DNA of 64,000 nt from Litoditis marina. Lineage: Eukaryota > Nematoda > Chromadorea > Rhabditida > Rhabditidae. This document shows positions 1 through 64,000 of this stretch, in pieces (position 1 is the first letter of the stretch; the number at the start of each line of letters is the position of its first letter). The DNA lies in contig OZ038435.1 in the NCBI GenBank assembly GCA_964036275.1, forward strand, positions 18,103,632-18,167,631, given 5' to 3'. The notes beneath the pieces are model-generated. The model had not been told where the DNA came from. It saw nothing but the letters and a program-made list of their open reading frames with translations, and made no database searches. The position numbers and the translations under genes are program-made.

Positions 1-392
1 TGATCAACCAATCGATATACAGCATTTATACCACCTTTATTGATAAGTTTGTTCTCACCAGATCTATTATACTTATTCTACTCTTTGAAAAACTTTTTAT
101 TGGATTCTGAATATGCATCCCAGGTTTGGTTTGAGCTGAAAGCTTGCGCGCGCTCCCAAAACAAGTCCCTGTAGTCTTTTAACTTCAATATATGACAAGG
201 AAGATTAAGTTTACTTGAAACAACAAGTTTCATCGGCACAAACCTCTCAATCGAGTCATTCATTATGTGAATGAACGTTTCATACATTTCATCAACTGTT
301 TTAACCGATGAAAAAAACCCAATCCAGTTAACTCCATAAAGATATGCTCGGATACTATCAAAGTCAGCATCTTTGAATGATCTTCTATACAC
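1..392 (-). pseudogene. LINE retrotransposon fragment (linker before RT)
   Basis: The reverse-strand frame ending near base 78 reads like the linker between endonuclease and reverse transcriptase in nematode CR1-like LINEs: YRRSF.DAD start, a short acidic stretch, then a VP.K...LP.HI.KL.DYR segment. No endonuclease or RT motif is present in the part visible here. The fragment runs to the left edge, so its end is not seen. It is probably a dead insertion. Assignment rests on recalled family character, not on an alignment, and it need not be the same family as the LINE at 60611-62347. Confidence 0.5.
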
Positions 393-486
393 CTTAGGGG
401 CTCTGTTTTCTTTTCGATCGAACGTCTCGATCGAACCACATCAGAGTCGGCGCAACTCGTGGACGCGGAGAGGGTCGCGGAACCGA

Positions 487-668
487 CTGAAAATTCAGAG
501 TATGTAGGAAGATCTAGAAGATCAGGGTACCTTCATTCCATCCTGCGTTTCCCCAAACCTACACTGTTCCTCTGCTCTTACATCCCTCCTACATCCCAAA
601 TAGTGAGGCAGACCGAGAGATGCAGTATGGGATGAGGTAACGGGATCTGCCAGCATACGTACTCAGTT
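487..668. repeat. Palindromic MITE, family with CTGAGTACGTATG ends (degenerate copy)
   Basis: Inverted arms carry the motifs ATCCTGCGT and GAT.CAGTATGGGATGA, with a TACGTACTCAG end on the right. The same element is better preserved at 37683-37855 and 55655-55832. This copy is the most diverged of the three. No coding capacity. Confidence 0.6.
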
Positions 669-672
669 CACT

Positions 673-1160
673 TGGCAGGTACCAAGTTTCAATTGTTATA
701 GCAACCATTTGTAGCAACCATTGTTGTTGTTGCTACTTGAAACACGAATATTGTTAGTTTTCTAGTCGGTTCAAAGTCGCCAAAGCACAATTGCTCGCGC
801 TGGCACTCAACATTTGAAGGTTTTATGGAAAACAAAACGGAAGAAAAGTTACAGTAAACCGGTGCGGGTCAGGGCATTTGCGCCAGGGCCAACGAGTGGA
901 TCAGAGCACGTCGAGAATCTTTTTCGAAAAAAAAGGAATGAATAAACAATTTTATCAAGTAATTGAAATAGAGGACAAAGCTTCTTTTCACGAAGCAAAG
1001 CTTCATGATAATTTTCTCGGAGTTTCCATATAAAAATTCACGCTACGTAACATTTAGGTACCCCCTAAACAAGCTCTCCACACGCCTTCGCCCTTCTTTG
1101 AGTATCATTATTTTTCTCCCCTTCGAGCTCCCCTTTGAATAAATACTTCTCCATTTGCTC
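673..1160. other. No gene seen
   Basis: AT-rich, mostly unique sequence with a short GTAGCAACCATTG direct repeat near 700-730. I find no exon-like frame with plausible splice sites here. Confidence 0.5.
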
Positions 1161-1194
1161 GTATGTCGATCATTAGTATAAGTTTTGATTGTTC

Positions 1195-1801
1195 TTCTCT
1201 CAAATTCGTTCTGTCTTTCGCGCTATATCTCCCTTTCTTTCTCTCGCCTCCCCTTTCTCTCTCTCTCTCTCTCTCTCTATCTCTTTCTCTCTCTCTCCCA
1301 CCCCTCTTTCTTTCTCTATTCTCCTCCCTCTCTTTCTTTCTTCCTCTCCCACTCCCTCTCTTCACTGTCTCTCAAATGCCCCATCTCTTTCATGATTTTT
1401 TGGTATCAGTGTGGTCCCTAGGCAACAACAACTTAAAGCCAAAATAGGAAAACCTTCTTCGAACCACTTTGCATTAATCTTCCAGTTCGCCTTTTCTTGT
1501 CTGAACCTCATTTTCGTAAACTTTCCTGGAAGTTGGGAGGGGGGGGGGGGGGGGGGGGTAAACACGTATTCCACCCCTTCCGCATCTCCTGAAACCGAGG
1601 CCAAATAAAATTGGGCTCGGAAAAAGGACAGTTTTGAGGATTTCCGTCCGGTTTTCCGAAAATCTCCTATTTGAACGCGTTAAAGTGCAGTTTTTTGAAT
1701 ATAAAAGGGTATCACACCTCGATCCTAATCATTCCTACGGTTGGCAGTCTATCAGGATGAATCTGCTAAAGTTGGTTGTTGCTCTGCCCGCTTTCATTCT
1801 C

Positions 1802-1861
<60 letters not shown>

Positions 1862-2660
1862 TCTCTTTCTTTATATTCTCTCTCTGTCTTCATTGGCGCT
1901 TCTTTCTCTGAATCCCTCCCCCTTTCTTTTTCTATAATCATCTCTCCCTCTCCTTCTCGCGCATCAACTCTTCTTTTCTTTTCTTTTCATCTCATCACCT
2001 CTTATTTTTTTCTACTGGTCTTTTTATCTTCATCCTTCTCTTTTCTCTCTCTTCCTTTCCTCTTTCCTCTCTCGTTTCTCCCTCTTTTATTCGTTCTCCT
2101 TTTTCCATTCTCTTTCCTTTTTTCTACCGGCCTTTTTATCTTCATCCTTCTCCTTTCTCTCTCTTTCTTTCCTCTTTTCTCTCTCGTTTCTCTCTCTTTT
2201 ATTCTTTCTCCTTTTCCATTCTCTCTCCCCTCTCCCTTCTTTTATCAACTCTAGACTCTTTTTCTCTCTTCTTTTTACTCTATACTCTCTACTCTCTCGT
2301 CTCTCTCTCTCTTCTTTCTTTTTCTTCTTTCTTCTCTCTCTTTTCTTTCTCTTCTTCCTCCTCTCACCTCTCAACTCTCAACTCTCTACTCTATTGTCTG
2401 TCCCTTTTTGCTTCTCTCAGCTCTCTCTCCTCTTTTTTCTTCCTACTATTTCTTCACATTCCACTCTTTCCACTCTTTCTACTCTCTACTCTCCACTCTC
2501 TACCCTCTTCTCTTCTCACTTCTATTCTCTTCCTTCATCGTTTTGTCTCGCTCCCTTTGACTGATTCTCGCTCGTATCGTGACTTGTGATATTGCTTCTG
2601 CTCTCTTCTTTGTTTTGTTTATTCTATCTTCTCTCTTTTGTTCTCTTCCTTAATTGTTTC
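1195..2660. repeat. Long polypyrimidine/polypurine tract with (CT)n cores
   Basis: About 1.4 kb in which the + strand is nearly all C and T. Pure CT runs lie at 1257-1280 and 1803-1857, followed by degenerate CTCTTT/CTTTCC blocks to 2660. A run of about 20 G interrupts it at 1538-1558. All open frames in it are low-complexity (Ser/Leu/Phe or Arg/Glu/Lys) and should not be called genes. It resembles the GA/CT blocks in intron 1 of the two secreted-protein paralogs, but no matching exon is adjacent. Confidence 0.85.
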
Positions 2661-2816
2661 TCACCGTTTTCTTATTCTCGCTCGTGAACTTTTACCACGG
2701 TAATACAAATTCAAACAGTTTCGTAGTGTAGTGAATGAACGCAATAGACACTCTTCTACTCTGCGTCTCTCACACCCCCTATCCCCCCCCCCTTTTGTAG
2801 CGGCCTCGGCGATAAA

Positions 2817-4190
2817 ATGTGCAGGTCAGAGAGACGCAGATCGTCTTCGCCTGTCTGCGGCCTCATTGCCCTGCATGCTCTCTTGCTCTCATTGATTGCT
2901 AATTGCGACAAATTGGCGCCCATCGTTCTGAGGAACGGAAACTCTACTTTCAGACTTCTTCTACATTCCGCTCTGATCGTTCATTGCTTTGGCTGGTGGG
3001 GAGGTGACCTTGTTGACGGTGCTGTCGGTACCGTCTCGTCTGTTGCGAAGGATGCAGAAAAATTTACGGAAGCGGCAGTCAAATTTGTAAGGGAAGCTCC
3101 GGGTCAGTTTTCAATCCATTCGGTTAGGTTCTTTCATCTCTATTGTTGCAATTGTGATCATCACAGGAGCAGCCGTTGACGCCGTAAAGAAGAGAATAGC
3201 AGAAAACGGTGACAGGTACGCTTTTCAAGTCTGAAACTCTTTCGGCTGACCATTAGATAAAACAGGGCTCAGGACATTACTTTTTCCTCGTGTTTTAGGT
3301 AAGGGGCTTTCTCAGCTACGGAAATTGATTCATCACTAGCATCTAGCGAGCAGGATTTGGTGAGAGGCTCTGTCTTGGGTGCATACTCGTTCTAACTATA
3401 TAATTCCGAAGAATCTGCTTAGAAGAAACATCCCGCTCCGTCCCCCGCGGCACCTTCAAAATCTCCTTCGGCATCACCGTCGGGTCAATCCTCGCGTAAG
3501 ACTTTGGCGCCAACGGCCGCTCCAACTACAACAGATTGTGGCAAAGATGTCAAAAGTCAAGAACAGCTCGAAAAGACATGTTCTTATCGTTTTATCTCGG
3601 ATTCGAAAGAGGTGAAAAATATGCAAGCAGTCGCGGACAAGAAGAAATTCAAGAAAGAGAAGGCGGAGCAATACATCAAAACTATAGATAACGTGTGCAG
3701 GTGCATTTTCTGTCTCCCCTAGTTTCATATATCATCAAATGCTGTGTTAGAAATCATGCCATTTATAGTGGGTTTTAAATTTATAAGTTTCGGTCTCTCG
3801 CCGGAATTGAACCTGCGAGCAAAAGTTTCGTAACAGGCTGGCTTTGGAATCGAAGACATGTGTGCGTACACAGCGGAAAGTGAGACATACAGTACCTTTA
3901 GGTTGGCGACGAATATACCCAGGCATGTCAATCCTCCAATCCGACTAGAAATGAACTAACTCGCGCACCTCTTGTGTCAGTGTGTTTCAGGGTTCGGTTT
4001 TGTCTTTGTTTTTTCCATTCTTCAGTTTTTCATACATTGTCATATTTTCAGAGTAATGGGTGTATGGAGCCGTTCTGGAGTGTATGGAGCCGTTCAAAGT
4101 CGAGTGTGAGTCTGGATATGACAAATATGTCGGCAATAATGAATTTTTCAAAGGGTTCGGCGAGCTGGTGGAAAAGCATACTGACTACAA
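2817..4190 (+). pseudogene. DUF19 (T20D4.11-like) gene, apparently broken
   Basis: Exon-like pieces on the + strand lie at about 2990-3086 (a DLVDGAVGT...AVKF helix), 3128-3215 (a hydrophobic FISIVAIVIIT segment), 3316-3359, 3423-3692 (Ser/Pro linker, then TTTDCGKDV...LEKTCSYRF) and 4052-4190 (CMEPFKVECESGYDKYVG, then GFGELVEKHTDYK). The Cys pattern of the last two is that of the nematode extracellular DUF19 domain. Phase agrees between 3359 and 3423 and from 3692 to 4052. It does not agree between 3086 and 3128, and a 20-bp tandem duplication shifts the frame at 4061-4080. No exon is found beyond 4190, where the 12.4-kb element begins. The N-terminal end overlaps a repeat around 2790-2900. 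Probably a pseudogene, unless an unusual acceptor at 4080 rescues it. Confidence 0.45.
3766..3930 (-). repeat. tRNA-derived SINE, family S (A box deleted)
   Basis: The reverse strand carries the family head (CACTTTCCGCTGTGTACGCA), the ATGTCTTCGATTCCAAAGCC block and a B-box-like region near GAATTGAACCTGCGAG. Compared with the copies at 39500 and 54748, the stretch holding the A box is missing. It lies in an intron of the DUF19 gene. Confidence 0.65.
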
Positions 4191-4260
4191 GTGAGCTCTT
4201 ACTATGAGTAGTTGCGGCCGTCTCACCTTTTAACTGTTGTTCATCAGCCTGCGTCCTAAG

Positions 4261-4425
4261 ACAATCGTGGGCTTCTAGCGCGCCACTAGGACGCTAGTAG
4301 CACGCCACCTCAGCGCTATTAGCAAGCCATTTGCGCGCTAATGGCGCCCTGCTGGCGTGCTAGTAGCGCTCTGATGGCGCGCTACTAGCTTGGGACTGGC
4401 GTGCTACTAGCGACATCAAACGGCC
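4261..4425. repeat. Left terminal inverted repeat and subterminal repeats
   Basis: After the terminal repeat, about six degenerate copies of a GC-rich motif occur in both orientations: GCTAGTAGCACGC, GCTATTAGCAAGC, GCTAATGGCGCC, GTGCTAGTAGCGC, GCGCTACTAGC and GTGCTACTAGCG. In CACTA elements such arrays bind an element-encoded DNA-binding protein; the same role here is inference. Confidence 0.75.
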
Positions 4426-4831
4426 TCGTACTCTACAATACGGTTTTATGAAAAATAATAACCTTTATATAAATGAGAAATGGATGACAACAGATAACGT
4501 AATGGTTTATTGGATAATCTGGCCACAATGATCGCGAATGATCAAAACAAAAACAATGAACAGGTGCGAACAACGTATAGAAATCTTGCAGAAATCTGAT
4601 AAACTCAAATAAAGCTATAACCAGGGAAAGAGATAACGATTCACACAATTATGACCAAGATAGGGTTTCGCTTTGGAATAATATTTGATTGGTATTATGA
4701 ATATAAGTAACAACAATTTTTCAACATTGTCAACTATGGTTTAGTGGGAGGAAACAGTGAGAAGTCTACGAAAAGCTAGAAAAGTGAGGCGATTGTTAGA
4801 CCAGTCAATGAGTACAGACAGCAGTGATACT

Positions 4832-4837
4832 TTTATT
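4832..4837 (-). terminator. Polyadenylation signal AATAAA of gene C
   Basis: The reverse strand reads AATAAA 14 bases after the TAG stop of gene C (4851-4853), the normal distance for a nematode 3' end. Confidence 0.6.
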
Positions 4838-4850
4838 TTGGGACTAGCAA

Positions 4851-7800
4851 CTAACCAGACCCACTATTCTCATTTTCATTAGTATCGTCGTCCTTGTGAA
4901 TGTCATATTGCAGCTGATCTTGCGAGCCGCGTTTCTCCTTTAGCATCTTCTTAAATGCCTCGCATTCCTCACGGGTCTACAAAATGAAAATAAAAAATCT
5001 ATGTGAGCGACCCTGTTTCAGTACTTTTGTACTTTAACTTGCGAAGTGGGTAATTTTAATTTGAAATAGTATATTTCCTTGAGAAGTGTTTCTTCCTTTC
5101 TGAACCGTTGGACAAACTTGTTTGAATAGTATAGTTGAAAGATGGGAAACCGTGTGGGAAGAGATTATATGAAATATAATGATAGAAGTTGTAAAAAAAA
5201 CTCACCATTCTCTTCCAGCTGATTGCATTAGTGACAGGAGTGTAGATGACTTTGAGACGGCGAATTTCATACCTGAAGGATGTTTGTATAGCTACAAACC
5301 TAAAAAACATTGCATGCATCCCCAGTGAGATACAACTATTTGACGAATGTTGTCTGATTTGAACTGCGTGAAAATAAACTATAAGGAAAAGACGAATTGT
5401 CTTGTTTTTGTCGAAAAAGTAGTCTGTAGTTCGACTTTATCTGGCTTTTCAGATAGCAATACAATTACAAGTGGGAGGTAACAGTACCATTGCTGAAGTG
5501 ATACTTAATCTAGCCGTTAATTGAAAGAGCAATAACAAAGGTAGTCGATTGCAACAAAGGAAACCTACACAGCGGATTGGACAGCTACTAGAAGATTTGT
5601 ATTGATCCATTCATTGCGCTCCACTCTCAATTTATCCAGATACTCAGCCTTTTCTTTGATAGATTCTCCGGGAAGACGGGTGAAATATCTAAAACTAAGC
5701 AGATTATTGACGACACCTGCATACTACCGGTTCAAAACACATACACTATAATCCTGTGAAGTAAAAAATAAAACCAGGTGAATATGAAATGAAAAGGAAA
5801 TGACGCACTCTGTGGGCTTCTCCAAAAGCGTGGAAGTCGGATACTGGGTACCATCCAATTCAGGCACGTCCAAACCAAGCAGCCCCGAAAGAGCATCTGA
5901 AAGTTTGAAATGAGGGAATAAATTGTGGCTCTTTAAAAACTTACAACCTCTAATCCCAGAAAGCACGATAAAACCAGTTTTTTTCAGAATTTGTTCCACT
6001 ATTTAGGTTAAAAGAGCAAGCATAAAATGAAAAAATACCAAGTCTAAAGTTCGAAATGAACTGAGTGAAACTAGACATACCAAAAAGAGTTGCCTGCGTT
6101 CTTTGTGGGAAGGGAACATAATCGTCATTCACTCTGCCCAGCCTTTTCGTGCAGCTGCTTCGGATTGCGAACTCCCGAATTTCCTCCGGCGGATCGGTTA
6201 ACTAAACGGTCCATAAGAAGTTTCAATTACTAGCAACAACATGGATAATTATAAGACACAACAACACTCAGTAAAGTTGTCCAAATGACCATAACTAACT
6301 CAGAAACCTGGTTGCATTTGAGGTTAGTTCCGGGAGAAGAGTGCTTGATCATATCTTGAAAGTTTGTGGCTGAAAGAAGTGATGGTTGAGACAAAGCAGT
6401 AAACTTTCACCTGTTGTAAAATCAGTTTTGTAGCTTCTTTAATGTGTGCTATCTGATCGTCACCTTTCGGATTGAAGAGCCGAAGAGCTTCCTTCGTCGA
6501 TACTTTCTGAACGGTTTTGTCAAATATAGTTGAAAAGACTGTTGTCACGAACCAAGCATAAACAACATAAGTGCATGTAATACAGTAAACAGTGGAGAAA
6601 GTTGATAAGGAAAATGTGATTAATATAATATGTTTAATTCGTATGAGGTTAGATAGTGATACAATGATTCACTGTAGACTAGAATAATGATAGGAACTAA
6701 TGATAGTGTAGTGAAGAAGCCTTACCTCCTTGAAAGGAGCGTTTCCAACAAAGAAGTAGTCCCGAGTGAGATTGCTCAAATTCGCTTTCAGTAGTAGAGG
6801 AATATTCTCCACTGCACTCCTCTTCATCTTACTGGTGACTTTTTTCGAAACGCTCTTCACATTATCCATGACTCGAGCTGAGCGAGCAAACAACATGTTC
6901 TGCTGAATAAGGGAAACAAGTATGAGAGATTACAGAAAACGCTTTTTGACGGAAATATTTGAACATCATGTGTGTGACTCGATCGACTTAATCGCAAAAA
7001 CAATAAACAAACTTTATAATAAACTGAATCGCGCGTAATGGAGATCAGTGATACGCTAACGTCTAGGGAAAACAAACAAACAGACATAATAATAAAAAAG
7101 TGGAACAAACCGAAAGTGCAACTCCTTTTGCAAATATGGTGTGCAGGAACGCCTGTTCCTCTGGGGTCCCTGCTTCATTTAGAGCTTGTTCAAAACCTCG
7201 TTCCGTGCTCAGAGTAACATCACAGAGAGGCCAGCTGCGCAGAGCCTCCTAAAAATTACACCGTCGAAAACAATGTGATGCTTTGAATGGCATTCTCTCA
7301 CGACTTCCCCAACTCGGGTTACAGTGGGAACATGACTATGAAACGTTGTCTTGCACATTCTGATAATGGTCATCTTGAGACTAGGGGCAATGCAATGATT
7401 TCGCGCTTGAAAACAAATGGAAAATTCAGTAAGTACCTGGTAACGAGGTCCAGAAGTAAACTCTGGTTCATATTTCTCTTCCTGTGCGACAATATACCCA
7501 GCGTGATACAAGTCCAAACATCCATTGGTGACAGCAGCCGCAAATTGATCTGGCAAGCAAATAAAGAACACATACACCAGTACGGTAAATATAATTTGTC
7601 AAAAAGGGTCCGTTTTTAGATTTAATGCCGCAGAAATTGAAAATTTCGGGAGAATTGCGTATGAAAGTACAATTAATTACTTGAGATTTCACATGAAATT
7701 CTAGAGCTAGGTAAGCGAGGAGAACATTGAATGTGAAAACTAGATGAAATGTACCTGCTAAACAGCTTTCCGGTTGGCCATTCCCGTTGTCAAGATCTTC

Positions 7801-8801
7801 CACCGTTTCTTGACGTTCATCCAGATCGTATTTGCCCGTTGTGTACAGATTAGCAACGTCCACTTGAAAACAACCGGTTAACGACCAGATAAAACATGGT
7901 AAAATAAAGGTATCCTAGTTAGACATGAGGAGAAATGCGGCAAGTTTTGTTCTTCTCGGATGGCAATTGCATCATTCAGCTGTCTTGAACTGTCCGCTAT
8001 GCTAACAAAAGTCCTAGTTTTTCGTGATTTGTATTGTTTTTTCCCCAATACAAATTCATGAATAAACCTTAAAAAAAGTAAATTCTGAAATTGAAGAGAA
8101 TTTCTCGAAAAATGAACCAACCATGCGCATGAGTAACTTGTTCCTGAATCGGCAAATCCGTATCTGATAGATATACTCGACGGGGCGGTGGATCGCTCAA
8201 TCGACCGACAATTTGGCTGGTTCTGAACAAGGCTTTTAAGCAATTTCTCACTTTCCGTTCTAGAACTTTCAAACACATTTTAACGGGTTCTTAGATAAAT
8301 AGTAACTGGACTTTATGTCTGTCTACTTTCTATGCAGAATGACTAAATTTAATCCGACCACACTGGCCTTTGCCTGGCCCCGACTAAGTTAACACAAAAA
8401 GATCAGCAGCTCACCTTTTTGTAGTCGGAGTTCTAAATGGATCATTTCCCATTGCTGACAGTGCTGACCTCTTCACCGTCCCTTTCAGAGTTGGAACTGT
8501 AAACTTAGATGTAGTAGGTCGATAACTATGGGACACAACAACTCCAGTACTTGTCCAATTAGCCAGCCATAAAACTTTGATGGTTTGTTTGAAGAGTGAA
8601 AAATCTATACGAACCGAACGCGAAAACTTATAGCTTTTGGAACAGAACGCGAAAACTTATAGCTATTCTTTTTCACCGAGTAAATTCTTATTGTTTAACA
8701 AAAAATAGGAACCAACCTCTAATCTGTTCCTTTGTTGGAGGAACGAAAGGTTTCTGCTCCATGTAGAGAGCAGCTCGAGAGCTTGGCGTCACCGGGTGCA
8801 T
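4851..8801 (-). CDS. Gene C: unrecognised 506-aa protein of the transposon
   Basis: Fourteen exons keep one open frame: 8717-8801, 8415-8496, 8138-8259, 7755-7862, 7437-7549, 7111-7248, 6726-6902, 6411-6506, 6081-6201, 5948-5998, 5809-5896, 5569-5688, 5206-5299, 4851-4976. The ATG at 8801 directly follows a TCCAG acceptor, 210 bp after the stop of gene B. It could therefore be a downstream operon cistron. Alternatively it could be spliced in phase onto the last exon of B using AAAGTGTAA as a donor. The product is soluble, mixed helical, without signal peptide or membrane segment. It has a basic patch (KKVTSKMKRS, exon 7) and an acidic C-terminus (KDDDTNENEN). The third exon is the least certain; an ATG at 8278 in another frame is an alternative start. 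I do not recognise a domain. By position it may be an accessory factor, as in CACTA elements that encode a second DNA-binding protein. Confidence 0.65.
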
Positions 8802-9011
8802 CTGGAGTTCAGATCACTATATAATCATGTCAACGGAAACAAAAACCACGCGACAATTTGAGATGATCAAATACAGCAGGTATTAGGTGGAATCACCAAA
8901 ATATGGATGAGGCCAGTGAGTGAAATACAAAAATATCAGATTCATTGCAATGAACACCGGTACGAAAGATAGTTAACAATGTAGGATGAAGTAATTGCAC
9001 TGAGAAAATAT

Positions 9012-12000
9012 TTACACTTTGGAAACGTAAGTGTGGCCGCTCACGGGAATGGTGACGGCGTGACCTCGGATCGACTCTGAGTCAATAGTGACAAGAGTTT
9101 CTCCTGTCACTTTATAAAAGAAGGAATTATGTTGCGAGCAGAGGTTTAGCAAGCGGAGAGCTCTTCGCTTGAGTGGGTGTTGAGATCGATTAACAGTGTG
9201 AGATAGATCAAAAAATGGATCCGTCAAATGAAACTGCTGAAGAAGACATTGAGACTGTCCGGTAAGGGGACTGCTTCGAAACAGAACTGCGCGTCCGAAC
9301 GAGATCACTTCGGTATTGTTGACTCTCCTGAGGTACCACAAAAGGTGATGCTGCGTGGTCTTGCACCGCTTCCAGTACAGACCAGAACAGAACACATTTC
9401 CTCGAATGACCAATCGTTTGCTGAAAGGGTTCAAAAACTACAATTCCAGAGAAAATGTACATCATTGTCCCCCCCCCCCCATTTAATTGGAGCTCTGGAA
9501 AAATCATCGCTGGGAAAAAGAAAAGAGAAATGGAAACAGCTGCAGTTCATAATGTGACTGAAGCAATAACTGTACCTCACTGTCATCTGGTTTTGAAGAG
9601 CTGATGTGAATAACCTGTGCGCGGGTACCACTTCGGCAGGTGTGACCGCACTGGCTTCAGGAATGTAAATGTCTGCGTTGATGGGGACCTCACACGTGAA
9701 TCTGGAACATTCACCAGCTGACTTTCCTTTGTGTTCACAAAATACAGAAACGCAGAAGCTCCAGCACACTATCAACATTTTAGACTTGAACCGATCTATT
9801 TGGAGTCATATTAATTATATGTGGAGTTATTATCAGTTTCATTATTATACTCACCCCTCCCATCAAAAGAATGTACTGACCTCTGTACATTCCCGTTCAA
9901 TTTCTCCTGCAGAGAAACATACTCTGCTCGATTCACTATAGGGACGTTAGAGTCGACCAGATTGTTGAACAGTTTGTAAACTTTCTTCGATAAGACAAAC
10001 CTAGAAAACAATCAAACTCACTACGCACGTTAATTACCAACGTCTTCTCTGTTCATGCGTTATGCACTGGAATTAATGAATGTACGGGAACGTGGATAGG
10101 AGAACAAAGTATTAGCGCAAATGAAATCGGACACGTGTACCCACCTTTCTACCATATCGACAGTGCAGTTGGTCTCAGCCTGATTTACCCTCACTTGGAA
10201 CCTCCTATGTGCAGACTCGAATGGAGCAGCAGACCATAGAAATGGAGAGCCCATGTGCGGAGTCTCCTCGCGGATAACGTGATCGAAAAGAGCCTGAAAA
10301 ACTAGAAGAGTTGAGTTCCGTTATAGAGAAGGGGCTAGAAAATTAGAAGAAAAGCATTTGATTAGTTGAGAAGCTATATTCTATTCGATGGTATCTCCTG
10401 AAGATGCCTCAACCATCGAATAGAACAGCATCGTCGAGATTTAGAGGCGGAACGATGCAAATTAATCTAATCAGATCTTATTAACCTATCTTAAGTTGAT
10501 AGTTTTAAAATTTTTCCATTTAATAATTTTTAACTATATTTTGTAACACACTTCCTTTAAAATAACTTTAACTCATATTATTTCACAGTAAAACTCCTTT
10601 TCCCCTTTCTGATATTTACTAATCACAGATGAATAACTCACATGCGCTTTCAGGGAGAGAGACGCAGAGCATTGGGAGAACCAGATGTATTTAACATGTG
10701 TGGCAAGCTCCTTCACGATATTACAGTTGTCAATAGTTAATGTGGTTCTGCTTCTCAAAAGTTCAATCAATAGCCAGTACGCAACCATTGCGGAGGCCGC
10801 GATTGGACAAGGAAACAAATTTCGGGACGCCAGCAGTGGGAAAAGTACAGCGTACAGCTGAAAGCGAAAAAAATAAACTTGATTAACTTCGGAACTCTTT
10901 GAATCACCGCCTTCCCTGTCTCCGAAATTAAAAATAAATGTGTAAATAGCAGTTCAACCCAGTATGTTCTAAACTAATAGTAATAAACGCACCGCGTCGT
11001 TTTCCATCCCTGTCATCTTTGAAGCATCTGAGATGTTCAAAATGAACCTCGAAGAATACGTGCTGTTTACGCACTGCTTCAAAGCCGCTACAACGATTTT
11101 CTTAGAGGCTTCTGATAGTTTCAGGGCTCCGTACACTCCTTTTGGCAAAAACATGTCTGAAAACTTGCGATACGTTCAATAGATTCCCACATGTAGAAGT
11201 TCTTCGCTAGTGACGGGCTCTTGTCTCACAACTGTGAAGCCTGCTATTCCCCAGCAATATAACTAGCAATAATTTTGTTGGCCAGAATATGATTTAGAAT
11301 GAAATGTGTCATATTGGCAAGAAAACTACGAAACAGGGTAAAATAGTTGAAAAGTATGTGCAAATATAATTAACAGGTTCACCTCGGAATCGATCTTTTG
11401 AAACACCTTCGCTGATCAAATGAAGGGCGTCCCCAGGGTACATGTCCTGTGTGAGCAGACGCATCGCTGGTGTTAGACCTGGAAAAGTGTAAATCAATTC
11501 AACACACTACAACTACACTTCGGGTTGGGTGTTAAACCTCATAACAAACTCAAAAGAAAGCCAGTTCTTTTAACTCTTCTGGCTAAAACCAAAATTACAT
11601 ACGCGGAATGCCGTTCCTTCCTGCTCGCCCATCCTGCCGGATTGTGGTGGATGTCCTCCTTCTATACAAATGGGGAGCTGGGTTGTACCAAATGCGTCGA
11701 TTTCCGGATCTTCGTCCGACCATGTCACATTTGTTACACCCGTGTGGAGACGTCCAGCACGGATTGCGGTAGAGGATTTTTAATGCCTAAAAACTTTGGA
11801 GATTTGTATCCGCACCCCGAATACCAAAGCATATCAGTCGTGGGATTATACTCGATCCCCCCTACGAGAAGTATGAACCCAATTCAGAAATGTTATTGCA
11901 CAAGGAGCTCAAGTATGAAGAGTATGGGAGGGGAGGCGCCTTAAAAATCAATATGCAAGCCTTCGCCTCGAAGATCAATAAGCAATGATCATGAGAACAG

Positions 12001-14829
12001 GAAAAAATGGAAGCATAAAACGTAAAGTAAACTTACTGCAAAGTCAGCGATTCCCGCAGATAGTCTCACTCTGATCTCCCACTGCTGTCCATTGACATTC
12101 ACCAAGAAAGGGCTATGACCAGTTTGATGATTTGTAGCCACAATAAACTCTTCAAGCCTGGAATTCAATATCAACTAGTAACTATAAACAAGTACAAAAT
12201 AAACCTAAAACCAAATGCAGAACATATTGCACAAAATCCCATCACCTATGTATGTCGAGAACTCACTGGGTAGATGATAAACTACTTACCTACTGAATAA
12301 AGCCTCCATCAGGTTCAAACTAGGGGCCATGCGTGTAAGGAGTAAACCAGCCAAACAGTAATTGAAATAGTTGTTCCTTATGTCAGGTGAGAGATCTTCT
12401 ATTCGCAAATATACTGGCCAAAATTCCTGCCTGCAAGATACTTATGAAATTTTTTTGGACGTGCTCGTAAACAGGTTAACTCATTCTGAAAGGATCACCG
12501 CATACACCAGTAAGTTTGTCCGAATAGTCAGAAAAATTCGAAAAACGGACTACTTTTCAGCCGAAAACATGAAAATCGGTCTAATTTTGACGAAAAATTG
12601 TAAACTTTCACTTGTTCACATATGAAAACGGTTTACTTTTTGTCGCTTAGTCAGACCTTACTGGTGTATGGATCACTGCTCGACTCACATATTCCCGATT
12701 GATATTCGTTTGCATATGGTGCAGTAGCCTTTGCGGATGACGCGATAAAAAGGGAAAACTAACTTTGAATGACGTCGCGGCACGTAACCATCAGTGGACA
12801 TAGTCAGAACAATAGTGACTTTATGAGCGGCAAATTCATGCGGCGTCTCTATCCTATCATAGAACCACGGCGTTTCATGGACATCGGTACGCATCGAACT
12901 GGCATTTCCCGCTTGCTGCAAATAATCGCTAAAAACAAAACGATCTTCCAGGATGAAATAGAAACCAAAATTAACAAAGAAACTGTGATTCAACAAAGCG
13001 CAAACCAGGAAACTAAAAACTTGAATGGTTCTTATAACTCACATTTACCGTATGTAGTCTTCCATGCAAATCGATGATATCCCGAGCGTACTTTTCAAGA
13101 AGATCATTGAATTGCGAACGGAGATTCAGTAAAACTAGCTCTGGCCTTCTGAGTTCCTTTGATCGGCTGAATTTCTTCCTAAATTGATCAACCAATTATT
13201 CATGAGTACCATGCTGGTCTTTCTGATGTGAAAAATTATTGTCAGATTTTACTTAAAATTATTATTAAAAACATGTATAGAAATATGTAAAACTGATATT
13301 TCTCCTGACGATGAAAGCGTGCAAGTTGAAAAAAACACAGAAAAAAAGTTTCTGGTAGAATAGTACATACCCTTCAATAGAACCGAACAGGATAGATTGC
13401 AGTGCAATTAAAAACGAAACATACCTACGATGAGGACAGCCCCTTTTCTGACAGATCCCTGTTCGTTCGTCTATCAAAGATTTGCAGGCACTACAGAAAA
13501 CATATTTAGCGAACTCCATATCTTCCATTAGTTCAGCAAAAAACGGTTTCAGGTCGGAAGAATACTGAAAACAGAGAATACAAAAATCGAAACGATACAA
13601 TTTCTAGAACGAATAATGTAATTTCTCGAGCGAATAATGCAGAACAGGAACATATTTGAACTATTCTCGAGGTGAGAAATCAAATTGAGTGTAAATAAAG
13701 AACAACGAAACGAAATGGATCGTTAAACTAACTGTATGACTTGGCGGAAGACCGGACAACACCTTGATGAGATCTTGCTGTCTTTTCATCTCCTCTTTAG
13801 AAGTCCCATAGTGAAGACAATATGTGGACAAATAAAGAAGTTGCGGATCTGAGCGATTCGAATCTAATTGTAAGAGCTTGAAAACGAAGTAATCAACAGA
13901 ATATCAAACAGTCACATCAATGATCGAACCTAACACAAATTAACTCCACAAATAACAAGACCAGTCATTAAAGAACAATAGTATATAACTAGTGCACCCA
14001 GAAGGAGATGGACACCATATATTTTACCTTCCGATAACATCGGAACAACTATACTCCCACATCTTCTAAAATTACGAGAACCAAAAAAGTATATAAATAT
14101 GCACACCAACCATGATTCATGTGCAGAGGGGGGGCCGGTCCCGGTGCGCCTCCACCACCCGCACGTGGATTTGGCAGTGTCGGATTATTGAAAGGTCCAG
14201 GTCTCAGTTCGTGGTTGAATTCTGGAAAATCCTTACTTAACAAGCGCGAAAAAACAACAGTAGGTCACACAAACATAAATACTCGCAGCGTTTTGAATTT
14301 CAAAAAAAAATGGTGTTCAACAATTCAACATCCTGGGCCGATCGTCACGTTATATCAACTAAATCGAGAAAAATCAATTTTCACCCAAGGGTAAAATATT
14401 ATACATTTCAAAGGATCAAAGACTAGTCTTCAATGTGTGAACAAAATGAAAAGAAAACTTCGTAAGAATATATTTGCACGTACCAAAATCGGAAACTCCT
14501 TCGGTGTCTTCGTCACGCTCAGAGCTACCATGATCTGAAGACGAAGAACCAACTTCCGATGACATATCTACAGTTTGAGCGTCGTCGGGCGTCTCGCGTG
14601 CGCTGTGATTCGAAACTGATGTTCTCCGGGTTATTCTGTTCCATCTGTCTGCTATGAATCCTAAGAAAAAGTGTTTTTAACTTTCAACACATACGTTCCA
14701 TGTTTGCAACAAATAGTGGGGGACGGAAACCCTCATATCACTTTCGAAGTTATAATCTAAGCACTCACTCGAATATCTCCTAAGATTACGAAACGGAGGT
14801 GGTCGTCGCGGATCATTTCGGGCGTACAT
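9012..14829 (-). CDS. Gene B: CMC (CACTA/Mirage/Chapaev)-type transposase, about 830 aa
   Basis: Seventeen exons join in phase with no internal stop: 14769-14829, 14484-14660, 14076-14221, 13733-13876, 13425-13564, 13049-13178, 12689-12915, 12290-12430, 12037-12157, 11603-11786, 11383-11478, 10993-11156, 10642-10857, 10145-10293, 9881-10000, 9576-9701, 9012-9162. The ATG follows a CACCTCACAG trans-splice-like acceptor. An Arg-rich N-terminus and acidic Ser-rich linker come first. A zinc-knuckle-like CSACK..CQKRGCPHR follows at about residue 200. The family signatures come next: TMSTDGYVPRRHSK (first catalytic Asp), WPVY, RLSAGIADFA, HGCNKCDMVG, then YPGDALHLISEGVSKD (second Asp in D..H). Later motifs are MTGMENDA and REETPHMGSPFLW...PFES, the likely acidic third residue. 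This order is that of CMC superfamily DDE transposases. The donors of exons 3 and 17 are the weakest calls. Confidence 0.8.
10379..10425. repeat. 13-bp perfect hairpin in a transposase intron
   Basis: TTCTATTCGATGG at 10379-10391 is the exact reverse complement of 10413-10425, with a 21-base loop. It lies in the intron between exons 13 and 14 of gene B. Likely the core of a tiny palindromic insertion. Confidence 0.7.
12501..12670. repeat. MITE-like palindromic insertion in a transposase intron
   Basis: CATACACCAGTAAG at the left is mirrored by CTTACTGGTGTATG at the right, about 170 bp apart, with internal A/T-rich arms. It sits wholly inside the intron between exons 7 and 8 of gene B. The + strand frame over it is not a gene. 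Confidence 0.65.
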
Positions 14830-14966
14830 TATTCTGTGAGGTGAAAAACAAACATTTAAGTTCAACACAAATGAAAAGTGGATAGAGGTAAATGTGTGGT
14901 ACAAAACCGAAAAAAGCAAACAGTTACTGGAAATTCAATTTAATATCATATTGACACAAATATGTT

Positions 14967-16347
14967 TTACACAATCTCATCTTCTTGATCGGTATACACT
15001 GACTCTTCGGATACATAACCCTCCTGGTCGTTCAACTGCAAAGTAAGCATTTAATGTCACCCATCGAGTAATCGTATGCACATACATAAGCAAATTACTT
15101 GAATTTGCGCTGATTCATCACGAACAAAAACCTTAAAGACGTAGCGACCGGAAGAATACCAGTTTATCGCGTCGCTGTCGATCCGACCCTCAACATGGAT
15201 TCAATTCACAAGGATGAAAACTAAATCAGAAATAAAAAAAATCCACAAACCTTAAGATCTTCGTCCAGTTTTTGCCACTCCTCCAACTCATCGTCTTCGT
15301 CATCAGACGAGAGAGTGTTAGATATTTTCTCTCCATTAACATAACGTAAAACCGGCAACCAGGTGAGCGAACCGCTGAAATGAATGGAATATTTTTTTAA
15401 GATAAATCGCCGAAATCCACAGAATTGAATTATTGTGAGGACAGACAAGAAAAAACTCATATCGTTCATGTTTAGTGGACATACCTAGGGTGCAAATCAA
15501 GTTACATTTCAATAAAAGGTGAATACCTCATTGCTGGGCATACAATATTCGTGGCTTGATCCTCAGAGACCTCCAACTCCGATAAGTTCTCGAAACCAGG
15601 AAAATCGACGTGAGCAACAGGTACAACCAAACTGAAAATCGAATTTTCGCTTGCTTTGTCAGCGAATATGACCGATGGAAATCTGAGCTCGTTTAGTAGC
15701 TTCAAGTCGTCAACTTCACAACAGGACTGCGAAATCTTATTCTCATTACATAAATATTACATACAAGAGGTAGGTAGACTGCCAATGATTCTATCTACAG
15801 TGCTTAAAATGACAAAATCTAAAACACTACCTGGCATTACCGCAAAGGTTGAGATAAGTGAGAGCCGGAAAGCGCTTCTGCAGGATGTTCCAAGGATTTC
15901 TCAACTCGTTGTTTGATAGAATAAGGTGAGTACAGGAAGAGAGAACAGGGATAGAATCCAAAGCATCGTCGTGAATGGAACATCCGCTCAGGCATAGAAC
16001 CTTCAATGATAAACAAAATTCAACCTGTTTAGTGTGGAATTGAGCACACCAGTAGTTGAATTCATTTCGATATACCACACTAGTGGTATTTGACTCTATT
16101 CCTCCGAGAGCAATCCCTTTTTGACAGCTACATACAATATATACAGACAATATATAGAAAAGTGTCCGTCTTTCGAGATATTAGCTTCTTTCTTGCTATT
16201 CAGCCAGCTTTACTGGGTTTGTTTTTGTTTGTAATACAGTTTACTCACTTCTAAATGCTCAAAGTATTGTAGTTTACTCAGCTGACTGCCATCACAAGTT
16301 GAGTCAGACCAATTCACTTCAAAATCTTCTTCGAACTCGTCGTTCAT
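14967..16347 (-). CDS. Gene A: leucine-rich-repeat protein, about 250 aa
   Basis: Six exons: 16249-16347, 15841-16024, 15527-15713, 15251-15374, 15099-15188, 14967-15035. The start MNDEFEEDFE lies 13 bases behind a TTATTTTCAG acceptor with no upstream exon, so SL trans-splicing is likely. Residues about 35-95 hold LRR units (LKVLCLSGCSI, HLILSNNELRN, LTYLNLC). The C-terminal half is acidic (SSDDEDDELEEW; SVYTDQEDEIV). No signal peptide, so intracellular. The exon 2 to 3 junction works only with donor GGTAATG and acceptor TGTGAAG; the more obvious sites give a phase clash. The stop lies 137 bp before the ATG of the transposase gene, a spacing like that of nematode operons. LRR proteins are not usual transposon products. 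It could be cargo or a captured host gene, and it recalls LRR proteins of the XRRA1/tubulin-cofactor type only loosely. Confidence 0.65.
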
Positions 16348-16564
16348 AATTAACTATTCTGAAAATAAGCCAATTGAAAAGGGAAGATAATGACGATGAA
16401 TATGATTTTACAGAGGAAGCCTACAATAGAAAGCGCAAAACCTAAACAAAAGTTAAATACTATTATAATATCTAATATTATTATAAATATAATTATATAT
16501 AATAATACTGAATGGATTTTTAAATGGGGTCACATTCCCGCAAAATATCCCGCCTGGAAAACGT

Positions 16565-16707
16565 GCACGCAGGGCGCTAGTAGCACGCTACTAGCACGCT
16601 ATTAGCACGCTTGTCTGGCACGTCCGCGCTCATATGGCATCAAGTGGCGCGGGCCGCGCTCATATGGCAAAACGATTTCAACTGGCGCGCTACTAACCCA
16701 CGAGTGT
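16565..16707. repeat. Right terminal inverted repeat and subterminal repeats
   Basis: Reading inward from 16707: the terminal repeat, then GGCGCGCTACTAA, a doubled CGCGCTCATATGGCA block, and three near-tandem copies of GCTA[G/C/T]TAGCACGC at 16574-16610. The motif and density match the left end. Confidence 0.75.
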
Positions 16708-16739
16708 CTGAGTCTCCTCAAAATATGCTATTTTTGTCA

Positions 16740-18600
16740 CGGCAGCGACAATGTCGTTGCCGTCTCAATTTAGACTCAGTCGGCGGGAGCCGAGTCAGTG
16801 ATTTCTCAGTGTTTTACTAGGATGACGATATAAAATGATTCGGATCGTCCAGTGAAGATCATCTTTAGCCCATAGACATTGAAGTGAACAAATGCACAAA
16901 ACTGTTTATGAGGTTATGCAACTAGAAAATATGAGTTTCGGAGTGAATAGAGCTCTGAAAAAATTGCGAAAAGGTAAACTACAACAATTGCGATATAGCT
17001 AAAAGTAGGTAAACTAGTCGCGCACTCAAAATACTAAAGTTTTCGATATTTCTCTCGATAAGTATATGAAGTTTTCAACGAATCGAGTGTTACACCACGA
17101 ACTAAAAAGAGATTACGTATGCCACACCCAATCCCACCTACGGCAAACTATTTCGCATCACTCATACTATTTTCTTTTTCAATGTCTCTTTAGGCTACAA
17201 AGGGAGAACAGTGGAAAGTGTGGAAAGATTAACAAACGGAGAAAAGTAGAAAGTGTACACATTATACTTGATTGTCTCATAATTATTAATATTATATGTT
17301 ATTATTCTTATCATTAGGCTTCCGGAATGCACTGTTTCCTCCTGTCTTCCTTTTCACAACCATTGTTCTCATCTGAAAAAATGAAACATTGTAAACATTG
17401 ATTACTTGTGTGATTGCTGTTCTATGAACAACACGTGTGAAAAACACCCTTAGGATTGTCCTCCGCAATAATGCGTTGAAGGAACCGTACTTTTAATATG
17501 ATTCAATGAGATTCAATGATGCATTTCATTTTTGAATTGAAGAAGTGATTTTTTCATATTGAGAAAGTAGTTTTTTGCGTCACACATGAAAAAAGTTAGA
17601 AAATAGCATTGTTACAACACAGACATGAACCAAACCAAGTTTGGGTTACTGAATCGCAGCAACCTTTCACTTTTCACAGTTTTGTTGTTTACACATTTTT
17701 CACAAATCACAAATATTTCTTCCACAGCGTCCATTGCCGTAATTGTGGCAAAGTGTTAAGTATGGCCTTGTAATTTTATCTGAAATTTTGAAAAGTTGGC
17801 ACATAGGTGAACTCGGTGTATCATATACGTGCGCGAGACGGCGTCGTATACTGTTGAATGTTTGCCTGAGGGAAAAACATCTGAGTATTGGCTTTTGTTC
17901 TGCGACATGCACAGTTTCTACGAGTCTTCTTCATGTCTTGGGACGCACCGTCTCTGTCAAACTTTATTTTACACTAATTGTTTATAACTGGTTGATTCAG
18001 TTTCATATTATTCTAGACTTCCGAATCGTGTCGGAGGTCGTGCAACCTTGGATGAGGAAGAGAACAACGGCCTCGGAGAGATTTTGCTTCTACCTGTCTT
18101 CCTATTTCCAACCATTGTTTTTTTCTGAGAAAATAAAAAATTGTGAAGCTCGCTGGTAATTTCGTTCAACGAATATCGTTTTAGGAAGACAACATTCGTA
18201 AACAGCAGAAGATCAATTGCAATAGAAATGTAGCTATTGAAATGTGTTTGGTCAAATTTCGGTCATGCCTTTTTGAAACCCCCTTGACGTACTGGACAAG
18301 TAAATTTTTGCTAAAATCTGCAGGTCAGTGCTGCTATCAGGATACTGAACGGAATGTTCATCCAGAAAAAACATAATGTCTAGAAAACCCTCTTTTATTT
18401 TCCTCATAATTCATCGCACCTATCCTCTGTTTCCGTTAAATTCAGTTGAAAGTTCTAATCGTCCCACTACAATGGCTTTTTGTTCCAGTTTAGCACAGTA
18501 AGTTCTCATATTTGTCAGGCAGCAGTGTTATAATTATGCAACCACTTAAGCACATTGGCTCACATGTACAACTATCGCACGCATGCTTTTTGTAACACTT
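16740..18600. other. No confident gene; small hairpins and a diverged duplication
   Basis: A hairpin with arms CGGCAGCGAC/GTCGTTGCCG lies at 16741-16763. Two diverged copies of a segment containing CCTGTCTTCC...CAACCATTGTT occur at about 17330-17395 and 18070-18145. If the 12.4-kb element broke the DUF19 gene its tail should begin at 16708, but no DUF19 Cys pattern is visible there. Confidence 0.45.
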
Positions 18601-18629
18601 CAAAGATGTGAATAATGATCATGAGAACC

Positions 18630-18654
18630 AGATAATACAACAGTCGTATAAAAT
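18630..18654 (+). promoter_or_regulatory. Core promoter of the lectin gene: GATA site and TATA box
   Basis: AGATAA at 18630-18635 and TATAAAA at 18648-18654, 12 bases before the ATG at 18666. AGATAA is the intestinal GATA-factor site in nematodes, which suits a gut-expressed lectin; this is inference. Confidence 0.45.
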
Positions 18655-18665
18655 TGGGGACATTT

Positions 18666-21600
18666 ATGTTACTGCCATTTGGGATGCTAGTTCTCACGAC
18701 AGTGTTTCTGTTTGCACTTGTCGCTTCTGTCGACGCCTCTTCTAAACGTGTTTACAAGGTTTACGGAAGTAAGCATGTGCAGACACCAAATTTAATAGGT
18801 ATGATCTTCGAATTAAGAACCTGAACCATAATGAATTCTTCCAACGACTGATATCTACTAATTGTGAGAAACCGAAAACAGAAAGCTGAGAAGACGTGTT
18901 CAATTTTGCTGTTGCAGTTATTTTGAATTTGGATAAACCATTCATTTCACGCAACTATAGAGTCAACTAGCTCTACATCTGTGTTTCTTTTAACCTCTGT
19001 GTACCAAAACAAGAAGAACAAATTCCAGTTGTTGTGTGCCCAGAAGGATACGAAAGACTCGACGACGGAGCTTGTTACAAGGTAATTCAGCAAGTTTGTC
19101 CGCTTCAGAACAATTTGGTGTTCATATAGTTTGACCGAGAATATTATAAAAAAAGGAACCACACCATATCGTCCACTCAAGATGAAAAAATCGACAGTTA
19201 CTTTGTTCTCATGATTGGAGTGTTGCAATCCACAAATTTGTGAAGTTGTGAATGTTTTCCATATTGTTATTATGCTCATCGTCTGTATTTGTTTGTTTGA
19301 AGGTTGTAACGAAGGTGACCACTGTTCTCGATGCGGCCCGACAGTGCGAGAAAAGCGGGGGACGTCTCGCGGAAATTCCTTCCTTCGAGGTATTGTTCCT
19401 GATAGAATAAGTCCTGAAGTTTAATTTGGAACTCCACGATGAGTCATGTATTACTACTTAGTAAGCGCAAAACATCAGAAAAAGACGAATAAGTAGACAA
19501 CTCTCAACGCCTCGGTCCTTTGAATCGCATCACTCTGTTCAATTGCACGTGAAATGACCGATGCGTCGGGATCGGTCTACATAATCATCCTACTTTAATT
19601 TTTTTCTGCTTTCTGTTTGGATTCAGTTTTTAGCGGAACTTCTGTTGATCATTTGGTCTTGTTGTGTTTTTAGGTAAATAACAGACTCGCCCACAAAAGC
19701 GAACAGAAGAATATGACCCTGGGAATGATTTGTACAGGAACCAAAATCACATCGTGCACATACATAACCGGGGAAGATCTCACGGCTGACTCTTACACAA
19801 ACTTTGCACCAGGTAGGTTTTTCAAAACAAAAAAAACATTGCTACTAAAGAAAGCAATTTTTTAACATTCATTCCATGGGTGAACTTGTTCCCAAACCGA
19901 TTCTCCTCGAACCAGAATCAAACCGATTCGCTCCGAATAAGGTGGTTTCTCCAAAACCAAATCTGGGCTGACAGAGATGAGAACGAAATAACTCAACTAT
20001 GTTATGCAGAAGTTGCTCGGCTATTAACGTTTATTGGAGTTTGGTTTGGTTTGAGTACGCAAGTGATTCGGTCTTTCACCAAACCTGCTGGTTCGGGAAG
20101 AAGTTGTCGGGTTTTCGTTCGGCAAGAGTTGGTTTGGGAAGAGATTCGCCCATTCCATGTTTCAAGGTCATCCCAATCCTGAGAATGGCACCTGCGTTTA
20201 CCTGAAAACCTGGGGGGACTATACCAATTACTGGCTGAGTGGAGATTGCGTCACGGAAAATGGATACATTTGTCAGAAGACCGGACGAGGTGGGTGAGCT
20301 CTGACTGTGAAATAAACTCTGAGTTAGTCAGGAAAAAACACTACGAGAACAAAAAACGGTTAGGAATTTCATTGCTCTCTTTCCGAAGTATATCTTGAAA
20401 CATCATACTGAGCTCACACTGAACTTGTGGAAAACAATTCTGCAAACTCCTAGATAGAACGGAAAGCCAGTGGCAAAAAACTGCATAGGATTCGACTATC
20501 TGTTGCATATAAACTGATGTACAACCATTTCCAGAAAAGATTAACGCGTGCGGCTCGGGCTATACAAAGCACAATGGCAAATGCTACAAAATCATTCAAG
20601 AAAAATTGAATGCTACCGAAGCTCATAAAGCGTGTTCTGCACACTGTGGAAGTGTTGTTCACATTGACTCACCAGAGGTTAGTTGGAATCAGGTTGCCAT
20701 GTAGTATTTGTATTTTCTTCATTATTTGAATCGGAAGACGTGATCTCCTTGATAATAAATGAAGCACAAATAGTTTAATTGAATTCAAGTTAACTGGGAT
20801 GAAATTAATACATATAGTTATTAGTGTGGAATATTTTCTCAGGAAAATGAGTTTGTGCGTGCTCTGGCTTCTTATGGAAACAATGATGAGGTGTGGACAG
20901 GAATGAATCTTACGAAAATGATTACTTGGAAAAAAGAAAAAGAAAACACAATGACATTCCTCAAGGACTATCAGAACTTTGGTTTGTTTATTCTGCATTG
21001 CAACGGCTGGTCAATCGTATAGATAACAGATTTGATGATGGCGTGTGGAAATACGGTAAAACACAGCAGATGATACATTCCGGATGAACAATGATAGTGA
21101 TATGGAAATTTCTCATGGCGCAAAAGAAAAAAATTAGAACTCCGAAAAAAATTACGTGTGTTCCCCACATAGCGATGTTGATCGTAAACCCATGAATCGC
21201 AATAGTTTCAGATATTAAAATCGCAATAGTTTCAGATACTAAAATAAATCAAAACCTATAACTTCTCAATTTAGAATTAAGGGGCAAAATAGATGAAGTC
21301 GTGAGTGCGCGCCCAATCGAACTCTGTTCCTTAAAGCGTCAACCCGCCCTAGCTTGCGCCTATTCAGTTTCGCACTGGTTTTTCGGACCATTCGGTATTT
21401 CTACTATGTAAACTTGATACATGGATAATTGAGTCTAGATCATTAGCGCAAATCCAGATTGCGCAAAGCACCGGGCATTGTCGTTGTTGCATTGTGGTTT
21501 AAAGCATGTTGTATTGCTTAACAAAAAAACACGTGCATTATTTCATAAAGCATTCACTTTAGAGAACATGTTTTTTCATAGTACATACTGGTGAGTTAGC

Positions 21601-21943
21601 ACGGATAGCAGAAAAAAATGTCACTGATATGGAACCTGATCTTCATTTTTCCCGTCCGGAGCATCGTGCAAACGGAGTTTGGCTAATGATTGTATGAAAT
21701 AAGGACGATTATGTGGCCCAATCGCAACGCTTCAGTACTTTAAGCCGCAATTCAATTCTCAATTGCAGTTTAAAGGACAGTTGTCAACATATTGGTCCAC
21801 ATAATCGTTCTTTTTAAGGACATTTGCATCTTCCTCTGGGCGAATGTCTAATCGTGGCTCTGAACGACGAATTTGTACAGAAAGGACAATGGATGAACAA
21901 AAATTGCGCCAAAAAGGTCCAATCTGTCTGCGAAAGACGTTAG
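18666..21943 (+). CDS. Secreted protein with two C-type lectin domains, 303 aa
   Basis: Eight exons in phase: 18666-18768, 19029-19081, 19303-19389, 19674-19812, 20167-20289, 20535-20677, 20843-20981, 21819-21943. Residues 1-24 form a signal peptide (MLLPFGMLVLTTVFLFALVA, then SVDA). Domain 1 starts VVCPEGYERL..ACYK and ends YWLSGDC...YICQKTG. Domain 2 starts INACGSGYTKHNGKCYK and ends QWMNKNCAKKVQSVCER, closing just before the stop. Both show the C-type lectin Cys pairs. The Ca-binding EPN/QPD triplet is not evident, so sugar binding is uncertain, as in many nematode CLEC proteins. It is predicted to be extracellular, with a role in immunity or development by family analogy. The final intron ends in a MITE that supplies the acceptor. 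Confidence 0.9.
21700..21818. repeat. MITE, family M1, at the last splice acceptor of the lectin gene
   Basis: Inverted arms start AGGACGATTATGTGG and end CCACATAATCGTTCTTTTTA, with GCAACGCTTCAGT internally. Same family as 47735-47853, 49533-49650, 57559-57780 and 63300-63414. Its right end runs directly into the AG that opens exon 8. Confidence 0.85.
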
Positions 21944-22042
21944 TTTGTATTAATTATACAAAGAATCAAATATTTGTGTGATATTTCATATAGTTAGAAT
22001 CTGTGTATATTACTTGTGTTATGATGACCAGAGAGATAAGTT

Positions 22043-22255
22043 CCATTCCTACTGAGACTCCTACAGTAACCTTACAAACTTTCCCAAGGCTGTTGTGAGG
22101 CTGAAAATGAAGTTCATGAAAAATGCTCTGGTTTACTTACTCTACCTGAGAGGGAGAATGAGGTACGAAAATCCTCAACTCCTCCGATCAAAAGTAAGTT
22201 AGTAAAACTGCTCGGAAGTTTCGAAATCCTACTGCAGGAGTCTCGGTAGGAATGG
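22043..22255. repeat. MITE, family M2 (CCATTCCTACTGAGACTCC ends)
   Basis: The left end CCATTCCTACTGAGACTCC is mirrored at the right by GGAGTCTCGGTAGGAATGG. A second copy lies at 58345-58557. An internal frame looks lectin-like by chance but is shared with the other copy, so it is repeat sequence. Confidence 0.8.
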
Positions 22256-22549
22256 AAGAGACTACAGAGATTCTTAGAACTGGTGGGAGGATATCTTGTT
22301 CATCACTGAAACAAGTATTGAGTAGTCTTGCCACTTTATTCCATTTTCTTGTTATGATGATACTCAACTGATTGTTTATAACGCAAGGAGAGGTACCATT
22401 ATCCGTTTAGACTAATTCAGGGCGGGATTGGTCCAGATAAACGTCATTCTCTAATGAGAGTATTATGAACCGGTTATTATGTCGTTCAAACAAATGTTGT
22501 TTCAGTATATTGCCCGAAACTCGGCTTCTGGTTCCGGATAAGTTTTCAG

Positions 22550-25500
22550 TTACCTACTACCGAGACTAAAAAAAAATTCAAAGCTCCAAGATGAGAGTAA
22601 CCGTATGGACTTCAGACTTTATCATGGAAACTATCTAGGCATCGAGAATCCGTGCGCGGAAGATACCAGAGGACCGGACGCAGAAGAAGGAATGACTTTC
22701 AAGGGAAAGAAAGGTTTGGTGAGTGCCATTTCATCTTTAATATATCATCAAAAAGTCGGCGGTATCCTCAACCAGGTTTCTAACAGACGTTTAATAGTAG
22801 ATTTAATGAACAAACAACACGTTGACATTTTGATATTAAATGAAAAACGTTGATTACATGAAATGAATGGGCAGTTCGTTAAAGCGCATTGGCATTAACA
22901 ACATACGTTGACAGATTCCACATTTAAAAAGCTGCATTGAGTGCAGAATTTGGCTAACGGCGTCAGCCGAAAAGGCACGAAAGTCCGAGAAGTGCACGCA
23001 ATCAATATTCATTCACTCCAAATCTTTCCCTGCCTCTCCGAGGGTGGGCAAAAAATAGGTAAAGATTCGAAAACAGAGCTTTGAATTGAACGTTCTCGTA
23101 ATAAAAGGACACATATCGAATTGTCTTGGTTTGATCTTTTATTTGAAAATTCATTGCAGCCCTCCTTTTAGTCGTGTACGTTGGCACAAAGCAAAATAAA
23201 AAAACGCGTTAACAGTAACAGGTTTCAAGACTACCCGAATAACTATGGTTTCACGATCATCATGGTCAAGTGATAAACTTTTGCCGGAACAACGACTACG
23301 CAAACATCTTTTAAAAACATCTGCGACTGTGTTAAGAACTAGATGCAATCTTTTGCAGACCGTCGGCACGCATCACTGAAAATGCGCTGACAGGCCTTAT
23401 ATTGTGTGTCGCGCGCAGCGCGATATATATATAATGATTCATTCGAGCATAGAAAGAAAACACATGTTCAAGTGACAGATATCATAAGGTGAACTGTGTA
23501 TCTATGCCGAATACTGAGTATCTATGCCCTAGGGATAATGTCGACAAAGACATCACCATCTTACAAGGGAGCGTTAAGATACAAACTGATAACAATTATG
23601 AATTCGAAGATTGAATAAAATTGTACAATATATAAAAAACTAAGAGGAGAAACAAAAAAAAACAAGTTACATAAGGAATCTAGGAACATCTCCGAAAACA
23701 TTTACATCCACCGTTCTTAAGAAGTTGCGTAACTGACCTAATGACATATATTCGTGCGAGTTACGGGTCAGACAATTCCATTGTTTCTCTACACGAGCGA
23801 AAAACCAATTTTCATTATGATAATATACAGGTTGACGAACTAGTCTATTTCTATGACAAAGCTTACGACTGCGCACTAAGGGACACCTGACCAATTCCGA
23901 TTTACCAGATAACATTTTGTGAGCTTGTAAGATATCAATTTCGATTCTTCTAGAATAACACGATTGAGTGTTGCGCGATGCGCTCCGCATTCTAGTTTCT
24001 GATCACAAAATTGAGGATTCGCAAAAGTGGTTTTATGACGTATCTCAAAAACCCCTTAACAGGGGTTGTAACCCTGCACCTCCAAAAGAAAGAGCAAAAT
24101 AATAAACTAAGCTCAATTGGTAAAACAGAGCTTAATTGGTAAACAAACTAATGTAAAAAAGAGAAGATCGGAGTCCGTATGCATGAAAGATCCCGGGCCG
24201 CGTTGGGATGCTGTCCCAAGCTTGACTCGACATTGTTGGCGGTTTACACATGCAACCAGGTTGCATGCAACCAAAATGCAACCGGGTTGCATGTGTTAAG
24301 AAAATTCGGTTGCTTTCCAAATGCAACCGGGTTGCTTTTGGTTGCTTTTCAATTGCAACCAAACACTCAATTTTTGGACATTCTCCGGTTTTCAATGCAA
24401 TTTGGTTGCTTTTGGTTGCATTTGAAAAGCAACCGAAAGCAACCCGGTTGCATTTGAAAAGTAACCAAACTGTCTTTACACATGCAACCTGGTTGCATTT
24501 TGGTTGCATGCAACCCGGTTGCATGTGTAATTGGCCGACATTGTTGCCGCCAATTAAAGGGACCGTTTCTCTATAATTTGGATCGATCAAAAAACATGAA
24601 ATCTCAAGAATCTGCTTTGATAGTGTACTGATGATCCCTTACAATTATACAAAACAAAGAAAATGAAAATCGGTCGAGAACCAAGCCTTTTATGAGCCAA
24701 ACTATCTTAAGGGTTACTGTATCGCAAAACTTTTGGTCAAAAGATGAATCCGGTTCTAATACACACAACTTCAATCTTAATTGAACCAAAAAGAGGCATA
24801 GACAACTGAAACACTTTTAAATATGTCAGTTGTTACGTCATTGAATTTATAATACGTTTCACGGACGTTTTGCGGACAATTTGTGCGCGTCTCCATGAAA
24901 ATAGGTACGTGCTGTGGCTTCCGCGTTGTGGCCGTACTCAAATTTGCTCAAAAACGCCCCAAAATGCGAAATTTTCACTAATTCTGACTTTTTTGTCCAT
25001 TTTTCGTCCCCATGTGTCCACTGATAACTCAAATCATCAAATTAAAGAGGTACGGTCCCTTTAAGTTCGGGATAACATCCCAACCGGCCCGAGAAGCCTT
25101 CAGCACACGGCTTTAGCTCCGGACTGAACGGATTATAGAGAAGAAGGTCAATTTTCCGAGAAGGATAAGTCTCAAAATTCTTATAACCATTCTAACGTCT
25201 GATGTTTGTTTGCATTTTGCTGCGAGTAATTTGTCAGTGGAATAGAGGACCAAAATGCTCTAGACTCACACTAACTGCGCAGAATGATTTTTCATATTAA
25301 TTATGGCTTTCTTCTCTATATTTAATTCAGTTCAGTCAGAACAGCTTCTCATCTCTTTTTTCACTAGTTTTCATAAACAAATCAAGTTCAGATTTTGACG
25401 AGCTACCCGTGATTACGAGATTTTTTGTGGAAAGAAAATTTGGTGTACGGAGCATTTTTTCTTGTGTAACCTATACGCTGATTTTGATTGGAACAAAGCC

Positions 25501-28500
25501 ATGAAAGCATAACAAATATTCATTCAATCTTAACATGCTGCAAGGGAATAGAACAATCAAATACTGTTTTTCCGCTGTACTGAAAAGTAATTTGATGTGT
25601 GTTTTGAAAAAGTACAGTTCCGATATACTTATCTCCGGCGAAAATCATCTATAATTATTTCAGGAATCGTACTATCGGAACCAGGTAGTTGGAGGAGGAG
25701 GAACAAACAGATTCTATAGGTATGTTTGGGTGCACAAACCCACTACACTCACGTGCCTAACTGCAGTTTCAACAAAGTCATGAATAATTCATGAAAAAGT
25801 GGGGGCCCAACCACTGTGAGATTTGTCCTGCTGTGCGCCCCTTAGACAGCTACTCTCAAATGGAGCAGCTACTGCTACAAAAACCGGAAAATACTAATAT
25901 ACTCTAGTATATCTATGTTCATTACAAACATACAAAAGTCGTAAAATATTTTTCCATAAACTAGAATCTACAAATCACAGATGTGCACTCAACGTAGTCA
26001 ATTATAGAGTTTCTGGTTTTGTACACAATGGTTTGCAGTTTTGGTCATTACTTCAACGTGCTATAACACTTGGCATATTATTCAACAGTTGTTCTCTCTT
26101 TCGCAGCTATGATTTGTAGATTCTAGTTTACAGGTTGGAAAAATATTTTACGACTTTTGTATGTTTGTAATGAACATAGATATACTAGAGTATATTAGTA
26201 TTTTTCGGTTTTTGTAGCAGTTCCATTTGAGAATGGTTGTCTACGGGGCGCACAGCAGGACAAATCTCACAGTCGTTGAGCCCCCACTTTTCCATGAATT
26301 TTTCTCTTTTTGTATACATGCCGTAGGTATGTAGACGAGGTGTTTTGATCTGTACGGTGGATGAAATTGTTTTCCTAATTGACCACTTGTCAAGTATTAC
26401 CATCATTCAAAAAATGACGTCAACATTGCACTTCTGAGAGCTCACTTCATCCGCCCTACATAATCCCAGAATACGTCATGTTTGAATAAAGTTTAACCGT
26501 GAATTGATCATTTTAAGAAATTTTTAGCATTTGAAAATATATTTCACGTCCAATTCTGAACTTTAAAAAAATGACGTCATCTGGCCTTCTGAATTCCAGA
26601 ATGAGTCATGTTTAGATTAAGTTTTATCGTTAATTCAACATTTTAAAGATATTTTCAGCATTTTTAAATATATTTCACGTAATTCTGCACTTTTGAAAGT
26701 TGACGTCATCTGGCCTTCGAAATTCTAGAATGAGTCATGTTTAGATTAAGTTTTGTCGTTAATTGACCCTTTCTAAAATATTTCCATCAGTTGAAAATAT
26801 ATTTGACGTCCACTTTGCACTTTTCAAAAATGACGTCATCTGGTATCCAGAATCCTGAAGGATGTCACGAGTAGAATACTTCATGATCAAAGAAAAGTCA
26901 CGATGGCATCATATTTCAATTTTCATCCGAATCGGTCAACGTTACCCTAAGTTATGACAAAGTTCGATCCATCGACTTGTCAGAGAGAGTGAGAGAGCAT
27001 GCTAAATGGAGAGACGCAGACACACTCCGAAAATGTCTATAACTTTGACAAAAACAAATTTTTTATTTTTTTTTTGCTCCGCGAGGGTTTGAGTGGGTAT
27101 CACATGTCTTCACCAATTTGCAACGTAATCGATTGAGTAGAAACCCTTAAACTGGGAATTTTGCCTTGTCACAACCCACCCACACACACACACACCCACC
27201 CACACACGACGGAAGTTGGCGCTCTGGATGAAGCGCATTAGGCGATAACTTGGCTCAAACTTAACCGATTTCGCTCAAATTTGAAACACGGTTAGGGAAT
27301 AAGCTATAGAAAACTAGTTTATCATTAAAAACTCTGTTCTGCAAACTTTAGCCTTTTTATGGGAAAACTAAAAAAACGGAAGCGCGCATTAGCCCGACCA
27401 AAGACAAATCTCGCACAGCGCTTCGCGCTGCGCGCGATTTTTAGAAATAAGTGCACTTCCGGTTGATATTCTGGATATGCGTTGAAAACGGGATCAAGCA
27501 ACAAATAGAACGTTTAAATTTCTAACTCACCAGGCGCTTCGTTATCTCTCATCTTGAATATATGGACGCAGTTATTCTTGTACTTGATTCTGTGATGTTC
27601 TATCGATCTCGCTAATTACACCCGACCCCCCTACCCCTTTCTACCTCCAATTGGAAGCTGATCTTTCCAATAGCTACGATGCAGAGACACTGTGAATTAC
27701 AGATCATTCAACGAGAAGACGGGTGTTCACCAATATCAATTGGATCCTGTGTCCTCTTATGACAATGGGTGGCAGCAACAAGGTATAAACATCAGTTATT
27801 CTTTTGTTCCCTTCATGCTCAGAAGTAGCTCCAAATTGGTGCATACAACTACACAGATAACTTTCACAACATTTTCTAGGATCAACGATAGAAAGTTGCA
27901 CGAAGATACATTTGGTGATTTACTGCGCGAGAAAAACTGATCTTTCACCGAATACCCCAGAAACAGGTGGTTGTTGTGGATCTCAAAACTCTGCTGCGTA
28001 ATTTAACTCGCTCGGGCGGTCTCGCTTTGTTTGGCAAGTTGACCTCCGCCTATTCGCGTATCTTTTTTCTTCAGGCGACATTGGTTATTACATGAATGAG
28101 AGCACCTACAGCAACATGAAACAATATTGTCCATTACTCAAAAAATTACTTACGCAACACAGTGAGTTTTCTATTTAATGTATCAAGAGGTCGTGAATTT
28201 CGAGTATGCGTTATCCGAGAATGGAGGCAATCGAACAATGTGGAAGTTCTACTACTCTACGAATATTCAAGACTTTCACTGCTATCTGAGCCTAGAAGAA
28301 AAACACCAGATTCGAGCAAAAATCGTGGACTCGCGCGCACGATTTGTTCTTGGTCTGGGTTATGCGCGCTTCCATTTATTTTAGTTTCACCTTATAAAGC
28401 TTCACCAAAAGCCCAGTTTTCATGTCTCGGGTATTTTTATAGGGCATTTCCAGCCTATGATTTTAGTTTTAACGAAGAATTCGCTTGAGTTCAAGCAGAA

Positions 28501-30393
28501 TAGTAAAACTCTACGGTTCCATAGAGACCGCCAATTTACGTTGTGGTGTGTTTCCGTGTCAGGGTTTCCACGAAAAATGTTAGACGTGATAGATCTCCAC
28601 TCAAATCTCCTAGGAACAAAAAGTTCCAAAAGTTGTTGCTCTATCGAGTTACAGGCTTTCGAACCTTTCTCTGCGTATCTCCATATGGTGTATGAAAAAT
28701 CTGCACAGCGCTTCGCACTAGGGTTGTCAATCGAGTTCAAAATTTCGAGTTTCGAAGCCAGAAAAATTTCGAGTTTTTCGAGTTTCATAACCAAAAATTC
28801 GAATTTTCACATTTTACCTCCAAAAACCTTCATTTTTCGAGTAGAAAATTTCAAATTTCGAGTTTTCGAATTCAAAATTTCGAGTTATCGAGTTTTCGAG
28901 TTTTCGAGTTTTGGAAATTTTCGATTTTTCGAGTTATTGAGTTATCGAGTTTCAGAAAAAATCGACTCGAAAATTTTCGAGTTTTTCGAGTCGACTCGAG
29001 TTTTGAGTTCGTCTTTAACAACCCTACTTCGCACTATCCAACAAACTTGGCGGTTCTTCGGGTTTTAACCTTACCTCTCAATCAATCAGCAAAGAGTTTT
29101 TCTGCACATATCTCAATCTATTTTACTTTGAGGTAGAGAAGTTGGATGGAGTGTCTTTCAAACGTCGGGAACGAACAACCTTTGGTACATGACAACAGGA
29201 CCCTTCTACTGCGCTCCAGAGTGATATATTATTCCAATTAATCAGTTACTCGAAATTTTTGTAATTTTCAGTATATTTTCATCTTAGTCGTTTGAGAACA
29301 GAACTTGAGCAGAGGTTGTTTCGGGCTTCTTTTGACCGTATTGAGATGATAGAGCACAAATAACTCGTATGTTAGTTTGATCAGTTCACGTGACATTCAC
29401 ATGACATTGCCGCGCGACACGCAACGCGTCCAGTCAAAAGCAGGATACAGCTGATTTTCGAGAAACCATGTTGCTCTCCGGTCTCCTTTAAAAATCTTGC
29501 TAGAGTTTGGATTATTTGTAAATTAAGATGCGTTCTGCACTTCTACTACTACAAACTCTGGAAGTTTGGAGCAAAACATAAAATCGTTTGTTAGAAAAAC
29601 TTTATGAATGATCGACGAACTACTGTAGAAGGTAATCAATCGGTGAAACAGAGTACATCATTCCAGGCTGAACTACTGCGGAGCGAATTTTGAGCTTGTG
29701 CGAATAGACAACAAGAAAGGTACTTTGAAATTAGTATTCAATTTTTACTTGCTCGTCAAATGAATTTCCGCTAGTAGTAATGTACTGGACGGTTGAAAAT
29801 TCAACCTCAAATGCGCTGCGGATGATAATGACTGGTCACTTTCTCAATATCAGGTTCAACTTGGAAAAAAAGTTTACTCCAAAATTGTTGCTGCATCGCA
29901 ATGAAGTTCTTGAAAAAGAAAATGGTTTCGAACGAAGGTGTCAACCTTATTTTCGATACGGAACAGCAGCCTGGGTTCTTATTGACGGAATCAGATGATG
30001 TACGGCGTCTTCAGTTGAGCAGGTTTTGACTATGGCGCGCGGATGGCATAAATCAATACCGATTTTTTTGAAATACTGCTGCCACCGTGCCTTCTTTTAA
30101 ACGTTTTTGACTCTATGCTGAGTATTTTTTTCATAATCAAAATTTTCATTGCAGGGACAGAATTCGAAGAAATAGAAAGCTATATAAAGGATTGAATTCG
30201 CGCCATATTGTAATTTAAAATTGCTTTTAAATTTTCTTAACTCAACAATGTGTGTTTCGTTTTTGCAGTAACTGACTATTTCTATCCAAAATCACTCGAG
30301 GAGCGGCAGAAGTTTCTAGAAGACAACGACTACAGCGACAAAGTTTACGACACGCCCTGCTATATCTGGCAACCAGATCAGACGGCTTTGTGA
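22550..30393 (+). CDS. Gene D: unrecognised multi-exon protein (5' end not found)
   Basis: Seven exons agree in phase: 22550-22718, 25664-25719, 27703-27782, 28075-28161, 29133-29220, 29667-29719, 30269-30393 (TGA). The first one visible enters with two carried bases, so at least one upstream exon is missing. The product is polar and aromatic-rich, with recognisable stretches GNYLGIENPCAEDTRG, a GGGG turn, DNGWQQQGDIGYYMNEST, GTNNLWYMTTGPFYCAPE, LNYCGANFELV and YFYPKSLEERQ. Six spaced cysteines suggest a secreted fold, but no signal peptide exon is identified. I do not recognise the family. An alternative terminal exon at about 30160-30195 (TEFEEIESYIKD, then stop) is also in phase. Introns are long because they hold LINE and palindromic repeats. 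The last two exons are duplicated downstream. Confidence 0.6.
23667..23990 (-). pseudogene. LINE 3' end, C-terminal domain of a reverse transcriptase
   Basis: The frame reads like the tail of CR1-like LINE proteins: DILQAHKMLSGKSEL, then HRNRLVRQPVYY, WFFARVEKQWN and LRNFL.TVDVNVFG. RT motifs are absent, so this is a 5'-truncated copy. It lies in an intron of gene D. Confidence 0.65.
24240..24540. repeat. Palindromic element made of GCAACC/GGTTGC arrays
   Basis: Ends ACACATGCAACC...GGTTGCATGTGTAATTGG are inverted. The interior carries more than a dozen ATGCAACC/GGTTGCAT units, so frames on both strands echo each other. A second, larger copy spans about 33430-34085. Confidence 0.8.
25785..26300. 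repeat. Large inverted repeat (arms about 190 bp)
   Basis: The left arm 25790-25980 and right arm 26105-26300 are reverse complements with scattered differences; both contain ACTCTAGTATATCTATGTTC or its complement. The loop is about 125 bp. A MITE-like foldback in an intron of gene D. Confidence 0.8.
26400..26845. repeat. Tandem repeat, about 130-bp unit, with TGACGTCA in each unit
   Basis: About three and a half units. TGACGTCA lies at 26415-26422, 26572-26579, 26701-26708 and 26831-26838. TGAGTCATGTTTAGATTAAG recurs in two units and AAATATATTT.ACGT in three. TGACGTCA is the CREB/ATF palindrome and TGAGTCA the AP-1 site. Confidence 0.8.
27170..27210. repeat. CA/CCCA microsatellite
   Basis: CACCCACCCACACACACACA-type run in an intron of gene D. 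Confidence 0.9.
28735..29025. repeat. TTCGAGTT-rich repeat block
   Basis: Repeated TTTCGAGTTTTTCGAG units fill an intron of gene D. Related blocks lie at 34137-34258, 37180-37265 and 50468-50562. This is low-complexity dispersed sequence; frames through it are not genes. Confidence 0.8.
29330..29492. repeat. Dispersed repeat, about 160 bp
   Basis: CACAAATAACTCGTAT, then CACGTGACATTCACATGACA and GCGCGACACGCAACGCGTCC, recurs with about 90 percent identity by eye at 57955-58113. No frame. Confidence 0.8.
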
Positions 30394-30399
30394 TTTAAC

Positions 30400-31300
30400 G
30401 TAACTGAAATACATTCTTGATTCGGATGTGTTATCTTTCTTTTGAATCCCATCGAAAACTGTGTTCAATTCGGTTTCAACGTGGAAAATTGAGACACACA
30501 ATGATATATGAGCACACAGGTTGCGTAGGTTGCGTAATAACATGATGCATTTTGTTTTAAACGAGCCCAGTAGTAACACTCATCGAGAGGTTCGTGACCG
30601 AAAAGGGTGCACACGTCGTTTTTGTGAGGGTGGAGGTGAAAAGTTGGGAACGAACACTTAAAAGTGTGAACACGTAAAGTGATCAGGTGAAAAGATGGCA
30701 TCATGAAAAATTTGGAGGAAACCGGTTTTTCACAGGTAAGGTTATTTTGTGAAACTTTTGGATACGGCTAGAATCACTATTTTCAACAATAAATAAGAGT
30801 GAATATTAATAATTGAAAACAACACGGAACAATACTAATGGGGAAGAGAGTTCCAAGAAATGATTTGATTTCAAAGTATACCGAACGGGGTTAGCGACTC
30901 CTCATGAAAACTTAGTGAACTATAGAAAATCACAGTTTAACCACCCATCAAACAAACATATGCTAATTTATGTGCTCAAACGGAGCAAACCCGAGCAACA
31001 AGGGCGGAACTTATCTTTCAAAAAACTGCAACATCGAAAATTTCGTCAGTTATCGTCAGGCACGGGTGTTGCAATGTGCTAAACTTGTAGCCCATCAGTA
31101 CCTATCGCGCAACAAGAGAGAGAGCTAGAAATCTATTATATACATATCGAGTGGAAAAATTAGGAAAATTGGTCGAGTTTGAAAAAAGTTATGCCGTCGT
31201 GTCCTTTTGAAAATTTCCGTTTGTCCTTCGTCGCTCGTCGCTCGTTCCTCATCCCTCGTCCGATGTCCGCATAGAAAATTATTTTTTTAACTTCTGGGCC
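30400..31300. other. No gene seen
   Basis: Mostly unique AT-rich sequence between the stop of gene D and the GGCGCC-rich element. No exon with convincing splice sites on either strand. Confidence 0.4.
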
Positions 31301-31324
31301 GATTTGGCACACATGTGTGAACCC

Positions 31325-31945
31325 CAAAGTTAGCGCGGCCCTGGAAGTCACGTTATGTCTGACGCTTGGCGCTGGCGCTAGATGGCGCCAAAAGCTGGGA
31401 AATATGTGTTCCCATGAGATAAAATGTTCGAAATTTCGCACAGACGTCATACAAGTAGGTTCAATCTGTTTTCCAAAACATGGTGCCATGATTATCAAAT
31501 AGCGCCAAACGCGGGCGCCTATTGGCGCCAAATCAGAACGACGCTAGCAAAGTAGGGTAACGACCGGATTCGTTCATAGAAGTCAGAACTATACATTTAG
31601 TCGACGAGCGGCTTGATTATCCACAGTTCTTTGACATTTGGCGCCGAAAAGCCTGTTTATCCGCCAATTGGCGCTAAAATTGAAAATATTGTTTCCGAAC
31701 AAAAATCGTTGCAAACTGTGTTAATTGGTCAAAGCCGTTCATTCCAGTTCTTTTTCAACAATTGGAGCAACATGTATGATTATTGGCGCCAAACGCTGGC
31801 GCCCGTTGGCGCCAAATCAGTAATTGCTTGCCTTGTACTGTAATGATTCAGATTTTTCACAAAGCTCAGATTTTCATAAAATAGGCGAAAAAATACAAAG
31901 TTTCGCCAATCACGCCAATTTAGAGGTCAATCAGCGCCAAAAAAT
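31325..31945. repeat. Element rich in TTGGCGCCAA palindromes
   Basis: At least eight TTGGCGCCAA-like sites lie here, for example at about 31383, 31500-31530, 31640, 31665 and 31783-31815. Reverse-strand frames over it are artefacts of the repeat. The clustered sites recall subterminal repeats of a non-autonomous DNA transposon; ends are not clearly resolved. Confidence 0.55.
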
Positions 31946-32054
31946 AATTTGAAAAACCAGGATCACACCGTTTGAGAACTCGAAACTTCGCCCAGTTATC
32001 AGGGCGTTTGATAACCAATCGTCGAATTTCATTCTGATTGTTCTAATCTATGAG

Positions 32055-32072
32055 TGGTTGTACTAGTACAAC
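32055..32072. repeat. 18-bp perfect palindrome
   Basis: GGTTGTACTAGTACAACC, fully self-complementary, just left of the large foldback. Confidence 0.8.
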
Positions 32073-32077
32073 CACAA

Positions 32078-32440
32078 AATGAGAACGATTAGTAAAAAGT
32101 GAGCGACCAGGAAGTGTGTGAGTTCTGTTCGGTTTCACCGTTTTCAGCAAAAAGTGAACTATACGATGTGTGGATGAGGGTGCATCAGAAATAGAACGAT
32201 ACTTTTGTTTGCACAACGGTTCACAAAAAAAAACAATAACTTCAAATATAAAATTTTAGCGTGAAAGTATATTGGTTCCATTTACTTACGTTGTGAACCG
32301 TTGTGCAAACAAAATTATTGTTCTAATTTCGCTGCACCCTCATCCACACATCGTATTGTTCACTTTTCGCTGTAAACGGTGAAACCGAACAGAACTCACA
32401 CACTTCCTGGTCCCTCACTTTTTACTAATCTACAATGTCT
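32078..32440. repeat. Large foldback (arms about 145 bp)
   Basis: Arms begin GATTAGTAAAAAGTGAGCGA and end TCACTTTTTACTAATC. Both contain CGATGTGTGGATGAGGGTGCA or its complement. A partial relative lies at about 40640-40735. Confidence 0.8.
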
Positions 32441-32596
32441 TTTTGACGGTTGGCGAGAGATTGTACATTACCGTACTTCATGATGTTTTTGAGAAACTGT
32501 TGGGCTAGATTTCACGTGAAATCACAGTAACAAACAGTTATTAATGTATTGCTCTGGTTCAGAATCAGTTTTCGGGAAAGAAATATCTCTCTTCAG

Positions 32597-34443
32597 GCTG
32601 AACTACTGCGGAGCGAATTTCGAGTTGGTGCACTTCTATCACAATAAACTGCAAGGTATTGTGAATTACTGAACTGTCGTTTCAGTATACGTTTTTCCGT
32701 GAAATATGTCACTCGTTTGAAAAACAGGAAACAACCGAATGTACATGAATCAATTGCACAGTCACGTGAAACACGTTAAACCCAACAGAACTCAAAAACG
32801 TGCAATGACAAAGTGCAGAATGCCTCATTAGTATTCACCTGATTATTTAATTTACTTAGTTCACTTAGTATAGAATAGTTTATTCGCAACTAAATACGTG
32901 ACTTTTCGGGAACATTGACTATTTACCCCCCACCTTTCTGAAATTGTATTGCGTTTGGGGAATTGTTGTTTGACCCCCCCCCCCCCCCAATGGGGGGTGA
33001 TAATTCAATTTATCAATTGCAATACAAAAGATTGTGGGGGGGGGGGTGAAAGTAAACATTTCCGCTATTGAAGTTCAGCCTCCCACTCGTTGAAGTTTGA
33101 CCCCACACCATTGAAGTTCTACCCCCCGCCGACCCAGGTGGGGGGTAAATAGTCAATGTCGAAGTTGATTTTTGACCCCCCCCCTCTTCTAGATTTTTAG
33201 GTTTTAGCTTGGGTGGGGGTTGAAGTGCTACGGGGGGGGGACTCAACTAAAGTGGGGGGCGATACTTAAATTTTCCCGACTTTTCCAATGGCAGATACAA
33301 CGCGCATCTCAACTGGTAATCTCTCCAACAAACAAGTCCATGCAATGAATTAATTTCTCACAACTGGATATCGAAGAGACTTCTTCAGTTTTTAAGTTAT
33401 ATGACCATATGCGGGGAAAACAATTAGGAAACAATCACGGCTGATTACAAATGCAACCAAATTCAACCCGGTTGCATGTATACAAAACTAGGCAAATCCT
33501 TCATTTAACACGGTATTTCGTTAACCTCAGCAGTTAACCATAAACCGGGTTACCTGGGTCACCCTTAAGTTGACCCCCAGTTAACCATGAATTTCTCCCA
33601 AAGACATTGTGAACGAGGGGTTTAACAAACAAAAGGGTTCACCAGGTAACCCGGTTAATGGTTAACTGTTAGGGTTAAAGGAATACCGGGTTCCTTGTGG
33701 AATCGGCCACAACACTACTGGTTGCTTTCAAATGCAACCGGGTTGCTTTTCAGATGCGAGAAAATTTACTTTTTGGGTATGTTCTGTAATTTTGGTTGCA
33801 TTTGAGATGAAACCTTGTTGCACTTTAAAGGGGGGCAGAAAGGAAAGCTAGTTTAGATACCCCGGGTACCTGAATATAACGTTGCGCGCGCCAAAACAGG
33901 CAAACTCGTGTCAACCGTATGCAAAGTAGGATCGTTAGTTTGAATTCAAAATTATACTTCTTTTGATAAGCTCTTTCATATTAACTTTCCTTTCTGTCCC
34001 CTTTAAAGCCAATAGTTTTGGACACATGCAACCTGGTTGCATTTTGGTTGCATGCAACCCGGCTGCATGTGTGATTGGCAAACAATTACATATCCATAAA
34101 CTAAGACCTACGGGTTCATCTTTCCGACCTACTGCCAGGTTCAAAATTTCGAGTTTTCAAGTTTTTGGAAATTTCGAGTTATCGAGTTTCGAGTTCCAGA
34201 AAATTTTCGAGTTTTTTCGAAAGTTTTTTCGGGTCCAGTCGAGTTTCGAGTTCGTCTTCAACAACGTACCACTATGTTTTCACTTACCAATTTGTTCAGT
34301 TCAACTTCATAATTTTTGTTTGTTTAGTGCACGAGATATTCTATCCAAAATCTCTGGAGGAGCGCCAAGAAATTCTGAAGCACGACGACTATTCGAAAAC
34401 TCCCACCTCGATCTGCTATATCTGGCACCCTACAACGGTGTAA
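32597..34443 (+). CDS. Gene D': duplicate of the last two exons of gene D
   Basis: Exon 32597-32655 (LNYCGANFELVHFYHNKLQ) and exon 34328-34443 (VHEIFYPKSLEERQEIL ... CYIWHP, TAA) copy the last two exons of gene D with the same splice phases and open frames. Either these are alternative 3' exons of gene D, giving a different C-terminus, or they remain from a tandem gene duplication whose upstream exons were lost. The intron holds poly-G, GGTTGCAT and TTCGAG repeats. Exon 32597-32655 is also in phase with the gene G exon at 34491. Confidence 0.55.
32757..32835. repeat. Short dispersed repeat with a CACGTG E-box, copy 1
   Basis: AGTCACGTGAAACA.GTT, then AACGTGCAATGACAAAGTGC, recurs at 35907-35995, 38935-39010, 53073-53160 and 62697-62785. 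Confidence 0.75.
32920..33285. repeat. Palindromic element bordered by poly-C/poly-G tracts
   Basis: Runs of 14 C (about 32976) and 11 G (about 33035), plus G9 near 33232. Ends TATTTACCCCCCACCTT and GTGGGGGGCGATACTTAAA are inverted. Related elements lie at 48378-48485, 53334-53549 and 55990-56115. Confidence 0.65.
33430..34085. repeat. GGTTGCAT-array element with nested AACCCGG palindrome
   Basis: Outer parts match the element at 24240-24540 (ACACATGCAACCTGG, GCATGTGTGATTGGC). The interior 33500-33695 is a second palindrome: CCGGGTTACCTGGGT mirrored by CACCAGGTAACCCGG. One element therefore sits inside another. Confidence 0.65.
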
Positions 34444-34490
34444 TTTATTGTGATTCAGAATGAACTCTTCATTTGAATCCATTCTTATAG

Positions 34491-35697
34491 AAAAAAATCA
34501 GCGTGAGGTCCATGCGCAATATGGTTCTTGGGTGACTCCGTATAGGCCGGCGCTTCAGACCTTCAGAGAAGTTTTTTTGCAGCTTTCAAAAAATGAAACG
34601 TCGGAAGTTTGTCAAACAGGTGAATTCAAACTTTGCAATTAGCCTCAATCCTTAATCTTTCTTTCTCATCTCTAAAAAAATGCTTTCCAAACTATGACGA
34701 AACTTGATAAGATAAACATCAAGTTAATGATAAATCGATGAGTATATCCTGAATCCTGTCTCACTGATACTGTTTGGGTTCACGTACACAAAGAGGAAAT
34801 AACCGGTTTATGAAAAAAACGTTTTTTGAAAAAGAAAAGTATCTTCTTTCATTTTCTAAGGCTGTTCAGGCTAGTTGTTTCTTGTAGTCATCGTAAATAA
34901 ACACTCTCCGAGCTGAAAAAAAACATTTTTTCTCCAACGTGGCGTCTAATAGTGAAGAACACAAAGCAGCCATTCGAAAGAATAATCCGATTCTATTAAA
35001 AGTTCCCGAATATGCTAAAATGTTTCCAATAATCGAGTTTGAAAGAAGGGAGTTTCTATCAATCAAGTAAGTTAAGATCAATGTTTGGTTTTTTTATTTG
35101 AACCGAAACACGAGGTGGTATAGATGTTCTTAAGTGGATGCCAAATTTTTGAGTTTGTCTCTCGGCGGGATCGAACCTCCGAGCAAAACATCCGTAGAAG
35201 GGCATTAACCACTGCGCTATAGGGTACAACAAGCGTTGACATCGAAGACATGTGTGCGTACACATCGGAAAGTGAGCTATACAGTACGCTGCCGCCTTCA
35301 CGCTGGCAACGACTATATCGAGTGGCGACGTTTTGAAAAGGCATCAAAAAGCGAATGACAATAGACTGGATACGGTCACCGAGATGTTATGATCGGCAGT
35401 ACTTTGACCTCTTTTGTACGTCTCTCAATGCTTTCGTATGCACTAGTTCTGCGTTTTCGGTCTTTTGATTGGCTGAATCAAGTTGTTTAGGTCAGAAATA
35501 GTTTGTCTCAGTTTCTGGATGAGAAAATTGTCTAAAATTCGAGCCCACGAGAATTTTCGTTTCCACGGCTCAAGTTTGTGTGTGCGTTCTGTGAACTTTT
35601 TTATTTTACAAACATTCCTAATTTTTTTCTCAGATTTAGAGCTGTCACGAGAATACTGTCCCAGTCAACTTTCAGTAACATTGAAAACACAATCTAG
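34491..35697 (+). CDS. Gene G: unrecognised protein, 3' exons only
   Basis: Three exons agree in phase: 34491-34619 (REVHAQYGSWVTPYRPALQT...), 34913-35066 (ends at a perfect GTAAGT donor; FSNVASNSEEHKAAIR, VPEYAKMFPIIEFERREF) and 35634-35697 (FRAVTRILSQSTFSNIENTI, TAG). The product is predicted helical. The upstream part is not identified. The first exon enters with one carried base, compatible with the D' exon ending at 32655 or with an unseen exon. I do not recognise the family. Acceptor quality at 34912 is poor. Confidence 0.4.
35110..35330 (-). repeat. tRNA-derived SINE, family S
   Basis: Reverse strand: GTTGCCAGCGTGAAGGC head, then TCACTTTCCGATGTGTACGC, ATAGCGCAGTGGTTAATGCC (A box) and GGAGGTTCGATCCCG (B box). 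Lies in the last intron of gene G. Confidence 0.75.
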
Positions 35698-35770
35698 TGA
35701 TTGTAACATAGACAATACAAGAAAAATAAGATACATTTCAATTCAGTAAGAACTGTTTATCTCCAGATAA

Positions 35771-38700
35771 TTATGTCAAAACCATTCTGGTACGAGGAGC
35801 GTAATACAGGTTGGAAATTTCTCCCTTGTTCGGAACGTTGGAAGACTTGTCATTCAGTCTGTAAAGATATCGATGAAATGCGTATATACTGTTAGTATAT
35901 ATTGCAGTCACGTGAAACATGTTGGACACAGCAGAACTCATACACGTGCCATGACAAAGTGCACGATTCCTCATTAGAATGCGACATTTACGTGGCTACT
36001 TATTTCACTCCCAGTCTATTAACTCTTCTCACCATACCCAACACAGTCACATAGAATAATACATTGATACACAAACACAACTCTCTAGTCTGAACCAAAT
36101 ACAAAAACTTGGATATTTCCAATGTTTGTGAAAGAAAACAACGTATAGGTATGTTCGGGAAGTATATGAATGGAGAAGAATGACTATTGAGGTGGAAACG
36201 GAAGGAGGAGAGCAAATTCCAACCGCGTGTTTGGAAATTGGTTAGTTTCAGATAGCGAACACCAGGCGCTGTAGCAATTTCTCAAAAAACCTCAAAAATG
36301 ACATACCTCGTGAGTAATATCTCAATAACTTCTCATGAGATTCTAGTGATTAATATGCTAGTTCGTTTCACCAATCAATGTCCTTCTACAGTTCATAGTT
36401 CAGTTCTACAGTTCTACAGTTCAGTATTCAGGAGGCTTTTTCTAATGAATAAATTATTATTTTGCTTTCAAACTTTCAGAGTTTGTTTGTGAAGGTAGAA
36501 AACAGAATAGCACAGTTTGAAATCATTCTAAAAACATCAAACTACGAAACGTTGATCTAGAAGTTCGCGCAGATTACTGTAGAGGGTTATAAGTGCGTGG
36601 AACATACTATACCACATTGATTGTTCACAAGTAGCTCATGAACTTGAGAAACTCGGTAGGAGTGGCCACACCGCCAGGTTATAAAACTCGCCTATACGTT
36701 CCATGATTTCCGATCCAAGTTCCAGGGTTGTCACATTTACTATCGGCTACGTATTCGCTGGAAAAAAAAACAGGTTTTGCCGAACCGTTGTGGAGAGTGT
36801 ACGTTCAACTTGGCATGGGGCGGGTTTGGCGAGCAGCCAGATCGTCTGCGTATCATTGATCTACACTATTTTGTAGCTGCCTCGACGAGAGACTGTGCAA
36901 GTCGAGAGCCGCAGATGTCTGCCGTCTCATTGACCTGCATTCTCTCTCGCTATAGTTGTATTCATTCTCACTAAGACTCCTACAGTATGGTTACTAGCTA
37001 CTTCCAGTTTACTTTCACGTTTGTTATGGGAATATTCGAAAATGTTGGTATCGAATGCGGATTTTTCTATGGTAATTAATATTAATATTATCTTGAAGAA
37101 AAATCAGAATTTCGACGTGAATTCTTGTCTATATAAAAATTCGGAACTCGAAACTTAGTTGATTTAGTTTTAGTTTAAATTTCAGGTTTTCGAGTTCAAC
37201 TCGAAAATCGAAAACTAAACGCAAGAAACTCGAAACTCAGAAAGATCTAACTCGATCTTACTCAGTTACAATTATAAAATGGTCCAATCATTGATGGAAA
37301 GAGGCTGATATTGACAGTGCTGAAAATGCACATTGGCGCGATACTTGAGCGATAACTTCGGCGTCAAAACTAACAATTTGATGATTTCCTTGTTGGTGTG
37401 CGGATTCGTCATTGTGAACGTCGCAGAGTCAATTCTCCAAGGATGGTGGTAGAAAGGGTTCGAAATATCCGCGTATGAAGACTGGAAAAGTGGAAATAAA
37501 AAGTTTATGAGGGATGAGTTTTTGAGGGAACTTTTTCACAACTACCTGCCTCCTACCTGGACTTAGCTGAAGTGAATTTCGAATCTTGGAAGCAGTTTTT
37601 GGATGAAACTTTCTGTTTTTACAAAATTTTGCATCGGGAGTATAGGGCGCCGGCTCGACATTTTGTCCGATCAGTATTTTACCAGAGTACGTATACAAGA
37701 AGATCCCGGCCTTCACCCCATCCTGCGTCTCTCGCTCTGCCTCACTAGCTAGCCCTAGCACTAACCCGGCGGGATGTAAGAGCAGAGAAATAGTGTATGT
37801 TTTAGGAGACGCAGAATGGGATGAAGGTGCCGGGATCTTCAAGCGTACGTACTCAGGTCGTATAGTGTGATCAAATCGCCGAGTAAGCTATAGTCGTCGC
37901 CAACGGAAAAGCTGGAGGGTAATGTATATCTCATTCTCGCTGTGTACGCAGACATGCCTTCCATTAAAGGCTTGCCTTTCATGTGCTCCAGTAGCTCTGT
38001 TACGAAACTTTCGCTTGAAAGTTCGATTCCGGCGAGGAACAGAAATGTATAAATTGGGCACTCACTACAATTGAGCAAAAATCAAATAGCGTTCCACAGA
38101 CTTCTTACTCACGTGTACTTTTTTTACCCGTAAAACCGGCAAACCTACGCGTGATAACCAGAGCAATCAAAAATTTTCACCAGTACTATTGATCACTATG
38201 AACAGTCATAGTTTACCTGGTTCCAGTGCCACATTTTGGGGTCGAATCCATAAAAGATGGGGTTGTCGTACTTCACTGAAGCTGCGCGAACCAGCAACAC
38301 CACAACATAGTTCTTCACCTTGGGCAGGTGGGCCAACTGAAAGAAAACTTATTCATTTTCATTCAATTTCAGATGAATCAAGTTTGTGGATTAGTCTAGT
38401 ATCAACAATACAAACCCTAACACCAGAAACTTTGAAGAAGAGAAGAACTACAACGTTTGAAAACGTGTGATTCGGAAAAAGTGTAATTCATTTTTGAGCG
38501 TGGATAGAAATGAAACCAACCCGATATTTCATGTTGAACTTTTGGTCCATTATTCTCACGTCAGTACCAACGAAATGACTCGGCGTAATATCGCCCCAAA
38601 AAAGTGCCTGTGAAAAGTAAAAAGTAAATACGAGCAAGAGACAGAGAGGCGCTGCGTCTCATCAAACATACGCTATTATCCGTTGTCTCTCATAGTGCGT

Positions 38701-39954
38701 GTAATACTTATTAAATATCCGCCTCATTCGAACCTGCCCTAAATGTTTTGGAGGCGCGAACACTAACCAACCGGACATACAGCAAGGTGTTGACGATTTG
38801 TATAAAGGTGTTCTTTCACATCACAAAGTGAAATATACAGTATACCCCTGTACTTCTTGGGGCGACATATATTCACTCCGTTGGGTTGCAACACGCCTAC
38901 TGTCCAAAAGTTTTTGTTTCTTGTTAGTGGATCACACAGTCACGCAAATCACGTTAAACACAGCACAGAACTCAGAAACGTGCACAGAAAAAGTGCACGA
39001 TTCCTTATCAGAATACAAACTCAGAATACAAGGAACTTTTCATTTTACGTCTAGTGTACCTGACACATAGCCATAACTCCTTCTAGATGTTTCTTTGGTT
39101 TACCTCAGAAGAAAACAGATTGGGTAATTTTTGAGAATTGTGGTAAACCCAGGCACCGTAGCAAAATCATTTTAAAAGGTCAGCTCGGAGCTGAACTATC
39201 TCTATCTGAACTCTACGTGACCCCGATTTGGGTCACCCCCCCCCTCCCCTATGCTTAAACGACTTTGCTACGGTTCCAGTTTTTAGCCAGTTTCAAGCGA
39301 AAATCTCCAAAAGTTCTCACAGTCTCAAATGAAATAAATGAACTGAATGAAATAAAAAAAATGAACTGACGACAATCTCGTCCTTGTTGTCCACTCCAAG
39401 TAGCACGTAGGCGTCGAGAATCAAATTCGAGCCCAATGCTCCGTTCGCGCAGTTTTTCGAGGTGGCTGTGAACTGAAACAGAAAAAATGAATGAGGTGAA
39501 TAGTTGCCGCCAACGGAAACGCAGGAGGATACTGTATGTCTCCCTTTCCGCTGTGTACGCACACGTGTCTTCGATTCCAAAGCCTAACGGTTATGTGCTC
39601 TATTAGCGTAGTAGTTAGCGCCCTGCTATGAATCTTTTGCTCGCAGGTTCGATTCCGGCGAGAGACAGAAATTTATAAATTTGGCACCCACTATAATATG
39701 AACCATATTCACAATGAACATGCTATAGGAGAGATAGAAAGAGAGGGGGAGAGCGAGCAGAGGGAGAAAATGCAGTTAGACACAGATGACAGACACAAAG
39801 AAAGAGATAGAGAGAGAGAGAGATAGAGAGATAGAGAGATAGAGAGATAGAGAGATAGAGAGATAGAGAAATAGAGAGAGAGAGATAGAGAGATAGAGAG
39901 ATAGAGAGAGAGAGATAGAGAGATAGAGAGATAGAGATAGAGAGATAGAGAGAT

Positions 39955-40012
<58 letters not shown>

Positions 40013-40741
40013 GAGATACTTAAATGAGTAAAATTTAAAAAAATCTCTACTATAAATTTCTTTCTTAACAGACTTTTTCCGGACTAAAATCGAAGCGATT
40101 CTTTTCGAACCACGTGATTAGTTCCAAACCCGCCCAAGTTTGTGCTAAGAGAGGTACCAAACAAATTCAAGTAGTTAATCGGGAAGTTGGTCGACTACGT
40201 GACATTCTGGTTTTATCCTCGCTAGAGTAGGTTAACCGAACCGAGAGTAACCGAGTGGTTTGGTTTTTGAAATTTTTGTCGGGTGCGCAGACCAAACTAG
40301 AATATCACCCGGTACCGGACCACGTATACTTTGTTTCACCAATCGATAACTTTCATGAGTAATCGATACTCATATTCAATTTCAATATTCAAAGGAAATT
40401 ATCCAACCAACAAACAGACTTTTATATTCACTGTTTTTTTGAGACTGTAGTAACTAATGTGGAAAACATAATCACGAAGTTTAAACCACTTACGATACCT
40501 ACAATATATGAAAAACTTGCTTGGAAGATTTTTAATCTTACTGTAGAGGGCTATTGTTGAGTGAAACAGAGTATAACAGCACAACGTTCTCAGGTAAAAC
40601 CACTGTGCACTTTTACGTAACATTAATATATTTTTCATTATTTTTTTGTGAACCGTACGTGCAAACAAATGTATTGCTCTATTTTCGTTGCACACTTATT
40701 CACAACATCGTATTGTTCACTTTTGCTCAATTCACTACTAG

Positions 40742-40787
<46 letters not shown>

Positions 40788-41022
40788 GAAACACACCTTG
40801 CCGGGAAAGTCTTTTACTCCGTACACTTTGTGAAGAGAGATCGATATGAAGAGAATGAGAGATAAAAGCTGGAATTGAAAGATAACGAGAGAGGGAGAAA
40901 GTGAGAAGCAGCCAAAAGAAGGTAAAATAGATGAGGAGGGAGACAGAGACAGTGATACACAGATGAGCGAAGTAGAGAGCAGAAAGACAGACAAAGAGAA
41001 GAAGAGAGAGATAAAGAGAGAG

Positions 41023-41060
<38 letters not shown>

Positions 41061-41130
41061 GAGAGAGAGAGAGGTGAGAGAGACAGACCGACAGACAGAC
41101 AGACAGAGAGAGAGCGCGACCGACCTTCAT
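35771..41130 (-). CDS. Gene E: secreted protein of about 193 aa, paralog of gene F
   Basis: Seven exons in phase: 41125-41130 (ATGAAG only), 40797-40868, 39371-39472, 38521-38607, 38217-38336, 37375-37481, 35771-35858 (TAA). Exon 2 supplies the hydrophobic core of a signal peptide (LLSLILFISISLHKVYG). The mature part holds TSKNCANGALGSNLILD, PSHFVGTDVR, AASVKYDNPIFYG, YADISNPFYHHPWRIDS and the terminal VPNKGEISNLYYAPR. One cysteine is seen, so it is not disulfide-rich. Family not recognised. The gene is kept open despite a large intron 1 containing GA repeats and an AAT run, an intron 2 with a 240-bp GA/GAT array, and introns 3-6 full of SINE and MITE copies. A weak TATA-like CATAAAA lies near 41177. 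Gene F has the same exon phases and sizes for all but exons 2, 4 and 5. Confidence 0.75.
35907..35995. repeat. Short dispersed CACGTG repeat, copy 2
   Basis: CAGTCACGTGAAACATGTTG...GTGCCATGACAAAGTGCACG. Same family as 32757-32835; here in the last intron of gene E. Confidence 0.75.
36780..36965. repeat. Dispersed repeat with GTTTGGCGAGC and AGCCGCAGATG blocks
   Basis: CCGAACCGTTGTGGA, GGCGGGTTTGGCGAGCAGCC and TCTGCGTATCA match the reverse strand of 50260-50420. The later AGCTGCCTCGACGAGAGACT part matches blocks near 2800-2900, 55870-55960 and 57830-57905. Confidence 0.55.
37683..37855. repeat. Palindromic MITE, CTGAGTACGTATG family
   Basis: Arms AAGATCCCGGCCTTCACCCC and GGTGCCGGGATCTTC, with GAGACGCAG near the centre. 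Lies in intron 5 to 6 territory of gene E, outside its exons. Confidence 0.75.
37890..38067 (+). repeat. tRNA-derived SINE, family S
   Basis: CTATAGTCGTCGCCAACGGA head, CTCGCTGTGTACGCAGACAT, a shortened A-box region and AAGTTCGATTCCGGCGAG (B box). Lies in an intron of gene E, antisense to it. Confidence 0.75.
38935..39010. repeat. Short dispersed repeat, copy 3 (E-box mutated)
   Basis: CAGTCACGCAAATCACGTTA...AAAGTGCACGATTCC; same family as 32757-32835. Confidence 0.7.
39500..39702 (+). repeat. tRNA-derived SINE, family S (well preserved)
   Basis: GTTGCCGCCAACGGAAACGC head, CCGCTGTGTACGCACACGTG, TTAGCGTAGTAGTTAGCGCC (A box), GCAGGTTCGATTCCGGCGAG (B box) and tail AAATTTATAAATTTGGCACC. Lies in intron 2 of gene E. 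Confidence 0.8.
39776..40015. repeat. AGAGAT/AGAGAG microsatellite, about 240 bp
   Basis: Near-pure GA with interspersed GAT in intron 2 of gene E. Confidence 0.95.
40743..40789. repeat. (AAT)n microsatellite
   Basis: Fifteen AAT units immediately after the donor of exon 2 of gene E, within intron 2. Confidence 0.95.
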
Positions 41131-41490
41131 TTCTTCTTGACTCCGTAGAAACTGATTCTCAGCTGCTTCTCCTCGCTTTTATGAGGCCGTTTTGGACGAG
41201 TCTATGAGAACTTTGTTCCCGAAATCATGAAAATACTGAAAACGTGGCGTGTACTGAGCGTTTTTTCTCTTGGAGACGTACTTTCTTTCCAGACAGCGTC
41301 GTTTTTCACGTACACTCTTCATGAAATCGTGAACGTTGCACGTTTTTCGCACGTTTCTCCGTTTTTTCCCAGACAGGGTGGACGGAAAATTTTCTCGTTT
41401 TCAATTTTTTCTCTACGCTTCGATTTGATCGGCCGTGCTGTCAAATGTTCTTTTTGGGCTCGCTCTTTTTTCTTTCTTTTTTAATTTTTT
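41131..41490 (-). promoter_or_regulatory. Upstream region of gene E, shared with gene F
   Basis: The 5' leader CAGCTGAGAATCAGTTTCTA and about 300 bp upstream (AATCATGAAAATACTG, TACTGAG.GTTTTT, GGCCGTGCTGT) are conserved with 54333-54660 in the same order. Nearly unbroken similarity outside exons suggests either a recent segmental duplication or a conserved promoter. Confidence 0.6.
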
Positions 41491-41499
41491 TCTTTGTAT

Positions 41500-42235
41500 T
41501 TCTCATTCTTTCTTCCAATGGCGAAAACCTCAGTTTTGTGTTATTTCAGAGCCTCATAACATTTCCTTGTTTTTCAAGGATCAATTGTTAGTTAGAACTG
41601 TTGTTACACTTCTGTGTAATGAGTATTATCAATATTGATTATGTGCTCAGTAAGAGATGTACTCAAAACCGTTTCGACCCTAGCACATTAACTTAATCAT
41701 ATCACCATCCAAAAGTCCTAGTGACACAATTATATTTTGTTAAAATAAAATAACCTAATATTATCATCATTATCAGTAGAGTGATTTCTCATGTTTGTAC
41801 GCTGTAAGTGGTTTCCACTGAAAAATAATAATGTTCTATGGAAATCGTATGAAAATCAAAAAAAAGATTGAACTTTTCATTTGCTTCTTGAGATTGTGAT
41901 CTTACGAAACCGTTCGTTCCCCTACAATTTGAATGGCTTGAAAAAATTGTTGACTGTGGTAATCCACTCTTCTGAGAATACAGATAATCTTATTGAACTT
42001 TCGATTTCTATAAAAAGTGTCTGTAAAACTAGTTTGAATCAATTTAGAACTTTAAAGGTGTTGCTGCCGCTTTGAACGGGATACATCTCATTTTGAATGA
42101 ATGAACAAATTTTGAAGGAGCATTTTCTTGTCTCTCAAGATAAGTTTTGACTAAAAACTATAAAGATCCTCCATGTCCTATCGTCTTTGAACCTCGGTAT
42201 TTATTCAGTGCTTACGTTTCGGCAATATATAAGAC
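41500..42235. other. No gene seen
   Basis: AT-rich intergenic sequence; no exon-like frame with splice support. Confidence 0.45.
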
Positions 42236-42491
42236 ATCATATAAGACGTAGCCAAATGAAAATATTTTGAGAACCGCTTATTTCAGAAACTTGCACACCA
42301 AGTGCCGATCTCATACCCATCCACTTTTCTTACTCAGTAACAGTTTATTTCCCAAAAACGCGCTCCAACTGCGATTTCTGTGGAAGAATTATCAGTCTGT
42401 CAACGTACAAACTGTCGGTTCGAGTGAACCAACAGTTTGTCAAGTGACAAACTGTCGGCGGGGGGTCCCATCCTAATTTAACCATTGTTAG

Positions 42492-42687
42492 AAACCACGT
42501 TTCAGTAATCAGGGATCTAATATGACATCATTATTCTTTTCTATGTATGTTTATTGAATCAATGATTTCCAGATAAGAAAGGCAACATAAACCACGTTTC
42601 AGTAATCAGGGATCTAACATGACATCATTATTCTTTTCTATGTATGTTTATTAAATCAATGATTTCCAGATAAGAAAGGCAATATAA
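42492..42687. repeat. Tandem duplication, 98-bp unit x2
   Basis: AACCACGTTTCAGTAATCAG...GATTTCCAGATAAGAAAGGC occurs twice with about four differences. Recent duplication. Confidence 0.9.
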
Positions 42688-42699
42688 CTTGAGAGGGAG

Positions 42700-44300
42700 A
42701 TGCCAAGAGGATCTCTCGCCGGTTCCGGACCCGGCCATGCATTCTACCCTTTTGCTACTTTTGCTGCATTTGACTTTTGATACTCTTTTGGGAAATATAA
42801 ACTTTCTTTCTCTCATTGTTCGTGTTTTGTTATTTCCTATCTCTCAGTTAAGAGAGATACTTTTCTCCATTCAACCACAAAATAATGCTTCAAAATAGAA
42901 TTTATATTTCAAAAGCATATTAAACACATTATATCAGTAAAATGAATGATTCTAGAAAACTGTTCAACATTTTTCCTAATTCAGAGGTTGTTGAATTTCT
43001 ATGATGTTTCAATTAATAGTAGTTTGGTGAATCCCATATAATAGTTTTTCGGCACTGATTTTCAATAGAATAATTATGCATAGTTCCTATTCATACTGAG
43101 TTCCTTTTCTATTGTTATATTAGTTTTACTCGTACAATTCCACAATTGTTTAGTTTCCAGTCAGACTTTCTCAAAAAAACTAGTACCGAGTAAATTACCA
43201 TTGTGTAAGAGATAGAAGTCATACAAACTTTATTAAGTCAGTTCTTTTAGTTCTTAAACTAGCGCATTCAGTGGGTAGGGGACAGCGTGGCACGGAATGA
43301 CCGCTTCCCGAACGAGCCACGATTTGGTTTCCCTGGTGTTACGGCCGACCATCACCATTGGCGCGCTGCCAGCTCGGCCCGTACAAATCAAATGGATTGC
43401 TGGTCTCGGCGCGCCAACCAAGAATCGATGCCTACAGTAACCCAATGAGCATCTTAATTTGCAAATTTTTTCATATGGAAATTTCAATTTATGGAAAAAT
43501 CTTCCATTGTCTGGCCTAAAATCACTTCATTTTCACATTCTATTCATTAAAATTGTTTATCTATTAATTGTGTCTCACATCACGTTAGTTTTAGACACAT
43601 AATCTTTACTTCTGTGCTTATTTAGAAATTTTAATATATCCGAAATATATCCGAATTAGAGATATTTCGCAAAAGTGACTACTATTAGGAAGAGGATAGA
43701 AATTTAATTAGTTGTGTATCGATGCTATCTAATATATTTTGTCAAAAAAATTCCGGATTGAATTTTTATTCCTTTTTTTTTCAGTTATACAGCTCGGCTT
43801 GGACGGAAGTTACTTGTTCTGAGGATTAGAGGATCAGTTCTACCTCTATTCAATTCAATATCTGTATCAGCTGCCATACTGTCAAGGTTGGTTATGTTCA
43901 AACTGTTCGCAATTATTCTATGTGAAAAGTTCACTTGAGTAAAGGAGGGAAACTTGGAGGTTTGAGTGCGTAACTTTCGCTATACTCGTCTTTCCCAATG
44001 TGAATTTAATGTTAGTTCGTTTGACAACTAGAGAGAATGGCAATGATCGATGTGCTCTCTCAATCTTCGAACTGTAATTTATTCCATGTTGTGTAGTCGT
44101 GAATTTAATAAGTCCTAAATTTAATCGTTTTTCGAATATGAAGTATTAAGTATTGACTTTCCGCATGTTTACGTTTCTCAAGTTGCTCACTTGAATTCAA
44201 CTATATGAAGAACGTTCAATCATAGGATACGTTTGGAGAAATATAAGGTTTAATCATAGGATTTATGCGAGAATTTTGGTATAGAAAAGGCGCCGATCCA
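42700..44300. other. No confident gene; GC-rich patch at 43260-43430
   Basis: AT-rich apart from a GC-rich patch whose reverse-strand frame (77 aa, R/P-rich) has no recognisable family and no splice support. Confidence 0.4.
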
Positions 44301-44305
44301 CTTTT

Positions 44306-44455
44306 ACTCACTTTTAGCATGACGATCCGCTTTCAATTTTCAATTCAAGTATATTACTTTTACTTACTTTTAACTTGACGATCCGCTTTCAATTTTCAAT
44401 TCAAGTATATTACTTTCACTTACTTTTACTTACTTTTAACTGGACGATTACGTTT
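44306..44455. repeat. Tandem repeat, about 55-60-bp unit, 2.5 copies
   Basis: Unit contains GACGATCCGCTTTCAATTTT and CAATTCAAGTATATTACTTT, upstream of gene H. Confidence 0.8.
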
Positions 44456-44667
44456 TTACACTCCGTCCATAAGGCTATTCTTTTAGAAAATCAAGTGTCC
44501 CCTTATCGAAACTGCGATAATTGCAACTAGGCTAAAATTTATATCTACTTGTATGCATTAGATTCTTTTCAACACTGAATTGTAGGAATGAGGGAGTTCA
44601 TCACCAGTTTGCTGCAGCTTTTAATTTGAAGCGTTTATTTTGCATTAAATCATTTTTATTATTTTAG

Positions 44668-45597
44668 ATGCCGCCGTTTGGAGTGGCTGCGCGAACTGTT
44701 TTATTCAAAAGACCTGATGGGCAAGTAATTTGTTTAAATAAGCCAAAACAGAGTGCTGCCAGTAAAACTTCTCCACCCAACTCTCACGCGAGCCCAAAAA
44801 ACATCGTTCGCAACAGAGTGGTACCTTTTGCTAAACCTGATCCGTTAAAGTGCGAGCAATTTCGTAGATTCTGTCTGGGTGAATCTGAAGCCATTTCGCA
44901 AAACGCGTTTTTGGTTGCCGAAAACGAACGGCTGAAAAGTTTGCTTCTATCGAAAAACGATGAACATTTGAAAACCACGATTTCTTCTCAAAGAGATGAA
45001 TTGTCACGCCTTCGAACCAAATTGAAAGTTGCACAACAGTTTCGCTCACGTTGTGATGATCTTTCCGATGAGCTGTATGACTTGAAACAAGAGAACGCTC
45101 TTATACGAAATAAGGTTGATATCACCAAATCATCTTTCGTTAATGCGAAAAAACGCGAAAAAAGAGCCAAATTGACTGTTAGCGGTCTAAAATCTGACAT
45201 CACTGCCATGCAAAAAGCAATGTCTCCGCCAACCTCAAAGCGTTACGATTTATTGCAAGATAAGCAATCTAAAAATGTGCGATTAGAGAGAATGAGTTCG
45301 ACTCTTACTGAGATTTGTGGCACGAACGATGTACTCGTTTGGAAGAAATTTCTCACAGATTTTGATGCAAAAGTTTTGACTGAATCGACCTCTCCATCGC
45401 AGAACAGCAAACTTTCCGGTTTCCAGTCTTTTGTGTTTATGAGGAAATTTGAAATATCTTACAATAAGTATGGAAAGATGAAACAAATGTTGAAAGACTT
45501 GTGTTCGTTCGATGTTTTATCTTCTCTGAGGCAAATTCGAAAAGAGGTGAAAAGGTTCAGCACAAAATCCCTCTATGACGTAGCTATGGTTGAGTGA
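44668..45597 (+). CDS. Gene H: single-exon coiled-coil protein, 309 aa
   Basis: An uninterrupted frame whose ATG directly follows TTATTATTTTAG, a trans-splice-like acceptor. The N-terminus is basic and Ser/Pro-rich (residues 1-60). Residues about 80-190 are a long coiled coil (ENERLKSLLLSK, LSRLRTKLKVAQ, LYDLKQENALIRN). The C-terminus is basic and helical. No signal peptide, membrane segment or catalytic motif. No family recognised. Its stop is only 31 bases before the start of gene I, suggesting a dicistronic unit. Lack of introns is unusual among neighbours and would suit a mobile element gene. Confidence 0.75.
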   Translation: MPPFGVAARTVLFKRPDGQVICLNKPKQSAASKTSPPNSHASPKNIVRNRVVPFAKPDPLKCEQFRRFCLGESEAISQNAFLVAENERLKSLLLSKNDEHLKTTISSQRDELSRLRTKLKVAQQFRSRCDDLSDELYDLKQENALIRNKVDITKSSFVNAKKREKRAKLTVSGLKSDITAMQKAMSPPTSKRYDLLQDKQSKNVRLERMSSTLTEICGTNDVLVWKKFLTDFDAKVLTESTSPSQNSKLSGFQSFVFMRKFEISYNKYGKMKQMLKDLCSFDVLSSLRQIRKEVKRFSTKSLYDVAMVE

Positions 45598-45628
45598 TGT
45601 TTTATGCTATTCAATTGTTGCGTTTAAG

Positions 45629-47173
45629 ATGGCTCGTGGTCAGTTCAACAACTCGCGCGGGGGCGAAAACAGAGGTTTTCGCGGCGGCGGAAACCGCGGA
45701 GGTTTCGGAGTCGGCGGCGGTGGTGGAGGTGTCGGTGGTGGAGGAGTCGGTGGTGGGGGAGACAACAGTAATCTCATCTACCGGTTCGTTTTTATCATCT
45801 TACTAATTTTTTCATTGTTTCTTGTCTTTGATCGAACGAGTTTTTCTCGGTATTCGAGGTTTTCACATATTTTGATACACTAGCGACGTTTATCTGAGTT
45901 TTGGAATATTCCAATTTTTGAAATTTGATCAAATATGGATTTCAGACACCTCCTGGATACCCAGAGACAGCTTCAGATGGAGACTGGTATGCGGGCGGAA
46001 GCGGAATCGCAGTTGCGGGCTCGATCGGCTGAGTTGAGCGACGCTGAGGGTCGTCATAGGTGAGATATATACGGAATTTACCAACATCGAATCATTTTCG
46101 CATTTCGCAACGCTCTTTTTTTACCTTTGTTCATTGATTCTCTGTTTTTGTGCTTAACTGATTTCTTTTTTCATAAATTCCTTTATTCAGAGTCTCGGAA
46201 GATACGCTTGCCGAAGTTCGTGGAAGATTGCTCGCAGCAGAAATATCGAAAGAAGAAATGGAGTCGGAGCTTCAGGACAAATCGGCCAAGATAATTGAGA
46301 CAGAGTTAGTTTTTACGTCTCTTTGAGAGCAGGAATGCCGCTTACCAGACGCTAATTTTTCGATACACTGGTAACATTGTTTTTATTCGATATTCTGGGA
46401 GTGTGATTTTGTAGTATTGTTTTTCAGGATAGTCTCGTTGCTTCCCGGGAAGAAGTAATTGGATTACAGAATAAAGTTGTGGCGCTGCAAGACAGTATCG
46501 TCGTGCTGCAGGCACGAGCAAGTGAGAGCAGGTAAATATCATTCTCCTTATCAATCTTTTTCTTTAAATTTTGTGTAATTCTGGTCTCTTACTCTGCCGG
46601 ACGAGCCAAGTAGTTGTTTTTTTTTATATCTACATTGTTTTTTGTCTACAACAAGCAGAAAAAGCTTCCAAGTGGATGTCGGTCGAAAAGTTGGTAGAAA
46701 TCAAACAAGTATGAGCATTCGTCATTTGAATACTTTCAGATATCTGGCGAGAACGGTCGTCGGTCTTAGAAACAGAGTGAAGCATCAGAAGAATTCGCTC
46801 AAGTGAGTTATTTTTACCTTCTCGTGCATTCATTTTTTCTGTAACTGTTACTCGAGAGCACGCAATCGATATGCACATGCAGTGGTAAATGCGCTTTTTC
46901 GTACTCCAATTCAGGTTATCATTTTTTTTCTATTCAGGAAGGTAAGAGCCGGTGGACTTCGTTTGTGCGAACAAGACCCACTTGACGATCGCCAGCCCTT
47001 CATTCGCGAGGATTTTAGGACTCTGTTCCGAGACTCAAGCAGGTGAGAGCTGTTTAATTAAATGATCGCTGTTACCAGAAAACGCCATCCAATTTTCTTC
47101 GTTTTATCTGTTATATAATGCGTCGTTTTTCAGCTCTGATTGTGACGTGTTCGAAGAGGACAGCAGCAAGTAA
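45629..47173 (+). CDS. Gene I: glycine/RGG-rich N-terminus with coiled coil, 232 aa
   Basis: Seven exons: 45629-45783, 45946-46059, 46191-46308, 46428-46531, 46740-46802, 46938-47042, 47134-47173 (TAA). The ATG follows TTGCGTTTAAG, a possible trans-splice site. Residues 4-45 are Gly-rich with RGG/RGGFG units, typical of RNA-binding low-complexity tails. The rest is heptad-like (LLDTQRQLQMETGM, LAEVRGRLLAAEISKEEM, VVALQDSIVVLQAR), then VVGLRNRVKHQKN and an acidic end. Exon 3 keeps frame only if the weak donor after 46308 is used; the stronger GTTAGT four bases earlier gives a phase clash. The two coiled-coil proteins H and I could form a complex; that is inference. Confidence 0.7.
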
Positions 47174-47734
47174 AACGCATCTGGAGCGGCTTGACTGTGA
47201 TCTGTCCTTGTTTTCGCTTATGCCAGCATTGTGCTGATCTCGTTGTTTTGTTGTTTACAATGTTTGTTATGAAATCTTTTTGTTTGTTACAAAATGAATC
47301 TTGGTCTTGTTTTCTGATTAGAGAAATTTTCTCTTTAATTTTCTAAATTTGTTCAATTTCCGAATCATAGGAAGCCATTTTTCTGTGCTCAAAAGTAAGT
47401 ATGCTCCAACACCAAAGACCGCGACGCGCTCCGGACGCAAAGCGGTTTTTGACACTTTGCCGCTTCCAAGCTTGAACGAATCCCAACGACCGTTCATACC
47501 GTGGTGGCCCAATGGCCGTCATTTGGGGCGAGTAGCGGCGGCTAAATGAAAGGCGGGGCGCCAGACAGTTTCGAAAAGATTCGATTATCGATCGATGGCA
47601 GAGGCGCGCGGTGCCCTGCCTCGCCCGCGCCTGCCTCCTTCTTAACGTGCGCGTGCATTAATTAAAACAGTAATTTAGCACTTTTGAAATGAAACTAATC
47701 GGATTTAAACTCGAATAGATAAAAACACTATTTA

Positions 47735-47853
47735 AAGAAGGACGATTATGTGGTCCAATCGCAACGCTTCAGTCCTTTAAACCGCAATATATTTTTCAAT
47801 TGCAGTTTAAAGGATCGATGTAACGGGATTGGTCCACATAATCGTCCTTCTTT
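47735..47853. repeat. MITE, family M1
   Basis: AAGGACGATTATGTGGTCCA to TGGTCCACATAATCGTCCTT, with CTTTAAACCGCAATA and CAATTGCAGTTTAAAGGA inverted inside. The best-preserved copy. Confidence 0.9.
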
Positions 47854-48309
47854 AATCCAATGTATTTTAATGTGAAATTGTCTAATTTAGTGCAGGAACT
47901 TCAAAATTCTCACAATTAGTGCTGTTTTGATGTGGAATAGTCTGAAAATATGTACATTAACTAGATAATAACTTCATTAGTCAACATAGCCCCTCTCTAA
48001 CTGATTTGAATACAATTTTTAGTAACAGAGACCCACTTGCAATATTTTGGTAAACGTTAGAACCAACAGCCACACTTTATTCGTGTACAAAGTGCGCTTG
48101 CACGGAGGGGAACACGGGCTGGACACTTTGTCAAGATACAAAGTGCGAATCGGGTATAAAATGCTGGGGGAGCCCATACAGTGAAATGTTACTCAGTAGA
48201 GGCTTGATTCACTGGATTAGGAAAAATTATGGAACCATTTCCTCACTTCGTGTGCAAGTTTCTGAAATAAGCGGTTTTCAAAATATTTTTATTTGGCTGC
48301 GTCTTATAT

Positions 48310-49050
48310 CACCTCGTGTTCGGTCTAACAAGAAAACCAACTAGAAAGATCGTGCACTTTTCCGTAAACTATGACAATTCTGGGGGGGGAGGGGGGGGGG
48401 GGGGGGACTTAGCCGTGGAAAGATAGGTGCCAAGTCTTGCGGTAACGAACTCCGGACTAAGTACCCCCCCCCCCCCCCCCCTAAGTCCCATATTCTAAAA
48501 ATTAAACTTTGCCATCTTTCAACTAAAAATGAGGGAATATATGCATTTAGATCTAATTTTCTCACTAACTTCCATTTTTTCACTTAAAATTCAATTTTAT
48601 CCACCCAAAACCGCAGTTTTGCCGCATTGAAGACTCAAAAACTGGCGCATGGCATTGATTCTTCGAGCCAGGCCTGACCCTATAAGCCACGCCCCCTTAT
48701 GTCCCCCTCTAACTACCCCAGGTTCTGTCTGAGAAACTCGCTTCCGGACACGGGGAAAAACAAAAACAAGCACGGGGGAACACGGGGTCGCCACGGTCAC
48801 AGGATATTTTCATATAAACTGTAGCTCATATTTGGGGTTTGACTGTTCCAAGAAAACGTGGTATGGTAGCTTCATAAGAGCACTTGAAGGTTGAAGGATA
48901 AAAGTTCTTCAAAAACAATTTTGTTGTAAGAATCGGTCCTCCAGAAATCCTGGCACAGTGTGTCTAAGATCTATATTCAATTTCAACATTAGACATTCAA
49001 ATCTATAGTGAGTCTCGGACCATTCTAGTGTCGATTCGAAACCAACAATA
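48310..49050. other. No gene seen apart from repeats
   Basis: Contains the poly-G bordered element at 48378-48485 and otherwise unique sequence without exon support. Confidence 0.4.
48378..48485. repeat. Short element with G-tract and C-tract ends
   Basis: G8-A-G19-like tract followed by ACTTAGCCG at the left; CGGACTAAGTA followed by about 20 C at the right. The whole is a foldback whose ends are homopolymers. Confidence 0.8.
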
Positions 49051-49095
49051 TAGTCGTCGCCAATGGAAAAGCGAAAAGGTAATGTATATTTTTTT
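49050..49095 (+). repeat. SINE family S head fragment
   Basis: ATATAGTCGTCGCCAATGGA matches the head of the family; the tRNA-like part is absent. Confidence 0.55.
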
Positions 49096-49222
49096 CATTT
49101 TTCCTTTCTTTTTCTCGGAAACGCGCGATATCACTCATTTTATTCAAAGTGTTTGATTTTCGCGCGTTCTACGTCGTCATTCACTGAACAAAACCAGAAA
49201 ATAGACATTCATTAGTACAATG

Positions 49223-52200
49223 TTATGTCAAGATCGCTCCCACCCGAGGAGTATAATACAAATTGGAAATTTCGCCCTTGTTCGGTACACTGGATTGGAC
49301 ATCATCGAATCTGGGAAAAAACACAATGACCTACTATTGAGTAATCATAATAAGGTAAATCAGTCATCGAATCAGGTTCTAATGTGTACTGTAAAAATAT
49401 CAGTAGAAATGATATTGACCACATCGGCAGTCCTCGATCACTTTGTTAGCTATAATCCTGTTCACCAATGAACTCGTACAGTAATATTACGATTCTTGTG
49501 TAAAACAGACTATACTTTGTTAATTGTTTCTCAAGGAGGACGATTATGTGGTCCACTCGCAACGGTTCAGTCCTTCAAACTGCAATACATTTTTCAATCA
49601 CAGTTTAAAGGACCGATGAGCCGGAATTGGTCCACATAATCGTCCTGCTTCGAAGGACTCGCCTGTAAATTCCATGATTTCCTATCCAGGTCCCCGGATT
49701 ATCACAATTCCCATTGGCAGCGTAATGGCTAGAAAATGTTACACATGTAGCTTCATATTTATTGCATCATTGATTGTGAATAGAGACACTTTTCATGCGT
49801 TTCGTTTTCTATGTACAGAAGTGCTACGCAGTGATGGGAAATTATCAAGTTTCCCAACCAATCAAGTTATCAAGTCAAGTTAAGAATCAAGTCAAGTTAT
49901 CAATCAAATTAAGAAGCAAAGAACTGGGCAAGATTTATCATATAGGCGAAAGTTTCATAATAGAGGTTACATTGAACATAATTGTATACTAGCCAGAATT
50001 ATAGAACTAATTTTTCAAGTTCGGTCAACGAGATAGAAAAACTAACAAGTAGACACGTTTCTTGTTGGTGATGGGATCCGTCGCTGTGTAGGTCAAAGAA
50101 TCGATTCTCCACGGATTATCATAGAATGGGTTCGAAATATCGGAATAGGAAGACTGAAAGATATGACATTCAACATCGTTTCAGAGAGCTACTCTGTGCC
50201 GCGAGGGGGTATCGAACCCGGGTCAACTATAGCAATAACTAAACATATAGTCGCCACTTTCCCCATAAAGACATCAGAGGGTTCATTTGATTGAGCGATG
50301 CGGGGCGAGCGGTTGTTGATTATCTGCCAGCAGTTGAGAGTGTGTAGATCGGTGATACGCAGACAAACTGGCCGCTCGCCAAACCCCGTCCCATACAAAA
50401 TCGATGGTACGGTGTCCACAACGGTTTGACAAATCCTATATACACTACGAAATTCATGAAATAACCGGCGGATTCGAGCTTTCGAGTTTCGTGTTCGACT
50501 CGAACTTTTTCTTCTTTTCGAGTCGAGTCGAGTCAGCTTTTATTTCGACTTTAATAACCCGAATATCCGGCCCATGTTAGACTCAGAACCGGAACCAAAA
50601 TGAACCATATCATGTGAACTATCACACTAATCATTCCAAGATGGACTGTTCACCTGGTCCCACTTCCACATTCTTCTAGAGTTGGTTCCATAGAAGATGG
50701 GATTGTCGTATTTCATCGAAACAGCTCGAACCATCAGAACAAAAACAAACTGCTTCGCCTTGGACATCTGAGAACCAGGGTTGATAGACCACAGCTACGA
50801 TTAATCGACCGCGACGTAGCAATCCCTTCAATCTCACGAGAAGTTCATATCTTTCTCATGAGATACCTCATGAGCTACTCGTGAAATCTCAATGTCGTGG
50901 CAATCAGCATAGCAATCAATAGAATCTCATTAAAAGCTCATGCGAATTTTGAAGGATTGCTACCCCGCCATGCCCAGTTCCCGCCAATTTTCGGTACAAT
51001 TAAATTTCAAGTTGCCCTCATTTATATTAGTTCCTTTATATTAGTTCGGCGTCATTATGTACTATATAGTCGTCGCTTACAGGAAGGCGGGGGTGTACTG
51101 TATATCTCACTTTGCGCTGTGTAAGAACACATATATTCGATTCGTCCGCGCTGCTCGTATAAGCCCAGTTGGTGTAGTGGTTAGCGTTCGCGCCTCCCAA
51201 ACTTTTGAGCCCGGTTCGAGTCTCACATGAGGCGGCTCTTCTATAAATTTGGCACGCACTATAGTTCGTTTCAACCATCGATAGCAGCCAGTTACAGTAG
51301 ATTTTGTGGGCGGAGTCAATTGTGTTGGGAAGTTTCCAACAGCGATCAGCCTAATCAAAATTGTGTACCAGCTGGGTATCGAACTCAGCTGTGATAGGTG
51401 GCGCGGCGCCCACAAGCAGACGGCCATCTGAACATGATAGCCGAAACTATAAATTGTCATATGCAATCATCTCTTCTGGCCGTTTTTCAAAGCTAATTTT
51501 ATCGCACAAAAAGTTGTTTAAATTATTCATCGATCATGTGGTAATTTTTTGAAAATATAAAAGTTGCAAAAATCCTAAAAAAAAAAACAGTTTCCGAATT
51601 TTTACTTGCAATAAAAAGACTGGCAAGCTGCCAGATCAGTCACCTGCACTGTAGGGCGCGCTCGGCCAGCATGGCTGACTGCTATCGATGGGTGAAACGA
51701 ACTATATCATGCTAAGCCCAAATGAATAGGTCAATGATTGCAATGCTAATAAAACATGAAACTCTATAAATTGACAAATTACCCTTTCGGGTCTGTTATC
51801 GTATGAGCGAAAACTAGAAATGTTATAAGCATCAGTCTCAGTCGTTTTAACGTATACCACTTGTACATGGAGCGGAAAGTTTATGAAACGAATGCAACAA
51901 ATAATTTCCTAAACTACTGTGTTCGTTTCAAACACTTTGATGTTACGCGATTGAACTGTATTTAATCATTCAACCCTGAAGTTAGAGGCCAAGGTTCGCC
52001 TAAAACCCAAGTTGTGAATCAAGGATCAGACTTTTTATCGAGAACTTGGTGCACAATTGTACACCAATCTTTGATTTCACAACTTGATATCGACTAGTGA
52101 CCGATTTGGAGAGGCGAACCTTGGTAAAAAAACCGGTTTTTAACTTCAGTGTACAGGAGTGGGTCACGATAAATCTAAAAGGCGACGTAGCAAACCGTCC

Positions 52201-53847
52201 AACCTCATGAGAAGCTCACATGAGTTTCTCATGAGATATCTCATGAGCTACTCGTGAACTCTCAATTTTGTAGCATAGCAATCGATAGAATGAGGAGATC
52301 GTGCTAATAGCTCATGAGGTGATCTCATGAGCTTTTGTGGGTATTGCTACGCCGCCAGACTACAATCTACAACTCAAGTTACCAGTTACTATAGTTAGTT
52401 CTCAAGATAGTTCTACTACAAGATATTTCAACTGAAACTTCCACGCTAGATACTATATATGGAGAAAAATATGACTGCACAACAGAACTGACTATTTCGA
52501 ATGACCGTGTTCCGCCTTTTACTATTCCATCAACAGTCGCCACCTGTTTACCGTTCACACGCGACCCAAGAGATTTCTGGTTTGAATATCGTCTTGCCTA
52601 AACGATTAAAGTGAACATATGGGTGAATAGAAGATGAACAAATCACAATCAACGTGCAGTTTTTGCTGCCAATCTCAGACCCTCAATCTCAAATCATCTA
52701 TAAATATCCCATTCTTCCTATCGTAATAATCTTAATCGGATATCTTAATATCTTGTGAAGATGAAACTCAAAGCTACTGAATGAACAACTGAAATAATGT
52801 AATTTCTCATATTTCATTCAGTTTTGCTCTTGTCTATTATATTTGGGACCATTTGCACCTAGTCTTGAGTTGTCTGATACTCGAAGAAATAGCTCACAAT
52901 GATCTTATTGTTTTCGTCCAATGCCAACAAAAAATAGCCATCCAACTGCAAATTAGAGCCCAGTTCTCCCTTTCCGCACTTTTTCGAAACTATTTCCAGC
53001 TGAAAAGGGGGAAAATTAATGAAAATCCGCGAACATTGCAGTCTTGGGGCGGCGTATGGTCAAGTATTACATGCTAGTCACGTGAAACATGTTGAACACA
53101 GTGTAACTCAAAAACGTGCAATGACAAAGTTCACATTGCCTTATCAGAATGCTAACTTTACGTGCCTATTCAAATGACTTCTAGTAGACAAGTTTGCAAA
53201 CCGTTTCAAAACCAGCATTTTTGGCATTTGCAGTATTAAGCCAGTCATGTATAGGTCGTGCCAAATTTAGAAGTTGTTGTTCATCGCCGGAATTTAACCT
53301 TCGAGCAAACTATTTATAGCCAGACGGGAACCACTGTGGGGAAAATTGTACAATTGCAACCCCGGCCCCCGGACCTGTTTAACAATAACCCCCCACTCAA
53401 TTCAAACCTGCAGTAGAAAAGGACGTTGTACAATCACCCTCCTTGGGGGTGGGGGGTGATTGTACTACGGGTGGGATTCCAACCTATTTCGGCTCAAAGG
53501 GGGGGGGGGGGGGGGGCAATTGTACAATAAACCCCCACTGCGCAACGAGAGTCGTTATCTGCCAAGCTTTGGAATCGGAAATATGTGTCCATACACAGCG
53601 GAATATGAGATAAACAGTACCCTCCCGCCCCTCGGTTGGCGGCGACTACACAATAACGATGAGATGTGGAAGTTTGATGTTAGATGTTAAGAAAGCTTCA
53701 ATGAGCTATGAAAATAAGCACACCATTGTTTTGTTGTCCGCTCCCTCCACTTTGAGAAGTAAGAACGATATGAAGATGATGAGAGATATTAGCTGGAATT
53801 AGTTTATTGGTGGAAAACCAAGTGCGAAAAAATGGTAAAGTAGGATC

Positions 53848-53885
<38 letters not shown>

Positions 53886-54332
53886 GAGAGAGAGAGGAGA
53901 GTGAGAGTGAGAGATAACAGAATGAACAGAGGAAACAGAAGAAGAAACATGACGAGAGAGTGAGAGGAGTAGAGAGATAACAAGAGAAATGAAGTAGAAA
54001 GAGATGAAGAGCAATATAGAACGAGAGAGATGGATGGAGAGAAAGAAAGAGAGAGAGAGATTAGGAGAGATAGAAAAAAGTTAACGAGAGCAGTATGATC
54101 GCGAAGAAGGGGGAATGAGACGGAGGACTAGAGATAGAGAAAGTGAGAGGTGAGAGAAACAAAGGGAGGGAGAGACTTAGATGAAGACGCGAAAGAGAAG
54201 CTAGAGGAAGAGAGTTTGAGAGAAAGAAATATTCAGAAGATAGAGAGAGAGAAAGGTAGAGAGAGAAAGGAAATAGAGAGAGAGAGAGAGACAGAGAGAA
54301 AGAGACAGCGAGAGAGCGCGACCGACCTTCAT
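49223..54332 (-). CDS. Gene F: secreted protein of about 196 aa, paralog of gene E
   Basis: Seven exons in phase: 54327-54332 (ATGAAG), 53724-53792, 52898-52999, 52493-52597, 50654-50767, 50047-50153, 49223-49310 (TAA). The signal peptide core is LISLIIFISFLLLKVEG. Matches to gene E: SKKCGKGELGSNLQLD, AVSMKYDNPIFYG, YSDISNPFYDNPWRIDS and VPNKGEISNLYYTPR. Exons 3, 6 and 7 are the same length in both genes (102, 107, 88). Exon 4 is the least conserved and its donor least certain. A TATAAAAGG box lies at 54377-54385, 45 bases before the ATG. Intron 1 holds long GA/CT arrays directly after the first six coding bases. Introns hold SINE, MITE and poly-G elements. Function unknown; extracellular. 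Confidence 0.75.
49533..49650. repeat. MITE, family M1
   Basis: AGGAGGACGATTATGTGGTC to TCCACATAATCGTCCTGC; in the last intron of gene F. Confidence 0.9.
50185..50420. repeat. Dispersed repeat with a B-box-like end
   Basis: GGTATCGAACCCGGGTCAA at the left (reverse strand resembles a pol III B box). The rest matches 36780-36890 in reverse (CAAACTGGCCGCTCGCCAAA). Possibly another tRNA-derived family. Confidence 0.5.
50805..50970. repeat. MITE rich in CTCATGAG, copy 1
   Basis: Ends CGACGTAGCAATCCCTTCAA and GGATTGCTACCCCGCC are inverted; the interior has repeated CTCATGAG/CTCGTGA. Copies at 52178-52361 and 58655-58832. Confidence 0.7.
51062..51264 (+). repeat. tRNA-derived SINE, family S (variant tRNA part)
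   Basis: ATATAGTCGTCGCTTACAGG head, then GTTGGTGTAGTGGTTAGCGT (A box) and CCCGGTTCGAGTCTCACATG (B box), tail TATAAATTTGGCACGCACTA. The tRNA-like region differs from other copies, suggesting a second founder tRNA or subfamily. Confidence 0.75.
51263..51712. repeat. Foldback element with ATCGATAGCAG ends
   Basis: TAGTTCGTTTCAACCATCGA at the left is mirrored by TCGATGGGTGAAACGAACTA at the right. An internal reverse-strand segment has an A/B-box-like pair (GAGTTCGATACCCAG). Confidence 0.65.
51978..52155. repeat. MITE with CACTGAAGTTA ends
   Basis: CTGAAGTTAGAGGCCAAGGT..GCCT mirrored by AGGCGAACCTTGG...TTAACTTCAG; inner palindrome around CAAGTTGTGAATCAA. Confidence 0.7.
52178..52361. repeat. MITE rich in CTCATGAG, copy 2
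   Basis: GGCGACGTAGCAAACCGTCC at the left, GGTATTGCTACGCCGCC at the right, with at least six CTCATGAG sites between. Confidence 0.8.
53073..53160. repeat. Short dispersed CACGTG repeat, copy 4
   Basis: AGTCACGTGAAACATGTTGA...GTGCAATGACAAAGTTCAC; in intron 2 of gene F. Confidence 0.75.
53248..53665 (-). repeat. tRNA-derived SINE, family S, split by an insertion
   Basis: The 3' part (GCCAAATTTAGAAG, CATCGCCGGAATTTAACCTT) lies at 53248-53335 and the head (ACACAGCGGAATATGAGATA, GGCGGCGACTA) at 53560-53650. The poly-G element at 53334-53549 separates them. Confidence 0.7.
53334..53549. repeat. Poly-G bordered foldback nested in a SINE
   Basis: Ends CTGTGGGGAAAATTGTACAA and TTGTACAATAAACCCCCACTG are inverted. 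A run of about 19 G lies at 53499-53517. Confidence 0.75.
53850..54325. repeat. GA/AG-rich microsatellite block in intron 1 of gene F
   Basis: Pure GA runs at 53850-53895 and near 54270-54300 with degenerate purine stretches between. Intron 1 of gene E has an equivalent block at 40975-41115. Frames through these are artefacts. Confidence 0.9.
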
Positions 54333-54660
54333 TCTTCTTGACTCCGTAGAAACTGATTCTCAGCTGCTTTCACCACCTTTTATACGGTTGTTTTAGACGA
54401 GTTTACGCGAAATTCATCCACAAAATCATGAAAATACTGGAAAGTTGGCTTGTACTGAGTGTTTTTCGTCTTGAAAACGAGCGTTTTTCCAGGAAATCCA
54501 GCTTTTCCCGTACTCTTTTCATTCAATCATGAAGTTTGTACGAGTTCTGCACGTGTTCTCGATTTGCCAGCCACTGTGAACACGAAAACTTCTAGGTTTT
54601 AATTTCTTGTCTACGATTTGATTCATCGGCCGTGCTGTAAAATCATCAAAATTTGGGAAA
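54333..54660 (-). promoter_or_regulatory. Upstream region of gene F with TATA box
   Basis: TATAAAAGG at 54377-54385, then upstream blocks shared with gene E (AATCATGAAAATACTG, GGCCGTGCTGT). Confidence 0.65.
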
Positions 54661-54747
54661 AAACCTCAGTTTCGAGGCAGTTCCGAGCGTAGATCATGAT
54701 CATCGAGTTTACACTGTGACCCCCCCACTGAGAAGTTTTCAACAGCT

Positions 54748-54955
54748 ATATAGTCGTCGCCAACGGAAAGGTGGGAGGGTACTGTATATCTCACTTTCCG
54801 CTGTGTACGCACACATGTCTTCGATTCCAAAGCTTCCCGCTATGTGTTCCATTAGCGCAGAGGTTAGCGCCCTGCTACGAAACTTTTGCTCGCAGGGTTG
54901 ATTCCGGCGAGAGACAGAAATTTATAAATTGCACCCACTATACACTCTTGGTTTG
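54748..54955 (+). repeat. tRNA-derived SINE, family S (reference-quality copy)
   Basis: TATATAGTCGTCGCCAACGG head; TCACTTTCCGCTGTGTACGC; TTAGCGCAGAGGTTAGCGCC (A box); GGGTTGATTCCGGCGAGAGA (B box, one change); tail TTTATAAATTGCACCCACTA. Confidence 0.85.
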
Positions 54956-55194
54956 CAGCACTACAAGAGCAGGTAACTAAAATTGTGATAAATTTATTTT
55001 TTGCGAAATTCCACCTACTTTTTTAAGCGGTGACGATTTTCGGAGAAAACGTGCACTATTTGATGATAAGAAATAATTTCACTAATTTTATAAAAAATCC
55101 GTAGAAAAATGAAAAGTTATAAAACAGGGGGGGGGGGGGGGCTTGAGGTGAATGCACTTGAATTATACTTCGAATATTTTTGTAATCCTGTGAG

Positions 55195-55640
55195 ATGGAC
55201 CCGAATTATCTAATTCGTTTTTGTGAATTGTCATCCGCAATGTCATCGTTTACTTTTTCGTTTACCTGTTATGACGAAAAACAATTCGATCAATCAATTA
55301 AACAGCAAAAACGAAGAGCCGAGACCAGTAGTAAAGTGCCTGGCACCGTAGCAAAATCTCATGAAAATGTCACCTTTGCGCTGAACTATCTGCTCACCAC
55401 CTCACCCAGGTTTGGACCACTTGCACTATGCTTATACATTCAAAGTTGGCAACTATGTGGTCAGAGTGTGACCATGTCCTCGGTCAGGTTCAGCTCACAA
55501 CTTCCATGACCTTGCTACGGTGCCTCCAATTCAAGGCCTCCACAACTATATCACAACCTTCCCTGGACCAACTTCGATTGATGTCGGTCATGAACATGAA
55601 ACAATGCACACGTTGACATTTCCAAAGAAGATCACAACAG
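55195..55640. other. No confident gene; weak + strand frame
   Basis: A + strand ATG frame from 55195 (MDPNYLIRFCEL...) runs into a dispersed repeat at about 55340 that also occurs at 39145-39210 (GGCACCGTAGCAAAATC). No family recognised and no partner exon, so not called. Confidence 0.35.
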
Positions 55641-55654
55641 TGTAAAGTAAGTTC

Positions 55655-55832
55655 CCTCAGAGAACGTATGCTAGAAGATCCCGGCACTTTCATCCCATTC
55701 TGCGTCTCCTCAAACATACGATGTTTCTCGGCTCTTACATCCCGCCGGGATTCAACAGACGAGAGATAGTGAGGCAGAGCGAGAGACGCAGGGTGGGATG
55801 AAGGTGCCGGGATCTTCTCGCATACGTACTCA
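55655..55832. repeat. Palindromic MITE, CTGAGTACGTATG family (best copy)
   Basis: AGAAGATCCCGGCACTTTCA and TGAAGGTGCCGGGATCTTCT form the arms; ACGTATGC at the left end pairs with GCATACGT at the right. Confidence 0.85.
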
Positions 55833-55989
55833 GAGCGATTAGCGCCTGTTTGCGATTATCAATCTACAAAAGCGAGAGATCACGTAAGTGAATGAAGCCG
55901 AAGACAAACAGGCCTGCGTCTCTTCGACCTGCTCACTCTCTCATCGAGGCCGCTACAAACTGGCTTGCTTATTGGCAAGGAGTTTGTAT

Positions 55990-56115
55990 TGCAGGTGATG
56001 AACTATACTATCACCCCCGGTGGAGGGTGAAGGGGTTAAACTACAATTCCCCAAAAGCAATACGAACTCAAAAAAAGGAGGGGGGTAAGAAGTCAATGTT
56101 TCCGAGATATCTGAG
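55990..56115. repeat. Poly-G bordered element, short copy
   Basis: CTATCACCCCCGGTGGAGGG and GGAGGGGGGTAAGAAGTCAA; related to 32920-33285. Confidence 0.5.
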
Positions 56116-56834
56116 TAGCGCCAACTTTCTGCATCAGGCTACAAGAGCGAGAACGAACGGAGGTCAATGAGGCTGCACTGACTCGTCGTGTTGGTTGTTT
56201 GATATCCCATTGTGTTTCATCTAGAAGTTGAATTCTGATGTGCACTCCGATCAAACTACAACTGAGATGAGAAAATGTAGAAACAAAAACTGCGGGTTCA
56301 AACTTAAACGTATTTGGTTGGAGCCACTCCTTTTCACCTATACAGCCAGTTTGTATGTTTTCTCTAATCGAGAACCAACAATTATCTCACATTTGTTCTT
56401 CATCTTATTGAAATTTAGAACCTTTTTCTTCGTCTCTTTCGAAACAAAAACGACTTGTTTTAGTCTTGACAGTCCAATGTGATTGCGTTTCTGAGTGGTT
56501 TCGATTAATTGTTCATGAACTATTCATGAGAGAACTATTTTGATATAAATAGAAATGTCAGATGACTTTATTCATAAACTTTTATGTCAACTTCTAGTGT
56601 ATTTTTCAACTCTTCAAAGTTATACAAATGTTTCTTTACTTCTCTGGATAGTCTAGTTTATTGAATATTTCCGTTCTTATGGGTTTAATCAATATTTTCC
56701 AGAACGCTGATGTGCTGTGTGTTGCGCCTGTTTGCGTTGGTCAGTTGTTGCCAATTCACAAAAACGTTCAGAGTCGGATTTTCATCGGCGAGCTGCCAAA
56801 TTCTCAGTTATTAGCGTAAAGTAGGACGATTATG

Positions 56835-57550
56835 CTCTGAACCTCCTGGGTTCCAGACGTGGTCTGAGTCAGATGGTCTCAGACTGGCTATAAGGCAGTC
56901 GCAGACCATTTTGACCATGGTCTGAGACCAGTCTGAGTCGGACGTGGTCTGCGACCAGTCGCACTCAGGCCACCCAAATTCAGCGCGGCCCCAAACCCCG
57001 GCATTTCAAATTTGAATTGATCAACTTTACTACACCACTCCATATTAACTTAAATAATTTGTAATTTTTGTATTTTTCAGTTTTCATGAATATATATTAT
57101 ATTACTTCTATTCAAAGATCTAAAACAAACAGAACGATATTTTGTTTCCAATATTTTGTTCTAATGGGATTTGCAGTATTAATGCATATAAAGATAACTT
57201 AAAAATGTAAAGATTAGGTTATTTCTCAACCTTTATTCCAATGCTAATTTTTTTGGGAAAAAACTGTTTTCACTTTAACACTTAATCGAAGAAAAACTTC
57301 TTTCGTGTGTTAGTGCGGCTTTTAACTGAGCTCGATTGATCTGAGATGGCCGAGTTGCGCAAGGTGGCACCTCTGGCACGTACGTATCTAGTACTGGCCG
57401 GGCGTCACGGGGGGCGCGAGGGTTTTCATTACGAGTCATACCACGTCTGGAACCACGTGCGATTTGACCCATGCGTGGTCTGAGACCATGCTCAATTGCG
57501 GGCAATTCTAGGACGACTGAGACCACGTCTGGAACCCAGGAGGTTCAGAG
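56835..57550. mobile_element. 716-bp non-autonomous TIR element nested in a MITE
   Basis: 34-bp terminal repeats, 33 of 34 matching, start CTCTGAACCTCCTGGGTTCC. Subterminal repeats of GGTCTGAGACCA type occur at both ends. It splits an M1 MITE (AGGACGATTATG at the left, TGTGGACC at the right) with a TG target duplication. No coding capacity. Confidence 0.85.
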
Positions 57551-57558
57551 TGTGGACC

Positions 57559-57802
57559 GATCCCGACGCATCGGTCCTTTAAACTGCAACTGAAAAATAT
57601 ATTGCAGTTTAAAGGACTGAAGCGTTGCGATTGGACCACATAATCGTTCTTCTTTGAGAAGTGTTGCTTCACTTTTCTGCGATCCCGACGCATCGGTCTT
57701 TTAAACTGCAATTGAAAAATATGTTGCATTTTAAAGGACTGAAGCGTTGCGATTGGACCACATAATCGTTCTTCTTTGAGAAGTGTTGCGTCACTTTTCT
57801 GC
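57559..57802. repeat. M1 MITE remnant, tandemly duplicated (122-bp unit x2)
   Basis: GATCCCGACGCATCGGTC starts at 57559 and again at 57681. Both units hold CTTTAAACTGCAA, GGACCACATAATCGTTCTTC and the flank GTGTTGC.TCACTTTTCTGC, so flanking DNA was duplicated with the MITE half. Confidence 0.85.
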
Positions 57803-57954
57803 AATTGAGCAACTACAATCGCGAAATCAGGAAGGTCAATGAAACCATAGACAGGCTAAGCCAGCCTGGGTATCTCTGAGCTGCACACTCTCTCGCCAAG
57901 GGCGTTAAAGGAGACCGAAACACAACTTGAGCAAAGGTTTTGTTTCGGGCTGCT

Positions 57955-58113
57955 TCTAACTGTATTGTGATCAGAGAGCACAAATAACTCGTATAGTAGT
58001 ATGATCAGTCCACGTGACATTCACATGACAATGCCGCGCGACACGCAACGCGTCCAATCAAAAGTAGGATACAGCAGCTTTGCGAGAAACCAGGTTGCTC
58101 TCCGGTGTCCTTT
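57955..58113. repeat. Dispersed repeat, second copy of 29330-29492
   Basis: CACAAATAACTCGTATAG, CACGTGACATTCACATGACA, GCGCGACACGCAACGCGTCC. Confidence 0.8.
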
Positions 58114-58344
58114 AACTTGACTAGCCAATTGGCTGGGAACTGTTCGAGAGCTCACCCTATGATGTGAACTTTTCAGGTCGTTCTCCTCTGTTATGTGACC
58201 ACCGCGAAACGCAAACTGCCACCGGTAGCTAAGAATGAAATGAGAATCAGAGCCAAAATTACTCTTTTTTTCAAAATTAAGTCTTGTACAAGAAATTCAG
58301 AGCGGAGATTCAGATGTTCGAGGTAAGTTGTCTTCTAGTCTTTT

Positions 58345-58557
58345 CAATTCCTACTGAGACTCCTACAGTAAGATTTCGAAACTTCCAAGCCGTTTCGCTC
58401 ACTTATTTATGATCGGAAAGGTTCAAGAATTTTCCACCTCATTCTCTTTCTCAGGTACATTGAATATACGAGAGGATTTTCCATGAACTTTCTTTTCAGC
58501 TTCACAACAGCCTTCGGAAAGTTTGTAAGGTTACTGTAGGAGTCTCAGTAGGAATGG
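58345..58557. repeat. MITE, family M2
   Basis: AATTCCTACTGAGACTCCTA to AGGAGTCTCAGTAGGAATGG; inner GGCTGTTGTGA complement shared with 22043-22255. Confidence 0.85.
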
Positions 58558-58654
58558 TGTGAACTATACAATGAACACAATTGTCTTGCCTACGACGCGT
58601 GATAAACGTTGCCACGGTTCATGTGACTGCTCACTTTCCGTTGCAAATGAACTG

Positions 58655-58832
58655 GCGGCGTAGAAATTCCTCAAAAACCTCATGAGACACCTCAAGAGCT
58701 ATTCGCATGAGCTTCTCATGAGATGCTATTGATTGCTATGCTACAGCATGGAGAGTTCACGAATAGCTCATGAGGTATCTCATGAGAAACTCAGATGAGC
58801 TTCTCATGAGATTGGAGGGATTGCTACGCCGC
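58655..58832. repeat. MITE rich in CTCATGAG, copy 3
   Basis: GGCGGCGTAGAAATTCCTCA at the left, GGGATTGCTACGCCGCC at the right; many CTCATGAG sites. Confidence 0.85.
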
Positions 58833-59317
58833 CTGAGAAACAACACGAGCAACTTTTATATACGACATGAAACATGCCAAATTCATCTTCAAGGCGTGAA
58901 AACGTAAATTGACGGACTCTTCACATAAACTTTTAGAAAAACTAATATTAAACGCTATGAAACTAAGTTTTGAGAAGTTGTTGTTATTATTCGAGTTTAT
59001 AACATTACGGAACTTTCAGTAACCCCATTTAGTTTGACACAATCGATCCAAACGACAAAATTGGACAACTCTGGAAGTTTCAATCGAAGAAGAAAACGAA
59101 GAATGTTATGGTTTGGGCTGATTCTGAGGACGATGGGTGGTGGATGAATCGAGTGGAAATATTCTTCACCGTTAGACACAACTGCTCACCTGTACGTTCA
59201 TTCTGAAGTTTGATAAGCACGGTAGATCACAACTTCAGACGCAGTCCATGACTACACTTCCGCACTCTCAAATAGTTTGCAACCCATAAATGTTTGCCAG
59301 AATGGCGAGATATTGGT

Positions 59318-59345
59318 CATTATCGCGCGCAGCGCGAAGCGCTGC
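59318..59345. repeat. GCGCAGCGCGAAGCGCTGCGC palindrome
   Basis: The near-perfect palindrome of the motif GCGCAGCGC/GCGCTGCGC. Related cores lie at 23408-23422, 27413-27440 and 28712-28725. Here it is followed by a block also found after 24000 (AAAAGTGGTTTTATG). Confidence 0.7.
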
Positions 59346-59849
59346 GCAGATTAGTTTTTGATCACAACATTGCGGACTTTCAAAAGTGGTTTTATGCCAT
59401 TTTCTCAAAAACTCCTGAACGGATTTTTGAGATTTTGATGGAAAGAGATAGAGGAGGAAAGGCTTTATCATTGAGCTATTCGATATTTAATGTGCGACCA
59501 GTGATCTACAGTTATGCTGAATATCGTCTCGCAAAAATGTCTTCCGACGGCGGCCGCGTGGCGCGGCGTGGCGCGGCGCGGCGTGGCGCGGCGTGGCGCG
59601 GCGGCCGCAAAACCGACGAATTTAACCGATTCGTCTGAAATTTGGAATATAGTTAGAAACAGCAGAGTTATGTGTAAATCTGAAATCTTGGACCAATCGG
59701 TTGAAAATGAGCCATTTTATCGCCTTGCAAACATTGCATTCAGCTGCTTTCACGATCACTTCTAGATGTGCGGAGTGTGCGAAGTGAGCTGTTGTTTTGT
59801 TTTTTGGTAGTTGGAGTAGATTAAAGTATGTTGAATGAGCAATTAGGTT

Positions 59850-60066
59850 AATCTGTAGAGATCCTGACTCCATAAAAAGGTTAATCGAACAAAAACAAAA
59901 ATGCTGTCCGTGAAAGGATTCGAACCCTCGGCGGACTGGACTGTAGTGCGCTGCTCTGCCGACTGAGCCAAATAGCCACGAAGAGTGAAGAAATGGACGG
60001 CGCCACACGTGCGCTGCCCGAAATCAAGGATTGATCACGGTTTCTGAGAGAAGGCTTACTAACCAA
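59850..60066 (-). repeat. tRNA-derived SINE, second family, copy 1
   Basis: Reverse strand: ATTTGGCTCAGTCGGCAGAG (A box), then GAGGGTTCGAATCCTTTCAC (B box) and a T-rich tail TTTTTGTTTTTGTTCG. The unit recurs 301 bp to the right. Confidence 0.8.
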
Positions 60067-60149
60067 ACTCGTAACGCAGTTTTTGTTTTTAAAGCATCAA
60101 CCCAGCGTGTGTGAATAGATTAAAATATATTGGAAAAGCAATTGTGTTA

Positions 60150-60365
60150 ATCCGTAGAGATCCTGACTACATAAAAAGGTTAATCGAACAAAAACAAAAA
60201 TGCTGTCCGTGAAAGGATTCGAACCCTCGGCCTACTGAACTGTAGTACGCTGCTCTGCCGACTGAGCCAAATCGTCACGAAAAAAGAAAAAATGGACGGC
60301 GCCACACGTGCGCTGCCTGAAATCAAGGATTGATCACGGTTTCTGAGAGAATGCTTACTAACCAG
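60150..60365 (-). repeat. tRNA-derived SINE, second family, copy 2
   Basis: Same blocks as the copy at 59850: GGCTCAGTCGGCAGAGCAGC and AGGGTTCGAATCCTTTCACG. The pair is in direct tandem with shared flank, so it arose by duplication rather than by two insertions. Confidence 0.8.
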
Positions 60366-62385
60366 AGTTTGATTGATTGATTTATTTACATGCAAGCATG
60401 TGATATACAAGAGGAGAAACCAAAAATGACAGTAGGATACAAACACTCAAAAGCGGAAAAAAGTGTCAGAAATCACACATCATTCGGTCATCACAGTAAA
60501 TGAAAGTAAACAGTATGACAATACGGATAAAACAAATCACACAGGGAACAATTTGGGCCAATCTCACAGGATTAACAAAAAAACACAGTAGAAGTCTTAT
60601 TCAAATGCATTCACTTAAAGTGTTTTTTTGCGGCAGATAATGACATCGGTATTTTGGATTTCTTGCTCAATTTCAAGTACTTGGATCCAGCCCGTACTGT
60701 GAAAAACTTCGCACGTTGGCTAGTTTTTGGATTTGGGAAACTGAATTTCGCTCTAGAACCTCTAGTACGTGAAGGTTTGAACGTAAAGAAGTCTGATGCA
60801 CTCAATCCACACTGACTAGTTATGATTTTATGAATCATAATGAGGTCTGTAGTATTTCTTCTAGATTCTAAAGTGACCAAGTTTAGTTTCCTGTTTCTAA
60901 ATGCAGAACTTGGGATTTTACAATACGTATAGCCACCCAGACGGAAAAACAACTTTCTAGTGAAGTCGTTTTGAACTGATTCAAGTTTCTTAACAAACCC
61001 GCTATCTGAGTTAAACACAGTAGTACCGAATTCAACCATTGGTCGGACATAAGTTTTATACGCTTTTAGCCAAACATTACTATTTCGAGTTTTCAAAACT
61101 TTGAAAAGATTGTATGTTCGATGCTTTGCGGACTTGATGATATATTTCACATGATCTTTGAATGAAAGGTTTCGATTTAACAAAAACCCGAGATCTCGAA
61201 CATTTTGATCTACTTTTCTGAGATTTATTCCGTTCATTTCGTAGGTTTGACGCGGGTTTTTGGTGCCTAAATGCAGGACACTTGTTTTTTCTACTGATAG
61301 TGGAAGACCCCAATCTACAGACCATTTATACATCCTATCTAGGCATTTCTGCAACTCCTCATTACTTTCGCCATTACTGAAAGATTTGAAAACTTTTGTA
61401 TCATCAGCAAAAACTTTACAGCGTATAACTGGAGATTTAGTCAGAATACTAGGTAGTTCAAACGTAAATATGTTGAAAAGAATCGGGGAGAGAGCACTAC
61501 CTTGTGGAACTCCACTAGTGATTTCACGTGAACTAGAAAAACTCGAATTAACTCTCACGGCAAACGTGCGTTTCCTCAGATATTCTTTAATCCATGATAC
61601 AATAGTATAATGGAATCCAAGTTTTTCAAGTTTATTCAGCAACAGTCTGTGTGAAACTCGGTCGAACGCTTTCGAGAAATCGAAATATACTACATCCACA
61701 GATTCTTTCTTATCTAAAGAAACGGTCCATTCATTAACACATTCTAGCATCTGTGTTTCCACAGATTTACCTTTTCTGAAACCGTGTTGATGAGGAGATA
61801 AAATATTATTCTCATTCAGATGTATTATCATTACGCGCTTTAATATTTTTTCGAACAGTCTGGCAAATATTGACGTAATGCTAACTGGTCTGTAGTTACT
61901 TGGGTTGGAAAATGGGGGTTTCTTTGGTAGAGGAGTGACCAGAGAATGTTTCCATCGTTCCGGTACCTCCCCTTTCCACAGACTTAAATTGAAAATATAT
62001 TCTAGGGGGCCACAAATTTCAACAGTTAAATGTTTGATGTATTTAAATGGAATACCGTCCGGAGTTTGAGAAAATGACATGGGCCATAAACGTAGCAATT
62101 TTTCTATTTCTATTCTATCAAACCGGATCGAGTTTTCCATTTTTACAATATTCGGAACATCAAACGCAGGAATAGGGGCACTATCAGTAGAAAAAACACT
62201 TTGAAATGTATCTGCCAATAGATTTGCTCGGTCAATATCTGATACACAAACTTTGTAGTTTGGTCCGTTCATACTTGGCATAGTTTTTCCACTTTTCAAA
62301 CGTGAATTAACCAACTTATAAACAGTCTGGCAGTTTATGTTCTGCAAATCAACTTAGAATTCATTGTTACGTTGAAAAAAGTTTA
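60366..62385 (-). mobile_element. CR1-like LINE, 5'-truncated
   Basis: The element holds the reverse transcriptase frame and a 3' UTR ending in an ATCAATCAATCAAAC-type short repeat at about 60366, typical of LINEs that end in a short microsatellite rather than poly-A. No apurinic endonuclease domain is present; the left (5') limit of the element is at about 62385. Confidence 0.8.
60611..62347 (-). CDS. LINE reverse transcriptase, 578-residue open frame
   Basis: RNA-dependent DNA polymerase of a non-LTR retrotransposon, copying element RNA at a nicked chromosomal site. RT motifs in order: TPDGIPFKYIK (about residue 95), NYRPVSITSIFARLFEK (about 151), FDFSKAFDRVSH (motif A, about 222), GVPQGSALSPILFNIF (motif B, about 279) and FADD (motif C catalytic site, 313-316). 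The C-terminal thumb and tail follow (WLKAYKTYVRPMVEFG; FRLGGYTYCKIP). The frame is complete from RT to stop with no frameshift, but it starts inside the protein and lacks the endonuclease, so this copy should not be able to move by itself. Two LINE scraps at 1-392 and 23667-23990 may be relatives. Confidence 0.93.
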   Translation of the reverse strand: MQNINCQTVYKLVNSRLKSGKTMPSMNGPNYKVCVSDIDRANLLADTFQSVFSTDSAPIPAFDVPNIVKMENSIRFDRIEIEKLLRLWPMSFSQTPDGIPFKYIKHLTVEICGPLEYIFNLSLWKGEVPERWKHSLVTPLPKKPPFSNPSNYRPVSITSIFARLFEKILKRVMIIHLNENNILSPHQHGFRKGKSVETQMLECVNEWTVSLDKKESVDVVYFDFSKAFDRVSHRLLLNKLEKLGFHYTIVSWIKEYLRKRTFAVRVNSSFSSSREITSGVPQGSALSPILFNIFTFELPSILTKSPVIRCKVFADDTKVFKSFSNGESNEELQKCLDRMYKWSVDWGLPLSVEKTSVLHLGTKNPRQTYEMNGINLRKVDQNVRDLGFLLNRNLSFKDHVKYIIKSAKHRTYNLFKVLKTRNSNVWLKAYKTYVRPMVEFGTTVFNSDSGFVKKLESVQNDFTRKLFFRLGGYTYCKIPSSAFRNRKLNLVTLESRRNTTDLIMIHKIITSQCGLSASDFFTFKPSRTRGSRAKFSFPNPKTSQRAKFFTVRAGSKYLKLSKKSKIPMSLSAAKKHFK

Positions 62386-62449
62386 ATAATAATTGATTAG
62401 ATGCTCATTATTTCCTATCTATTGATTCATTATTTCCTTCGGAAATATA

Positions 62450-63050
62450 GAAAATGAGGACAATTTGTCTAAAAAAACGATGTAAAGTGAGAGACGATTA
62501 GCTTTTGAGATTGAACTGCATGGAATATAGAAAAGGAGGACAATAACTCAAGAGGGAAATAAAAAATCTAATCTCGCAATTTTCATGATCATCCTGACAG
62601 ACTGATTCAAAAAATATATGCTAAAGCTTTTAGAAAAGTCCGCTTACACTAAAAACGTATCTGAAACAAAAATCAGCTACACTGTCAGTCTATCGCACAG
62701 TCACGTGAAACATGTTAAACACAGCAGAACTCGGAAACGTGAAACGACAAAGTGCACACTTAGGCTATTAGAATGCTAACTTTACATGAATATTCAAGAA
62801 ACATATAGTGTACTCTGTTCTGTTATCATTTTCGAATCAATGGTGATAATCATATTAGGACGTTTCATCTAATTGTCTGCTGCAAGTTTTTTTCACTGAA
62901 AAACAAAATGTTTTTGACCCATGAAAATTGCGAGATTACATTTTTTATTTCCCTCTTGAGTTATTGTCCTCCTTTTCTATATTCCATGCAGTTCAATCTC
63001 AAAAGCTAATCGTCTCTCACTTTACATCGTTTTTTTAGACAAATTCTCAT
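62450..63050. repeat. Large foldback (arms about 140 bp)
   Basis: The left arm 62450-62595 (GACGATTAGCTTTTGAGATT, GGAGGACAATAACTCAAGAG) is the inverse of 62920-63050. The loop contains the CACGTG repeat. Confidence 0.85.
62697..62785. repeat. Short dispersed CACGTG repeat, copy 5, inside a foldback
   Basis: CAGTCACGTGAAACATGTTA...GACAAAGTGCACACTTAGGC. Confidence 0.75.
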
Positions 63051-63299
63051 GAAGTTGGCGCGGGCGTGAACGCTACAAAATACGGAGGAGATCGATATTG
63101 TTCAGATTTTCATCACAATATGAATAGATATTATTTATATAATTGTAATCAGCATAGCTGTTTGTATAAACAGCTAAATCTATGAAATAATGAGAAAAAA
63201 ATTCTACCCATGCCTTCGTTTTAGGATAGAAAGTATGTCGAAGCGAACGCCCCAAAGGTTGGAACCAATAGTTGGGACACTACGGTACATATATTCTTA

Positions 63300-63414
63300 G
63301 AAAGACGATTATGTGGTTCAATCGAAACGCTTCAGTCCTTCAAACTGCAATACATTTTTCAATTGCAGTTCAAAGGACCGAAGTCTCGGGATTGGTTTAT
63401 ATAATCGTCCTACT
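63300..63414. repeat. MITE, family M1
   Basis: AAAGACGATTATGTGGTTCA to TATATAATCGTCCTAC; more diverged than the copy at 47735. Confidence 0.85.
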
Positions 63415-63659
63415 TTATTGGTTATATCACAGGGTTGATTCTAATAGTTCACGTAGTCGAATATTCAACAGTTCAACACAATTGGTAAAATGATTTTCCG
63501 TTCCGAATCTCAAAAACTAGAAATTTCGAAGTAGATTCACAACCCTCAACTTTTCCCAAAAACAAAAACAACAACGGCAACATAACATTTCTGGCATTAA
63601 ATGAAAATTGCGATAAATATAGATTTGGTTGAGATAATTCTGAGCTAAAAGTGTTTCAG

Positions 63660-63986
63660 CTGTTGTGGGTGCTTCAACATGAGTTTCAGGTAATCATAAG
63701 TGTGAAAAAAAAGTCTGAAACTTTATTATAAATCTCGAACTTAAAACAAAAAATATCTCTCAAAAATGAATAAATCCACACGAGAGAAAAATTAACTCAG
63801 TAAGTATAAGTATATGTCCTATTGAAAATGTTACAGATGTCCTATGCGCGATTCACATTGTACCATGTGGATTTCAAGGCAGGAACCACGCATCATTTAA
63901 ATCTGGATAATGCCGAGAGTGGATACAATTCAACTTGGAACCTGGCCTCACCGGCCTTTCAACATTATGATTGGCCAATCTACTGA
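63660..63986 (+). CDS. Gene J: terminal exons of an unrecognised protein
   Basis: A good acceptor (GTTACAG) precedes a 49-residue frame, 63837-63986, ending in TGA: ARFTLYHVDFKAGTTHHL, LDNAESGYNSTWNLA, QHYDWPIY. A 30-base exon at 63660-63689 between TTTCAG and GTAATC fits in phase before it. Upstream exons are not identified. Family not recognised. Confidence 0.35.
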
Positions 63987-64000
63987 TATAGTTGTTGTTT

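Follow-up and report, generated by a model that had tools for sequence, protein, structure and literature searches.

Does a 12.4-kb stretch with inverted ends in the nematode Litoditis marina constitute a single DNA transposon, and, if so, do the two genes that accompany its predicted transposase belong to it, or are they host genes that were caught between its ends? The window analysed is a 64,000-nucleotide stretch of contig OZ038435.1, within which an earlier note had proposed a transposon with three genes. We give a probability of roughly 0.7 to the reading that positions 4256-16712 are a DNA transposon bounded by 30-bp inverted ends and flanked by a target-site duplication of 2 bp, whose genes A, B and C likely form a trans-spliced operon and would be moved jointly by cut and paste. 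The earlier proposal stands in that the element is a DNA transposon, that the predicted transposase is of CMC type and that all three genes belong to it, and gives way on coordinates, exon count and copy number.

Ends and insertion site

The outer ends of the transposon lie at 4256 and 16712, for a length of 12,457 bp; the ends previously placed at 4261 and 16707 were 5 bp short on each side. The arms are inverted as had been described, with an extent of 30 bp and 25 of 30 positions matching (83%) rather than 25 bp with 21 matching, and they are separated by 12,397 bp.

4254..4255, no strand: left target-site duplication, TC (empty site in five of seven fetched repeat copies)
4256..4285, plus strand: left terminal inverted repeat, beginning CTAAGACA (self-comparison of the window, 83%; end-pattern search)
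4268..4411, no strand: left subterminal GC-rich repeats with 11/22-bp spacing (self-comparison)
16562..16606, no strand: right subterminal GC-rich repeats (self-comparison)
16683..16712, minus strand: right terminal inverted repeat, ending TGTCTGAG (self-comparison, other right ends, end-pattern search)
16713..16714, no strand: right target-site duplication, TC (flank comparison with the empty site)

The element entered a repeat, and excising it together with one TC restores that repeat uninterrupted, a precise empty site in five of the seven copies fetched. The matching GC-rich subterminal repeats reported for both ends are indeed present, as GCGCTAGTAGC-like units at 11/22-bp spacing. When the genome was searched for the 30-bp end pattern with at most three mismatches, four places were found, two of them belonging to this element, and none in the reversed control, on which ground a chance origin of the ends is rejected. 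As to whether other copies end elsewhere, two right ends found by genome search (C17:12269459-12269636, 97%, and C17:15331155-15331328, 94%) stop at 16712/16713, as the right end of the element does. These two have about 318 bp in common with each other at 87%, and only about 175 bp in common with the element; a left end was looked for in both cases and not found.

The three genes and their expression

Three predicted multi-exon genes are present, all on one strand as the earlier note had it, here the minus strand, and they are laid out as follows.

14967..16347, minus strand: gene A, leucine-rich repeat (LRR) protein with acidic tail, ~240 aa (gene model, Pfam, PDB match; relatives in C16, C3 and C4)
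14830..14966, minus strand: A-B intercistronic gap, 137 nt (gene models)
9012..14829, minus strand: gene B, predicted transposase, 18 exons, 863 aa (gene model, motif, Pfam, six homologous places)
10376..10614, no strand: high-copy short repeat (up to 95%) in a gene B intron (genome search)
12501..12670, no strand: second high-copy short repeat (up to 97%) in a gene B intron (genome search)
8802..9011, minus strand: B-C intercistronic gap, 210 nt (gene models)
4851..8801, minus strand: gene C, 13 exons, 473 aa, no known family (gene model; relatives in the C16 element and C4)
8717-8801, 8415-8496, 8122-8222, 7755-7862, 7437-7549, 7111-7248, 6726-6902, minus strand: gene C exons 1-7 (gene model)
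6411-6506, 6081-6201, 5809-5896, 5569-5688, 5206-5272, 4851-4976, minus strand: gene C exons 8-13 (gene model)

The open frame claimed for gene B is there, over 18 exons and 863 codons in place of 17 and about 830, as are its STDG, ADFA and GDALHLISEGV landmarks. The CMC group is defined, in the excerpted text of PMC12730594, by a DDE transposase in which C(2)C and H(3-4)H fall between the second D and the last E. Gene B carries D301, D395, C414-C417, H617-H622 and E643 in that order, with 248 residues from the second D to the E, and this full D-D-C(2)C-H(4)H-E series agrees with the CMC-type transposase first suggested, an assignment made by motif rather than by structure. Its best Pfam match is DUF1258 (PF06869; E 5.8e-4, residues 236-355), which an excerpt of PMC3985635 equates with Mirage, mostly of nematodes; in this profile check, of the kind that had been recommended, the score is 19.9 bits, below the gathering cut-off of 33.1, and for that reason we file gene B as CMC and only perhaps as Mirage. 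The 2-bp target-site duplications (TC here, TG and AC in related elements on C16 and C3) lie within the 2 to 5 bp of CMC elements. The termini are CT..AG (CTAAGACA..TGTCTGAG) rather than 5'-CA..TG-3', and those of the C16 and C3 relatives (CTAAGGCA..TGCCGGAG) are likewise not CA..TG, which the excerpted PMC12730594 calls typical of CMC 'in most cases' and which is thus not strictly defining. Homologues of gene B occur at six other places in the genome, with 31-55% identity exon by exon. Against the PDB, gene B had two matches, the best at E 0.58, and a collection of about 5.8 billion proteins, searched with gene A, residues 150-760 of gene B and gene C, gave nothing at E <= 0.001 for any of them.

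Gene models with open frames were obtained for B and C, and for gene A only with a 14-nt micro-exon, since its exons 2 and 3 are otherwise out of phase with each other. That the element holds an LRR gene is borne out by an LRR_4 match in gene A (E 3.8e-5; 24.2 bits, under the 27-bit cut-off). The layout is that of ANP32, N-terminal LRR and then an acidic tail (SSDDEDDELEEWQKLDED; the relative A' ends VNDEEEEEDWEE). With gene A alone, the five best PDB matches were all ANP32A (E from 1.1e-4), in a two-row profile search ANP32A came third, after unrelated LRR proteins, and with A' alone there was no ANP32 among 16 matches. For gene C, Pfam gave only HEAT_EZ (E 0.034, sub-threshold). The gene C tail has some likeness to C. 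elegans U2A' (E 0.031 with the whole protein, 0.0019 with the tail excised post hoc); this is a weak lead, and by eye the motif is absent from C'.

The spacing of the genes raises the question of how they might be expressed. Matches to the SL1 leader number 864 in the genome against none in the control, and SL2-like matches 60 against two, with GGTTTAAACCCAGTATCTCAAG arrays that agree with the SL2-like definition in the excerpted text of PMC1657053. Same-strand genes, short gaps and a host with SL2-like leaders make up the arrangement of an SL2-type operon, and since the gaps are of 137 and 210 nt and the genome has both kinds of leader gene, A-B-C is likely to be a spliced-leader operon. Rfam, run on the window at gathering thresholds, gave no matches.

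It is conceivable that the three-gene element is real and its genes are nonetheless transcribed separately, or are parts of one long gene with alternative splicing, with no operon. The acceptor before the gene A ATG is strong (4.46, on a scale where cis acceptors run from -0.3 to 4.5), those before B (0.2) and C (0.41) are weak, and in the first gene model A, B and C came out as a single gene of 36 exons; both observations speak for such an arrangement. We nevertheless consider it unlikely, if the most serious of the alternatives: the gaps are too small for much promoter, stop codons precede them and the poly(A)-like hexamers ATTAAA and AATGAA lie inside them, with AATAAA at 4837 right after the gene C stop, and both SL1 and SL2-like genes are available in the host.

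Relatives elsewhere and the origin of genes A and C

At C4:46.786-46.799 Mb, a locus known from its genes, each of A, B and C has a relative, with order and strand as in the element. The gene A relative shows 37% identity across 54 aa, with a tblastn E of 7.5e-6 for that 3.65-kb stretch, and that of gene B is 31-54% alike, with 33% at the C-terminus. The gene C relative comes from a gene model in which it is joined to the last part of B, and from an alignment scoring 85 against 400 shuffles (mean 37, maximum 66); tblastn with C at this locus gave nothing significant (best E 6.1, or 0.28 with C'). The C4 locus was not among the matches listed for the genome-wide gene A search, and A' had no match there. 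On the copy check set by the earlier note, this diverged A-B-C locus exists; no second near-identical 12.4-kb copy was among the genome matches listed, the DNA searches giving lower bounds.

Two further elements of 5.2-5.4 kb, on C16 and C3, have related ends and relatives of A and C, without B. They are 99.3% identical on different contigs, the C3 copy having a 1-base deletion inside a modelled A' exon, which tempers any case for selection on A'. In the C16 element the A relative scores 129 and the C relative 91, against maxima of 64 and 53 in 300 shuffles each. Contig C202, which had the look of a full relative, was set aside: apart from a possible last exon like that of C, all that was found there was a subterminal region doubled in tandem, and three short B-like stretches (E 1.4 to 3.6) were judged to be chance.

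Comparison of these loci supports the membership of A, B and C in the element, because relatives keep their order at the diverged C4 locus; the element is therefore likely to work as a three-gene package, not as a lone transposase. An ordinary CMC transposon whose ends by chance enclosed host genes A and C, with only B its own, as in transposons that capture genes, would fit the resemblance of gene A to ANP32A (E 1.1e-4) and similar host LRR proteins and the single 12.4-kb copy among the matches listed. Such a capture, a recent one above all, is hard to reconcile with A-B-C order and strand kept at C4 at only 31-54% for B and 37% for A, and with A-C relatives in two other elements whose ends are related, and we reject it as very improbable. 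Still less probable is that B is domesticated or dead and the locus a static host gene cluster, for which the lack of a second near-identical copy among the matches listed and the two short repeats inserted into gene B introns might speak, but against which stand the inverted ends with their target duplication, the empty sites, the complete DDE signature, and the two related elements that lie on different contigs and are 99.3% identical, which suggest recent movement in the family.

Possible mechanism and known systems

How might such a transposon work? We suggest that A, B and C would be transcribed from one operon, separated by spliced-leader trans-splicing, and moved together by cut and paste. 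Binding and cleavage of the CT..AG ends would fall to the predicted transposase B, which could act in trans; the spread of relatives without B fits a transposase supplied in this way. One helper protein, most likely C, might bind the GC-rich subterminal repeats and pair the ends, by analogy with TnpA of En/Spm, which binds subterminal repeats and brings the ends together. A, with its LRR, acidic tail and ANP32-like layout, may have chromatin as its target or may serve B and C as an adaptor. It is tempting to go further and see a selfish operon: a CMC-type transposon that exploits nematode trans-splicing to express three proteins from one promoter, with A as an ANP32-like chromatin factor and C as an end-binding protein. 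Its age would be such that its relatives in this one genome are now only ~30-50% identical, and its A/C helper module could also be carried by transposase-less elements. This fuller reading is tentative, and we would put it at somewhat under even odds.

What the element offers is a family in which two helper genes have been kept with a transposase over long divergence, probably expressed via trans-splicing. It makes testable the opening of chromatin for transposition by a transposon-borne LRR/acidic protein, the role of C at the ends, and the spread of helpers by elements that have no transposase gene. Among the papers listed by the literature searches, none was seen, from its title and the opening of its abstract, to describe a DNA transposon that bears an LRR gene or is trans-spliced.

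In many animal DNA transposons the transposase is the only gene, and Mirage is known as such a transposase-only element, with 2-bp duplications. Shared with Mirage are DUF1258 as the best match, a nematode host and, in the predicted transposase, the residues D, D, C(2)C, H(4)H and E; the element here differs in its sub-cut-off profile score (19.9 vs 33.1 bits), CT..AG ends and two extra genes. The maize CACTA element En/Spm, a long element with TnpA and TnpD from one transcription unit and TnpA-bound subterminal repeats, resembles it in length, multiple proteins, subterminal repeats and a likely single transcription unit; unlike it, En/Spm has CACTA ends, a duplication of 3 bp, no LRR protein, and alternative splicing where trans-splicing is proposed here.

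Accessory genes beside a transposase, one or two in number, are also described in excerpts on fungal TET/JBP-carrying transposons and Kolobok lineages (PMC12730594, PMC9587614). There they are dioxygenases, nucleases, helicases and KolX, in contrast to the LRR protein and C found here, and the word 'leucine' is absent from the main texts of both papers. Sly1-1 of Neurospora crassa, a CMC element of 11.5 kb, is likewise multi-gene, with a transposase and a second gene of unknown nature that is conserved in a relative. The comparison is by description only, and the excerpted description gives a fungal element with two genes and mentions no LRR gene (PMC4592977). In the Chaetomium relative of Sly1-1, the same excerpt has the two genes divergently transcribed.

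Boundaries and insertion of the element

The element that carries gene A (an LRR protein), gene B (a predicted CMC-type transposase) and gene C (a protein without known family) spans 4256-16712 of the window, which lies at C3:18103632-18167631 of the host genome; it measures 12,457 bp and was inserted with a 2-bp target duplication, TC; that it is a transposon is virtually certain. Its boundaries and the duplication follow from uninterrupted copies of the flanking sequence and from a shared right-end stop. Both flanks are part of a repeat of which there are at least 25 other copies, and five of the seven copies retrieved contain uninterrupted CAGCCTGCGTCTCC, which is the window sequence minus the element and minus one TC. 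A DNA search matched the right end to two right ends on contig C17 (97% and 94%), both of which stop at 16712/16713, and a repeat search of the window placed a 30-bp inverted repeat (83% match) at 4256-4285 and 16683-16712. The 30-bp end pattern occurs at four places in the genome, two of them the element itself (reversed control, 0).

The C17 pair (stretches L019:1363-1678 and L020:1361-1674, ~315 bp each, 87% mutual identity) has the right 175 bp and the end in common with the element, while its left part is unrelated; no recognisable left end was found in these sequences.

Gene models, the predicted transposase and a probable operon

A, B and C follow one another in this order on the minus strand. 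They were modelled with a simple splice-aware finder whose splice weights were set by hand and whose codon use was trained on the element. The initial model fused all three; as a matter of judgement we chose a stop-bounded three-gene model, since the A-B join of the fused model crosses T-rich, apparently non-coding sequence. B is modelled with 18 exons and 863 aa, C with 13 exons and 473 aa, both open throughout; A runs from 16347 to 14967. The exact protein of A is uncertain because its exons 2 and 3 can be joined only through a 14-nt micro-exon. Two different high-copy short repeats have inserted in introns of B, at 10376-10614 and 12501-12670; they match other copies at up to 95% and 97%, respectively.

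B carries D301 (STDG), D395 (ADFA), C414-x2-C417, H617-x4-H622 and E643 (PFES), the residue set of the CMC signature as defined in the accessible text of PMC12730594, and the element is very probably of this group. The top Pfam match of B is DUF1258 (E 5.8e-4), described in the part of PMC3985635 available as Mirage and mostly nematode; because this match scores 19.9 of 33.1 bits, under the gathering score, we lean only slightly towards the Mirage branch. B would be the enzyme that cuts and joins.

A, B and C probably form an operon. From stop to ATG the genes are 137 and 210 nt apart; the hexamers ATTAAA and AATGAA lie inside these gaps, and AATAAA directly follows C. The acceptor 11 nt before the A ATG is strong (4.46). 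Those 4 nt before B and 0 nt before C are weak: they score 0.2 and 0.41, near the bottom of the range spanned by the 29 cis acceptors modelled in B and C (-0.3 to 4.5). In the 262-Mb host genome, SL1 leader matches number 864 (269 + 595, at most one mismatch; reversed control, 0), many more than the about 110 SL1 genes given for C. elegans in the available text of PMC1657053, and C. elegans SL2 with up to three mismatches has 60 (control, 2). Many of the latter read GGTTTAAACCCAGTATCTCAAG, arrayed at ~403 bp spacing, a form that fits that source's definition of SL2-like leaders, there restricted to rhabditine nematodes; the host is accordingly most likely one of these. A single A-B-C transcript would probably be resolved by SL1 on A and by SL2-like leaders on B and C. 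Tandem arrays of SL1 (~1,367-bp spacing) and SL2-like (~403-bp) sequences lie at C1:64508-90922, C3:21849769-21860686 and C17:5505995-5536541.

Relatives of the three genes

A 5,379-bp element at C16:5050693-5056071 (ends CTAAGGCAGGCGCGGG.../...CCCGTGACTGCCGGAG, flanks TG...TG) lies within a repeat whose site is uninterrupted at no fewer than 28 places, where the matches to the left and right flanks abut or overlap by a few bases. Its minus strand encodes A' (z 15.5 against A) and C' (z 12.1 against C). Among the matches listed in the genome search with B none lies there, and C' aligns with B no better than shuffles do. This element and its second copy (C3:14932284-14937510, 99.3% identical, flanks AC...AC) are therefore most likely non-autonomous, keeping A and C. 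Alignment of the two copies gives 70 substitutions, a figure raised artificially by a gap region that aligns poorly; two lie in exons of A' and three in exons of C'. One copy has a 1-base deletion in a modelled A' exon, so selection on A' is not demonstrated. On C202, L015:1477-2900 holds a related end, CTCAGACCCTG, whose GC-rich subterminal repeats are 76% alike and which is tandemly doubled; it adjoins a possible C-like last exon, and no transposase was recognised near it.

The genome search also placed homologues of B at six other places (31-55% per exon, weakest E 9.9e-4).

Homologues of B elsewhere in the host genome (genome search)
C4:46790205-46793962, B homologue
C2:5021508-5025158, B homologue
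C3:2038276-2039456, B homologue
C16:16283532, B homologue
C4:2194835, B homologue
C474:45919, B homologue

At one of these loci, C4:46.79 Mb, the neighbourhood of the homologue was examined over 5 kb to its left and 3.65 kb on the opposite side, with the element ends and 4.5 kb of B lying outside. On the left stand the B C-terminus (33%) and then a C relative, which emerged from a gene model, there fused to the B end. tblastn of C against this stretch gave nothing significant (best E 6.1; 0.28 with C'); the alignment score of the relative is 85 against C (400 shuffles: mean 37, maximum 66) and 75 against C' (shuffle maximum 52). In the 3.65 kb, an A relative matches over 54 residues at 37% (E 7.5e-6 for this stretch); as judged by eye, it is followed by an exon for an LRR cap, by acidic exons and by one for the N-terminus of B. 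This A relative is absent among the matches listed in the genome-wide A search, and A' did not match the stretch. With matches on both sides of the B homologue, the relatives of all three genes keep the order and strand of the element, and the three-gene layout is very likely a family trait. For the reading as a whole we put the probability at about 0.70, lowered because BLAST alone missed the C4 C relative and because DUF1258 stayed below its cut-off.

Proteins A and C, and surroundings

Against solved structures, A alone matched ANP32A best (E 1.1e-4; the top five are all ANP32A) and bears an acidic tail, yet a two-row profile ranked ANP32A third and A' alone did not match it. A predicted ANP32-like layout is therefore justified, whereas orthology to ANP32 is not. 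The Pfam matches of C all stay below their cut-offs (best HEAT_EZ, E 0.034), and a large protein search returned no homologues at E <= 0.001. A may help on chromatin or bridge partners, and the GC-rich 11/22-bp subterminal repeats might be read by C or B.

Among the papers listed in literature searches on the element, none describes a CMC element of three genes, one of them LRR-coding, or a trans-spliced operon. The CMC relative Sly1-1 has an extra gene and, in the available text of PMC4592977, is 11.5 kb with two genes; accessory proteins are also carried by other transposon lineages, according to the accessible parts of PMC12730594 and PMC9587614.

Immediately right of the element lies a C-type-lectin-like gene (18666-20700, plus strand; by eye, from the predicted protein). 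Elsewhere in the window are a LINE fragment resembling reverse transcriptase, part of a predicted gene, at 59512-62272 (minus strand; FADDTKVF motif, by eye) and a long CT-rich tract at 1200-2600 (plus strand), with a GC skew of -0.47 over 1001-3000.
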